In this document: positions 1 through 64,000 of the stretch, piece after piece
Layout: every line of letters starts with the position of its first letter
Position numbering within the stretch: position 1 is the stretch's first letter
From: Bugula neritina
Lineage: Eukaryota > Bryozoa > Gymnolaemata > Cheilostomatida > Bugulidae
NCBI GenBank assembly: GCA_964035545.1
Contig: OZ037770.1
Span: forward strand, 3,577,662-3,641,661
Direction: 5' to 3'
DNA length: 64,000 nucleotides
Program-made: the position numbers and the translations under genes
The notes under the pieces: model-generated
The model's database searches: none
The model's input: the letters and a program-made list of their open reading frames with translations, nothing else
Told to the model about the DNA's origin: nothing

Positions 1-318
1 GTGCCACAACAAGCACATAGAAACTTGGTAGAGAAGTTAGATAGTATCAGCCCTGAGATGCTAGATGAAGCAGAGGAAAAGCTAAAGGTAGCGGAGAACA
101 AACTTAAAGAGTTGGCAAATGATATAAAACTATTTGACAACACTTGGGAAAATTTATTAAACAAAGATGAAAAGATGGTGGAAGGCTTTACAGATGACTT
201 TGGCTCCTTAAGCTTAGAAATTGTAAAGAGTAAGCTAAACTCTGGAAACTCACAACAACCAACAGATAGAACTGGTGTTGTGAAATTATGCTTCACTGCA
301 ATCACTCGGTCTATTTAA
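1..318 (+). CDS. Unrecognised coiled-coil ORF, open at the window edge
   Basis: An open frame runs from the first base to a TAA at 316-318 (105 residues). The first codon is GTG and the frame is open to the edge, so the true start probably lies outside the window. Residues 5-55 are rich in Glu, Lys and Leu with heptad-like spacing, which suggests a coiled coil; the rest is acidic and polar. The layout loosely resembles the N-terminal gag-like region of BEL/Pao retroelements, but no diagnostic motif is visible. It sits 0.5 kb upstream of a decayed retroelement ORF on the same strand, so transposon origin is more likely than a host gene. Function unknown. Confidence 0.3.
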   Translation: MPQQAHRNLVEKLDSISPEMLDEAEEKLKVAENKLKELANDIKLFDNTWENLLNKDEKMVEGFTDDFGSLSLEIVKSKLNSGNSQQPTDRTGVVKLCFTAITRSI

Positions 319-789
319 TGAATGTCACTACGCCAGGTTTTACTAATTGCTAAGAGTTTATTTACTTCAAATTACACGCATAAAAGATTAACACAAACTA
401 ACACAAAACGATTACATAAATGAGAGCTAACTGTACACAACTTCACCCTAACAAGTCCAAGTTCTCTCTGCCGGTTACGCTGCCTATAACTGGCTTCCAC
501 TACAGTTAGCAGCTACGCCTACTAACTAGCATGTCAGTCCTCACTGATTGGCCAAGACGATCAGGCCACCCAAGTAACATGACACCAGCTGCATCACTCA
601 CTGTCGGCAAGAGGTATCCTTTCAATACAAATACAAAATACTAAAATCTACTAATAATACAATTATTAATACAATTAACACATTATGAAACACCCTTACA
701 CTCTCCCTTCCTATCGAAAGGTACTGCTCTAAGAAAAACAATATAAGAAATATAAAATAATACAAGGGTAACACAATAAGAATATGGGA
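319..789. other. No gene seen; possible LTR-type sequence
   Basis: AT-rich, with several A/T homopolymers and no sustained frame on either strand. Its position next to a retroelement ORF would fit an LTR or leader, but I found no matching partner LTR. Confidence 0.3.
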
Positions 790-1412
790 AATCCACAAAA
801 CAGGGACGATGAAGGTAACACTGTTTGTCGGCTCTGCCAACAATAATTCACCACCCACCGCCAGCTGTGTGTACACCTCCCGCAGCACTCCTTCTGTTCC
901 TGTGGGGAGTTTATAAGCTACCACAGGGACTATATACTAAGGCACGAACGTACCATAAATTGTTTTCAAGGGAATCCACATGAGGTAAATGAAGCCTCCT
1001 ACCCCACATTCCTCAATCTCATACGACCGTTCATCTCAGACTCCGCTCGGCTAGAGCGTCTTAACCAGGGATTTTCTGCTCCCCGGCCCATCACCCCTGG
1101 ACCCACTACGAAGCTTCCATGATATCTGAAGAACTCCCCTTGATCTATCCCTCGTGTCTTACTACAATGCATCAAAATAAGTCTTACAAACTTCTTCCTT
1201 TTTCCTCTCCTACAGACCGAAAGAGACGGTGGCAGCAACCCTCCCCTCCACGTTCTTCAGCGTTGGCCCGCAACTTGCGGGAAGTAGAACTTGGAGCCAA
1301 CAAACTTGAACAGGAGGTACATCGGCTTGCTCCTGGGGTTAAAGAGGCAGCAAGTGAGTTATGATCACTAGAAGAGTCCATAGCCCAGCTCAAACGAGCC
1401 GTCAAAGATTGA
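790..1412 (+). pseudogene. Decayed retroelement zinc-finger/coiled-coil ORF, copy 1
   Basis: Reading 790-1122 in one frame gives a C2H2-like finger (CxxC at 826-837 followed by two His), then a second FCSCGEF-type finger and a conserved tail with the block ASYPTFL. A stop codon interrupts the first finger at 844-846. A second open stretch (1119-1362 and on to about 1410) is proline-poor and leucine/glutamate-rich, with stops at 1362 and near 1410. The same order (CxxC finger, FCxCGF finger, hydrophobic tail, then coiled coil) is found at 5,156-5,899 on the opposite strand, so both are copies of one retroelement ORF. The protein would bind nucleic acid or zinc; its exact role is unknown. The internal stops make this copy dead. 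Confidence 0.6.
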
Positions 1413-1556
1413 TATAGTATTCTCCAACCCGCCACAAACTCCCTACTCAGAGTGACCTGCTCCCCTCCATGACAAACTGGTGCTCAATAGGTGATATCGA
1501 AATATAACTGTACATATGGTAGACAATCACTATGGTTCTTTGTTTTATTGTTTATT

Positions 1557-1606
<50 letters not shown>

Positions 1607-1618
1607 TATATATATATT

Positions 1619-1649
<31 letters not shown>

Positions 1650-1652
1650 GTG
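1557..1652. repeat. (TA)n microsatellite
   Basis: About 95 bp of nearly pure TA dinucleotide with a few AAA/TTT interruptions. Short tyrosine/isoleucine ORFs across it are artefacts. Confidence 0.95.
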
Positions 1653-2495
1653 TGTCTCGATGGATGTCATTTTCTTTTTATATATAAGTTTTTTTAGATA
1701 AACACCTTTTGTAAAAATTGCCTTAGATAACTTTGTTTTTGTGCATATAATAGTTTTTTTATAGTACGCTTCTCTTCCACTCTGGATTTAGCAGGAAGTA
1801 GGCTCCCTGCTAGAGGAGGTGGTGTAGTGGCCAACGAAGCATACTAGTTATACATATGCATTAAAGCCAATCATATGAAAGCACGTGATTACCCCCCCCC
1901 CCTGGCGAAGCAGAATGCTTCCGCACAGTTTTTATATAGCTGCAGTTGAGAGTAGTATGTGAAGATAGATAGTAGACCTTTGAATGTGTTACATAATTTG
2001 AATGTATTTTTATTATTTCTTGTATTAATATAAAAGCAAACATTCTAACATAATATAATTGAATAAAATTTATTGATAAAATATGAAGAGGAAACTTTGA
2101 TATACTAGCAAGCTAATTGATATAATAAGGTTGATAACATGGCAGTTAAAACATGTGCTTGAGACTTAACTTAGTCAGAACCTAGTGTCACATCAAAGTA
2201 GAAAGAATGATAAACTTGACTAAATAGAAGGTGTGATATAAGTAGGGGTTGTTAGTGTTTAAAAAGTCATAAAATCAACTGTTACAATATATTGATAATA
2301 AAAATTATAATGTGACATTTTATATACTGTAGGTATAATTAAAATAAAGTAGTTAAATTAAGTCTTCGCTAGATAATATGGCTGTCAAGTAATAACAAAC
2401 AAGTCTCAAGAACTCACTCTATGTTTCAAGTCAAGAATCTTCAATAATTGAATTAAGCTTTGTGCAGCTTCAAATTTGAGTTGTGTACTGAGTAC
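1653..2495. other. No gene seen; 3' flank of the caspase-like gene
   Basis: AT-rich non-coding DNA with an 11-base C run at 1,892-1,902. It lies just downstream of the caspase-like stop codon, so it may hold its 3' UTR. AATAAA-like words on the minus strand are frequent by composition, so I did not choose a poly(A) site. Confidence 0.4.
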
Positions 2496-4566
2496 TTAGG
2501 AGTTTTCTTCTCTACTAAGCCCATCGAAGCCAGGAAACAGGTAAAGTCTTTTACGGAGAGGAAGAGTCTTCCAGATTACAATCAAATTCCTGCTTATCTC
2601 TGAATCTTCATCTGGATACAGTTTCTTAACTAGTTTAGTCTGTACCTGTAGAGTAAGTAATGGCTAGTAAGATTGTTTATCAATTCACTAATATAGCTGT
2701 GATAAAATGTAAATTTCAGCTTTTAGAATATTGTATCCCACTTGTAACAAATATGAACAGAAAACACTTTGGGAATTGTCTACCGCAGTCATATCATATA
2801 GCATTCAGCAGTACAGTGGCACTAGTAGATTAGCAAAATACAAGAACATATTGACAAGGAAGAGAAACTATAATCAATATAGTGAGCCAATATATGCTAA
2901 CGGAATTTTAGGAGCAAAAACTACAAGTTAAACTGGAGAAAACTAGGAAGGACGTTCTGTTACTAAAACTGTAGTAGATACATGTATTCTCTTTTAAAGG
3001 ACAAAAGGGTGAACAAACATAGAAATGAATAAAATGATATGATGAGAAATTATATTTTATTTTTTTAAACAAAAGTTGAACTAGCTAACAAAATATTTTG
3101 GTTTTTAAACTTGCCTGCTGAAAGATGGTGTAGAGATCACGGTGACAGGCATGTTTGTAGATTGAAGATACTAGAGCTCTAATTATAGGAGATCCATACT
3201 CAGGATGTCTCTTTGATGCTAAAATACAATTAAGTACAACCAAAATCTATAGGTTTATAGCCAGACCAAGTTTAACAGGTTTTAGTTATGGCATAGGCAT
3301 ATTTAAAATCTCAAAGTTCTGGAACACATTTTACTTTTTTCAGTTTAGAAGTTATTAGAATCAAAGCCCTTACAAAATGTGGGGATAATACAAAATCGAT
3401 AAACCACATCTTATACAAGGTACAACAGCTCAGACAAACTTATAGCCAATCACTGTCTCTTATTATACTTACAGCAGACGTTACTCTTAAGAACAAGAAG
3501 ATTATCAACATCCAGTTTTGTCATATGTTCTTCTATTCTATATTCTGGTGGTAAGACAGGTCTGATAGGTCTTATTACACTGGGTGTTTCAGGATATACA
3601 ATATCATCATCAGCTTCAGAATGTGTAGAAGAGACAGCTTCAGTTTCTTCTTCTTGAGCTGCTGCAAGACCTGATCTGTCTGGATTCACATCAATGTTTG
3701 CTGCAACACATATAATTTAGTTATCAGGGAAGTAGGATAGATCAAAACATCCATTTTCGTAGCAAAGTTGCCTAACCAATTTTATATGACACATTTCTGA
3801 AGATGTTCTTTTTTTTCTGTAAAAAATCATCTTAAGGAAACAAAGAAGTTTTGACTACTGTGTAACCACTCAAATAAGTGTGTCTGTTTTTATTACAAAA
3901 CAATATTCACCTTCGCTGGAAGCTTCTAGGATGACAACTGTAGGTTTAGGCTTTAAACTCAAAGGAGCGAGCAAATCATAGAAGTCTGTAAGGTTGACCT
4001 CCACAAGGTCAGTTCCATAGATACAGTTATCTTCACCACCATGAGTCATAATAACCAGTATTTGACAACCCAAGCCATTGTTTTTTTCTCCTCTTATCTC
4101 AGACTTCACAGCAGACATCATTTCCTACAAATTTGGAAATAATTATAATCATGTTGAATAATTGATACAAGGTTATGATAACTAAATAAAAGAATAATTT
4201 TCCAACTAGCAAAAAACAAAATTTTGACCAGCAATAAACATAATTTGGGTTTTTTAGTCAGGCCTTAATTTGAAACATTGATAAACTAAATAGTTAGGTG
4301 ATTGCGTCAATTTTTAAGGTTTGATAAAACAAGTGTCAGGTTTCATATAGATAAACTGATTGAATACTATTGCTTTCAGTTTAACAATATTATACCTCTG
4401 CCTTTAGGTCTGTGTGTGTCTCAACATCAAACCTGAGAGACTTCAACATGACAGACATATTCTCAACATCAGCATCTGAACCTTCCCTGCATAAGTCTGG
4501 TCTTTCAACAAAGTTCTTGTTGTTTATTATCAGAGCTTTTCCTCTCTCTCTGGTCATACTGAACAC
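2496..4566 (-). CDS. Caspase homologue with Cys-to-Ser active site (pseudo-caspase), 5 exons, 5' end not found
   Basis: Five minus-strand exons join in phase: 4,566-4,396; 4,124-3,911; 3,700-3,473; 3,218-3,115; 2,645-2,496 (TAA at 2,498-2,496), about 288 residues. The large-subunit start is clear (RGKALIINNKNF, then CREGSDAD, which keeps the family's S1 arginine). The catalytic histidine is present in the block MTHGGEDNCIYGTD. The QACRG box reads EASSEA, so the catalytic Cys is Ser and the following Arg is lost. An acidic linker (EEETEA to EADDD) separates the subunits. The small subunit has YGSPIIRAL, KHACHRDLYTIF and the C-terminal LRKRLYLFPGF. Known family members are death or inflammatory proteases; this one should lack cysteine-protease activity and could act as a scaffold, decoy or regulator (inference). 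Intron 4 has a GC-AG donor. A prodomain must lie upstream of 4,566, but I could not find it. Confidence 0.85.
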
Positions 4567-5155
4567 CTGGATACAATTTTCAGACAATCGCATACAGTAG
4601 TGACATACAAGTTATATGCATGTTTACATCATGATGTGAAGCATTCCAAAAATGATAATTACAATTATTCTAGAGCTCAAGATGCCATTTCGAGCCTCAA
4701 AGTTAGAAATCTCATACAAAGCAGTATCTCTCTTGCAAAATCAATTATTTTATTTTTATGCTAGATTTTAATTTCATTACTATTTAGCTATAAAACTGAA
4801 TAAAAATTTTTTGTTTAAAAGATCAATTGTCAGCTTTACCAACAAAAAATTTAAATAGTCAATTAAGTGCTAATTGGTATTTTGGCGAGAGACATTCATG
4901 ATATGATTTAATGATGTTACAAAAGTTATTACACTACATGGTTCTTTTTATTGAAAATATACATGTTCACATGTACACAAAAGCATATATACAATGAGGT
5001 AGACAGAGTGGTCGAACACACAGTTGGTCAGCTACAGAGAGAGAGGGTGCTGTACAGCACACGGACCAATGGCCAGGGGAATTCGTCATTTACACGATGA
5101 TAATGTAGTCCACCGAGAAGGTGTCTTTAACAGGCATGCTTATGTAGGTAGGCTC
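4567..5155. other. No coding exon seen; flank of retroelement remnant
   Basis: The 4.6-4.9 kb part is AT-rich and should hold the intron before the first visible caspase exon. From about 4,917 the composition changes towards retroelement-like sequence; TGTTACA with an AATAAA-type word (minus strand) nearby could be a partial LTR end, but no partner LTR was found. Confidence 0.3.
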
Positions 5156-5899
5156 TCACTCTTGTAGTGAGCGCGATCTGTGCCGAGCTTGTCGGGCACG
5201 GAGCCTCCGCTTCAATCGCCCCACTGAGTCTTTGAGTTGGTATAGGCCTGTTGTTGTATCGAGCAGGTCTGGAGCTAGTTGTGTAAATTCTGCTTGTAGT
5301 CACAGAAGCCGCTCTTCTACTGTGGCCAATCGGCTGGGTCCTGGCGGGGGTGGAGTAGTCTCTGGGGCAGGGGGTGTTGTTACTTCTCCTGGTTCGGGGG
5401 TGCTACTAGGATTAGCAGGGTTTGTTAACCGGGCATTTACCATGGGGGACTTCTGGCGGGCAGACAGCAGTAGTATTTAGAAACCCGAAGTTAACGCAGC
5501 CAGGGTTAGAGCCTTCTTGACGACTGGCTCGATGACATCCAAGTACTGGGGGAAACTGTCTTCGTCCACGACGTGGCCTTCTCCCGCGAAGCAGCTCATC
5601 TTATGTACTATAACTTGGTACGGGCACACGTCATGGAACCCGCACGGGCAAAAGTGCAGCAGGAAGTGCGCGTCTACATGTAGACGCAGAGAGCGGTGTG
5701 AGGGGAATTCCTCGAGGCAGGCCTGACAGGTCTGGTGGGGTCCGCTGGGTCTCCAAGCTTCTTTGATCCTCCGTTCTGTTGCTGGCGACACCCAGCTGTG
5801 CCGTCGGCGGAGCACCACGGGCAGTCCATGTTTTGTTTCTGGTTCTTCTTCCATAGGCAGACACAGGATAGTCAAGGGCATCCTCACTAAGAATATCAT
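5156..5899 (-). pseudogene. Retroelement zinc-finger/coiled-coil ORF, copy 2
   Basis: The minus-strand frame 5,899-5,477 encodes 140 residues. It holds one good C2H2 finger (CQACLEEF, then His-x3-His), a second finger-like unit (FCPCGFHD, then His-x3-Cys) and a hydrophobic tail with the block DSFPQYL. After the stop at 5,477 the same frame continues: a Pro/Thr-rich spacer (TPPAPETTPPPPGPS), a leucine-rich coiled coil and a basic C-terminus with Arg repeats, interrupted by one further stop and ending at 5,156. The GC content is far higher than in the surroundings, which marks an insertion. Layout and motifs match the + strand copy at 790-1,412. The Gypsy-like remnants at 7-10.3 kb lie upstream on the same strand, so it may be an accessory ORF of such an element. 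Function unknown; nucleic-acid binding is inferred from the fingers. Confidence 0.6.
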
Positions 5900-6185
5900 A
5901 AATTTCTCTCAAAATGTAGTTCAGGTTCTTGAATAATATTGCTCTGCGGGTGGCATGCGTGTTGCCTACTTGCATTTGTTTAGCCTAAGATTAAACTACA
6001 GCCAATGAGCAGCAACCTTCATTAGGGCTGCGTTATCTATCAACATTCCATTATGGATGCTACATAAACAAAGTACAAAGCAAGCTATTCATTATAGCCT
6101 GCCAGTTAGCAAGCCTGTAATTATTATGTACACGCCAATATCTTCTCATCCCTACGTGCTCATTGAAGCGTGAAGTGCTGCGCGC
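5885..6185 (+). repeat. Fragment of the hAT-type non-autonomous element (third copy)
   Basis: This segment is clearly similar to the inner part (about 18,226-18,475) of the 1.1-kb element at 18,101. Shared landmarks are AGAATATCATAAATTTC, GGTGGCATGC, ATCTATCAACATTCCA and the AGCAAGCCTGTAATTA block. Both ends are missing. It abuts the retroelement zinc-finger ORF, which suggests that one of the two was truncated when the other inserted or by deletion. Confidence 0.7.
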
Positions 6186-6979
6186 TGCTAGTTTCTTATG
6201 AAAAAATATGGCATTTTCAGTGTATAAATCACCAATTTATGGGCAATCTAGCAGAGTTATTGGAAAATGAAAAACATTGCACTGAAGAAATATCTCAGGA
6301 TTCTAGCAGTGCAATTTTTATTCAGATATCATCTTTTGCTGCTGAGATATTTTACTGGTACTGAAAAGTCAGCTTTTCAGGCAAAATTGGCCAAAATTGG
6401 GCAGTTTTTTGTCTATTACTTTGCAAAAAAAATGAAAATTGAAATTTCCAAAAAAAGATGCACTGGGGAAAAAGAAGATCTACAACATAGTTTTTAAATT
6501 TTGACTCTAGCATAATTAGGCGAGATTTTATTTTACTGGTACTGAATTCTTATATGATTACAATGCAAACCTCAGCAAGGCAGTTGCAGCTAAAAGGTTG
6601 CCCTTAACTATCCTGTGGAAGGGTTGGCTGATCCCGTGACCGGGAGGTGGTCACTCGAGTGTTATCTGACAGAGTTAACAGTGTTAAAGATTATACCCTG
6701 AAGTACCGCCGGCATGTACAGCCTGGCAGGTGCTCTGTTCAGTTAAACACTCGCGAGATTCAGGGTAATGAATAGTTGATCGAGAACACACCCGCTATGG
6801 CAGATTATTAAAATCTAAGTCGATGTGTGTTCCCACCACTGTGTTTCATTTTCAAATCTCCAGCTCGTTAACTGGTACAGTTAGAGCTGACTGATGTAGT
6901 CTAGTTTCCGTACCAAAAACAAAACTAACTCACCCTTCGATCCAGAATAGTAAGACATTTTGAATGAGAGTGGTAAAGA
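6186..6979. other. No gene seen
   Basis: Mixed-composition DNA between the hAT fragment and the Gypsy-like 3' end. The 6.6-6.9 kb part is GC-richer and may be the element's 3' non-coding region or LTR, but it does not match the putative LTR at 10.34-10.62 kb by eye. Confidence 0.3.
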
Positions 6980-7471
6980 TTATTGTTTAGTGGCACGTCT
7001 ACTCTTGACTGCATCAACATAGGAAAAGACCGAGCAACGTGGTTGTGAAGCGTGGCTGGGACTTTTTGCTTCCGGCGGATGAATCTTATTTGTGATTCCG
7101 CCAAAGCAAAAGTTGGTACTTTCGTGATGTTCACAACTCCCACGTTTCTTTGACTGTCTTCCCATACGATACCTAGCTAGACTTTCATAACTGCCGATTG
7201 TAGCGCGGTCATGTACGAAGTCTCTGAGGTACGCTGGGGGTTGCCTAGTATGGGGTCCTGGAGATATCGTCACTGTGGGAGGCAGTGTGCTCACCCGTGG
7301 ATTGTTACGTCTCACGGGTGGTGTTTCCAGCCTGTTTGTGACGGTTGTTCCTACCTTGGTGTCTCCGTACAGAGCCCCTCCCACGGGGGGTTTTTGCACT
7401 TCCGAATCCGTTTCTGGTTCCGGGAGTGGTGGTGGCAGGCCTGACGTTGGGGGCGGTGGGCGCGCTTCCAA
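6980..7471 (-). pseudogene. Gypsy-type pol C-terminal tail
   Basis: A 163-residue proline/arginine-rich open frame contains the block RQPPAYLRDF, which is like the extreme C-terminus of many invertebrate Ty3/Gypsy polyproteins. The upstream reverse transcriptase and integrase core are absent, so this is a remnant. It is followed within 0.5 kb by sequence that no longer looks coding. The GC content is high, as in the neighbouring remnants. Confidence 0.5.
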
Positions 7472-7599
7472 GGGCGGAAGTGGCCTTTCCTACTTTGCCA
7501 AGTCTTCCTGGGAGGGGTCATGCACGTGTTGTCGGCCAAGTCGACAATCTCCGCTTACCAGGACCTTCTAGCACAATGCGTCTGCCGCCCCACTCCACC

Positions 7600-7964
7600 A
7601 GGGAAACGGCTATGCTTGTTGGTCTGGCAGACTTCGCACTGTCTCACTCTGCGCCGTATGTCCCGCTCCATGTTGGGCCAGTACCACCGGAGTTGTAACT
7701 TGGTGACCACCCTGGACTCCTGCGTGAGTCTGCTGGTGGGTGTCCCGTATCAACTCCCGGCGGATGACAGCGGGGCAGACTATCCTCTCCCTTACTGGCT
7801 GTCTGTTGTTGGCGGCTAAAGTCATGGTCAGCAGACCATCTGGCCCGATCCGCAGAGAGTTCCAACGTTTTACAGTACAGCCGTAACTCGGCGCGTCCCT
7901 GTCCCCGTTGTCTACCACTGGGTCGTCGCCCTTCCTGTTTTGCTCGGTACACGTTGGCTACCAC
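7600..7964 (-). pseudogene. Gypsy integrase N-terminal zinc-binding (HHCC) region, frameshifted
   Basis: Two overlapping minus-strand frames carry the integrase H2C2 domain. One reads RRELIRDTHQQTHAG (the two histidines). The next frame, entered after a shift near 7,700-7,720, reads WYWPNMERDI and CEVCQTNK (the two cysteines). Upstream are TMTLAANNRQP-type residues, usual for the stretch between RNase H and integrase in Gypsy pol. The catalytic DDE core that should follow is not visible, so the copy has an internal deletion and is inactive. Confidence 0.65.
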
Positions 7965-8680
7965 CCCAGGGAGGTTTTCCTGGAACTTCGGTAGCTCCCT
8001 AACGTTACCAGACCAGACAGGTTTGGCGCGGAGGCTTTGTGTTGCCTCCGGAGGTGTTTCGGGCTTTTGTTGGAGTTGGTCCTATTCCAGTGTTTCCAAC
8101 TGGGACCGTGGGGGACCTCTGCTCTTCTTTCTCGGGCCCAACCTCCTCGGGGGCTGCCGAGTAGGGGCAGTCTCCGCTACCCGTGGTACATCACGACGGA
8201 CCGCTCTATTGAGGCGGGCTTCATGGTCTGCGTGGTGGGGTGCATCATTGTATCCGTGCGGCAACCTGGCCATAGCATGGCGCTCTCTGTTGCCTGCACG
8301 GCCACCCCAGTGGCCGCCACGCGTCCCAGGATTATGGAAGGTGCAAGGTGGAACGGTCCTCCGCCCTTGAGACAGGCGCTGTCGAGGACCTTCCGTTGTA
8401 GCTCCCAACGACGGCCCGATATCTTCCTCCTGAACAGAATGGAAACGGCCCAGCATGGACCCAAATGATAGGTCTACCGGCTCTGAGGAGGGGTTGACGC
8501 ACTGCATCGAGATTTCTCGTCGCCCGGTAAGCTGGTTAAAGCTGTGGGCAAGTTGGGTTCTTGAGTGCGTGCTTTTGACAACTCCCAACCTAGAGGTCTG
8601 GCTACCGTCTACTTTACAGTAGATGGTAGCCCGGTATTGGCCTGGTATCGTACAGCTTTGTACTACCTGCACTCCTCCCG

Positions 8681-9464
8681 CTAGAGGACGACCAAACTTA
8701 TCGACACAGGCGAGCTCTCTGTCACCCATGAGTATCGCATATTTACTGAAATCGATGCGACATCCGTGTCATTGTAAGAATGGCATCCCGGGGATAGCAT
8801 CCTCGTTGAGCTGTCCGACAATGAACGTCTCCTGGATGGTCTGGTTACGGACGCATCCAGTAAGCTCAATAATGCCGTAGAAGGGAATGCACGACCCATC
8901 TGCCAGAGTGCCAATAACCCCCTCATACGGTGCCAACACGTTCCTGACCTTAGTGCTGAGGGTGTCAAAGAACTGACGGCTCAGGAGGTTGGTGGTGCAA
9001 CCCGAGTCTAGAAGGAAGTTGGCAGGCTTGCCAGCTATTATTCCTGGCAGGAAGTAGCTACTCCCATGAGGTTGCATCTGTACGTGCCGTAGTTGCACCT
9101 CCCTCGCTGTGGGTCGAGGAGTCCATGGTTGGCGACGGCTATTAACCAGCTGCCGAGGTCGGGGCGGTACACCTTGCGTTGCCTGTACTGTTTTTCTCAC
9201 AGGCTCTGAGGTCAACAGCTTGTTGGATCTGTTTTGGAGTGGCATAGAGGACACAGGTGGCGAGTGGGTTGAACAGCCTACTTGCTGCGATGGTCGCCAC
9301 TCCACAGTATCCTCGCGTGGCGCCCGGCGAGGTGGCCGGCGCTTTGTCTTTCCTGGGTAATTCACCGGCGGCCCGCAGGAAGTGGGAACATCTGCGGGCC
9401 GTGGTAGTTTAACCCTTGTTGGAGTTGAGTGCAGTTTCTCTGGAATTGTCCAAGTCTCCCGCAT
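8681..9464 (-). pseudogene. Gypsy-type aspartic protease region
   Basis: The minus-strand frame 9,464-8,769 holds FLLDSGCTTNLLS, the DSG active-site loop of a retropepsin, followed by a hydrophobic protease-like fold region (GIIELTGC to the ILG-equivalent block). An overlapping frame (8,968-8,681) continues it, which shows a frameshift. A further frame at 8,729-8,082 keeps a block (REISMQCVNPSSEP, GRFHSVQEEDIGP) of the kind found between protease and reverse transcriptase in Gypsy elements. The reverse transcriptase and RNase H themselves are missing between 8,082 and 7,964. Confidence 0.65.
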
Positions 9465-10307
9465 TCCAAGCAGAAGTTATGCCCGGTGCCTGGTGACTGT
9501 GCCGGCAGCCTGCAAGGCTCGTGGGCAGTGTCTACCTGGCTTGGGAGAGCTAACGTGGAGTCCGGTTTGGCTAGCATGTTGGTCATCTGAGCGACCTTCG
9601 ATGCCACCTTCATCTGTGTCACGTTAGCCACCGCGGAGGGTTCCCCATTTGGTTTGGCAGGAGCAGTAGAATGCTCCGTGGCTACCTGGCAGGAGGCCAC
9701 GCGGTTCCGGTGCATGTGACTCGCCAGGAGATAAGCTTCTCCTACTGCGAGGGCACCCTCGGCTGTGGTGACTCACCTTGCCTGGAACTGGTGATGGAGT
9801 CCCAAGTCAGTGATGGATTGCATGAAAGCATCATAAGTATACCCCTCACGGTTCGCTTGAGGCAGATCGCAAAACGCGATCTGTGCCAGCCTCATCACCG
9901 TGGCAGCATGCTCCTGCAGCGGCGTGTGAGGATAATGCCTCAGCCTTTGTAGGCGGGCCCGCGCATCTATGGCAGAGATACCAAAACGGGCCCACAGAGA
10001 AGCGAAGATCCCGTCAATGTCAGGTCCCGCTCCGTAGGGCTTAGCCTTGTCCGTCAGCGCCATTCTGAGTTTAAGCAATGCCACCCTTGGTGGCCACCGT
10101 GCAATTTCATCACATCTTGAAATTCTTGGATAAATTGCACTATTTTTTTTTGCCCGTAAAGGTGGGCGCCTTCAGCCGGTACCTGTCCTCACTGGGTTCT
10201 CTGGGAACTTTCACTTCTTCCAACACTACTGGTTCCACAGGTATAACAACATTGTCTTCCTCATCTTCATTTAGTGGAATGGGTAGATCCGTACCTTCTT
10301 CTGCCAT
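9362..10307 (-). pseudogene. Gypsy-type gag with degraded zinc knuckle
   Basis: The likely start is the ATG at 10,307-10,305 (MAEEGTDLP). The frame is acidic, then reaches KAPTFTGKKK, where an A8 run (minus strand, 10,150-10,143) shifts it. A second frame (10,084-9,773) encodes a capsid-like helical stretch. A third (9,715-9,362) ends with CLECGRLGQFQRNC, a CCHC-type knuckle in which the histidine position is Gln. Three frames for one gag means an inactive copy. Just upstream of the start are a plausible primer-binding site and LTR end, consistent with gag being the first ORF of the element. Confidence 0.6.
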
Positions 10308-10326
10308 CCTGATGTACGCAAGATCC

Positions 10327-10620
10327 CGCCGCTGCCACCACTGTTGTAATTTGCACAATTACTATGCGTGGGGTTTTGCTTGCGTATTCAGTACTGCTTT
10401 TAACTAGTAATTACTAGGGTAGCTGATGTGTAATAACCTTTATTATATACAATAAAGTACAATACAAACATTACATCAATTTACAATACAACATCAGTCA
10501 CTACTAATACGTGTATACACTCGGAGTCCTCGCTCACAACAACGTGATAGTTGCTAACTACCCGGGAACTGTCAATCGGGGCGGAAGATCATCTTCCGGT
10601 GCTTCTTATTGGATAACACA
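10327..10620 (-). repeat. Putative 5' LTR end and primer-binding site of the Gypsy-like element
   Basis: Read on the minus strand, TTACAACAG is followed directly by TGGTGGCAGCGGCGG (10,340-10,327), a typical LTR-end/primer-binding-site junction, 20 bp before the gag ATG. Upstream within the putative LTR is AATAAA (10,444-10,439). The outer LTR boundary is a guess (ACACA near 10,620), and no second LTR was found. Confidence 0.4.
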
Positions 10621-10878
10621 TTAGGGTCTTTAGTATTCCCCAAACGGAGAGGAGATAGTTATACATTATGATACTGCGTTACCCACTACAATATATTGGA
10701 GTACAATAAAGGATAGTGAGTATAAACCTTCTTATTTATTTATTAATAAATATTCTCAGCAAAGAGTCACTGTGTTCCATCAGCTAATAACCCACACCAA
10801 TAATTACATGCAGCTAAATAATAACATTCCACGCATAAAATTATTACAATACTCTACTGGGTGAAGAAAGGAGAGCTG

Positions 10879-11117
10879 CTATAACTCATGTTCATCAGCT
10901 GTAAAATTTACCTTGTCAGTGTTTGAGAAGAGTTGTTTTATCTTTGTGTTGGTTGTTGGCTTTAGTTCAAGTTGTATTAACTTCATGTCTTCCTTATTCC
11001 CTTCATCAGGGTACAGATTGTCATCATCTTCAGAGAGATCACTCAGATCACCATCATCAAATTCATCTGCAGTCACATTATCAGACAGATTATTGTCAAA
11101 ATTTGAAACCATAAACT
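10879..11117 (-). CDS. Acidic terminal exon, probably of the Roco gene
   Basis: The minus-strand frame ends in TAG at 10,881-10,879 and encodes about 78 residues rich in Asp/Glu (DEFDDGDLSDLSEDDDN), then a Lys/Thr-rich stretch. The only usable acceptor is ATATGTAG at about 11,118-11,125, giving phase 0. The preceding visible exon (11,355-11,269) ends in phase 1, so either a small exon lies between them or the frame is broken. Membership in the Roco gene is inferred from strand and position. Confidence 0.5.
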
Positions 11118-11268
11118 ACATATCTGGCTTAGACAAGAGAAGAAGCAATTAATTTTAAAAGTCACAATTAGATATGATTTGTAGGGAAATGTAGGGCAAA
11201 ATTTGCAAAGCCTATAATTTTACCAATGCTGCAGGTTTCAAAAGTAAGTTCTGTCTATAAAATTTTAC

Positions 11269-11355
11269 CATTTGATTTGTTCTGCTCTCTTCGAAGTTTG
11301 AGCTCAGAAAGGAACTTCTTCAAGTGAATTGTTTCTGCTTCAGAAAAAGTCTCAC
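11269..11355 (-). CDS. Small C-terminal exon of the Roco gene
   Basis: An 87-bp exon flanked by acceptor TATTGTTCAG and donor GTAAAA. It joins in phase (phase 1) to the Roc-COR exon. It encodes about 28 residues, largely a charged helix (ETIHLKKFLSELKLRREQ). It lies 285 bp downstream of the Roc-COR exon. Confidence 0.6.
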
Positions 11356-11640
11356 CTGAACAATACAGACAGAATTTGTAACATTAAAACTAGATGAAAG
11401 GCATAATTAGAAGAATATGATATATGATCAAAAGCTTATGTTTCAAGTTTGCACGTTTTATAAGTTAGACTGAAAGTTTATTAAAGTAACTGCGTGTGTA
11501 GTTTGCTAACATCCATCTGTTATTGAAATTCATTAATGTCTGGAAAAAAAGATTAGATATGATTTGTTAGTGTAAAAAAAATATTTAAAAACAGCTTAGA
11601 AAGAAAATCAAAAAAGAATCATAATTATGTGTAAACATAC

Positions 11641-13646
11641 ATGGATGAATTAAAGCACTGGGTATCGGTTCATCATTACACAATATCTTTGAAGATCCAT
11701 GACACTTCTTGACATCTGGTGGCAGTTGGCTTTTCAAAGAACGGAGACACCATTTAGGATGCAGGAACCTTTTAGGGCAAGAAACCCCCAGTATGATGCA
11801 GTGAGCACAGATGCAGGCAGTAACTGGTCGACTAGCAGTCCAAGTTTCCATGACATGTTTGAGAATGTTGTTTGTGGCTGAAATAAGTTTCTCCCACATC
11901 TTGGAAATGTGAGGAGCATCAGATGAAACATAGAGTAAGACTCTTCTAGAATCATAGTCATGTGTCAGCTGTGTGTATATTTCATCTTGATAGACATTAG
12001 CTCCATTTCTCTTCACCTTCATTGTGGCAAACTCTTTAGAAAACAGTTCTAGCAAACCAACTGTCATTTGATGGTAGACATGCTGGGGCAAAGCCAGACC
12101 CTTGAACTTTACCTCGGTGTGAAGGACCATATCCTCTGGTGAGGTGTATGACACACTGTAATGTTCCTTAGCAAACTGAGGGGTTATAAAGTAGGGTTCA
12201 TGGACATCATTTTCCAAAGGGCCATACAACAAACGGAATGTTCTAAGCAAGCAAACAGCAGTTTCAACATCATGACAGCTTTTAAATAAAGTTTCCTTTG
12301 CAATCAAATATGTTAGAAGAGATTTCATCATTAAGCCTGTTGTTTTGAAGCAATTTACAGACTCTTCAAATTCTTCTGTTTCAATCCTCAACCCTTCTTT
12401 GGAAATGCATGGTTGAAACTGGTCAACTCTCCTCTGCCAAATATTTGGATCATGATGATACAAGACACAGAGTAGTTTGGTTACTTCTGTGATCTTGTGA
12501 AATATGTACGGTTTGAGTGCTTCAATATTCTTATACCACAAGACTTTACCGCAGTCATGCATGTATGTGAGAATAGTATCTAGCTGATTTTGCTCCACCT
12601 CAAAGCCTTCTTTTGTCAATTCCAACAGAATAAACCAGAAGGAGCTAAATGCTCCGCTTAAAGACAAAACTTTCTCATTCACTTCTTCCCAGATCAGTGG
12701 CAAAAGCTTAACAAAGTGCTGAATGTTTAGAAGAAGAGAGTTTTTTATTGTTTCAAATTCAGCATACTTGTCTTCTTTTCCAATCTGATAAATATCTTCA
12801 CTAGCAAAAACCTTTCCATTTGATGAATTGAAATGCTGTATTTTCGAGAAATCTCCATCTGAACTTTTCTCTTCATTGAGAACTTCTTTGCAAAGCGCTT
12901 CAGATATGCTAAGAAAACTTTCTTTAAGCTGTTGAAACTGTTCACTCTGAAACTTATCTTTGTGTGTGAAGACAAGCTTAGGTGGGCCAAGAGTAGGATG
13001 AGCGAGATAGAGGTGAGACATGAAGTCAAAGGCCAACTTTCTGACAGCCTCTTCCTTTGTAAACTCATTTGAAATCTGATCATACTGCTCCATGTTGACT
13101 ACAATTACTGGTACACAATTCTGCCTCAGTGTTAAATGGTATGTAATATGGTAGACCTCCTGGCCTCCCATATCTATGAGACGAAGAGTTGTACCGTCCA
13201 CCTCCACCTCTTCCACATTAAACACCTTTGTAGTCTCATCATACTCTGCATTCGAACTTCTGTGAGTCAGAACTCTTTTTCTGTCAGTGCTCTGTAATGT
13301 TCTGATTAGACTGGTTTTACCTGCCATGGTGTTTCCCACCACGACTATTGTAGCAAATGGAAGATTTCTACCAGCACCCTTAGCCAAGTCTGTGTAGTAT
13401 TGCCGTACAGCATCTAATCCCCTCTCACAGACTTCTAGTGGAGGAGATGTAAAGGCATAGCAACCCCATGTTATGAGGAGACTAAGACGTGTTAGCTGTA
13501 GTATCTCAGGATTCAAAGATGTCATGGATCTGTTGTAGGATATATTCAGTGTGTACAGATTACTCAATGCGCACACTGAAGATGGGAGACTGGTGAATTT
13601 ATTCTCTGATATGTTTAGTATCTGTAACTTCTGTAGACTCTGTAAC
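11641..13646 (-). CDS. Roco protein main exon: last LRR, Roc GTPase, COR
   Basis: A single 2,006-bp exon (acceptor GTATTGTTAG before 13,646, donor GTATGT after 11,641; phase 2 in, phase 1 out), 668 codons. It opens with an LRR (LQSLQKLQILNIS) joined in phase to the upstream LRR exon. Counting from the internal Met at 13,576, the Roc GTPase shows the P-loop GNTMAGKTSL (81-90), the switch DMGGQE (135-140) and THKD (204-207, guanine specificity). A COR-like dimerisation region follows at about 300-520, then a Cys/His-rich tail (CICAHC). This order is that of MFHAS1-like Roco proteins, which act as GTPase scaffolds in stress or immune signalling. The exon is intact, with all nucleotide-binding motifs. 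A ~21.4-kb insertion now lies in the exon before it, so normal transcripts must splice over or across that element, or the gene is inactive. Confidence 0.88.
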
Positions 13647-15049
13647 CTAACAATACATTATAGTTCTATGGTCAGCACAAACTAGAGGTAAGTGTGATCT
13701 ACTTGTTGTAATAAAGATACAATGATAGTGAAACATTTATAATAGAACACAGAATTTAGTATGAAATGGCAGTGAATACAGTGAGCTTATTATGTAAAAC
13801 CCTTATTGTTTAGAGTAGTACAGTAGAGAATTGTTATTCTAATATTTGCCCTTTTCATTTCGTCACAATTGTCAAGTATTATTTTCAAGCTCTACAATTA
13901 ATATTTCGAAACATTTACAGCACTACAGTTCTATGAATAATTATTTGGTCAAAAATAATAAATAAGTACCTTATTATTGTCACTTTAGCACAATTCCTAA
14001 CGCTACCGTAAACAATGCTGTTCTATATAGCATGTAGTTGATTATAACTGCTTACACTGATATTTTATTAGATATGTATTATAATGAAAATTATAAAAAC
14101 TAGATAACTAAATTCTGCAGGATATACAGTATCTATAGTATTCATTTGGCAGAAAAACGCCAATTTTCTACTTAGGTTCACAATCCTGGATAAAGCTTTT
14201 TTATCTCCTGATTATTCAAATATAGGGTCCAAGTAAATGTTTTTAGGTGGGTGTGGACTTTTTATCCTTGAGAATTTTAAGAAATTTAAAATGGGTGCTA
14301 GGCACCAGACGATTCTATATAATTTAAATGTACCTACCCATCGGGGGGGGGGGGGGGGGGGGGCTAAACTTAAGGTTCCAATGATTTGAAATCTTTAGAA
14401 ATTAAACTGCCTTTATCACGTTCATTATTAAGTAATAGGCAAATTATACCCAAGAGGAACTAGGCAAAATCTTAATCACTCATTTTTTAAAGTTTAACCT
14501 AACCTTACTGGTCTAAATTTATGAAAATTTACTATATGGGGTGATATTTTTATGCTGATCACAAATATGTCAACCAAATAAAGCTGAAGAAAGTTCTGAA
14601 AAGTAAAAATACAACGTCTTTGTCATATATGAGCTAAATAGCAATTTATTTCAAATTAGCATGCCTATCAAAAAGGTTTGTTGAGCTGTCAATTTGATAG
14701 TTATTAATTTTTCACTTTTAAAACTTTAGCTTTGTTTTTTAACATTAGAAAATGGGTCAAAAAACCTTGATAAAACAACACTATGGCTTCTTAACATAAT
14801 TCAATTGCTTTAATATTAACACATCATTTATCTAAATATTGATATTTTTGCTTTCAAAAGCTACTTCTACAATCAGCATATTTGACTTTTTCTCTAAAAA
14901 AATTGTAAACAAATTTTATGAATGAGAATCTATTTCATGCTGGGGGAAGTAATACATCTATTAGAACAGTGGTTCTTTACATTTTCATACCAATCTCCTT
15001 TTATAAACATTTACTATTATTTTCTCCCCGTTTAATGAGCTATGTTGGG
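13647..15049. other. Intron of the Roco gene; no exon seen
   Basis: AT-rich intron sequence with a 21-base G run at 14,343-14,363. No sustained frame and no recognisable repeat. Confidence 0.5.
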
Positions 15050-16149
15050 TGCACTGGAATACTATTGGCTGAAACTGATTTGGTAGAAGAAGTTAATTCT
15101 ACGTTTGATGGTCTCCCAAAAGTTCCAAAGAGAAAAAATTTCCTCAGAATGTGCCAGGTCTGAGAATATAGGTAAAAGAGCTGTGAAGAAGTCAGTTTTT
15201 GATGAAAGTGTAATCACTAGCATGGAAGACCTTGAAAAGATGTTGACTAATATTTCAGAGAGCTCAAGAACAGCAAAACCTGTGGGTCATGCGCTCTATC
15301 ATACCAACTTTTACCATCAACACTTGCATCATTATAGCTGATGGGGAAAAAGACTGGACCTTACACCTAGCAAGGGAAAAGGAAATGTACTATCTGCGTA
15401 GCATGGAGGTCATACCACAAGCTGCAAAGATTGAATTCTCAGCTGGTAACCACACAGTGCATCATAAACACAGCCAGCTGGGCGGCATCTGGTCAGACAT
15501 GGCCATTGAGGTGACCTTTGTGAGATTTGGTCACAGCAAAGGGAAATCATTGGCATTACCGTACTAAACCTGAAACTTTCAAGATGTGGGTGTACAGTAC
15601 TTCTGCATGCAACAAGATACAGTAAGGCCTCAGTGACATCAAAGATGAGTCTGAAATACATGCTTTCACTACTCATAAGGATGATATGCAATTCAATCTG
15701 ATTCAAAGAACAGAGAGTGTGTCAAAAGGAAGATTGAACTCTGCAATGACCCACTTAAAGAAGGATGCCACCCAGTTGCTCTTGTCAATATTGAAACAGA
15801 GAAAGTCATCAGTTATTTAACAATTTTTATTGACAATATTTCCGCTATAGGTAAAGGGTCTATGCAAGAATTCAAAGTGAACTGGTCAGAGGGGTTAAAT
15901 AATTCTTTGTCATCTGAAGTTAAAAAAAATGATATCATCTCAAAACATATTAAAATTTCTAATACCACTGTGCATGATACTGAAGTCATATATGCCCGAG
16001 CCATTGCACTCAAGCACACTAAGAATTTAGACGCAGACTCTTTAATGGCTCATAAACTTGCAGCATTGCCACCTTCTACATTCAAGGAAGCATGGAAAAT
16101 AAGAGAAGCTAGGACCAAGTCAATTCTCAGAAAATCTGTGAAATTTTGA
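15050..16149 (+). pseudogene. Decayed TE-associated ORF of unknown function
   Basis: Three successive plus-strand frames (about 15,050-15,340, 15,289-15,560, 15,862-16,147) read as one decayed protein: a lysine-rich N-terminal part, then GEKDWTLHLAREKEM, then GIWSDMAIEVTFVRFGHSKG, and a C-terminal block with DTEVIYARAIALKH and AHKLAALPPSTF. I recognise this as a protein family seen in multicopy form in many invertebrate genomes and apparently carried by transposons; I know of no established function. Frameshifts near 15,340 and 15,560 and missing segments make it non-functional. Its end runs straight into a Gypsy integrase fragment, so the two pieces were joined by insertion or deletion. Confidence 0.55.
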
Positions 16150-16943
16150 ATTTTCAGAACAGTTCGCGACAAGATGATAAGAAAATTCCCACCAAGCTAG
16201 AGAGTATGTTAAAAAAGTTGTGTGCTAAAGAGCCAAGACAGTGGCATCGGTTCATCAATGCGGCTCTATTTGCATATAGAGAAGTCCCACAGGAATCAAC
16301 AGGCTTCGCCCCATTCGAGTTACTCTATGGAAGAACTGTGCGTGAACCAATGTACATCCTGCGACAACTTTGGACAAAAGAAGACACTGCCGATGAAGTC
16401 AAGACCTGCTATCAACATGTTTTTGAGTTAAGAGAGCGTTTGGATGAAATGATGGAGATGGCACTAGCCTCGCTAAAAGACAGTCAAAAAAGATACAAAA
16501 ACTATTTTGACAAGAAAGCTAAGCAGAGAGACTTCAAACCTGGTGACAAAGTGCTCATTCTTCTACCTACGGATAGAAATAACTTGTTGATGCATTGGCA
16601 AGGACCATTCAATATTGAGGAGAAAGTCAGACTGAATGACTACATTATCAACATTACAGGCAAGAGGAGAACATACCATGCCAACATGCTGAAGAAATAT
16701 TTTGAGAGGGAGACGCCTACCTACCCTATGACTGTTGGAGCTGTGATGACTTCAGATGCTGCTAGTACTGGAATTATTGATCGTGATGAGGAAAGAGAAG
16801 AAGGCCAAGATGATTTGTTGGACGTGTACAGTAAGAAACAGCAGAGTGATGAGATGGGCTATGTAATTACACAACTTCAGAATCAAGGTGGAGTGAATCA
16901 AAGGAAAGGACAATGTTGGAGCCGATTATCTAAGCCGAATTGA
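16150..16943 (+). pseudogene. Ty3/Gypsy integrase C-terminal part
   Basis: This frame encodes the last ~250 residues of a Gypsy pol protein. FAPFELLYGRTVR is the hallmark after the DDE core; a charged helix (KDSQKRYKNYFDKKAK) follows, then FKPGDKVLILLP and WQGPFNIEEKV with GKRRTYHANMLKKYF (C-terminal DNA-binding domain). The stop is at 16,941-16,943. The catalytic core, reverse transcriptase and gag are missing on the left, where it abuts an unrelated TE ORF. A polypurine tract (ATGGGGGG) and a full 3' LTR follow at once, so the 3' end of this element is intact. Confidence 0.85.
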
Positions 16944-17002
16944 CTCAGAATTTTAAGTAGTAAGGATAAATTATCAAGATAATTTCTCTTAGAATGGGGG
17001 GT

Positions 17003-17502
17003 TGTCACAAATTCTGAGTGTACATATACCTATAGACTTACCGGGTTTTTCCTAATGATTATACACGAATGTTCATAAATATTCTAGACTGATCAAAGAG
17101 ATGGGTCATTGTTCATTGTTGTTCTTTTCATTAGTCATGTTAACTACTGCCCAGCAATGTAAACAAGGTGTTGCGCAATAATTGCGAAATAACCATGGAA
17201 ATTCCAATGTTTTGTTTTGTTTTGATTTTCTATCTTAATAGTATTGGCATGTGGGGAATGTTTTCTACTAGAATTTTCTCTACTGGAATGCTTGAGAATG
17301 TACTAGAGTGTTTTGTTTACTATAAATACTGAGGCAGTTGTGCTTACAAATCAGTTCATTTTTATAAGTTCATCTGTGTATATCTTACAGGAGAAATAAA
17401 GTATACTTATATTCACAACTCTATTTACTCTCAACTGGATTAGCAGGCTGTATGCTAATTGTCTATACACTTCTGACTGCCAGACTTTTCGAACTTGTCA
17501 CA
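17003..17502 (+). repeat. 3' LTR of the Gypsy element
   Basis: 500 bp beginning TGTCACAAATTC right after the polypurine tract and ending CTTGTCACA, so it has the TG...CA ends of an LTR. It contains a TATA box (TATAAATACT near 17,320) and a poly(A) signal (AATAAAGT near 17,395). The matching 5' LTR is not in the window. Confidence 0.75.
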
Positions 17503-17529
17503 CTGCTACCAACAGTTTTGTGACAGTCA

Positions 17530-17880
17530 AAGACAAAAAGCAAGATAAGTGCAAATGAGATGAGAATGCTTTGACACATTTACAATATAGATTGGGACGA
17601 ATATGTAACAAATGATAGTATAAGGGAGGAAGCCAAAATAGAAGCCATCGTAATAGACATGAGGAGGAGACCTCTTCAGTGGTATGAAAATGTGTGCATA
17701 AAAGATAGGGAAGAAGATAATATAATGGGGGCTAAGATGAAGATACAGAAAAAGAGAAAAAGAGTGAAGCCAAAGAAAAAGTTAATGGATACAGTGAAGG
17801 ATGACATACTGAAATGTGGCCTCCCAGATAAAGATGTTGACCACAGAATCAGATGACACTCTCTGATAGCACTTGGTGCC
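17530..17880 (+). pseudogene. LINE reverse transcriptase C-terminal remnant
   Basis: The plus-strand frame at 17,659-17,856 gives RRRPLQWYENVC, a Lys/Arg-rich stretch ending RVKPKKKLMDTVKDDI, and LPDKDVDHRIR. This is the usual C-terminal tail of endonuclease-type LINE polyproteins. Reading on through a stop gives a SLIALG/NHYPSW block that also fits. The upstream domains are absent, as is typical for a 5'-truncated LINE copy. Confidence 0.6.
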
Positions 17881-18092
17881 CTGCAAAACCACTACCCATC
17901 TTGGACCACGACGTACTAGTTGAGAAAGTCTGAGACAAAACTCTATAATAGACAATTTGCTGCTTTTCCAAGGCCTTTCAGGGTGTGATACAGTGGTGAT
18001 AATGTAACATGTTGAAAAGAGAGTCTTGGTCAAAAGAAGATGTGATTTCGTGACATTAGTGCTTCTTTTCAGGATGACTGTTCATACAAGCT

Positions 18093-18100
18093 ATCAGGTT
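18093..18100. repeat. 8-bp target-site duplication, left (ATCAGGTT)
   Basis: ATCAGGTT occurs here and again at 19,199-19,206, exactly flanking the 1,098-bp element. An 8-bp duplication is the hAT signature. Confidence 0.85.
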
Positions 18101-19198
18101 TGGTGACTAGTCAATATTCCGAAGGCCTATTGCTCCAAAGGTCCATTATTCCGAAGGTCCATTGGTCCGAAGGTGCATTGTTCCAAAAGTGCATTAGTCC
18201 GAAAATTAGTAGATATAGTATTATATCACTGAGAATATCATAAATTTCACTCACAATCTTGCTATATTATTGCTAGCTGTGGGTGGCATGCATGTGGCCT
18301 ACTTGTAATTAAGGGCTGCATCATCTATCAACATTCCACTGTGGATGCTCTATAAACTAAGTACACAGCAAGCTATTCACTAGCCTGTCAGCTAGCAAGC
18401 CTGTAATTAGTAACCTATGCATTAGTATCTCCTCATCTCCAAGTGCTCACTGAAGTATGAAGTGTTGTGCAAGGGTGATATAATAAGTATTTTTAATTCA
18501 CAGTTTATATAAAAATAACAGCTATAAGCAATGAACTCATAATATCCAGTTCATTGGCTATAGTGATTGCAGTCAGTCAGCTTACATAGGCCCTTCATAT
18601 GTTGACTACTAATTGAAAAACTAAAGTAAAAAATATTAAAGCCAAGCAGACATTTTGGGTCTACTGTACTGTATTTATGATAAGTTTGGTAAAAGTTAAC
18701 TTCATATTTTATAAAAAATAGTTTGCATTTGAAGTTGGCGTCAAAAAATTATTGGTATTGAATGAAATAGTAAATTTCTGGCTTGGCAGTTAACTATTTG
18801 ATATCACATATTTGATCTCTAAAATTATCTGTAAGCTGCTAAACTGCATTATTCTATGCTATTATTCTTAATATCAGTAAATACAAGCATTGGAGACAAA
18901 AAAAAATAAACATCTTGCACGCCACTCTAAAATCAAATAACCAAAGCTGCACGCCAAACCAAACAACCCCACAAGATATGTAGATGAGGGCAACATTATT
19001 AGTATATAAGAATTCAGATCTGCCAAATAGAACCTCACCTAAACTAAAATTTGAAAACCATGTTATAGATTTTCCTGTTGCTCAGAGCAACTATTTTGAA
19101 ATGTTCAATATAAATAGTTTTAATTCTAATAATGATTCTACTAATTCGGACTAATGCACCTTCGGAACAATGCACCTTCGGAATATTGCTCCGTCCCC
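18101..19198. mobile_element. hAT-type non-autonomous element, copy 1
   Basis: A 1,098-bp element with imperfect terminal inverted repeats (TGGTGACTAGTCAATATTCC against the reverse complement of the right end, GGGGACGGAGCAATATTCC). Both ends carry inverted iterations of CCGAAGGTGCATT. The flanking 8-bp duplication ATCAGGTT is perfect. There is no coding capacity, so it would need a transposase supplied in trans. A second full copy lies at 29,421-30,489 in the same orientation, and a fragment at 5,885-6,185. Confidence 0.88.
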
Positions 19199-19206
19199 AT
19201 CAGGTT

Positions 19207-20782
19207 TATGCTATGTTGCTACAATTATGCAAAGTGCTCTTCCATTACATCTACAAGACAAAAGGCTTGGAAAACCAAGGTCTGAAATGCTGTTTGAGAT
19301 GTGCCTTTAACTTATGTACTTTGCCTCCTACAGATGAAGCTATTGTCACCAGAGCACACCTTTATATGAAACTGCAGCATTAAACCCCTTAAATAACATT
19401 GGTGGATGAAAGAGGATCTAATAAAATTTCTTTTCCCAAAATGAGTAGGAAATGATGTGCTTATACATGCACCAGACAGTATTATGAAGTGGATCCTTTT
19501 ACTTAATTTGGTGTACACTCTATGACTAGTTTTTGGCGATTTTTTACAATTTAGCTGCTAATGTATATACATTTCTGCCTTAAACTATTAAAATTTTAAC
19601 AAATAAAACTTAAAAATTAAGGCTTTTCAATTATGCATGATTTTCAATGTTTTTCCTAATTTATTAGTACATTGAGATATTATATGGACAGTGATGGTTC
19701 ACAAACATATATTCACCTTGTATGACAATGACGCAGCACTTAAACGTTGCAAGACCTTCTCCCAGTCTTTTAATGCTATGTATAGTTAGAATCAGCAAAT
19801 TCTATTACCCCATATAGTAAGTTTTCATGAATTTTGAGCAAACTTTAAAATGTTTGATCATAATCTGCTGATGTGTACTAAATAAATTAAAAGGACCAAA
19901 ATTCATTAAATACTCCCGTGGAAGCCAACAATCATGCAAAACAACAAGATATGGCTGTCCTAGTACATCTCTCTCATGCACAGAATTCTGCCCTTGTGAA
20001 GCAGTAACAGGAGTGTGCTGCAATGAACTAGCATTTCTAACAAATGTTAACGGTGGAAAAAAAAGGTGTTCAATATGAACATGAGCGAAAGTTAGTCACA
20101 TCTGTATGAGTATATATATGTTCTAGTTTAACTTTAGCTGAGCAATATCCTTCTGTATCTTTTTTCACTTTCTATTCACTCACAATAAGCAATGTTTTTC
20201 ATTATATATCTGTCCAAATAATTATTCAAAAACCTTGTATCATTTCTCTGTACCATATGTGATGTTTTATTGAAGCAATTACGATTTTTAAGCTGGGCAA
20301 CATGTTTCTTGGCTCTTTTCTTTCATCTTTTTTTACTGGCAGAGCGCATATTCATTCCAAAATTGCAAATCAATTTGAATCATCAAAAAAATTTTGTTGC
20401 TGCAACATAATATATACTTTATGCCTACAAAATTACGATTTTTTCATAATTGAAGCCATCTTAGATTTCTCAAAATGCTCCAAGATGGCAGGTTCACACC
20501 CACCTGAAAACATTTACTTGGACCTTCAAGATAAAAAATCGAGAGAGAAAAAAACTTTATCTGAGATCGCTATATAATACAGTTATAATCAAATTATAAT
20601 TATAGAAACAAAGCTATCCTGTTTAAGTCTGCATGAAGTACTAAAAAAAATATGTCAGGGAAAACACACTACTCTATATTTTTTGCTCTACCATCATAAT
20701 GTAATTTAACTGTGTAACTATTTTGCTGAAACGAATGAGTTAACAAATATCTTAAATGGTAAGTCTATAGTGACACACAAAC
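19207..20782. other. Intron of the Roco gene; no exon seen
   Basis: AT-rich, with several ORFs of 70-90 codons that lack similarity or splice context. I see no gene or repeat with clear ends. Confidence 0.45.
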
Positions 20783-20814
20783 CTCTCAGGTAGCTCAGAT
20801 AATTTACAGTTCCC
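20783..20814 (-). CDS. 3' part of the split LRR exon of the Roco gene
   Basis: Minus-strand reading gives NCKLSELPER followed by donor GTTTGTG, the same ending and donor as the intact sister LRR exons at 44,744 and 44,142. The exon breaks off at a C run, where the giant element begins. Its missing 5' part is at 42,343-42,236. Phase 2 out, matching the Roc-COR exon. Confidence 0.85.
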
Positions 20815-20829
20815 CCCCACTAACAATTT

Positions 20830-21290
20830 ACATTGATATAACGTTGTATAAACGTTGGAAAAAACGTTTATTAAATGTTTAAATGTCGACACATTTTTGT
20901 ACTATATACAACGTTTGAAACAAACGTTTATCGCAAAACGTTTTACCAACCTTTCATAAACGTTGCGTTGCATAACGTTGTGTAGATGTTTTTCATACAA
21001 CGTTGGTGAAAGGTTGCGATCCAACATTGCGTAAATGTTTAAATTTAAATGTATCTCTTTGTCTCGCACAACGTTTAGGCAACAACGTTTTCTGCAAACT
21101 ATTTTACCAACGTTTCATAAACAAGTCATACAAACGTTGCCATAACATTGCTTCGGCAACGTTTTTATAATGTTGCAAAGCAAGCGTTATCTAGATGTTT
21201 AAATGTAGATGTTATTTAGCTTTTTTATCTAAAACGTTCTATAAACAACTTTTCATAAATGTTATTATAATGTTGTATAAACTCTATGCA
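20830..21290. repeat. Left subterminal AACGTT array
   Basis: At least 14 copies of AACGTT, usually as AAACGTTT or CAACGTTG, spaced 15-50 bp apart with diverged intermediates (AAATGTTT). The word is palindromic and contains CpG, which is otherwise rare here, so the density is striking. It could be the binding site of the element's transposase (inference). Confidence 0.8.
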
Positions 21291-21840
21291 GCATTGCAAA
21301 TTTAGGTTATTATAATTATTTGGCAAGGTTTACATAACCATTGCTATATTAAAATATATATAGCAGTATAATATATACAAGTGGAAGTTTTACGTTGTGT
21401 GTTGATAACTTTATTGTTTAAAAGTAAAGAGCAATAATTACAAAAAATAATTGTTACTAAAAAAACATGTGCAACCTAATATAAAGACTTATTTGGCAAT
21501 TTAAATGAGCTAAAATAAATTAAATATAAAAAATGTGGCTAAATAAGTAGATAAATAAATTCATATTGGAGCTAATGCAAAAATTATAGATAGCAACAGG
21601 TCATAAGAAATACACAAAAAATTTAAGCAGCCAAAAAAGTAAAGCTAATTTACAAATGTTGATTCAAAACATAGCTATTTAGTAAAGTCAACAAAGAAAA
21701 CATTTCTGTATATAAGCAAGTAAACGGAATAATACAAATTATCATTTTAGAACGCTAAACCCTTTATATCCAAAGCTGAACATTAGCAATGAGCTTTATT
21801 TACGCTTTGGAGATTTAAAGTTATTTTAGCTTTCTAATTA

Positions 21841-21988
21841 TTAAGCTTCATCCAAAATTGAGGTCCGGCTTAATGTTACAGAATATAGGCTTCTGAAGAC
21901 TGTGAATTCAGTCTGCTCATTCTTTTCCTCAAAATATATATTTAAGGCTTCAAAGTCTTGCTGCTCTTTACAGTAAGATGGTGACCAC
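21841..21988 (-). CDS. Candidate terminal exon inside the giant element
   Basis: After the acceptor TTTGTAG a frame of 49 codons runs to TAA at 21,843-21,841. It encodes WSPSYCKEQQDFEALNIYF and an acidic/hydroxyl-rich tail ending RTSILDEA. The composition is protein-like in an AT-rich region where such frames are rare, and the acceptor is good. It needs a phase-2 upstream exon, which I did not identify with confidence. Unrecognised family. If real, it would be the 3' end of a gene carried by the element, close to its left end. Confidence 0.35.
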
Positions 21989-22079
21989 CTACAAAGCAAC
22001 AAGAATACTGACTAAAAACAAAAAAACATTCAATGTAAATGTATATCTAAACTGTAGTAAAATGAAGTCGTGTTTAAGA

Positions 22080-23440
22080 ATATGTTGTGAAAATGGATGG
22101 GCAAATTCAAATTTTTGTTTATTTTTCTATAAAGATGACAAAAAAATTTGATGTATTCCTAAATGGGTAGGCAACTTTGACCTTATGTGCATTTCACTAT
22201 AAAATGACAAACAAGGGTGATCAGAAATAGGTGACAACTTCAAGTTTATGTAAGTTTTGCTATAAAGATCGCAAACAAGACAGTTCTTAAAATGGGCAGG
22301 CAACTTCACTTTTACTTAGATTTTATTATAAAAATGACTAACAAGAAAGTTGGAAAATGCGTGGACAACTTCAATTTTATGTACATTTCACCATAAAATA
22401 ATATGACAAACAGGAAAGTTGGTAATTGACTGGCCAACTTCAATTGTATTAATTACATTTCACTATAAACAACTAGCAAAAAAGTTAAATGGGTGGGCAA
22501 CTTCAATTTCATGTACATTTTACTATGAAAATGACTAACAGAACATTGAAAAATGAATGGACAACTTCAAGTTTAGGAACATTTTGCCATAAATATGACA
22601 AACAATAAAATTAGGAAATGGGTGGGCAACTTCAAGTTTATGTACATCTCACCATAAAATAATATGACAAACAAGAAAGTTGGTAATTGACTGGCCAACT
22701 TCAATTGTATTTACATTTCATTATAAACATGACTAGCAAAAAACTTTAAATGGGTGGGCAATTTCAATTTCATGTACATATTACTATGAAAATGACTAAC
22801 AGAACATTGGAAAATGGGTGAGCAACTTCAAGTTTATGAACATTTTGCCATAGATGACCAGCAATAAAATTAGAAAATGGGTGGGCAACTTCAAGTTTAT
22901 GTACATTTCACCATTCAGATGGCAAATAAGGGTGTTCAGAAATTGGTGGACAACCTCAATTTTATGTATATTTCACTATAAAGATGGCAAGCAAGACTGT
23001 TCAGATATTGGTGGGTATTTTTAATTATTTTACATTTCACTATAAATATAAAAAAGATTGTTCAGAGATTGGTGGGTACCTTCAATTTAGTATAAATTTT
23101 GTGTACATTTAACTATAAAAATGACTAACAATAGTGCTTGGAATTGGGTGTGCAAGCTTGACTTTATGCTAGTTTTACTAAAAAGATGACTAACAAAACA
23201 GTTGGAACATAGGTAGGCAACTTCACCTACATTTTGCTATAATGATTATTAAAATAATGTCTGATCATAGGTGGGCGACCTCACCTTCATACATACTGTT
23301 CTATAAAGATGACTAATAATTGGAAACTTGTGAAAATAGGTGGGCAACTTCTAATTCATGCACATTTTACTATAAAAATGACCAACAAGAAAATGGGGAA
23401 ATGGGTAAGCAACTTCCAGTTCAATTCCAATAACTTACTG
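22080..23440. repeat. 65-bp minisatellite, about 21 copies
   Basis: Tandem units of about 62-68 bp marked by GGTGGGCAACTTCAA, then TTTATGTACATTTCAC, then CTATAAA and GACTAACAA. I count 21 units from the CAACTTCA word. The block 22,380-22,560 recurs at about 22,640-22,820, which points to a four-unit higher-order duplication. Stray units sit near 24,545 and 24,780-24,870. Confidence 0.85.
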
Positions 23441-23639
23441 CTAAATATTACACTTTTCAAACAATTATTGATATAATGACCTAACTTTTTAAATAATATT
23501 ATCAGTGCATAACTTATTTATTTTTATTTATTAACTAAAACTTTAAACTTTTTGAAAAGTTTGGTCAATATTATAAGGCAAGAAGTGATGTATTAAATAC
23601 TACTTTCAAACATTACAAGCTTCAAATAATCAGAATTGG

Positions 23640-25545
23640 GCTCACCAACCTATCAATAAGTTCACATAGTGGCACCTGTGCATTCCTTCATATACAGTGT
23701 GTAAATTACAGATAACTTCATTGGTATGACTATAAATTTACCTAAATAGCCAAGTACATGGAAATAGCTAAACTCCTATCATTCAATGAAAGCAAGGTAT
23801 AGATTGGTTCTTCTTGATGCACAGCCTGGGTAATTTTCTTATCAAGTAATCACAGGTGTGAGAATGGCTCAAGGGAAATTATTATTTTCAGCCTACAAAT
23901 AATAAAATATGCACAGATTAAACTAATAATTAAAATAGATTTTAACAAACTAGTTTCTGGCAAAAAAGGAATATTTTGGAAAAAACTATAATGGTATAGG
24001 TTGAAGGAGTTAGGTGCAAAATGCATAACTCTGTTCATGAAAACATTAATTATGCATGTGTACAGTATTCGAGCTATAAAATTTCTATATTATTTAAACT
24101 ACTTGCTTGGAGCAAAATCAGCAACTTGGAATAATTTGAGGAATAAAATTTATGGAGATGATTAAACAACTTCAATTTGATGTAGGTTATACTGTCATTT
24201 TAATTAACTTTCTTTAAATTTTATCAGTGACTTTGGCTCCAAGTCGCAAATTTAATATTTCAGTAATTAAAGAATAAATAGCAATTATACACACAGAGTT
24301 AAATAAATTGTGTCAAATTCATATTCAAGTTTTTTCTCTAAAATTATCTGGTAACTATTAATTTGTTCACAACTATGCTGATTGCATGTGTTAATCACTG
24401 TGTCGTGACACTCATGCATGAACAGATATAATCTACAAGCACATATTGCTTGTTTTATAATAAACACAATATGAAGTATAATCTGAATTATTCTAGAAAA
24501 AATTAGCAGTAATTTGGAGTTATTTATCCACTAAAGCTTTATAAAGTGGGTACGAAACTTTTAATTTATGTATGATCTACTAACCACTATGCCATAACTT
24601 GATGATTTTTGTTCAATTAAACAGAATTGCGTTGTCAAAGAAAAGGTGCAACCTGCATATATAGATAAAAGCATGAAAAATTGCCTTTAGTATCCGTGTT
24701 CAAACAATGAATTATTATACATAACATTTGATTAAATCAAAGACTATAACAAAGTTGTTATTTAAGGCGATTTTAAAAAGTAAGTAGGCAACCTAAATTT
24801 ATTGTAAATTTTACTGTAATGATGACCAGCACAAATGTTGTGAAGAAGGTAGGAAACTTCAATTCAAAATAGGTAATCATGCACTCTGTCTAATGAAACT
24901 GGCACAGGCTAAAAGGGCATAGGTAATAACTAATAATGGCACAAGTAATTTAATGGAAAAATGAAATATTGCAGTCATTAAGTACCTTGATGATCAATTT
25001 AAACATGTAAAATTTTCAATCAACTCGAAAATTATTTTACAATAACCTATGAGAAAAAAGCAAAGTACTATCTTTCAATAGTTGCTTTTAAAATTTAAAA
25101 GACTGTATTCATAATTATTATTTATAGATTGCAAGCAATCTAAGCATTGTACCTAGCTTCACCAACATAATTACAAGAATAATATGGTTGGGAGTTGTGC
25201 TCACCATTTAATCAAACATGGTGGAACTTGTGCATTTCACAAATTTACAGTATGTGCATAATTGGTACTATTACAAATTACCTTCTTAGCCAAATTATAC
25301 TTGGAAATTGCTGAAATCCTATCTATCCGCCTATGCAGTTCTAGTTGATGCCGAGCCTAGATATTTTTATTAGCTTCAAGTAGTCACAGGTGTGATAATA
25401 GCCTGAAGAAAATTCATACTTGTATTCCTGCAAATAATATACACATTTAATAGACTGCAACAAACGTTTTATTGAACAAAAAGCAACAATCTTTTGAAAA
25501 GACTCTGTACTTAAATATAGTTGCTTATGGAAGAGATTCAAGATG
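23640..25545 (-). repeat. Diverged duplication (about 23,640-24,000 and 25,195-25,545) with candidate small exons
   Basis: The two segments share a collinear order of blocks (GGTGAGC, the CCTATC and CAAGTA region, then AGTARTCACAGGTGTGA). On the minus strand the right copy holds a 75-bp exon candidate at 25,356-25,282 (acceptor ATCTAG, donor GTAATT) encoding ARHQLELHRRIDRISAISK plus six residues. Its counterpart in the left copy carries a stop. The left copy holds a 30-bp microexon candidate at 23,675-23,646 whose partner has lost its AG. Phases do not chain cleanly to the exon at 21,988, so a gene is not proven. Confidence 0.35.
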
Positions 25546-25819
25546 CTTGTACAATCATAAAATTGATAAAAATGATCACCATGTGCATTTTATTTCTGCT
25601 ACGTTTATTCCACGTCATATAAAATACTTGCGTAATGAATAGAAGTAGCACTTTATAGTGTTTACTTAGCATCCTTCTTTCCAACTTCAGAGTCAGAATG
25701 CTTTTCCATATTAGAGTAATCAATATAACCAAAGTAGTGAAAAGGATTATCTGAAAAGAAAAATTTGTGAACTTACAAATATGAAATAATAAGATAATAA
25801 TATATATTGATATTAACAT

Positions 25820-28800
25820 AGACTATAAAATTTAATTAAAACGAAATTTTTTTTGATTGAAAAACAAATTTTGCAAATAAGTTGCTTTTAAAAATTAATG
25901 TAGGAATATATACATTTACATTAGATTAGCAATAACTTGACATTACATTTATTTAAGACATAAGTTTACAAACATTTTCAATTTATCATCTATAATACAA
26001 TTATTATTTTTAATATTATTAACTCTTAAGTTTAAAAGTTTGAAATTAAATTCAACATGGGAGATTCGAGACCTCTAGCTTTAAATTAAAAACTACTGAG
26101 ACAATGAAATTAAATACATCTATAGTTCTACTGGTCTAACTTTAAGTTACACCTCTTATAGTAGTACTAGTAGTAGTAGTACTATAAGGATGATAAATTA
26201 ACGTTTAACTTATAACTATAGTCTCACTGATCATAGTGTTAGTTAAGAGATAAACTTGAGTATATATAATGGTAATTCTTCATTAATATTACAGTTTTCT
26301 ATTAAGTTGCGTCTGATAACTTATTACATTTGTAAGTGATACCAAATATATGTTTAGTGGTCTAACCTGTATTTTGGCGAATCTCCATGTTTTTCAAATC
26401 TTTAAATAAACCCCTGTGGAAGGGCAGTTCGAAAGTCTTTCTACAACCAGCTATTAAAGAAAGTGTATTATTAGCTTGCATTAAAAGCCAACAATGCTCT
26501 GTATAGCCTGAAATAATGGCTTGTTGTATGTAATCCTTTCAGTAAAAGCTATTCCTTTTATGCAAAATTTGCTTTATTTGTGCACCTAAGTAACTTCTTA
26601 AGAGTACACCGCGCATTGAAATAATTTCTTTGTTCAAATACCCACTGTACACCTAGCTTATAATTTATAGCCAGTATACAGATTATACACTGTATACACT
26701 AACGTTTAAGCTATGAGCAAGTTTCAGAATATGGTATCATATTTTCAGGATCGAATAAGTGCATGGCGAAAATTCATGGTTATGTGCTGGTTATTTGGAG
26801 AAGTTTAGAAGAAATGTTGCCAATTAAGAATATGTTTAACTTTAATATTGCAAATTACCAGATGCCTGAAGTTTTGAAATTTTAGTATTTTGCATCAAAC
26901 TTAGGCAAAAATTTTATGCTTTAACAAAATAACCACATATACCCCATTCTAACATTGCAAAGACAGATGTTACCAAGTTGATACATGACTTGTGCCAGCA
27001 GCTTAAACCAAAATATAATAATAATATTATTTGATGGGTGTACATAAATTTTGTTGATAACTAAACAATTTTTTAAAAATTGGCTCAAAACTGTTGGTTT
27101 TACACAATTTTTTTATGTACACACAGTATGTGAATCACACCAATAGTGAGTCAAACTGATTTAATAGACTAATTATTCCAATTTGTTGGCAATTTTGAAA
27201 TAAAGTTGAAATGTAATTTTTAATGATTGGCTTGTTTATAAAGTCACAGTTTATTTTAATGATGTCGAAATTTACAACTTTATTTCATTATCTCACCATA
27301 TAAAATTCCAAAATTTCTATTGAAAACTGCATGCATCTAAAAATAGCTGAGTAACTGATTCTACTAGGGCATTATTTAGATTTACTTATTTGAATTTATG
27401 TCTTAACCCTTCCCAGATCACAGATACATGTATTATGTCTTTTTAAGCTTTTTTATTCACAGGTTAATTGAGCGAGTACGCCCAGTAAATGTACAAATGA
27501 TACCGCCTATGTTAAAGTTTTAGCTTTAGACCAAATTACTTCAAGATTTATATAAGCAATGTTAAAAATGCACCTCAGTAGTTTATAGATCATTATAGAC
27601 AATAAATCTGAATAAATGAAAAGCTACAAAGCCAGCTAATAACTTTTAATTCAATACCAGAATACTAAAATTAGCAGTACATTTTGCATTGTTTTTATAA
27701 CTTAAAAGAGTTAGCTATTTGGCAGCCTTGTAGAATTAAACGCAATGACTCTGAAAAGTTAAAAGGTTAAATGAATCATACGTAAATTTGCTAATAATTG
27801 AAAGAAATAATGTCTGGACTGTTATTATGAACTATATAGCATTGAATGGGTTTAATAACAGGGTTGATTTGGAGACTTTATAACACCAACATTTATAAAA
27901 GTACTCTTTGATCATTAGACCAGTCTTAATAGTTAATACATCAATGGATCTCTTGAAAGATTTTTCATCAAATAATATATTTGTAATTTACCGGTATATG
28001 TTGTACGACTAAAATAATGGAAATTCATTTAAAATTGTGTTTGGCAAAATATACAGTACTTCGATTAGGTTAGCATATGATTATCACATACAATAGATAC
28101 CTTTTCATGTACGGCTCACAAATATAATGTTATATAACAATGCTAACTAAAAAAACTATGATTGATCAACTTTTATTCAGTTGTAAAGTTAGTTGGTTTT
28201 TAAATTTTTATCCTAATAACTGTTTATAACTCATTGCTCAACTTGTTGCGCCTAAAGTCATTCCTGAATGAACTACTTGCATTCAAGGCTGGAGTAACTA
28301 TTAAAGCTGCTTGACTATTAGGTTTTTAAGGTGCTTTAGTCAGGTTTGAGATTTGGAGTTATATAACTATATATTATAACTATTTATACGTCAACCTAAA
28401 AGATTGTCTTTATTTAAAATAGGGTGCTGTCCAGAATTAATAAATAGAGAGTGCAGATTGTCTTCAAAGTCCAGGTCTAAAGTTAAACATAAATATAAAT
28501 AGCTAATTGCTATATTTATATTTTTGCCACTATAAATTGGTTATCTACAAGCTGCTTAGCTGCCTCACTAGAAATTGTTATATATGGTAGCTAACTGTTT
28601 TAGCCAAAGCCAGTAGTCTTGGAAAGTAAAGCATATAAAGTATATACCCAGTGGTCAAAATATCCATGTGTAACCATCTGGTATAGTATTATTAAACAGG
28701 GCAACTTAGTCTAAACATTGCTCTTTTGTTTTACTGGAACTAACTACAGCTATAAGTTACTGCCGCTGAACTGAAACTATAGTTCTATAGTTACTGCTAC

Positions 28801-29412
28801 ATATTTATCTCAATCCTAAGTAAATAAGTCTTATAAATATTATGCTTTGATGCATTATTTCCATGTAATCTTAAAATTTAAGTAGGCTCTTACAATATTA
28901 TTATGTAATAGTCCTTCATTTGAATAAGCATTAAACTCCTTGTTTACTACTCAACAATAAACATATACGGTGCTCCTGCAAACATTTGGTTGTATAAACT
29001 ACATAAGCAAAGCATTAATATGGCCTACGTAGCTGAGTGATATTTTTGTAGTTTATTAGTTTACCTCAGTTGGAAGCAATGGGACTAATTTGAAATAATG
29101 ACCACTAAACACCAATCTGTCACATAATGAGACAAGACATTTTTTTCTACTACTGAATTTTAGTGCATATATATATCTTCTTTTAGCCAATCACTTGCAA
29201 TGATTTCAGGTAAAAATGGCACAGGTAAATATAGCACAGGTGATAATGGCACAAACGGAAAGTTAGGTAAAAATAACAAACTGATGTGAAATTTTCTCAA
29301 ACCCCAAGTCCAAACCACCCACCTGAAACCCAAGCTGCCAACCTTGGAATCCAACCCCAAACTGAAACCTCTATTCCAAACTCCGACCCCAAACCCTAAT
29401 TTTGAAAGTGTA
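25820..29412. other. Non-coding interior of the giant element
   Basis: AT-rich DNA with no frame above about 60 codons that looks protein-like. A short palindromic block with TAGTAGTAGTACTA lies near 26,160-26,190. Words such as GGCACAGGT recur near 29,220. Confidence 0.45.
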
Positions 29413-29420
29413 CCATTATT

Positions 29421-30489
29421 TGGTGATTAATCAATATTTGGAAGGCCCATTGCTTCGAAGGTGCATTAGTCCTAAAATTAGTAGAGATAGTATTATATCG
29501 CTGAGAATATCATAAATTTCACTTACGATCTTGCTATATTATTGCTAGCTGTAGGTGGCATGCGTGTGGCTTACTTGTAATTTTTTCAGCCTGAGATTAC
29601 TTTACGATGCTGCTTCAATCAGGGCTACATAATATATCAACATTCTATTGTGGCTGTCTCATAAACTAAGTACACAGCAAGCTATTCACTAGCCTGTCAG
29701 CTAGCAAGCCTGTAATTAGTAATCTATGAATTAGTACCTCCTCATCTCTTCATCTGAGTGTTGTGCAAGGGTGATTTAATTAGTATTTTTATTTCACAGT
29801 TCATATAAAAATGACAGCTATGGGCAATGAACTCAAAATAGCCAGTTCAATGGCTATAGGGACTGCAATTCTATTCTAGCTAATGTCAGTCAGCTTATTT
29901 AGGCCTTTCATATGCTTACTATTAACTGAAAAACTAAAGTAAAAATATTAAAGCCAAGCAAACATTTTGGGTCTGCTGGACTGTATTTATGATAAGCTTG
30001 ATAAAAGTTTACCTCATAGTTTATAAAAAATAGTTTGCATTTTATTTTGGCGCCAAAAAATTATTAGTATATTCAATGAAATAGTAAATTTCTGGCTTGG
30101 CAATTAATTATTTGATATCACATTTAATCTCTAAAAGCATTTTTAATATCAGTAAATGCAAGCATTTAAGACAAAAAAAGATAAACATCTTGGACGCTAC
30201 TTAAAATTAAATAACCAAAGCTGCACGCACACCATACCCCAAACGAAACAACTCTACAAGATATGTAGATAACTGATAAGGGCAAAATTATTAGCATATA
30301 AGAGTTCAGGCTTGCTAAATGAAGCCTCACCTAACCTAAAAGTTAAAAACTATGTTGCATATCTTCCTGTTGCTCAGAGCAACTTTTTGAAATGTTCAAT
30401 GAATAATTTTAATTCTGATAATAATTCTACTAATTTTCGGACTAATGCATTTTAGGAGCAATGCACCTTCAGAATATTGCACCGTCCCC
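29421..30489. mobile_element. hAT-type non-autonomous element, copy 2
   Basis: A 1,069-bp element collinear with the copy at 18,101-19,198 along its whole length, with the same start (TGGTGATTAATCAATATT) and end (CCGTCCCC). It is flanked by the perfect 8-bp duplication CCATTATT (29,413-29,420 and 30,490-30,497). It lies inside the giant element, so it inserted after that element formed or was carried in as cargo. No coding capacity. Confidence 0.88.
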
Positions 30490-30539
30490 CCATTATTGCT
30501 TGTGCCATTATTACCAAGTCTTGCCATCTTTAACCTGGG

Positions 30540-31205
30540 TACCAACTTGAAATGCATGCTGCTTTGTTATTACAGCATGAATGAAATATTTATTTGGAAT
30601 TTTGATATTGATGATGTTAAATTCATAAACTTATGTGTTGAATTTACAATCTTAAAGTAAGCTATTCTAGCAAGCTAACCCACCAACCCCATTCTTGCAT
30701 GCTTTTAAGGGTTATAGTTGATTGTATATGTGCTTGTTTAAATAAAGATGCTACCTAAGCTGTTATTTGCAGCTTTACACTATTTACCAAACTTGCACTT
30801 TAATGTAGCTATAGAAACTATTCTGAAAAATGTTTTGTACATTAGGAAGCACAGATAAAAAATTACCATGTGAAGATTATTTTGCTAAAACTCAGTGCTA
30901 TCCCAGCCAATAAAATTTTACCTTAAAGTAGTATATTTGTGAACTGCCTTAGCCTCTGATACTTAATTGTAGTATAGTGTTTACTGGCTAATTGTATTTT
31001 CTAATTCTAATAATAAAGGGTACAACAAACGATTATACCAATAATTTTTACTGAAGACTGCGTGTCAAACTTCTAGCTCACCTTGCCATCTATTCTTAAT
31101 TACAGTTTGAAATACATCTTGCTGGTCTAAGACCTAAGTTCTTGCATTGAAACATAGACTTTATTCAAACTAGTAAGACTAAATTAATTAGTACCAACAC
31201 TGCAG
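30540..31205. repeat. Dispersed repeat shared with 51,020-51,575
   Basis: The order of blocks is the same as at 51.0-51.6 kb: GTTATTACAGCATGAATGA, TTTAATGTAGCTAT, CAGTGTTTAC-like and TAGCTAATT, then CAACACTGC. Identity is moderate by eye. No terminal repeats seen, so the class is unknown. Confidence 0.5.
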
Positions 31206-31296
31206 GTAACGGTGGGTAGTTGGGGATTTGAAAAATTTTACATCAATGTTCCATCTTATCTACTCTTTCATTTTTCATTATTACTCTACCATTATT

Positions 31297-34200
31297 AATA
31301 GACCATGTAAAACTCAGCCAATCAGCGAAGTGTACCAGGTCAATGTCTTACCATTGTAACTGATATAAAATTCTGCAAGTTCAATTGCAAAATGCATGCT
31401 TCTAAAAGCTAGTTGTGCAACTTTTTTTTCATGCATTATTTAATTTCATATCTTAAATTGATGACTCTTGAAATGATTTTTTAAAATGTCTAAATTAAGT
31501 GTTTATAAAACGCAATTAAAAATTGCATGTCTAGAAAAATGACGTGGTACACTTTTGCAACTTAAGGCCAATTATTACATAACTGCCAGCTTAGTAGTTA
31601 TTTGTTGTTGCAGCTTGAATGGGTTATTGTTTAGCATTGGAAGCTTGCAGTAAACATCTGTGAATTTGGTACATGACTTTGATTGGCTGGTTTTTGAATG
31701 GCCCTTTAGTATATGCATCTGGATGGCTGGGTAGTGTAGACTCCGCCTACATCTAGCTAATGTACAGTAGCCAATCCACAGTAGTATTACAAAATTTCTG
31801 TTTAACAAATGAAATATTCTGGTCATTTGTTTTGTACTTTACAATAGTAAATATTCTATTCAACTATAATTTTATTGTATGTAAGCCATGGGAACTACTA
31901 AGAGGTTAAATCAACCACCCATGCTGGTAATATTGTTGCTCGCAGTAATAGCAAGTCCACACCATATAGATATACACATAAGCTATTATGTGCAGCTTAT
32001 GAATGCTGAAATGACCCCATTTCTTACTTTCAATTTGAAAAAAATTGTATTACATATTCTGCCACTTCTGCACCAAGAATTTGTTTTCCTTTTAAATTTT
32101 GAAAATAGTAGTCAGTTTCTGCAGCAGTCAACTGCATCCACAATAAACAACGTAAGTTTTCAAATAAACTATAAATATATGAAATATTAGTGTGGAAACT
32201 ATGTAATTTAGTTCTTGCTATGATGAAGAATTACAAGAATATTATATTATAGAAGCTAGATATAGATTTCTATAAAATGGCGCAGGTAAAAATAACACAT
32301 TTTTACTTCAAATTCTAAATTTCATCAGTCACCAATGGTGGCTGTAGATTACAGAGAGCATAGCAGACTATCATAATCATAAGGATGGTCAGCCCACTGA
32401 GCAAAATCCAACTCCAACCTTTCATTTGGGTTACCAACGCACTAAAGCATATAATGTAAGACGAACAAAAAACAGTGGTTTTAATGAAACATGTGGAGGA
32501 AGCGAACAGAAAACGTTATCAACAGAGTCAGCTGATATAGAGCAACAGAACTCATCTGACAGCCATCCTCATAGTCAGACTTCATCAGAAGTAACTGAGT
32601 TACCAGAATCATCAACTACTCAGAAAAAAAGATCTGCACATTCTATTGATAGACGAAAATCAAAAGTTGGAAGAAAAGGCTCAAAAAGATCCATGTTTAA
32701 ACAAAAAGCAACTATTGAAAAAGTAAAAGTTTTTAAAACTTTCACCACTACAGATGAGCAAACTAAATTCTATACTGGAATACCTACACGTTCTTTATAC
32801 TATTTTTTAGCAAGGTGAAAATTATGATTTTCTAATTGCAAAGATAGACTATGGTTTATTACAAATAAACAATGCAAGTCTCACTATGCTAAAATTTCTA
32901 CATTGATTAAATTTGATGTGTAGTAAAACTGTCATTTTAATTAAATTTGTTGCAGTGTGAGTACATCATTCATACATTTTTTATTAAAGATGTTGTTTTA
33001 TGTAAGATATTCATAAATACCACAGTGGTCATCTGTATGCTTTGACTTATTTAGTTTAGGGTTTTATTTAAACAAGCAGCAGTATTTTATTCGTGGACAA
33101 ATTGACTCACTTTCTCTAGGAAAAGTAAATTGTTTTGACTTAAATTTTCCTTGGTTATTTTAAAGCTTATCAAAAGTGGCCTCCTAATCTAATTTTTAGC
33201 TGAAACTAACTCAGTGTTTAAAACTAAAATGGTTTACACTGGTTACTAGTTTCACTTATTCACAAATATTATTAAATGCTATTCTAGAAATAATATGGGT
33301 TTGAATTAGTTATAGTATAATTATAAAATGAAGTAATAATTGTTTGTCCACAGTATTTGTTTAAACTCATAACTTCATTCAAAGCATGTATTCATACAAC
33401 TAGCTTACCATGTACTGTTACAGTATTATGTAACACATGTTGACACACATTACATTCTGTTTGGATGGTGATATATTGGGTCAAGCCTTCAGCTAGCAGT
33501 TCTTGAACTTCATAGTTGTTGCAAAATATAACTGAAGCTACTTACCAGAGGGTAAAAACTGCTGAATGAATACAAACTAAGCACAAAATTTATTTAGCAC
33601 ATACATTATAATTTGAATTATAATTTAATTTTCATTCTTTATTTTCTATATTTAGATTTATATGTCCGAAGATGAAAGTTCTTATTCTCCAAAAAAAGTT
33701 AACAGGACAAGATAGACTTTTATTGGCTTTGATGAAGCTGCGTCAAGGTTTACAGTTTCAAATACTTGCTGGCCTTTTTTATATCTCTAGATTGCTAGCA
33801 AGCAAAACCTTCCAAAACACATTAGATATTTTAGCAAGAGAACTGAACAATCTAATAGTTTTTCCAACAAGAGAGAAGCTGAACATCCCTCTGAGCTTTC
33901 AAAGCCAATATGCTACCATATATTTATAGTTTATTTGAAAGCTTACGTTGTGGATGTTGACTGCTATAGAAACTGACTACTATTTTCAAAATTTAAAAGG
34001 AAAACAAGTTCCTGGTGCAGAAGTGGCAGAATATGTAATACAATTTTTTTCAAGTTGAAAGTAAGAAATGGGGTCATTTCAGCATTCATAAGCTGCACAT
34101 ACTAGCTTATGTGTATATCTATATGGTGTGGACTTGCTATTACTGCGAGTAACAATATTACCAGTATGGGTGGTTGATTTAACCTCTTAGTAGTTCCCAT

Positions 34201-34791
34201 GGCTTACATACAATAAAATTATAGTTGAATAGAATATTTACTATTGTAAAGTACAAAACAAATGACCAGAATATTTCATTTGTTAAACAGAAATTTTGTA
34301 ATACTACTGTGGATTGGCTACTGTACATTAGCTAGATGTAGGCGGAGTCCACACTACCTAGCCATCCAGATGCATATACTAAAGGGCCATTCAAAAACCA
34401 GCCAATCAAAGTCATGTACCAAATTCACAGATGTTTACTGCAAGCTTCCAATGCTAAACAATAACCCATTCAAGCTGCAACAACAAATAACTACTAAGCT
34501 GGCAGTTATGTAATAATTGGCCTTAAGTTGCAAAAGTGTACCACGTCATTTTTCTAGACATGCAATTTTTAATTGCGTTTTATAAACACTTAATTTAGAC
34601 ATTTTAAAAAATCATTTCAAGAGTCATCAATTTAAGATATGAAATTAAATAATGCATGAAAAAAAAGTTGCACAACTAGCTTTTAGAAGCATGCATTTTG
34701 CAATTGAACTTGCAGAATTTTATATCAGTTACAATGGTAAGACATTGACCTGGTACACTTCGCTGATTGGCTGAGTTTTACATGGTCTATT
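31297..34791. mobile_element. Foldback DNA transposon with ~880-bp terminal inverted repeats
   Basis: The left arm 31,297-32,181 and right arm 33,917-34,791 are near-identical inverted copies starting AATAGACCATGTAAAAC. A frame in each arm encodes the same 83 residues, which shows how similar the arms are. Between them is the 5' part of a PIF/IS5-like transposase gene. The outer flanks show no clear target duplication. Because the transposase lacks its catalytic half and is frameshifted, the element is non-autonomous. It is nested in the 21.4-kb element. Confidence 0.88.
32426..33916 (+). pseudogene. PIF/IS5-like (HTH_Tnp_4/DDE_4) transposase, 5' half
   Basis: Exon 1 (ATG at 32,426, donor AAG/GTGAAA at about 32,814) gives a Ser/Gln/Lys-rich, probably nuclear segment ending FYTGIPTRSLYYFLA, the usual start of this transposase fold. 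Exon 2 (acceptor TATTTAG at about 33,657) holds the helix-turn-helix: LTGQDRLLLALMKLRQGL, then ILAGLFYIS, then VFPTREKLNIPL. An A7 run at 33,691-33,697, one A too many for the frame, shifts the reading between the splice-joined start and the HTH. The frame then meets the right inverted repeat at 33,917 and stops, so the DDE catalytic domain is absent. The product, if any, could only bind DNA. Confidence 0.75.
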
Positions 34792-35364
34792 GTGCCATTA
34801 TTGCTTGTGCCTGTGCCATTTCTGTCAGACACCCTTTCTGTTATATGAAGTTATCACAAAGGGGTTTTCTAAACGGCGTGGATATACTTTCTCACAGCAA
34901 AGAGCAAAACTTAGAATGTTTCACTCAGAACTTACATTACTAATTCTAAATAATAGCTCAACTGTAAACAAACCCATTATATGCCAGCTAGCTAATTCAT
35001 TAGTTTCATACTAAGTTCCAAAATGCTACATAATCACCCAAATGCTAAATTTAATAACTCATTGTTGCTATGATAACAAGGACAGAATGTATTGTCCGTT
35101 GTACCAGCAACAGCTGCAGCTATAAGCAGCCCAGTAAGCCTTGAGGAATATTTTCAAACACATAATTTTCAACAGCGCGGCCACGATTAAATTTTAAAGT
35201 ATTAATAAATTCTATGCTCAATATATGCAAAATTTGCTACAAATATTTTTAGAAACATGCAACGCGCACTTGAACTTGAAAAAATTTATTTAAGTTATAA
35301 TGGTGAGATATACCAGCGGTGTCATTCTACTTAGCCAGTTTTCACTTATACCATATTTGTAAAT

Positions 35365-35730
35365 TTTAGCGTAATATATGTATTTTATACTATTATTTAG
35401 CACATAATAGAAAGCAAGAAGCCACCAGCAAGCTACTTACAGTAACAAAGCTTCTATAAGAAGCCATCTTGCACAAACCTTAAACCTAAAGGTAAAAGAT
35501 AGACAAGATATAATAAGAAAAAGTTGCAATATAGCAGTACGTGATATACCATGATATGCATTTGTGCATTTTATTCTGTTATTCTGAATAAAATAAACTG
35601 TAGCTAAACTAGTATTGAGTCAAAGCAAATAGCTGGCTTGGTAGCTTGTTTCATGTTTAGCAGTAAATGCAACAGTTATATTTGCATATTACTGTATATA
35701 TTGTACCAAAATAAAAAAATAGTCCAAGTG
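35365..35730. repeat. Direct duplication, left copy (about 365 bp)
   Basis: Nearly identical to 36,375-36,740: both run from TAATATATGTATTTTAT through CATCTTGCACAAACCTTAAAC to GTACCAAAATAAAAAA. The copies are about 1 kb apart in the same orientation. Confidence 0.85.
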
Positions 35731-36312
35731 GTATGAAACCTCACCAGCACTACAATACTCTAGTCTAAGATGATATCATGTTTCCTCATGATTGTACATT
35801 GCTGGTTATAGGAACAAAATGATTTAAGTTGTGGTATGCAAATCTTATGTACATATTTTCTTTAGTCTTTATAGAATACATTACTGTTTATTCTGCTAAA
35901 TAAATAAATATTTATAAGTGGTATGCACAGTCTGCATTGCATCTCATTTAGCTTATTGTTAAACTCTGACCAAAGTAAAACTACGAAACCAGAGTAACGT
36001 TAGTCCAAATGACATGAAACTGAATATTAATATAAATCTTGGCTACAATTCTGACGTTTCCAGCTATTCAGCACTGAATAATTGTACTCTCATTATATAT
36101 TAAAACTAAATATATGCAGTAGATTCAAACTTCATGATAAGGCTAAACATTTTAAAGCTAATAAGGCATGAGTATTTCAAATTTATATGCATACTGTACT
36201 ACCACTTTATCCTATACTAAAATACCTGTAATTTCAACTGCAGTATAACTTAGTTTAAGTTGTTTAAATTAGATTATTTCTGTGTGTTTTCCAGGTATCA
36301 TCTTATTTAGAC

Positions 36313-36345
36313 GCTTCCCACATAGCTGCTGTCTATGTGGGAAGC
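36313..36345. other. Perfect 13-bp stem-loop
   Basis: GCTTCCCACATAG and CTATGTGGGAAGC are perfect inverted copies separated by a 7-base loop. The arms are GC-rich in an AT-rich setting. It lies just left of the second copy of the duplication. Too short for a standard animal pre-miRNA. Confidence 0.7.
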
Positions 36346-36374
36346 TTCTATTTATATATTTTATAAATATTTAT

Positions 36375-36740
36375 AGATTTTAGAGTAATATATGTATTTT
36401 ATGCTATTATTTAGCACACAACAGAAAGTAAAGAAGCTACCAGCAAGCCTTTTTACAGTAACAATGTTTCTATAAGAAGCCATCTTGCACAAACCTTAAA
36501 CTTAAAGGTAAAAGATAGACAAAATGTAATAAGAAAAAGTTGCAATATAGCAGTACGCGATATACCATGAAATGCATTCGTGCATTTTACTCTGTTATTC
36601 TGACTAAAGTAAACTGTAGCTAAACTAGTATTGAGTTAAAACAAATAGCTGGCTTGGTAGTTTATTTAATGTTCAACAGTAAATGCAGCAGTTATATTTG
36701 TATATTGTTATATATATCGTACCAAAATAAAAAATCGACT
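36375..36740. repeat. Direct duplication, right copy (about 365 bp)
   Basis: See the left copy at 35,365-35,730; differences are scattered substitutions and small indels. Confidence 0.85.
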
Positions 36741-36864
36741 AACTGGGATGAAACCGTTTTCCATGCTCAGTGCATCTATATGATGGGTTTGTTCTAACCG
36801 CTATTGTTCAAATTTTATCTATCAGTTGGTGAAAATATAGGCAATGTAAGATAAATTCACTAGT

Positions 36865-37170
36865 TTATGTAAAAACTGATTTGTTGAGAAAATTTGTAAA
36901 ACCTAAAAGTAAAATGTACAATGGATAAATGTCATTCATGTATATTAACTTTGTGTATGGTATGTTACAGACCAGTATTTGCCTATCACCCCATCTGGGG
37001 TACATGATACAGGTGTTGTTATTAAAGCACTGCAAACAAAGGCATTCTTTTTTGAAATTAGTAGTCGGCTGGTGAAAGTAAACATAAGCATTTGTAGCTT
37101 TCATGAACCCAAAACCCATCTTTCTAAAAGTTTTATTTACTTCTAAAGTTGTTTGTCCCTGTATAGGCAA
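36865..37170 (-). CDS. Doubtful 101-codon ORF in the giant element
   Basis: An open frame from ATG at 37,170 to 36,865 with cysteine-rich and aromatic stretches (ECLCLQCFNNNTC). Another minus frame over the same DNA, following an AG at about 37,031, also reads protein-like (ITTPVSCTPDGVIGKYW). I recognise neither. It may be an exon relic of element cargo or chance. Confidence 0.2.
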   Translation of the reverse strand: MPIQGQTTLEVNKTFRKMGFGFMKATNAYVYFHQPTTNFKKECLCLQCFNNNTCIMYPRWGDRQILVCNIPYTKLIYMNDIYPLYILLLGFTNFLNKSVFT

Positions 37171-40100
37171 ACACTCTCATTGAAGATTTTTAATGTTGCT
37201 CTGAGAAAAAAGGATGTCAAAGGAAATATTACTTCACAAGCTTCAACTACTATAGTATAAAGAATAAGAATAAGCACTTCATAAAAATTTTAACTTACAA
37301 GTTGCAAAGTGTTTTTATTTAAAAAACATAACACTTCATACTTCATAAATTGATAATATATTTCTTTGGGGTTTTTTAGAAAATATGCCAAGAGACATAA
37401 AAATATATTGCAACTGCTAGTGCTGACCATCCTTGTTTAGAAACCTAAAACTTTTAGTCAACCAAACAAATTTAATCAAAATGTAGAAATCACTTTTCAC
37501 ATCATAAATGACGTATTTCTTGCTTTAAATTTGTAGTCTAAGATTATTTTCACAAAAGCTCTTTAGATGTTTTACACGTTTTACAGGAAAATGTCAATTA
37601 TAAAGTGGCTATGCTCTAATAACAGTTGTGACCATCTGTAAAAGCTGTGCTTGCTTCCAATACAATAGTTAGTTCATTGAAATATAACTGGAGAGGCAAC
37701 AACTGAAGCTATTAAAATATTTTATTTTGTAGCTTGCTCTATTTATCCTAGAAATAAAGTACTTGGTTCCCACCATTTAGCATTGTACTCTTTAAATAGT
37801 TCAGGGTACAACTGTCAAAGCATTTTGGCTGGTACACAAAATAGTTCAATAAAATACTTTATAACAGTTTTGTTCTATTGAATATTGACTAGTCACCCTT
37901 AAAGCAAATTATAGCCTATCCACGTTGCCAGCCAATAGGTTCCACGCTAATGTACTAGAAATAGAACTTATCAGCACTCAGATAAATTAAAATTACAATT
38001 GTCAATCAACATAAAACTAATATATAGTAGCTAGTCTTTTAAAGTGGCCTACAGCAAGAAGTAGTTATTTTTACCGGTCTATGACAAAACATAGGAAATA
38101 TCTATTCTGTCAAATAGTATCTGAGTAGTTGTAAAATTTGTTTGAAATACTGGTATTATGCACAGCATAGCCTATTATAAATATAATCAAAGTATGCCAG
38201 CAAATGAGACTTATAGTTTACTCTGTTACTACTGAACACTGTAGTAGTATTCACACAATTCACACTGCACTATTGCTATAAGTAGCTCAGTTAGATATGT
38301 AAGCTAGTATAATATATCTATTAACTTCAGTATAGTTATCCATATCTATTGTCTCATGCAAAAACTTTTTATGAAGTTTAATACTTCTAGTGTAATAGAA
38401 TATAGTAATGATGTCACTTAGCTCTGGTCCATTTAGAGCTATAGATGATTATATACTAGATTTATCCCCTTTTCATTGGTAGGAAAGCTTCTAATCTTTA
38501 TTCTGGTGCATGCGCTTTCAACACTGAATAGAAATTTATTGTCTTCTGGTGTTTATAAGGAAAACTCGTATCTAGTTGCAGACTATTTCCAGCTGTTAAA
38601 CCTATTTTTCAATTTGGTACCTTTATAATGTATATATATATATAGCTATATAACTGTAGATTGATTGCTAAATAGCTGATATGCTATAATAGTTATAATA
38701 GCTAATTATCTAAGTATCCGGAATAATAGTTCACATTTCACAGAATTGCTCATGGCAAAAACAGTAATATGGTAATAATAAACATTATTTTAATGAATAC
38801 CTATTAACACATTATTTTTCAATCAACAATAAGTAGAGAATATGCAAAATTATTAAATGCAATTAAATTAAATCAAATTAAAATCAATGCAGATCACAGA
38901 AATTTCTTCATGTACTGGATATAACAAACAATTGATCCAACTTTATTTAACTATGATATATTTTAATATTATTCAAATAAATATAGAATAAATATTATTG
39001 TACAAAAATAAACAAATAGTGTCTAAGTAAGATAGATTCAAGTAGGAAATTTAGCCTAGCATCTATAATAAATGGGAACCATCTATATCTGCGATGACAG
39101 AATATATTAATCGATAATATTTATAATCTACAAAAGTTACAACTAAAAGTCAAAAAGGTTCTAAGGCAGTAGAATCTCAGGGTGTCTTCAATGTTTTGAG
39201 AAGTAATATTTTGGAGTATTGAAATTACATGTTCTTCAGAGTTTATAGGCCAATATTGTTAAAAATAAACATGTTTTGAAGTTGAGATAAAATCTTGTTA
39301 TAAAAGTTAAAATTGAGAGCATAAAAAGATTATAGACTTTATAATGTGTTTTTGGTGAATTTTGATTTTATATGTCGGCAAATCTGTTTGGATCTTGTTT
39401 GAGGGATACAATTTGATTGACTTTATACAACTGGCAAAAAGTTCAGGATGAGTTTGCATTACAGATGAAGGGCTGGCACATGTTTTGGAGGATATAAATT
39501 TTATTCATTCAGAGTTTAAAAGAAAAGCAGTGCACTGGTGTGTTCTGCAGTGCAGATGTATAGAGTTTAAAAAACCTGCATTGCAAAATCCGAATATTAA
39601 TATGCAATTTATACTACAAGTTTGTAAATTCTAAACCAGCTCACATATTGTATTATTTTAATTGGTTTAACATCCTATATTGCATTGCTTGAAACACCTA
39701 GGTTATATAATAAGTCGGATAAAAACATATAAATCTGGCTCCCTACAGCTTTACCAAGGATATTAACGATGCAAGTGCTCTTAGCCTATCTATATAACTA
39801 TAGCCAAAATAATTTATCTAACTAGAGAGGATATCAGAAATTTGCAACAATATGGACATTGCATCTTGGTTTATAATGAAGAAGTTCCAGATTTAGGATA
39901 TTATATTTATATTGCTAACAAAAGAATTGCTTTGAATAAACTGTAAAATTTAATCTTCAAAATAGCAAGGCATAGTGCAAGGTAGTTAAATGATCATCGA
40001 TTTTGTATAAAATAATAAACAAGTTGAAGTATGACTGTTAGTTAAATAAAATAGATGTAGATAGTCATATTTTACAACTGATGGCCTAATTCTTAATGCT

Positions 40101-41279
40101 GCCTAACAGAGCTATATATATATATCAATTGATTCCAGTTAACGCTGTTTTATAATTTTGAAAGAAAATCTCATGTTGAGTAGGAAAAGCATTTGCATGC
40201 TTTTAATAGGTTAATGTCTAGTTTATTTGTTGACTAAAAGTTACCATAAGAAAAAAGCTGTCTATTATGTACATATTTGCATTTAAAAAAAATCTGTTTA
40301 CTTTTTAAAAATTTCTCAAGTGGCAGCATTGGACTTGAATTGATATAAGAATACAACTTAGTTTCCCACAATAAAATTCAAAATGGAGTTGCTTTTAATT
40401 TTATTTACACCAAAACAGGCAAAAATGCACACATGCACAAACCATGTGCACACATGCACACGTAAAAACCTAATTATAATTTAATAAGGAGTTATATTTC
40501 CAATATACATTATCCTAGTTGCATTGGAAGGCAAAATTGAAGGAAAATATTTCACAGTAACACCTTATGTTACACTTCGACTTAATTAAATTTCAGACAT
40601 ATAACATTCAAGTCCATTACAATATTTTATTTACAGAACTCTGGTGCAATTTCAATTTTGAATATTAAGATTCAACAAAACCTAACCTGAACGAATTTTC
40701 AAAAGACATATTTTCAGTAACAGACAACTCTTAAAAACTTCATCTAATCAAGCGAATTTTTACTTAAGATAGATTGCGCAATACTACTCCGGTAACTAAC
40801 GCGTAATTTAACATCAGCGTTATTTTTTAAAGTGCAGCAAGCACATTTTGTAAATTATTAAACGTTTTGTTTTAATCACTATATATAGCTGTCAAGCAAG
40901 CTATTAGATAGCTTTTGACGCTAGCTTTTATGCAACCCACTATAATTAAATTCATGATCACCCAATAAACTTGTTATTTAGTTTTTTCATATAAATACAC
41001 TGTTTATGTTTTTTTAGCCTAAGTTTTCCTACTCAACAAGTCAAATTTCTTCATTATATTGTCATCAATTATCAATAAGAATAACTTGCCATAATCAGTA
41101 AAAAGTTGCCCTTCAAATTCAATCTTTTATTAGGAAACACTTTAGATATCTTCTTCTTTGCTCTAATAAATTATTGTTTATAATTACAAAAGTTCTTGCT
41201 TTACATCAAACTTTATATAACACTATAAAATAATTATAAGCACAGTTGTAGAAATAGAGAGAGTCCGCAACTCCAACTA
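37171..41279. other. Non-coding interior of the giant element
   Basis: AT-rich, with no sustained frames, no terminal-repeat structures recognised, and only short TA runs (38,630, 40,110). Confidence 0.45.
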
Positions 41280-41319
41280 CAAAACTAAATATTTGAGTTG
41301 TGTAAAAATAGATTATACA

Positions 41320-42215
41320 ACGTTTATAATATTCATTGATGAAACATTTTTTTAAAACATTTTAGTAACCTTACTGAGAAACTGTTTTAGTAACGTTGTT
41401 TTATAACATTAACCTTATATTGGAGAAAAAACGTTGCATTGAAATGTTGAAGTAACGTTTTATTGATGTTTTTTGAAAACCTTTTTTAAAAAAGGTTTAT
41501 ACAACATTTCAAAATACATTCATGCAACCATTTTATCAAACATTTGAACAACATTGGTATTAATCGTTTCTTCAACATTGGGTTAAAACGTTATGTTTAT
41601 GTTTGCCAAACAACGTTGTTTGAAATGTTCTATGAATGTTGTATAAATGTTTAGTAAAACAATTTAGTTAAAACATTTATAAAACATTTTGAAAAAACAT
41701 TGATCCAACCTTTTTATCAAACATTCTATTAACCTTGGTAAAAATCATTTATTGAACGTTGAATTAAAACATTGTCGTTACGTTTGAAAGAAACGTTGTA
41801 TTGAAATGTTGTATAAACGTTGTATTATTGTTTTATTGAAACAGTTTGTGCAAAACGTTGATAGAATGTTTTGAAAACAACATTAACACAACCTTTTTTT
41901 CAAACACTTAATAAACCTTTGAAAAATACATTTATTAAACGTTGGGTTATAACGTTAATTTTATGTTTAGAACAAACGTTGCTTTGAAACATTCTACCAA
42001 CGTTTAATGGATGTTTTGTTACAACGTTTGGGTCAAACATTTAATGAACGTTGTGATATACATTTATACAACAACTTTTCTCAACATTTATTAAATGTTT
42101 GACCAAAATGTTGACTTTAAACATTTATCAAACATTACCATAACGTTAAACGGAAATGTTTGATTCTAATGTTGTGAACAAAACCTTCTGACAACACATC
42201 CAAAGGTTGTATAAA
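41320..42215. repeat. Right subterminal AACGTT array
   Basis: About 18 copies of AACGTT plus many one-mismatch forms (AACATT, AAACATTT) over 0.9 kb, ending 20 bp from the right terminus. It mirrors the left array but is longer and more decayed. Confidence 0.8.
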
Positions 42216-42235
42216 CGTTTCTTGTTAGTTGGGGG

Positions 42236-42343
42236 CCCATATTCAACTCTTTGAGTGATGTGAGTGATGACACAACTTTTGGTACTGTGTTGACAGGATT
42301 CCATCCTATGTAGAGTTTCTCTAACTGAGTCAGCTGACATATA
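42236..42343 (-). CDS. 5' part of the split LRR exon of the Roco gene
   Basis: After the acceptor ATTGCAG, the frame reads ICQLTQLEKLYIGWNPV, then TVPKVVSSLTSLKELNMG, the first 36 residues of the 46-residue two-repeat LRR exon seen at 44,881 and 44,279. It stops at the right end of the giant element. The remaining residues are at 20,814-20,783. Confidence 0.88.
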
Positions 42344-42552
42344 CTGCAATATAAAGTGTATGATGAATGTAGACTGACTTATACATTTTATAATTGCAAA
42401 AATTGCTATAACTACCATATAATTATGACGGATATGACAACTACATGTACCATCACCTTGTTTCTTCACTACAGCTTTATTCAACTTATCATGACACTGG
42501 AATACTATATAGGCGAAGATATATTAATGTACCATAATGGTATACAACTATT

Positions 42553-42735
42553 TAGGGGAGCAGCCGTAGTCTAGGGGTTAGAGCATATGCCTAGCAAACA
42601 CGAAGGTCATGGGTTTGAGCCCAGACAAAGGCCATTGGTGATATTAGGAAAAGCATCCAGTCATAATTGCTCCTGTGCCTCATTTAAACAATTCCTTAGC
42701 CCGATTTAGACAGGGATAGTGACTATAAATTTGCG
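42553..42735 (+). mobile_element. tRNA-derived SINE
   Basis: The head resembles a tRNA: an A box-like TAGTCTAGGGG (42,567-42,577) and a B box-like GGGTTTGAGCCC (42,611-42,622), with GGTTAGAGCAT between them as in many tRNA-SINEs. A body with AAAAGCATCCAG follows and resembles common SINE/LINE tails. It would be transcribed by RNA polymerase III. The tRNA part cannot fold into a normal tRNA, so it is not a tRNA gene. Confidence 0.75.
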
Positions 42736-44141
42736 TGAGAAAAAAATGGTATACATAACTATTTAATTATTATACTCAGTAAACACAAGTAAACTAGATA
42801 TAATGACTTATTATCAATTACACTTTTTAACAGCGTAAGGATATACTATAATACAACGATCGACATACCTTAAAACTATGGGGTTTTCACATTATTGCAA
42901 ACCATTACATACGTCATATATAGATGACTTCAAAAAAATACATTTTTTATTTTCCCACTTTATGTTGGCACACAATAATGTTAGTTTTAAACAACTCATT
43001 AACTGTAATTGTAAAGTTAGCACTGAACATAATTAATTCAAGCAGTAAAAGTAACATAGTGTAATGAATACGTAATAGTTAATCAAGCATTCAGCGTTGT
43101 GTTTAACATAACGTTTCACTCAAATAGGCTATCACATCACTTGATTCCCGCCTACGCAGCGACTGCATGCTAGTTGTAAATTCACTAATTAGATTGCAGC
43201 ACGCCCCCGCCCATTGGCTGTGGCTTTAAGCTTTGGCAGCCCGGATGTTTCAGTGCAGACGTTGAACCTACGCAGCTATAGTAGAATAGTAGCTGCTAGC
43301 GATGCAATTTCATCACATCGATAACAATCAATTTTAAATGATATAATTCATAAAATATAAATTAATTTAAATTGGAATTAACTTAAAGAAGCACAGGTTA
43401 GTTTTGTCTTTCAGTATTTGTAATAATTTGAGGCTTTCCTTAAGTATTTTTATCTATTTTTAGCTATATAGATAAGAATAACTATTTGGTTTATTAAACA
43501 TGTTTATAAGTTTGACAATTTTTAGAATGCTAGTGCGGTCAGTGTATGATAGAATGTATGGCTATGTGTTTACTTTATAAGAGGTTTTTCATAAAATTAC
43601 TACTCTAAAGGCAGGCTCTCTAGTGATTGATCAGTTTGTCACTAGATAGTATAAATATTCTAATTGGCAGTTAAAGCCTTATTTTTACACTTACATGCAG
43701 TATTTTAATGCAGCTACTAATTCAAGTCAACATTGAACATAAGTTTTAATCCCTGTCTTTGAGCTATACATTCATTTTTACTAATTGTGTCAGCATTTGT
43801 TTAATTGCAGTTATCACCTAATGTCATTTTTATTATAGTTTGATATTTTTTAGTAGACCTGTAATACCGTTTCATAGAAACAAACTCACCCTAGGTAGCC
43901 ACTAAAAGAAGGCAAGAGGTGATTAATTCAAGATCTGTATACATGTTTGATTATTTTGCAATTTCACGAATAATTTTCTGTTTGTTTTATTTTAAAAACC
44001 TGTTATAATTGCATATATTAATAACCTACTTTTACAGTTTCTTACGGCAGTTGGAATAAGTAAAAATAAAATACTAACACCAACACCATGCAGTACAATT
44101 CATCTATAGTTAGTGGTGATGCTAAAGTAAGTGACACAAAC
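42736..44141. other. Intron of the Roco gene
   Basis: No exon or repeat with clear ends recognised between the split LRR exon and the next LRR exon. Confidence 0.5.
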
Positions 44142-44279
44142 CTCTCAGGAAGAGTAGATAATCCACAGCTCATCAGATTCAACTCTTTAAGTGACGTGAG
44201 TGATGACACAACTTCTGGTACTGTGTAGAGAAGATTATCTTCTATGTCTAGCTTCTCTAACTGAGTCAGCTGGCATAAA
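44142..44279 (-). CDS. LRR exon of the Roco gene (138 bp)
   Basis: Acceptor TTACAG, donor GTTTGTG, both phase 2; it encodes 46 residues, i.e. two 23-residue leucine-rich repeats (LCQLTQLEKLDIEDNLL, then SSLTSLKELNLMSCGL). It chains in phase to the split exon at 42,343. Confidence 0.85.
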
Positions 44280-44743
44280 CTGTAATATAAAGTGAATGAT
44301 ATATATTCAGTGTGCACTACCATAATATTTTATACTATATTAACCTATTGTCTTAAACCAGGTAAAATTATATATACACTATATGCAACTTAACTACCAA
44401 ACAACTTATTGTAGCATATAGTACATGTTGCAAAGCATGAAAATATAGCAGTTTATTATAATAGCATAAAAGTATTCAATTATTATACTCATTGAATGCT
44501 AAAAAACTACAACTAACTGCTAACTATTAATTACATTTTCATATCACAAGAATATAATATAATGGCATACTTTAAAATTATGTTATTTTTACAATATTAT
44601 GAACTATTACATATATATTCCTTTAAAAAATGCATTTCATGTTTCTCAATTATATAATGACATACTGTAATACTACTTGGTAAGCATATATAATAATGTC
44701 AAATATTGAATGCATGTTTAAAAAAAAAAACAATGACACAAAC

Positions 44744-44881
44744 CTCTTAGGTAGATTAGATAATTCACAGCTCCTCATATTCAACTCTTTAAGTGATGTG
44801 AGTGATGACACAACTTCTGGTACTGTGTCGAGAGGATTCCATCCTATCTCTAGTTTCTCTAACTGAGTCAGCTGACATAAA
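44744..44881 (-). CDS. LRR exon of the Roco gene (138 bp)
   Basis: Same size, splice phases and repeat structure as the exon at 44,142-44,279 (LCQLTQLEKLEIGWNPL, then SSLTSLKELNMRSCEL, ending LPKR). It lies directly upstream of it, and the high similarity suggests recent exon duplication. Confidence 0.85.
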
Positions 44882-45546
44882 CTGTAATATATAGTGAATG
44901 GTATATGTAGTCTACTGTATCATATAATGACATAATCTGTAGCTACTCAGTTATAATGTAAATTATGTAGTAAACAATTTTGTTGAGACAGGGCACAACA
45001 AAAAGATTATATTATGGCGTGTTATAGGTGTATTGGATGCCCTGTGTAGAGTTGACTGATTAGATTTGTTTATAAGGTTAGCCTGTTAGTTTAGTTATAG
45101 ATAAAGGCTACTCTACAATGTAATGCTATATGGCATGACTGTAATAAATAGTATACAATATTATAGCTGATCTGACATAAATTAGCCTCAATTTGTCATT
45201 TTGATAAATCTGTTATTTTTGGATTTAGCGTTATATAATATATATGTATGCCTCCTACTTGTACATGTATGTGATATAGTACTATGCTACACATATACTG
45301 TATAGTATGTTACCTTTGGTACTCAACTATATGAAACATGCTTATATTGATGATATAATATCCATAACAGTAAAAACAGTTTTGTACTGTTTAAGTTCTA
45401 CAACTGTTTTGGCTTGTGTAGATACAATGTTTTGCTTATTACTATAGGTTTATATACTGCATGATAATATTATAAGTATGAATGTAAGTGACGACAGTTA
45501 ACACAACTAAATTTATTTTACAGCTATATACTGCAGAAATACTAAC

Positions 45547-45778
45547 TTGTCTAGACTTGCTCTGTCAGTCAGGTTAGAAACACATAGACACAGGGCTCTA
45601 CCAGCAACCTCTCCAATGTTGTTTGGAATTCTCCCTTCCAGTTTGAGATATGTGATATGACAACTTCCAACTTCACGTTTTACCTCAGCAGTATTGTATG
45701 ATTTGGTAATAACATACTGTATATCTGACCAGTCTACAGGAGGCTGACCAGAATGTCTGAACCAGATTCTCATATCCT
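45547..45778 (-). CDS. N-terminal, pre-LRR exon of the Roco gene
   Basis: A 232-bp exon (acceptor GTTACAG, donor GTTAGT; phase 1 in, phase 2 out) encoding about 77 residues: EDMRIWFRHSG, DWSDIQYVITKSYN, then GRIPNNIGEVAGRALCLCV and NLTDRASLDK. Its phase-2 donor fits the LRR exon at 44,881. I do not recognise the domain; it occupies the place of the pre-LRR region in Roco proteins. The true N-terminus is further upstream and was not found. Confidence 0.7.
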
Positions 45779-46453
45779 CTGTAACATCATACAGTGACAG
45801 TGTAATTACTACACAGTGCTAGCAGCTGTGATGCCAGGCAGCTTTAGGTTTACGAAAGTAAAAATTAGAAATAAATATATCACTGATTCCTGAAAACAAC
45901 CGTTTTATTTAAAATCTTTGAAATTATGCTGCTTCGGTTTCAATAAAAGCCCCCCCCCCCCCAAGTAATACTAGCATATTATATTCTTTGCTATACAATT
46001 TTAAAATAATAGTTTGAATGTTGATTTAAAGCAGCCGAAATTAAGCCGTGTTAGTATTTTATATTCACTAATAATTGGTCCAAATACCAACATCAAGTTA
46101 AAACTTTCTATATCTGACACTGCGTACTTCCTATACCCTATCAGTTACACAGATGACAGCTGTACTGCAGGATGATCATAGAAATACTCGAACTAGCGTA
46201 GCTATAGAGCACTTTCTGAATTGTGGAATCTAGAGCTATATAAGTATTTCAATGTTTCTCATATTTCAACTATAGAAAAAGGCATACCAATATAGAAAGG
46301 TTTCTGAAAAGTCTTGTCACAATAATATTCTTGTCAATTTAGATGAAACATTTGCTAGTTTTGCTCAAATAAAAAAAAATTTATGCATTGAAAACCAATA
46401 TAACTGATTGCATTCAAAATAATATTCAAATGAATGCCAAGTATATACTGCAT
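45779..46453. other. No exon seen between the two Roco copies
   Basis: AT-rich with a 13-base C run at 45,950-45,962. It should contain the start of the downstream Roco gene if that gene is complete, but no first exon was evident. Confidence 0.4.
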
Positions 46454-46604
46454 CTAAATACAAATAGTGCGATAACCTTGGCATACACCATGTGCTACTC
46501 TCCTTCCCTCAATCGCCTTTGGACCATGTAGTTTACTTACTGTTCTACAAACAAACCGGCTACATATCTCTATCCTTAACTGACATTTGCAGGCATGCTG
46601 CACC

Positions 46605-46907
46605 ATTATTGTAACTAATGAAAGATTTCTACCTGCACCTCCAGCCAAATCTGTGTAGTATTGTCGTACAGCATATAATCCTCTTTCGCAGACTTTTAGT
46701 GGAGGAGATGTAAAGGCATAGCAACCCTGTGTTATGAGAAGACTAAGATGTGTTAGCTGTAGTATCTCAGGGTTCAAAGATGTCATGGATCTGTTGCTGG
46801 ATATATTCAGTGTGTGCAGATTACTCAATGCACACACTAAAGATGGGAGACTAGTGAAGTCATTAAATGATATGTCTAGTATCTGTAACTTCTGTAGACT
46901 CTGTAAC
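46605..46907 (-). pseudogene. Upstream Roco paralogue: LRR-to-Roc exon, cut inside Roc
   Basis: The same exon start as at 13,646 (acceptor GTATTGTTAG, phase 2), with LQSLQKLQILDISFN and a near-identical linker to GGAGRNLSLVTIMV. Similarity to the intact copy stops at about 46,605, just before the P-loop would appear. The frame runs on through unrelated sequence (HACKCQLRIEI) to a stop near 46,454. The GTPase and COR domains are therefore missing, so this copy is either a relic or encodes an LRR-only product. Confidence 0.8.
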
Positions 46908-47278
46908 CTAACAATACATTATAACTCTATAGTCAGCAAACTAGAGGTAAGAGAGATCTACTAGCTGTCATGAATATACAAAGATATTAAAGTAATAGAA
47001 GAGAAAGTAAGAAGTGGCAGTGACTACAGTGTGATTATTACATAACGCCCTAACTATTTGGAGTAGTACAATAGAAAGGTGATATTCTAGAATTTGCTCT
47101 TTGCCCTTTGCCCCATGCATGCATGAGGTATTACAAAAAAAAATATGTCAGATAAAACACAATACTCTATACTCTATTACTCTACATTCATAATGTATAG
47201 TTTGACTGTGTGACTGTTTTGCTGAAATGAATGAGTTTACAAATATCCTAAGTAGTAATTCTATTGTTACAGACAGAC

Positions 47279-47416
47279 CTCTCAGGTAGATCAAATAGTT
47301 TACAGCCCCTCATACACAACTCTTTAAGTGATGTGAGTGATGGGACCACCTTTGGTACTGTGTTGAGAAGATTCCAATTTAGTTCTAGTCTCTCTAACTG
47401 AGTCAACTGACAAAGA
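47279..47416 (-). CDS. LRR exon of the upstream, truncated Roco paralogue
   Basis: 138 bp, acceptor CTTACAG, donor GTCTGT, phase 2 on both sides: LCQLTQLERLELNWNLL, then PSLTSLKELCMRGCKL, ending LPER. It joins in phase to the exon at 46,907. Confidence 0.8.
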
Positions 47417-50400
47417 CTGTAAGGTAAAGTATATGATATATGTAGTTTGACTTAGACAGAGGATAATTATAAGAGTTGCTAAAACTACAACAAATTATGA
47501 GAGATATGATAACTACTATATCAAGTTGATTGTCTCTTCACAACAGTTCTATTCACCTTATCATGACACTTGACTAATATGTGAATATATAACAGTGTAT
47601 TATAATAGACTACAAGAATTCAACACTTAGTAAATACTAGTAAATTCAGTATATACTTTCCTAGAATGTTGTTTAGAGACATAAAAAAACTGCCTATGCA
47701 CAACATACTTTGCATCTGTTTAGTATCTCGTAATTAGACATAAAAAAATCAAAGCCAATTATAAGGCAAAAGACCATAATACTGTACTATCATTGGATAA
47801 TTCTTCATCAATAAACAGGTAGTCGCCAGTGGTGGATATGAACCCCTCCTAGATGTTTCTCGTACTTCTTCCTCAAAAAACATTTTCATTAAGCCAAAAA
47901 GAAATAACAATACACCTTTTTAGTTGACACTTTTTAATTTCTGACTGATATTTCACCTTATTTCCAATTATAATTAACTTTTAACCGGCACTTTTCTTTG
48001 TAGTAATTCCTACCCTTTAGACTGTGTACTTTGAAATGAGTCTGTTTTACTCGTTACATAAAGTATAGTTGCACTGGCTACAGGTTGACACAAAAGCAAG
48101 CCTATCTTGATAAAATCATGCGCAAATGTAGAAACTATCGAGGAGTTTGTTCCTCATAATTAGAAATTGACAAATTATTTTTAATCCGTTTAAAAGCATC
48201 TGGTTAGGGAAGCATATGCCGTGTTCAATTTGTTATTCTAGCATTAACAATAACAGAATGCAATAATTATAAGTTTATGAAAGTAATTTGTTTTCTTTCT
48301 AATTACAAATATAATATTTTAGTATAATATATTGTAAATTTATAAGGCTTGCATTAGGAATAACGCAGCTAAAACATCATTTTCCTTAAAGCCTTAAAAA
48401 TATATAAGTATAACATAATACACTATGCCAATAAACTTATTAAAGTACCAAGCAAGCTTAGCTAGTTTAAGAAAAATTACACTAGGTAAATTACCATTAT
48501 TTATAGAATGCTTGCTGATATTAGCTTTTGATGTAATTAAAGTAAATTATTATTTATCTTTCTAGCTAAGGATTTCTTGCCGTAAGTTTTGCTTTTATGC
48601 ATGGAGAAATGTCGTAACAAACGAGTTAAATTTTTATAGCACATAAAAATGTAATCTATAAGTCGAAAATATTTAAACTTAGCCATTAACTCATTTTAAT
48701 TAGAAATGTAGCCTAAATCTAATACAATACAAAATATATACCAGTATATATAATATATTTTTACCATGCTGTTAATTACAGTATTTGTAAGACAAATTTT
48801 ATGCTCATTAATTAAATGCAACAAATATTTATAAAATACTAATAATGTTGAATAAATAAATTCAATAATTCCTTTTCTATTTAAATGGCTGCATAATTTC
48901 TTGCAAGGTTGTATAAAGGAGTTGTGGCCCACCACTTATTATGTGTTCAATTGCCACATATGTCTTAGGAAGAAGAATACTCCCCAAAAATTCTTAGTTT
49001 GAAAATTCTAGTATAGTTAAAATCACTTAATATATGTCTTTGAAATGCATTTTGCCACTCTGCAAAGTTGCAGGAACAAATATTGCATGAAGTAATAAAT
49101 GATTTATGAAGTAATTAACAAACCAATGTAAAAACTGTTGTTGTATATAGAACACAACATATTGATTTTCTTCAATTTCCACATCAAATCTATATATTCA
49201 ATTATATCTAACCAATGCTATAATAAACTAAACATGCATGCATACAAATATTTGCATCATATGCAAGTAATATTAGCTAATTAGCAACTATAGCATTTTT
49301 TTCATTATCTTTATCGCTTGCATACGTCTAAGTATTATTAAAATAAGGTTTTTATTTGCAACTTTGCACCACAAATTACATAAAATCTAAAAACTTGAGT
49401 TGTGACATAGGGCTACCTATACACAAATAGACCTTCATAAAACTCTCAATGATTTTATTCAACTCATGTATGCAAAAGTTTTGCTTTAAAACAATTCTTC
49501 TAAACCACCCTAGAGCAGGAAATTATTACAAAAACAGCTTCTCATATATAATCTTTCCCCAGATTAATTTTTTTTCCTGTATTTAAACTAACTTAGCAAG
49601 TGAAGATTGTGATATCACTCAGGTAATCACATATATATTATTCATAGCTGTAATACTTTAGCAATAAATAGATCATGTTTAATTTCCACTCTACCTAGCA
49701 GTTTTTCAGAATTATAGAGCTATGTATATCGTGAAATTGGAATAGCCTAATAGTTTTACATGTGTTTATAGCTAGTCAAGTTAACTTAAAAAGCTTACAA
49801 TAATTAGATGACATTTGCATTCTTTTGAAGGTTATGGTGAAGCTACTGCAAAACTGGCCATTAGTTTAGCATAATATGCAATGCCACGCAAAAGCATGCC
49901 AAACAAGCAATGTTTATTTACCTTACCGGTGCAATTTTATCACCTTAAACACAAAAGCAAGTATAAAATACACATCCATATTAGATTAACTGTCAAGTTT
50001 AAAAAAGACAACATATATTCATGAGCTGGTTCTGTTTGCACAAGTACAATTTAGACCAGCTTATTATTTAGATTGCCACAAGAATATGACATAAAATATG
50101 TCTTTAATCATTATTTTGATATTCACTGGTTGAAGATATTTTTTATATCCTAATATGTAAATATTGTACATAAATCTTAAAAATTAACGTGAATAAGGAA
50201 AACTGCTAATTTTATGAAACTGTTATGTTAATAAAGACAATGGCTATCAACAAATCCCACCAGACCACAAACTAATTGTAAATACTAAAGCAATTATATA
50301 GTGCTATGTGTTGATCTAGCCTAGTTAATACACCACAAATATGTATTATGACATACCACATTTTAAGTACTGGGTTACCATTTATTCTAATGGGTATTTG

Positions 50401-51019
50401 TTTAAACTGTTATATACAGCTTTTTGCACTACCAATATACAAGCCAGTTGTTATTCTGTCACTTTTTATCTACATCTCTTTTTAATGCCAGTTACTTGTT
50501 AGCTTCAGTACAAACAGCTAAACATTCTACTCTACAGCCAATCTTACTGTTAACTCTTGTTTAACAATATTACAAGAATCTAAAAATTTGGGTGTGTTTT
50601 AAGTATAATATTCTATCATTATAACTTTTAAATGAAACAATAATATGATAAATGCATTATAACTTTCTGAAAAGTTTGTTTGCAAAGTATATGTTTTTCG
50701 AAAATAGTTTTACAAAATTTGCTAGGAGCATTATATTTATTTCTATCTAAAATAATTTTGTTTGAACTGATATGTTTGTAATCATGTAATCAGAAGTAAA
50801 GCATCAGTAAAATGAGTATAAGTAGAAGCTTGACAGCTACATTAGGCATTGCTACATAGTACATAAATACATGGCCGTATTAAATACTTAGCTGCATTCA
50901 CAGATAAATGCATGGCTTGGTATTACAATACCATGAATAAATTATTTATTTAGCTGGGTAACTATACAATTATGCCAAAGTGAAAAGCCTTTGGTTATTA
51001 ATGCCTGAAACGTCTAACA
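47417..51019. other. No gene seen
   Basis: AT-rich DNA upstream of the truncated paralogue; it may hold introns of that gene. Frames of 70-80 codons are hydrophobic and lack splice context. Confidence 0.4.
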
Positions 51020-51575
51020 ATCTACTTGGGAGACCACCTTGTTGTTACAGAGTGAATGAGTTATTTGTTTGGCATTTGGATGATGGCACAAAGAAAGGCT
51101 ATTTGGTTTGTTACTTGAGACTAGTAGCAAACTGCTACAGTCATAGCATCTTAGAAGATTTTGCATCACTTGCTAGAATTGTACATTATTTTAATGTAGC
51201 TATTGAAATTAATATCTCACTGAAAACACAGTATTGCAAAATCTTAAGCTGTACATAATTATATTATGCATCAAAAAGTACTTCTGCTATTCGACTATCC
51301 CAGGTTTATTTTAAACTAGCACTGCCAAAGTACCTTGACTCTATTACAGTGTTTACTAGCTAATTTTGTTCTTCTCAATAGTGAAATAGATCTATTGCAA
51401 GAAATTAATGACTAGATATAACAATAATGATTTTTAGGCAAGACTTTCGCATCTATATTGCTCATCTGCTAGCTTGAAATACCCCTCTCCTTGGACTAAT
51501 CTCAGGCTTTTCATTGTTGTTTAAACAGTTTTCAAACTCCTATTTCAATAAATCATTACCAACACTGCCTGCATG
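51020..51575. repeat. Dispersed repeat, second copy (see 30,540-31,205)
   Basis: Collinear with 30,540-31,205 inside the giant element. The 92-codon ORF at 50,980-51,258 overlaps it and has no recognisable domain, so I treat the ORF as part of the repeat. Confidence 0.5.
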
Positions 51576-52785
51576 TATTAATATTCATTAGTGCCATCAA
51601 TGCACTGTGGAGACAGCACCTGATGTTCTGTATATTACATTATAGTACAGAGATACTAAATCCAAAACATCTAAAATAATTGATGCTTCTACCAGATTTT
51701 TAGCACACCTATAATATGTATTCCTGTAGTAAATATTAATAAGATGTTTTAACTGATAGTTTTTATGCCATTATAATAGCTTGATACTATAACTACAACT
51801 TGAAACTCTTTAACCAGCACATTGGTTAGTAATATTGCTTCTTGATATTTAATTGCTGGTTCACAAACTATCAATAATAGGGATGCATATCAAAACTTGA
51901 CTGCATTCATAATATGATTTTAATGCTAGGTAATGACTAAGCATGTCTGGCTGATATGAGGTGACTATTTTGTACACTGTTTAACAACATCAGCTTTTTG
52001 GGTTCATTTAAAGCATCTGCAAATCTGTATTATACATAATTACTGTTAGGGCCAATAAATTAAATTGTTAACCCTGAAATGCTTTTTACACTGTAATACT
52101 AAGTAGTAAAAGACATGTATATATATATATATAAACTGATTGTAATTTATACATAACATTGTACATTTAAAAAAAAAAAATCACAAAATACATAATTTAT
52201 TAGCTAAATTTCAAGGCGTTTTGTAGGTAGTGGGTTAATGTCAATAAAGTAGAATCCGGGAAGTTGAGTAGCTTTATTCAAGAGAAAGGCTCTCCAACAG
52301 TTCTACCAAAGCCTAAATAACATGTATAAAATAAAGGTTATATGTACAATTTTTTTTCCAAAACAGCCTGCAACTGTTTTGCTATTGCATATGCCCTATG
52401 CCATTCATCAAGTGGAACAATTTTAACCAGGATATCTAGAAAAGTTGACACAAGGGCTTTATAAACTATGTAACAGTAAAACTGTGAGTAGAAATTAATT
52501 GACACTAATGAATAATGCTTTAGGTGCTGGCAACAACCATAAAAGAAAAGTTATATAACAAACAAATAGAAAAAGCACTAAACAAATCAACAGCATTATA
52601 TACAATTGGGGCACATACATGAAAACAGCAGCTAGTGTCATTTTCTTAAGACAGCACTATTTTAGGTGTAAATTTAAGAAGTATTAGAAAATGCAGAAAT
52701 TTACTGCAATTGGTTCATTTTATTTAAGTTAGTACATACTGAAGATCTCAAGTTTTTGCTAATGAACATGAGTTTTGGCCCGAAA
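51576..52785. other. No gene seen
   Basis: AT-rich non-coding DNA with a (TA)n run at about 52,118-52,133 and an A-run at 52,170. Confidence 0.45.
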
Positions 52786-53040
52786 CTAAAAAAATATCAA
52801 TAAATACACCTAAATAATCAAGGCTCTTTTTAATTTTCTTTGATTTCCTATGCTTTTTTCTAATTACAGCAACTTCTGACTGCGGATCGCCACGGTTAGT
52901 TTGTAACAATAGGCAATCCAAATGAAATGAATAAATAGGAAAAAACATGAGAAATCATGCAAAATTAAGAAGAACCTTGATTATTTAGGTGTATTTCTTG
53001 ATGTCTCACTAATTTTAAGCAAAAAGCATTGTTCATTAGC
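52748..53040. repeat. Inverted repeat with a basic ORF on one arm
   Basis: The minus-strand sequence at about 52,755-52,835 (CCTTGATTATTTAGGTGTATTT) recurs on the plus strand at about 52,972-53,035, giving an inverted repeat with roughly 80-bp arms. The arm overlaps a minus-strand frame (52,948-52,748) with a strongly basic run (IRKKHRKSKKIKKSL) and a GTGTAT donor at 52,809. It could be a small foldback element or the relic of an exon. Confidence 0.4.
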
Positions 53041-53308
53041 AGCTAAATTGTAAAAATGGCTAAAAACTGCAGATTTCCAGTGTGTACTAAATTAAATAAA
53101 AGGACTCAATCACCTTTGCAACATAATTCAATAATTGCATGGTCAAGCAGAATAAACTACAATTAACAGCAACAACAGTGTAATAGTTGCGTAGAAAAGT
53201 TGTACTGCAAAAAACTAAAAGAATGCAAAATCTATAAATGTGTGCTACTAAGTAAATGCTGAACAGACATCATGAAATAGTGTACGAAATACAAACTATT
53301 AAACTTAC

Positions 53309-53386
53309 CTGTTGATCTAATGCAGCCAAAACCTTAAGCTTAGAGTAGTGGAATGGTGCTGTTCGATGTTGATATGCTACAAGTAG
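53309..53386 (-). CDS. Candidate exon with consensus donor
   Basis: A 78-bp stretch ending in a perfect CAG/GTAAGT donor and preceded by ATCTTAG, encoding LLVAYQHRTAPFHYSKLK and AALDQQ in phase 0. Upstream sequence in the other frame (EFTKMTWVCFVVAPN) also looks coding-derived, so the whole 53.3-53.53 kb segment may be a TE or gene relic. Unrecognised. Confidence 0.35.
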
Positions 53387-54146
53387 CTAAGATGACTCAA
53401 ATTCTTGCCTTTAGGAGTAAGAGGCCTCAGCTCAGTTTCAACAAAACTTCCAATAATCTCAACGGAAGCGCTCAATTAGGAGCCACAACAAAGCACACCC
53501 ATGTCATTTTAGTAAACTCTAAAAAATGAACGGAAATAAAACTGTTAGAGAGTAAACAGAGAAACATATAGTGATGGGGGAAAAACCTGTCAGCAAAGGT
53601 TATATACACTCATAGTCATAACACAAAGAAAAAGATAATGAATAACAAGCTATTCAAGATGACACAAGGAACCAAACAAATTTCTTTGACTAAAAAATAT
53701 AATTAAATACTATATTACTTGGCAAAAAATATTTGTTTTGAACACCGTATTATTGGGAAGAATTGCCAGTGTCTTAAATTTTGAGATTAAAGTTTCTGCC
53801 TTATAGCGGAAATAGAGAGGCAATCAATAGTGTACAAAACATGTTTTCAGTCATTGGCTGTTGACTAAATTGACAAAGTTAAAGAAAGCTTCCATATCAT
53901 TATTTATTTTGTTCTCAAGTGTGTGGTTACAGTTTCATGAGTCAGAAATATAATTATTTGAGATATGAAATCAAATGTAGTCAAAAGAGTGTCATACAAT
54001 TTAAAATGTAGTAATAGAGCTTTGACAATAATTTCTTCTGCTAAGTAAAACAGGTACCATTATGTGCTACTTATCTTTTAGAGATGAACATCAAGGATGT
54101 TGAAAACAAAATAGTTGTAAATTACAGCAAATACCTTTCTACTTAC

Positions 54147-54247
54147 CTAACCAGAGAAAATAAGTTTTCAACCTTGCATGCACTCAGCTGGTTTTCAATG
54201 TTTGGATCAGTGACATCTTTATAACTGATAGCAGCATTATGTGATAG
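54147..54247 (-). CDS. Candidate exon with consensus donor
   Basis: Acceptor CCTAAAG (weak), donor GTTAG/GTAAGT, encoding HNAAISYKDVTDPNIEN and CKVENLFSLVR. The phase-2 end does not match the phase-0 start of the candidate at 53,386, so a further exon would be needed between them. Unrecognised family; same strand as the Roco and caspase genes. Confidence 0.35.
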
Positions 54248-54808
54248 CTTTAGGAATTGTTACCTTAAATCTAAATTATATAGAACAAGAAGTGCAAAAA
54301 TATGGCATTAGTACTCATTGCACAATACACACTTGCTAGAGTAGCTAATCTAGCATCGCATTAATTTAAGAAAGACAAAATTTTATTACTGTTCACAAAT
54401 GATGAATATTAAAATTTGAATAATTAGACAAATTAACAATGATATTGATGTTAGTTCAAACATTACTAATGGTAAACACCAAAATACTAATAGGAATAGT
54501 CATGTTAACATCAATTAGAAAAGTAAAAATAATTTGAAAATGAGACAGTTTATAGGTCTAACTCTTATAGTTGACAAGCAATTACAGGGCAGTCATATTG
54601 ATGTACCCTCAAAATGTAGCACTTTAAAAATATTAAAAAGACAGCACACATAAGAACATAATCTTAAAAATAGGCATATGTGACACCTATATTTTGATTA
54701 ACAAAGAAATCTTCTTTACTTTATTAATCTAGCTCATATAATGGTATTCTGTCTTAGTATGTTATTTTAATACTTGAAATCTAATCAGCTACAGAAAAGT
54801 ACTTCAAT

Positions 54809-55069
54809 TCAAAGGCCTTCATAATTATTCTTTAGTTTGCTATTTAAATAGACAGTAAGGTTGATGAATAAAATAAAAGTTAGTAAAGTAAAAACTAAAT
54901 AAATTGAGAATAATATCTCCACTCTAAGGTTATAATCATTATAAATTGATATTTTAATACTCCTGTTATCCTTAGGTATCGTTGTTAGCAATTTAACTAT
55001 GAGCTCGAAGCCAAATGTCAGTATCAGCATCCCCATTACATTGACTAAGACTGACTTTATAACCCTCAA
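54809..55069 (-). CDS. Doubtful hydrophobic ORF
   Basis: 86 codons with two hydrophobic segments (MGMLILTFGFELIV and FTLLTFILFINLTVYL) that would suit membrane helices. No donor or acceptor fits well, no family is recognised, and AT-rich DNA readily gives Phe/Leu/Ile-rich frames. Listed only because it is long for its surroundings. Confidence 0.15.
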   Translation of the reverse strand: MRVIKSVLVNVMGMLILTFGFELIVKLLTTIPKDNRSIKISIYNDYNLRVEILFSIYLVFTLLTFILFINLTVYLNSKLKNNYEGL

Positions 55070-55229
55070 GCTGTGGCACTCAATTTATATAAGTAGTAAC
55101 TAATAACAAATATAAAATTATTTATTTGCTACTGATAGTGATAATAATAATAATTAAAAATAATAATATGATCAATTAAAATAGAACTAATAAAGCCAAC
55201 GGCGTTAATGGTATGTCTAACTAAACATG

Positions 55230-58060
55230 GCATGTCTCGTCTGGCAGTGGGTATGTGGAGGACCAGGCAACCTACGGCCGTCAACCCGTTACTGGCACAA
55301 CTAGAAGATACTCAAGAGAAGACAACAAAGTTGTCATGAAATGCTGCTTCAAAAGTACACCCAAATTGAGAGGTTATAGAAAAACAATGTATGAGCTCTG
55401 TAGACCCGGATCAAAGAATTATTTAAAAAGAATGTGCAAACGCTGGAAAACAGAGGAGAGTTTAACATCAGCGAATAGAGACTAGCGGATTAAGCAAGAA
55501 CTATGAAGAAACACAAGCATTTTATGGAAGAAGAACTCCATAAGATTGAAGAAGGAACCTTGCAAGAACTAGGCACATCAATTGGTGAAGAAGATAATGA
55601 GGAGCTAAATTTGCAAATAGAGGATGTTATGGTACAACATGAGATAGCATATAAATCAGCCATGAGAATTTTAAGAGTACCTAGTTCAGAGGTAGAAAAA
55701 GTGTTAGTAGAAAAATTATAAATGAGCATAACAAACTATCTAATGATCGACCAACACTAAGAGCCCTTAGGCACATTGAGAGGGTCAAATTACTACAGGC
55801 AGTAAAACAGATTAATGATGTGCTAAACTGTGTTGAGATTATTAATACCATTGAGCTTAATAACACCACCATGGCTTGTGCGAAAAATAGTAACAGAACA
55901 AGTGTGTAACAAAAAGGAAAAAGAAAAACTGACAATGTACAAGTATGGAAAATACGACTGCAGAAGAAATAAAAAAAATTAGATCAGACTTAAGTAAAAT
56001 AGCAGAGTGAAAAAGTAGAGCTTACAATGATTCATTGAGAAGAATGGTTGAAGAAAAATATAGGATAAAAAACAAAGAGTGTGGTGTAGTGATTGAAAAA
56101 CTGAAGCAAAACCTGAGAGCTGTAAGCCAGAAGATAAACAGATATACAGAATGAGTTGATCAATATAATCAGAACACAATGTTTACAATGATAAGCGCTT
56201 TTATCAAGAATTACGAGGAAATGAATGTACATCTAAAGAGGCACCTGACAAGGAAATCAAAAGCATTCTGATAAAATATATGGGGTCAGCCAACTAAAAA
56301 TAATACCAATGCAGAATGACTAAATAAAGTTAGCAACAAATTGGAGCATATGTAAAGACAAGGAAATTAGATCTTAGAAACGATGCAAACAACTGGAATA
56401 GCAATTAATGTCATAAGGTTGATAAGAAAAAGCATGAAATCTGGAAAACACAACTGAAATACCTGGAAGAAAAGATAGGAAAAATAAAGATCAAACTAAG
56501 AATTTTCCAAGGAGACTCTTTATCTTTATCCCTTTTCTCCAACTACCGATTCGCATGACAGAAGCGGCTCAATGATGCAAATTTCGACGAGACAGAAAAC
56601 AAACCATCTCCTATATGTGGATGACCTGAAGGTAAATAGGAAATCAAAGTCAGAACTGGAAGCTTTGGTAAACACTGCCGAGATCTTCACAAGGAATATA
56701 GAAATGAAATTTGGATTAAAAATTGTGCCACACTGGTTATGAGAAAGGGAAAGAAAATCAAGGACACAGGAATCAGTTTGCCTGATGAACAGGTAATCAA
56801 AGATCTGGGTGAGAAGCCGTATAAATATCTAGAAGTTCTTGAGATTGATAGAATACAAATATATGAAATGAAAAATAAGATCAAGGAGTACTATAAACAA
56901 TTGAGAAAAGTTCTGGATTCAAAAACTGAATGGTGAGAACACAATCAAAGCAATAAACACATGGGCAGTAACAGCAGTGCATTACACAGCTAGAATACTT
57001 GACTGAACTGTTTCATGAGCTAAAAAATATGGACTGAAAGACAAGGAAGCTAATGACAACAAACCTTGCACCCTATCCGAGAGCAGATGTAGGCAGGCTG
57101 TATTTTAGCAGAAGGGAAGGCGGTAGAAGAATGTTGTCAACTGAAAAATGCATAAAGATTGAAAACTGCAGCATGTCAGACTACATAAATATAACATAGA
57201 CTGATAGAAACACCACACTGAATACCTTTCTAAAAGACAAAACAGCGGTAGAACTAAATAATGATAAAGTGATAGAAAGAATTGATGAGTGTAAAGAAAA
57301 AGCTTCACGTGGTCAATACATCAAAATGGTGGAAGACATGAAAGCATTTTCCTGGAACTGGTTGAAGTATGGTTGGCTGAAAAAGGAAACAGAAGGACTG
57401 CTGACAGCTGCGCAAGATCAACTATTCACTACTAGAAATTATAAAGTGGCTATGGTGAGAGAACAGGGTAGCAAGAAGTGTGGAATGTGTAACGCAAGAG
57501 ACAAAACTTCGATGCACGTATTGAGTGAGTTTGAGAAGGAGAATATAAGAAAAAACACAACCTTTTGGCATTGATAATTTCAATAGTAGTTGTGTGAACT
57601 TCGTGGGTTTCAGAAAAGTAAGAATTGGTACGGCCATCAAGCAGAATCAGTACTGGAAAATGATAATGTAAAAACCTTGTAAGATTTTAACATACACACT
57701 GACGTAGTCATCAAAGTTAGGAGACCCGATATGTTAGTAGTTGACAAGCATAATGCTGAAACAACGATAATTGATATCACAGTCCCTGTTAACTACAGAG
57801 TAAAAGAAAAAAAATTCGAAAAGTTAGGAAAATATCAGAATTTAGCACTAGAATAAACCCGCCTTTGGAAAACATCAAAAAAGTCATCCCGTTGTAACTG
57901 GAGCCTTTGGCGCTTTATACAAGATTGTAGACTGGCTGACACTACTTGGAGTAGCTGAAAACAAATGCTCATTAATTCAGCAGACACCCTTACTAGGATC
58001 AGGATAAGCTCACATCCTGAGGAAAGTTCTATCCATTTCAGCCTAGTATAACTAGGCCAA
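55230..58060 (+). pseudogene. R2-like LINE (RLE class), heavily broken
   Basis: Read over several frames with many stops, the order is that of R2-like LINE polyproteins. A basic N-terminal segment (55,255-55,485) comes first. The reverse transcriptase follows, with HLLYVDDLK at 56,605-56,631 and KYLEVLEIDRIQ after it. Next is a thumb-like region (NTIKAINTWAVTAVHYTARI), then the C-terminal part with GLLTAAQDQLFTTRNYKVAM. A zinc motif begins KCGMCNARD at 57,476. The restriction-like endonuclease core RRPDMLVVDKHN and TTIIDITVP lies at 57,719-57,790. A tail ends at about 58,040. Such elements nick DNA with the C-terminal nuclease and prime reverse transcription there. More than a dozen stops make it dead. 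Confidence 0.75.
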
Positions 58061-61000
58061 TGGTAAAAGGTTACACCAGCTAAAAAACTACGGTCAATCA
58101 ACAATAATAATAATATACAACTATATTAGTGCAGTTGGTTCTATTATTAGATTAGCATATCGATTATGACTTTTCGATTGCCACCCTGATACTATGAGTA
58201 AAATGTACAAGCATACGTGAAAGTATAGATATGATCATAAGTATAAAAATAGGTATAAGTATAAATATAAATATAGGTACAAGTATAAAACGAATGATTA
58301 TATTATTAATAATATTAGTCAGTGATACCTATAACCGTAATGGTTTTTAGACTTACAGTTATCATTAACATTAGCTGAGTAATATGATTAGTTAAAATAA
58401 TGGTATTCATTATTATATCATAGTTATAAGTTATAACTCTAGTCTCTAAAGAGCAACAGCAAGTGTAATTGGGATATTCATATTAAACTTCATATTCACA
58501 TAGTGCAATGTTTATGTTATGAACTAATTTATTCCTTCAACATTTAACTATAAATATGATTAACACTAACTTTGATCAGCAGTATTACTAAAAGAAGCGT
58601 ATTACACATATAAGATAATAAAATTCTAGTAGTAGGACTAATATAGTATTACTAGGTCCAGTATTATTCTTGTTATCTTATTCATCATTCATGAGTTATC
58701 AAATTTAAAATTACTACTTATTAGCATCAGCATATAAAAAGTAAGATCATTAGGAATAATTATCATGAGGTATGATCTATGATTTGCATCATCCATATAT
58801 AGTTTAATATCAATATGATATATTATTATTGCTGATAGTCTATGTTATAGTTAAATTTATACTTATCTTTACAGTTACCTATAGTAGCACTTATTAGTTA
58901 TTTGTGGTAGCCAAACTAATGTTTAATATTAATAAATTAAACTGAGTATCATAAAAGTGTTACTAAGAATTTTAATTATAATCGTAATGGTGATCATATT
59001 ACTTTATTATAATTATTATATTTAATCATTATTGCTCAACTGAGTTAATGTATACACTTTGAGTTTTACTATTACTCATTATATTTACACTTATAGTAAA
59101 ACTAAATATGTAAAAGTTATACTTATACTATTATTATTCGTATTTCATTAGACTTACATCTAAGATCGCAGTCCTATTACTACTACCACTGATACTAGTA
59201 CTACAACTAGTACTAGTACTGCTACTAGTACTAGTACTACTACTACTACTACTAATAGTACTGTTACTACTACTACTATTAGTACTACTACTAGGTCTAC
59301 TACTGTACTAGTACAACTACAAACTTTGAAAATAACTGCAAGAAAGGTATGACTTACTCTTTTTCTTAGTCTTACTGTGACTCTCAGTCGTAAAGTAAAA
59401 TAAAATTGTGAACTGTAAAGTTAAACCCAAGGCTGAAATTTATTTAATTAAATTTAGACAATCTGAATCATTGGCTCAATCCTTGAGTTTGACTATTACT
59501 ATTATTATTAGTGTTACGATTGTGATTATCATTGGCATTATGCCATTATCATTATGATTGTAATTGTGGTAATTCTAACATTAATTATAATCATAAATTA
59601 AAAGGTAATGATTAATGATAATTATTTTTATTTTGTAATCATAATGATAATCATAATGATGTAAATTTTGATGTAAAACCAAAATACTAAAACTAAAAGT
59701 AAAAGTTATAAAATTAAATGATAAAATATCATAATGATAATTATTATATTTATTATATTATTATTGAATATATTATTTCATTAGAAAATAGGTTGCAGCT
59801 TAGCATGATTAAAATTCAGTAAAAATTAGTTTACCAACAGCAAACATGCATGCGTCTTGTCAACATTCAATTCGTAGTGCCATAGCGAGGCCAGATTACT
59901 GGTAGTACGACTACTAGAACTACTACTACTAGTGATGGATCCTTGGCGATTTTAGCTGTGAGTGACCTTCACCTCACTTTCTCGTCATGTGCGCGGCATT
60001 AGACTAAGTAGAGGGTATAAAGCACTGAGCTGGAAAAGAAATAATATATTTTAATTATAGGTAATACTAATAGTAATATAATTTATTGTAATATATAGGT
60101 AATATTATTGAGTTCATTGGTATGGAGTATAAACCTATCACTGATAGTATCAGTATCAACTACCACTTACGTACTACTTCAACTTATAACTTACCTTCAA
60201 CTCAAACTGCTTGGAATCATTTGTCTTTGATCATATTGGCATTGTCATTGTGATTGTAATAACTATTAATATTTTTAGTTCAACATCAATGCCGAACATA
60301 TTGTAATAACTAATAAGATAATCATAAGGTTGATATATTTTGCTAATACTAATACTAATAGTAATAGTTATAGTAATTCAGTGTCACGCTCACTCTGGTG
60401 GAGTGAGACTCAGACTTAGAGTTAGAGACAGAGTGAGTCCGAGTAAGTCTGAGTGTTGGTAATAGTAATAGTCATATAAATTTAAATTATATTTACTTAT
60501 TTCTAGCAATCACAATGGCAATAGTTATAGTAACTTTCACTTACTCTTAAATCATTGAACCTGAACTAAAAGTAAAATTAAGCATTATGATTATGATTAT
60601 CATTATGATTATACCTATGATTTTATTATGTTTAAATTAAAAATCAATATCATGATAATATCATAGTGATAGACATATTATTGATAAATGATAATATAAA
60701 AGTCATTTGATAAATTATACATTGATTTTGAATTAAGGTGATACTGATACTAGACCGGTACTGAAAGTGATAGTAATACTAATAGTAATAGTAATAGTCA
60801 TATAAATTTAAGTTATATTTACTCATTACCGGCAATCACAATGGCAATAGTAACTTAAACTGTAACAGTAATGGTATGGGTATGTTTGAAATTGTCACTA
60901 TCAATATTGCTATGAATCAAAATATAATGCTATCATACCAATAATTTAAAATAGTATTACAAAGCTTCAGTAGCAACTTTTACTTGTACCAGTTTGGAAT

Positions 61001-62950
61001 TTTGAATTATACATATTCTTAGTTAAAGTCTTCAAGTTTATTGTCAAAATGAACTTGAAATTAAAGACTTAGTAGTAAAAATTAAACTAAGACTGACTGT
61101 AAGTGACTAAGATTAAAAATAAGTAATTTTAAATATCGATTTAGTATTTTTCTTACTCTTTGTCTTAAAATTGACTTTTATTTTGCACCTACTCCTGGTC
61201 AATGATTCTTTTTTCTATTTATATTACTATTGCTATTAGTATAATTGACTTAAATTTAATAATAGATATGATTATATCTTTATAAATGTGATATTTGATT
61301 TTATGAATAGTAATTCGAAAACTCTTTGGTATTATTTATTTTTGATCATTGTAGTTATTATCATTATATTTGTATAATAATTATGATTATCAAATTCAAT
61401 ATCGATATTTGTATTATGGTATGGATATCTGCCTCCATCCCATGTTCTATTTTGCAGTGCCTTTTTACATTCACGTCTAGGTTCACATTGCGATGGTCAT
61501 ACTGATAGCACTTGGGGACAGTGATGAGCATAATGATTATCACTAATATTAAGATTATCGTTATTAGGATTTAGAATTATTTAATAAACAAGCAACTTAA
61601 AACAAATGTTTTTACTAATATACATATTAATTACTAATATAAATATACTACTATGAATATCATAATTATTATACTTTACAATTCAAAGTAAGATAATCAT
61701 AATACGAACTGGTAAAACTAAATATAAAGTAAATGTAATAATACTAATAGTAGTTATCCATTCCCCTTTGGTTTCACATACTAATAATTGGAAACCTCTG
61801 TCCTAATATTATTTCTATTAATATTGCTCAAAGTTTGATCCCTATTTAATTTTATAGTTCACTCACCAGCTACATAATTTTATTAAAATACATGTAGTAT
61901 TGGTTATAGTACTAGTGAAACTTGAAGTTGAATAGCATGCTTATTACTCACTGCTCTTTGCTTACATTATTAGGGTTACTCTTTAGTCTTAGAGATACCC
62001 TAACATAAACTTGAAAGCTGGAGGTAGTACTAGTCTAGTGCTGTGTTAATCCTACACTGTTGACTTATCAACACTGTGACTATAATTATGACTCCTAAGT
62101 CAAAGTCATTTTCATATAGTAGTAATCACTATGACAGACTGAAAGTCAGGAAGACTAAATATAATGGTAAAGTGTGTAAGAATAAATCATACTTAATCAA
62201 TTACTTTTAGTTTTGTTACCAGTGTTGGGTCAACTTTCAGAATAAAGAATAAATATAATTATAAAGATAAATGGATAAAAATTCCAATCATGGTTTAATG
62301 TGCCTATTTTAAGCTGTTAATTTAATTACTATAATATAAGTGCTCAAAATACAACTTTTGATTTTCATAATTATGTTTTAATTTAATACAGATACCATAG
62401 TATCATATACAGTAGAATCAGTTGTATCTTATTTAATAATGAAGTAACTTATTGGAGCTTTCACAGTTATTAATTATTCACTTGTTAGTCTTTGAACTAG
62501 GACAATGTTTGAAACTTGAAGTAGAATGAAGTTTGATTTCAGTTCCCGCAATGGTATCTGCAGTCACAATAGGAATACGCATATAACTATGTTTATATTT
62601 GTGAAAAATATATAGTCAAAACTAGATAAGGTAATAGTATTTATAATTGGTTTCACTTTTAATATATTCCTATAAACTGGAAAATAGACAGAAGCATTTA
62701 ATCATGAAAGTAAACCTAGTGGAAGTAAATCAATTCACTAAGTATAGTAAAATATTTACTATTCAGTAAGTTTATTTACTTTAGTTAATTGTACTTGATT
62801 ATTTCTGTCGGTTTTTCAGTTGATTTTTCTACCTTTTGCTATAGCATATCAAACTACCACAAAGTCATGCTTCCGTATTACAGTTATAAACATAGTGTTA
62901 CTGTGTAATGTTATAGTAATGTAATAGTAATATTTGGATCATTGTAAGTA
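58061..62950. repeat. Cryptically simple region (TA, TAG/TAC and TAAT words)
   Basis: Nearly 5 kb dominated by imperfect trinucleotide words (AATAGT, AGTACT, GATTAT). Densest are 59,172-59,330 (interrupted TACTAG/TACTAC repeats) and 60,384-60,460 (GAGTGAGACTCAGA-type hexamers). About 70 bp at 60,458-60,525 recurs at 60,780-60,852 (AGTCATATAAATTTAA, then CAATCACAATGGCAATAG). No genes seen. Confidence 0.7.
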
Positions 62951-63835
62951 TTTCTGTTGTTGTACTGATTGATAAATATTTTTTAGCTTGCATGGATATT
63001 TGCAACGATCAAGATGTCATTTGAACCTGGACTGGAATAAAGATGGCAAATCGAGAAGCTAGCTACAATTATTCTGCAGAAAGAAACTTGGTAAGCAAAA
63101 ATAAGCTGCAGCATTAAGCAGTAAGCAATATGACGATGAACTTTGCTTGATTTTGATTGACCTTAAAATATCTGGTCACCTTTCACCAACGTGGTCCTGC
63201 GCGGGTGGCCGGTGACTTTAAAATGTCTGTTGCGCGTAAAATAAATTTTGTGACAGTCAAAAGTATGCTGATCTTTTTCGTATTTCAGTGCATCGGTGTC
63301 TTAGCTTAAGAGCTGAACCCAACAATTATGATCTAAAGCTGTTTTTTACTAGAAAGTGATTTTACTGTCTTTCTGATTATTCTTGGTTTTTCAGCTTGAT
63401 GAATTGAATAAATGGATTTGATTTCGGGTATTATGTAATGGATGAAAGAAATTTTTCTTAAATTTGTACTGAGCAATTTTTGCTATTGCTATGATGTTTA
63501 GTGATAAAATTGCACCCTTAATAACCCTGAAAACTTTCATTACTAGCATTTGTTTATGTTCATTTTTAGGAAATTAAAATGAAGACACAACTCACCGATG
63601 CTATCTCACTGTGCCTGCATGCAGTTTATCTAAAAAGGTACTCCTATTAGCTGGCTCTTGCCCAATACCTGGTTGTCTCTGTAACTATTTTTTGCTAGCA
63701 GATAAGTTTTTTGAACTTGACATTTTATTGATTTTGAAAGTTATAGTGAGATTTGAACTTGCTAGCATCGTTTTTAAAGACTTGCTGCAGTTTTTATCAA
63801 CATTTTTTAAGTCAATGGTGTTAGTTTGGAAGCTC
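62951..63835. other. No certain gene
   Basis: A more complex sequence than its left neighbour. An exon-like stretch lies at about 62,989-63,091 (TTTTTTAG before it, TTG/GTAAGC after it), but all three frames contain stops or are very short, so I do not call it. Confidence 0.3.
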
Positions 63836-64000
63836 TCTCACTCCTCTCTCTGTCTCTTTTTCCCACACCTTCCACTCAACCTCTCTCTCTTTCTCTCCCT
63901 CTCTCCCACCCTCCCTCTCTCCCACCCTCTGTCTCTCCCACCTTCTCCCTCTCTCTCCCACTCTCCGTCTCTCCCACCTTCTCTCTCTCCTAACCTTTCT
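63836..64000. repeat. Pyrimidine-rich (CT)n minisatellite at the window edge
   Basis: CTCTCTC runs broken by CCCACC and GTCTCTCC, with loosely repeated units of 20-30 bp such as CTCTCTCCCACC. It continues past the window. Confidence 0.9.

Follow-up and report, generated by a model that had tools for sequence, protein, structure and literature searches.

The window, a 64,000-nucleotide stretch of the Bugula neritina genome, carries on its minus strand a Roco-type gene in which one 138-bp leucine-rich repeat (LRR) exon is split in two by an insertion. The parts of the gene and of the insertion are arranged as follows.

11588..13657, minus strand: large exon next downstream of the split exon, a stop-to-stop frame of 690 aa with the last LRRs, the Roc GTPase and a presumed COR region
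20783..20814, minus strand: 3' piece of the split LRR exon, to donor GAG/GTTTGTG; aligns to C6:3846120-3846257
20813-20814: first copy of the CC duplication, within the 3' exon piece
20815..42233: whole insertion, 21,419 bp, with termini CCCCACTAACAA ... TTGTTAGTTGGG, the same in 11 other paired copies
20815..21813: left end, with the terminal inverted repeat (TIR), then AACGTT motifs, 15 in this kb
22161..23014: minisatellite inside the giant element, period about 63-65 bp, found in other copies
29432..30479: MITE-like segment with 62-bp inverted ends, 81% complementary
31300..34788, plus strand: nested younger DNA transposon, 3,489 bp
33693..33845, plus strand: HTH_Tnp_4 (PF13613) stretch in the nested element, remnant of a DDE transposase
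40814..42233: right end, with AACGTT motifs (19 in bins 40814-42813) and terminal TTGTTAGTTGGG
42234..42235: extra GG at the right junction, matching the CC duplication in reverse complement
42236-42237: second copy of the CC duplication, within the 5' exon piece
42236..42343, minus strand: 5' piece of the split LRR exon, from acceptor CAG
44142..44279, minus strand: intact 138-bp LRR exon, upstream of the split exon
44744..44881, minus strand: second intact 138-bp LRR exon, upstream of the split exon

The split exon runs from the acceptor CAG/TATATG (42344/42343) to the donor GAG/GTTTGTG (20783/20782), and its pieces of 32 bp and 108 bp add up to 140 bp, that is, 138 bp plus a 2-bp duplication. 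A first-pass annotation had proposed that a transposon of about 21 kb splits an LRR exon of a Roco gene; the split itself is borne out, as are the exon ends it placed and the intact sister exons it saw at 44.1-44.9 kb. The bounds it gave to the element, 20783 and 42343, are those of the exon, the element itself spanning 20815-42233, and where it counted 2-3 extra bases as target duplication there is a 2-bp duplication with two further bases, GG, beside it. Its description of the gene as otherwise intact holds for the exons examined, namely three LRR exons and the Roc exon. Both halves of the split exon keep the reading frame of a near-copy described below (the right half translated, the left followed by eye), and the 690 open codons of the Roc exon match that near-copy at 97.1% identity without gaps. 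The gene has LRR exons together with a Roc GTPase domain (PF08477, 31.9 bits against a cut-off of 27), as expected of a Roco gene. The Roc exon gave no Pfam match to COR at E ≤ 0.01; its relatives P0032, P0033, P0037 and P0040, aligned over at least 90% of the exon, carry PF16095.

The near-copy lies on the same contig, at a distance of about 250 kb, and corresponds to the window in five collinear blocks of 90-96% identity and the same orientation. There the exon is whole, a contiguous 138 bp at G000:C6:3846120-3846257, with the same two LRR exons upstream, so that the before-and-after comparison the annotation had called for can be made within the same assembly. Window positions 19199-20815 align to C6:3844523-3846152 and 42236-47646 to C6:3846150-3851564, segments that are adjacent in the near-copy. 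The empty site reads CAGTT-CCCC-ATATT which, the extra GG aside, equals the flanks of the window's copy of the giant element with a single copy of the duplication. One exon, filled and empty within one genome, provides a clean natural experiment.

The ends of the insertion are inverted, as had been claimed, with 11 of 12 bases alike between CCCCACTAACAA and the other end read inwards, CCCAACTAACAA. AACGTT is dense at the two ends of the element only, its density elsewhere in the window being 0.09 per kb. The MITE-like segment is common to several giant copies and has diverged copies elsewhere in the genome. The annotated size of about 21 kb fits the 21.4-kb total, of which the element proper makes up about 17.9 kb and the younger nested element the remainder. 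The nested element, which the C2 copy of the family lacks, has near-perfect inverted arms (10 differences in 836) and is flanked by an AT duplication at 31298-31299 and 34789-34790; its ends (AGACCATG..) differ from those of the giant family, whose duplications vary in sequence. The nested element is a PHIS-like element that inserted into the giant element later, and a relative with 74% identity occurs in a diverged giant copy at C7:14.08-14.10 Mb.

The giant family comprises 16 left-end loci at ≥94% identity and 14 right-end loci at ≥97%. Thirteen of these form pairs spread over six contigs, which leaves 3 of 16 left and 1 of 14 right ends without a partner. The interior is thus repetitive and the exon contiguous in the near-copy, so that the annotation's own refuting conditions, no contiguous exon or a non-repetitive interior, came out in its favour. 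Both termini (CCCCACTAACAA / CCCAACTAACAA) are intact in 12 of the 13 pairs; in the other pair, C7:2611106-2631322, the right end is eroded, and this pair was excluded from the duplication count. Among the 11 intact copies outside the window, nine have a direct 2-bp duplication, compared with 5.5% for unpaired flanks, and none of 100,000 shuffles reached nine direct matches; a 4-bp match was seen at the flanks of one of the 11, at a TA repeat. With the window included, all 12 fit a 2-bp duplication, nine directly and three as a reverse complement followed by the duplication, and the duplicated sequences vary (AT, TT, TC, CT, TA, AC, AA, CC). The left ends of the copies share 94-100% identity, and 12 of the 13 pairs agree with a duplication of their own, so the family moved recently, which raises the question of which transposase moves the element and how its size is tolerated. 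Inverted ends on dispersed copies, a 2-bp duplication and, for the window copy, an empty site place the family among class II (TIR) transposons.

Neither the empty site nor the ends of the nine regular copies have the extra GG seen at 42234-42235. Three of the 12 copies carry such an extra dinucleotide, in each case at the right end; besides the window copy they are C6:6319164-6327910 (AG) and C8:6090115-6120543 (GG), and two of the three thus involve the letters CC/GG. In all three the extra pair is the exact reverse complement of the copy's own duplication, which then follows, and the composition-based chance of such a pair is 0.0013-0.0034 each. The palindrome rests on these three copies, of which the window copy is the only one whose empty site was verified. 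As a clue to the chemistry it is both specific and open to testing: it points to hairpin processing of the DNA beside the right end, perhaps in an aborted excision.

Six-frame Pfam scans of the whole insert at E ≤ 0.05 returned a single match, HTH_Tnp_4 in the nested element, and none in the core of the giant element, DDE transposases included. Because this PF13613 stretch is the sole transposase match, we file the giant element as non-autonomous. With the nested element left aside, frames contained entirely in the window's core reach at most 103 aa. Coding tests of the core were negative except for two weak stretches. In comparison with an old copy, C1:18986450-18994450 (67-72% identical), 27 of 159 indels are multiples of three, one 50-codon window is open, and frame-breaking indels occur in all four shared blocks. 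For the two exceptions, both on the minus strand, two comparisons each gave a low pN/pS in the best 50-codon window: 0-0.34 for 36868-37176 and 0.36-0.38 at about 35442-35613. Across the whole frame 36868-37176 the two values are 0.24 and 0.73. In the C2 and C7 copies this frame extends to 124 and 159 aa, and it has no Pfam match and no homologue sharing three words in the protein database; despite its low pN/pS, we did not adopt a protein-coding reading of it.

An autonomous partner was sought in the genome through the terminal patterns. Pattern CCCMACTAACAANNT occurs at 32 places, of which 27 are family left ends (partial ones included) and 5 are others, and CCCMACTAACAAGNNA at 15, of which 14 are family right ends; the non-family places, 5 and 1, are no more than in the reversed controls (6 and 4). 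A second giant repeat recurs in the extra DNA of long copies, where it matches about 5.9 kb of the 9.7-kb stretch C8:6104000-6113700 and about 7.2 kb of the 9.0-kb stretch C6:757500-766500. Frame listings contained no recognised transposase in parts of one variant copy and two long copies; the sequence downstream of two partial left ends had no recognised candidate, and the diverged copy at C7:14.08-14.10 Mb has no frame over 159 aa. A search with PF02992 (CMC transposase) had no match in the genome, but also none in any of 14 control genomes; DDE_Tnp_4 matches in the B. neritina genome number 107. Since terminal patterns, Pfam scans of the insert and frame listings together revealed no transposase sharing the family's ends, mobilisation in trans is what we infer.

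Helitrons have neither TIR nor target duplication, both of which the giant family possesses, and Polinton/Maverick elements carry capsid and polymerase genes, Pfam families that do not occur in the insert. CACTA elements have short TIRs and arrays of short motifs in their subterminal regions, as does the giant element. Membership in CACTA was considered, as the left end has the letters CACTA, and rejected, since the right end lacks them and the duplication lies outside the CCC. Insertions of Ac/Ds and similar elements in exons can be spliced out or skipped; the giant element likewise sits in a coding exon where rescue by splicing is possible, judging from genome sequence, but is far longer. 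MITEs are short. Like them and like large retrotransposon derivatives, the giant element has no protein gene and would be moved in trans, but its ends are those of a DNA transposon and its length is about 18 kb. According to the review PMC6431247, DNA caught between two LTRs rarely totals more than 10 kb, and the giant element exceeds the length of the non-coding elements mentioned in the review excerpts used here.

In the excerpts of PMC10045372 and PMC12730594 used here, no described superfamily combines such ends with a 2-bp duplication. Polinton/Maverick elements duplicate 6 bp (PMC10045372), not 2 bp. The duplication falls within the 2-5 bp reported for CMC elements (CACTA/EnSpm etc.; PMC12730594), but CMC termini are mostly 5'-CA..TG-3' (Plavaka 5'-TGT or 5'-CATCA), those of the giant family are 5'-CCC..GGG, and a transposase is lacking. 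It also falls within the 0-4 bp of PHIS (PIF/Harbinger-ISL2EU-Spy; PMC10045372, PMC12730594), and one PHIS-like element is nested inside, but the only PHIS transposase fragment lies in that nested element and not in the core. The 5'-CC..GG-3' termini of piggyBac / IS1380 (PMC10045372) resemble CCC..GGG, but piggyBac duplicates 4 bp and the giant family 2 bp of varied sequence. In the literature searched, we recognised no paper describing the giant family.

Several other accounts of the filled and empty exons can be weighed against insertion at one paralogue. The two near-copies could be uncollapsed haplotypes of one locus, the insertion then being a heterozygous polymorphism in one animal. Their collinearity, identity, shared orientation and 250-kb spacing would suit this, but one further near-copy block lies out of order, the copies differ in exon number and in the position of the second giant repeat, and related exons, which repeat from 2.5 to 6.1 Mb along the contig, point to a true tandem array; we consider haplotypes possible but on the unlikely side. 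That an assembly error placed the repeat inside the exon is very unlikely. The giant element is indeed a multi-copy repeat, judged here from the assembly alone, but its junctions are clean, with a 2-bp duplication within one exon, the nested insertion is missing from the C2 copy, and 11 more copies have different flanks with matching duplications. Precise excision, known in some transposon superfamilies, could have emptied the near-copy from an occupied ancestral state, but the array's sister exons are equally 138 bp without a footprint and the element family is otherwise dispersed, making this extremely improbable.

As for the element itself, it might be autonomous, encoding an intron-rich transposase too divergent for Pfam and founding a new superfamily. 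Ends and duplication outside the superfamilies in the excerpts of PMC10045372 and PMC12730594, the low pN/pS of two minus-strand stretches, the longer frame in two other copies and the scarcity of the exact terminal patterns outside the family (five and one places, at or below reversed controls) would agree with this; the shortness of the core frames, the broken frames in all four blocks shared with the old copy, the lack of homologues of 36868-37176 and the frame listings make it improbable. A broader proposal strikes us as unlikely: that behind the family stands a superfamily not yet described, with 5'-CCC..GGG ends, a 2-bp duplication tolerant of sequence and hairpin chemistry beside the right end, of which the family would be the visible part. 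On that proposal the family would have kept moving as a non-coding unit of about 18 kb, very large DNA could be mobilised in the B. neritina genome with the transposase supplied entirely in trans, and dinucleotide palindromes would be readable scars of aborted excision. The extra GG could instead stem from the insertion step, through imperfect repair of the target gap, or from carry-over from the donor site, and not from aborted excision. We take this to be a serious possibility, somewhat short of even: the extra pair is always at the right end and in 3 of 12 copies only, the element end might have variant forms, and two of the three share GG. However, a donor dinucleotide carried over would not track the new target, whereas all three pairs are exact reverse complements of their own duplications, against the small chance given above for each.

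We favour, with good confidence, a TIR DNA transposon of about 17.9 kb, without a detectable gene and presumably mobilised in trans, that inserted into the LRR exon, received the nested element later and would have acquired its palindrome via a hairpin. The Roco-type gene is duplicated, and the transposon, with its 12-bp inverted ends, entered an LRR exon in one of the copies, where 2 bp of the target were duplicated. Because the giant element has no detectable protein gene, it would be mobilised in trans by a transposase recognising its TIR and probably also the AACGTT arrays at its two ends. The 3.5-kb PHIS-like element inserted into it later. In the simplest form, an excision begun at one end and then re-sealed, presumably through a hairpin, would leave the palindromic dinucleotide.

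For the host gene, frame arithmetic places a stop codon about 22 codons inside the insertion if the split exon is read through, while skipping of the exon would preserve the frame at the cost of 46 codons, about two LRRs. The gene sits in a cluster rich in related LRR exons, and such an in-frame loss may be tolerated.

The window, which corresponds to C6:3577662-3641661 of the assembly (G000; 215.8 Mb, 295 contigs), appears to carry a Roco-type LRR-Roc gene on the minus strand, from about 45 kb downwards. One of its LRR exons is cut by a giant insertion at 20815-42233, which we have termed the CCCC element.

Features of the host gene and of the insertion.
44744-44881, minus strand: LRR exon, upstream of the split exon
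44142-44279, minus strand: LRR exon, upstream of the split exon
11588-13657, minus strand: 690-codon frame with the large exon (last LRRs, Roc and presumed COR region), downstream of the split exon
31300-34788: element nested in the CCCC element, with 836-bp arms that have 10 differences

Protein comparison found 41 relatives of the large Roc exon. By its gene content the host may be an animal, perhaps a sponge. The two pieces of the split exon measure 32 and 108 bp, or 138 plus 2, which agrees with the first-pass annotation of an LRR exon split with 2-3 extra bases. A degenerate LRR/Roc exon copy at 46457-46918 (minus), whose similarity stops abruptly, is probably what is left of an adjacent gene in the tandem series. 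Two caspase-like frames on the minus strand lie downstream of the Roco gene, one (4393-4611) with a Pfam match to Peptidase_C14 and the other (3873-4124) reading, by eye, VVILEAS in place of the expected catalytic cysteine motif. Remnants of LTR-retroelement genes are seen at 7609-7713 (Integrase_H2C2, Pfam) and, by eye, at 8772-9476 and 16113-16940.

At the left junction the flank reads ...CAGTT-C-CC up to 20814 and the element starts CCCCACTAACAA at 20815; its last bases are TTGTTAGTTGGG at 42233, followed by GG (42234-42235) and then CC-C-ATATT. The contiguous 138-bp exon that the first-pass annotation proposed to look for in other individuals or related genomes is present, uninterrupted, in a second version of the locus about 250 kb away on C6, either a paralogue or the other haplotype. 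Window 781-47646 aligns to C6:3833097-3851564 in five collinear blocks of 90-96% identity (matches above 300 bits), along with one weak, out-of-order block of 68%; window matches past 47645, at 97-98% identity, are to a dispersed repeat. The blocks flanking the insertion join at 3846150-3846152, where the near-copy exon is 138 bp long and the site reads CAGTT-CCCC-ATATT, and both upstream LRR exons have counterparts there. Since the sister exons have the same length, the whole exon is the ancestral state. Adjoining the insertion, 42555-42740 is a candidate tRNA-derived SINE-like sequence with A/B-box-like motifs by eye.

The CCCC element is one of a dispersed family. Its first 1.29 kb matches at least 48 places (40 of 44 candidates scored), with left ends of at least 94% identity at no fewer than 16 loci, a 201-bp piece on C6 being left out of the count; its last 0.94 kb matches 32 places, with 14 right ends at 97% identity or more. 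Thirteen left and right ends pair in the correct orientation, on contigs C1, C2, C6, C7, C8 and C9, at spacings of 8.7, 18.0, 18.3, 18.3, 18.9, 19.9, 20.2, 21.4 (the window), 22.4, 24.6, 30.4, 35.2 and 38.0 kb. The ends that stay unpaired are three on the left and one on the right. The interior stretches examined in the long copies on C8 (30 kb) and C6 (38 kb) are largely a second giant repeat, found in the window at 47645-64000. A much older C1 copy of about 8 kb (67-72% identity) keeps collinearity at its two ends. The window's copy forms an inverted pair with a copy in opposite orientation some 31 kb further along the same contig stretch (C6:3651406-3670323). Eight exact CCCCACTAACAATTT left ends, all on C8 at several places between 273634 and 4048891, match the element over about the first 215 bp only (87-92%); they look as if one truncated insertion had multiplied alongside a gene family, and the one copy read has flanks that are coding-like by eye.

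Besides the window, 11 pairs have intact termini, and 9 of these show identical 2-bp flanks (AT, TT, TC, CT, AT, TA, AC, AA and CT); the pair at C7:2611106-2631322 was dropped because its right terminus is lost. Unpaired flanks agree in 5.5% of cases, and 9 matches were reached in 0 of 100,000 shuffles; among the 11 pairs, matches of one, three and four bases numbered two, none and one. In both exceptions and in the window, the right terminus is followed first by the left dinucleotide in reverse complement and then by the dinucleotide itself (AG-CT, GG-CC and GG-CC, so that two of the three copies share the same letters), an arrangement seen in 4 of 132 combinations of unpaired flanks. All 12 copies thus fit a 2-bp duplication, three of them with a palindromic addition. 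The equivalent test at left ends flagged two copies, which are uninformative because their duplications, AT and TA, are self-complementary. The extra GG is absent from the window's empty target, the window being the only copy with a known empty site.

Palindromic additions like these are left by hairpin opening, as in V(D)J recombination and hAT transposition. Excision may have started at the right end, with a hairpin forming on the flank and then being re-sealed to give the palindromic junction; alternatively, the extra dinucleotide may have originated during insertion. One report describes hairpin-capped breaks produced by a hAT-derived enzyme, and the importance of TIRs and subterminal repeats (PMC4763223). 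The first kb of the CCCC element holds 15 AACGTT motifs and its last two bins hold 19, against 0-2 per kb between the ends and 0.09 per kb elsewhere in the window; as the arrays are confined to the ends, we infer that they are putative transposase binding sites.

When 20814-30002, 29900-33802 and 33500-42240 were scanned against Pfam in six frames (E<=0.05), a single family was returned, HTH_Tnp_4 at 33693-33845, within the nested element. This remnant is why we call the nested element PHIS-like; it is missing from the C2 copy, which has a single AT where the window has AT on both flanks. In the core outside it, the longest wholly contained frame is 103 aa. Against the old C1 copy (5,542 aligned bases, four blocks), 27 of 159 indels are divisible by three and one 50-codon window is open; against an 81.5%-identical copy over 26015-29034, four windows are open, all with pN/pS above 1.1. 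The Roc exon, as positive control, gave 76 open windows. A gene hidden in the core would fit the low pN/pS at 36868-37176 and about 35442-35613 (minus strand, two comparisons each; whole-frame values for the first are 0.24 and 0.73), and two other copies carry the first frame in a longer form, of 124 and 159 aa. The end of this frame is altered by a 20-base indel, and searches of Pfam and a protein database found no relatives of it. The CCCC element has no detectable gene.

Other insertions were met alongside the family. The second giant repeat has at least 15 long copies, the window's included, at 98-99% identity on C1, C3, C5, C6, C7 and C8 (20 of 1172 candidates scored), and by eye it holds reverse-transcriptase-like frame remnants at 56640-56933 and 57200-57571. 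In a C9 copy, the matches on either side of a 17-kb insert (C9:3094225-3111201) have 8 bases in common, which suggests that the insert is a giant element that duplicates 8 bp. A 4.2-kb insert in the copy at C9:9.58 Mb contains a stop-free DDE_Tnp_4 match (C9:9571390-9571806).

The TIRs and the duplication place the CCCC element in class II. No published description matching it was recognised in the part of the literature covered. CMC lineages have 5'-CA..TG ends in most cases and 2-5 bp duplications (PMC12730594), piggyBac shares 5'-CC..GG ends yet duplicates 4 bp rather than 2, and PHIS duplicates 0-4 bp (both PMC10045372). A review of giant eukaryotic transposons states that DNA held between two LTRs seldom exceeds 10 kb (PMC6431247).

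For the host gene, translation of the split exon passes from ...KELNMG straight into inserted sequence, where it meets a stop about 22 codons further on. Skipping the exon would be predicted, from its length, to keep the frame, because 138 is divisible by three.
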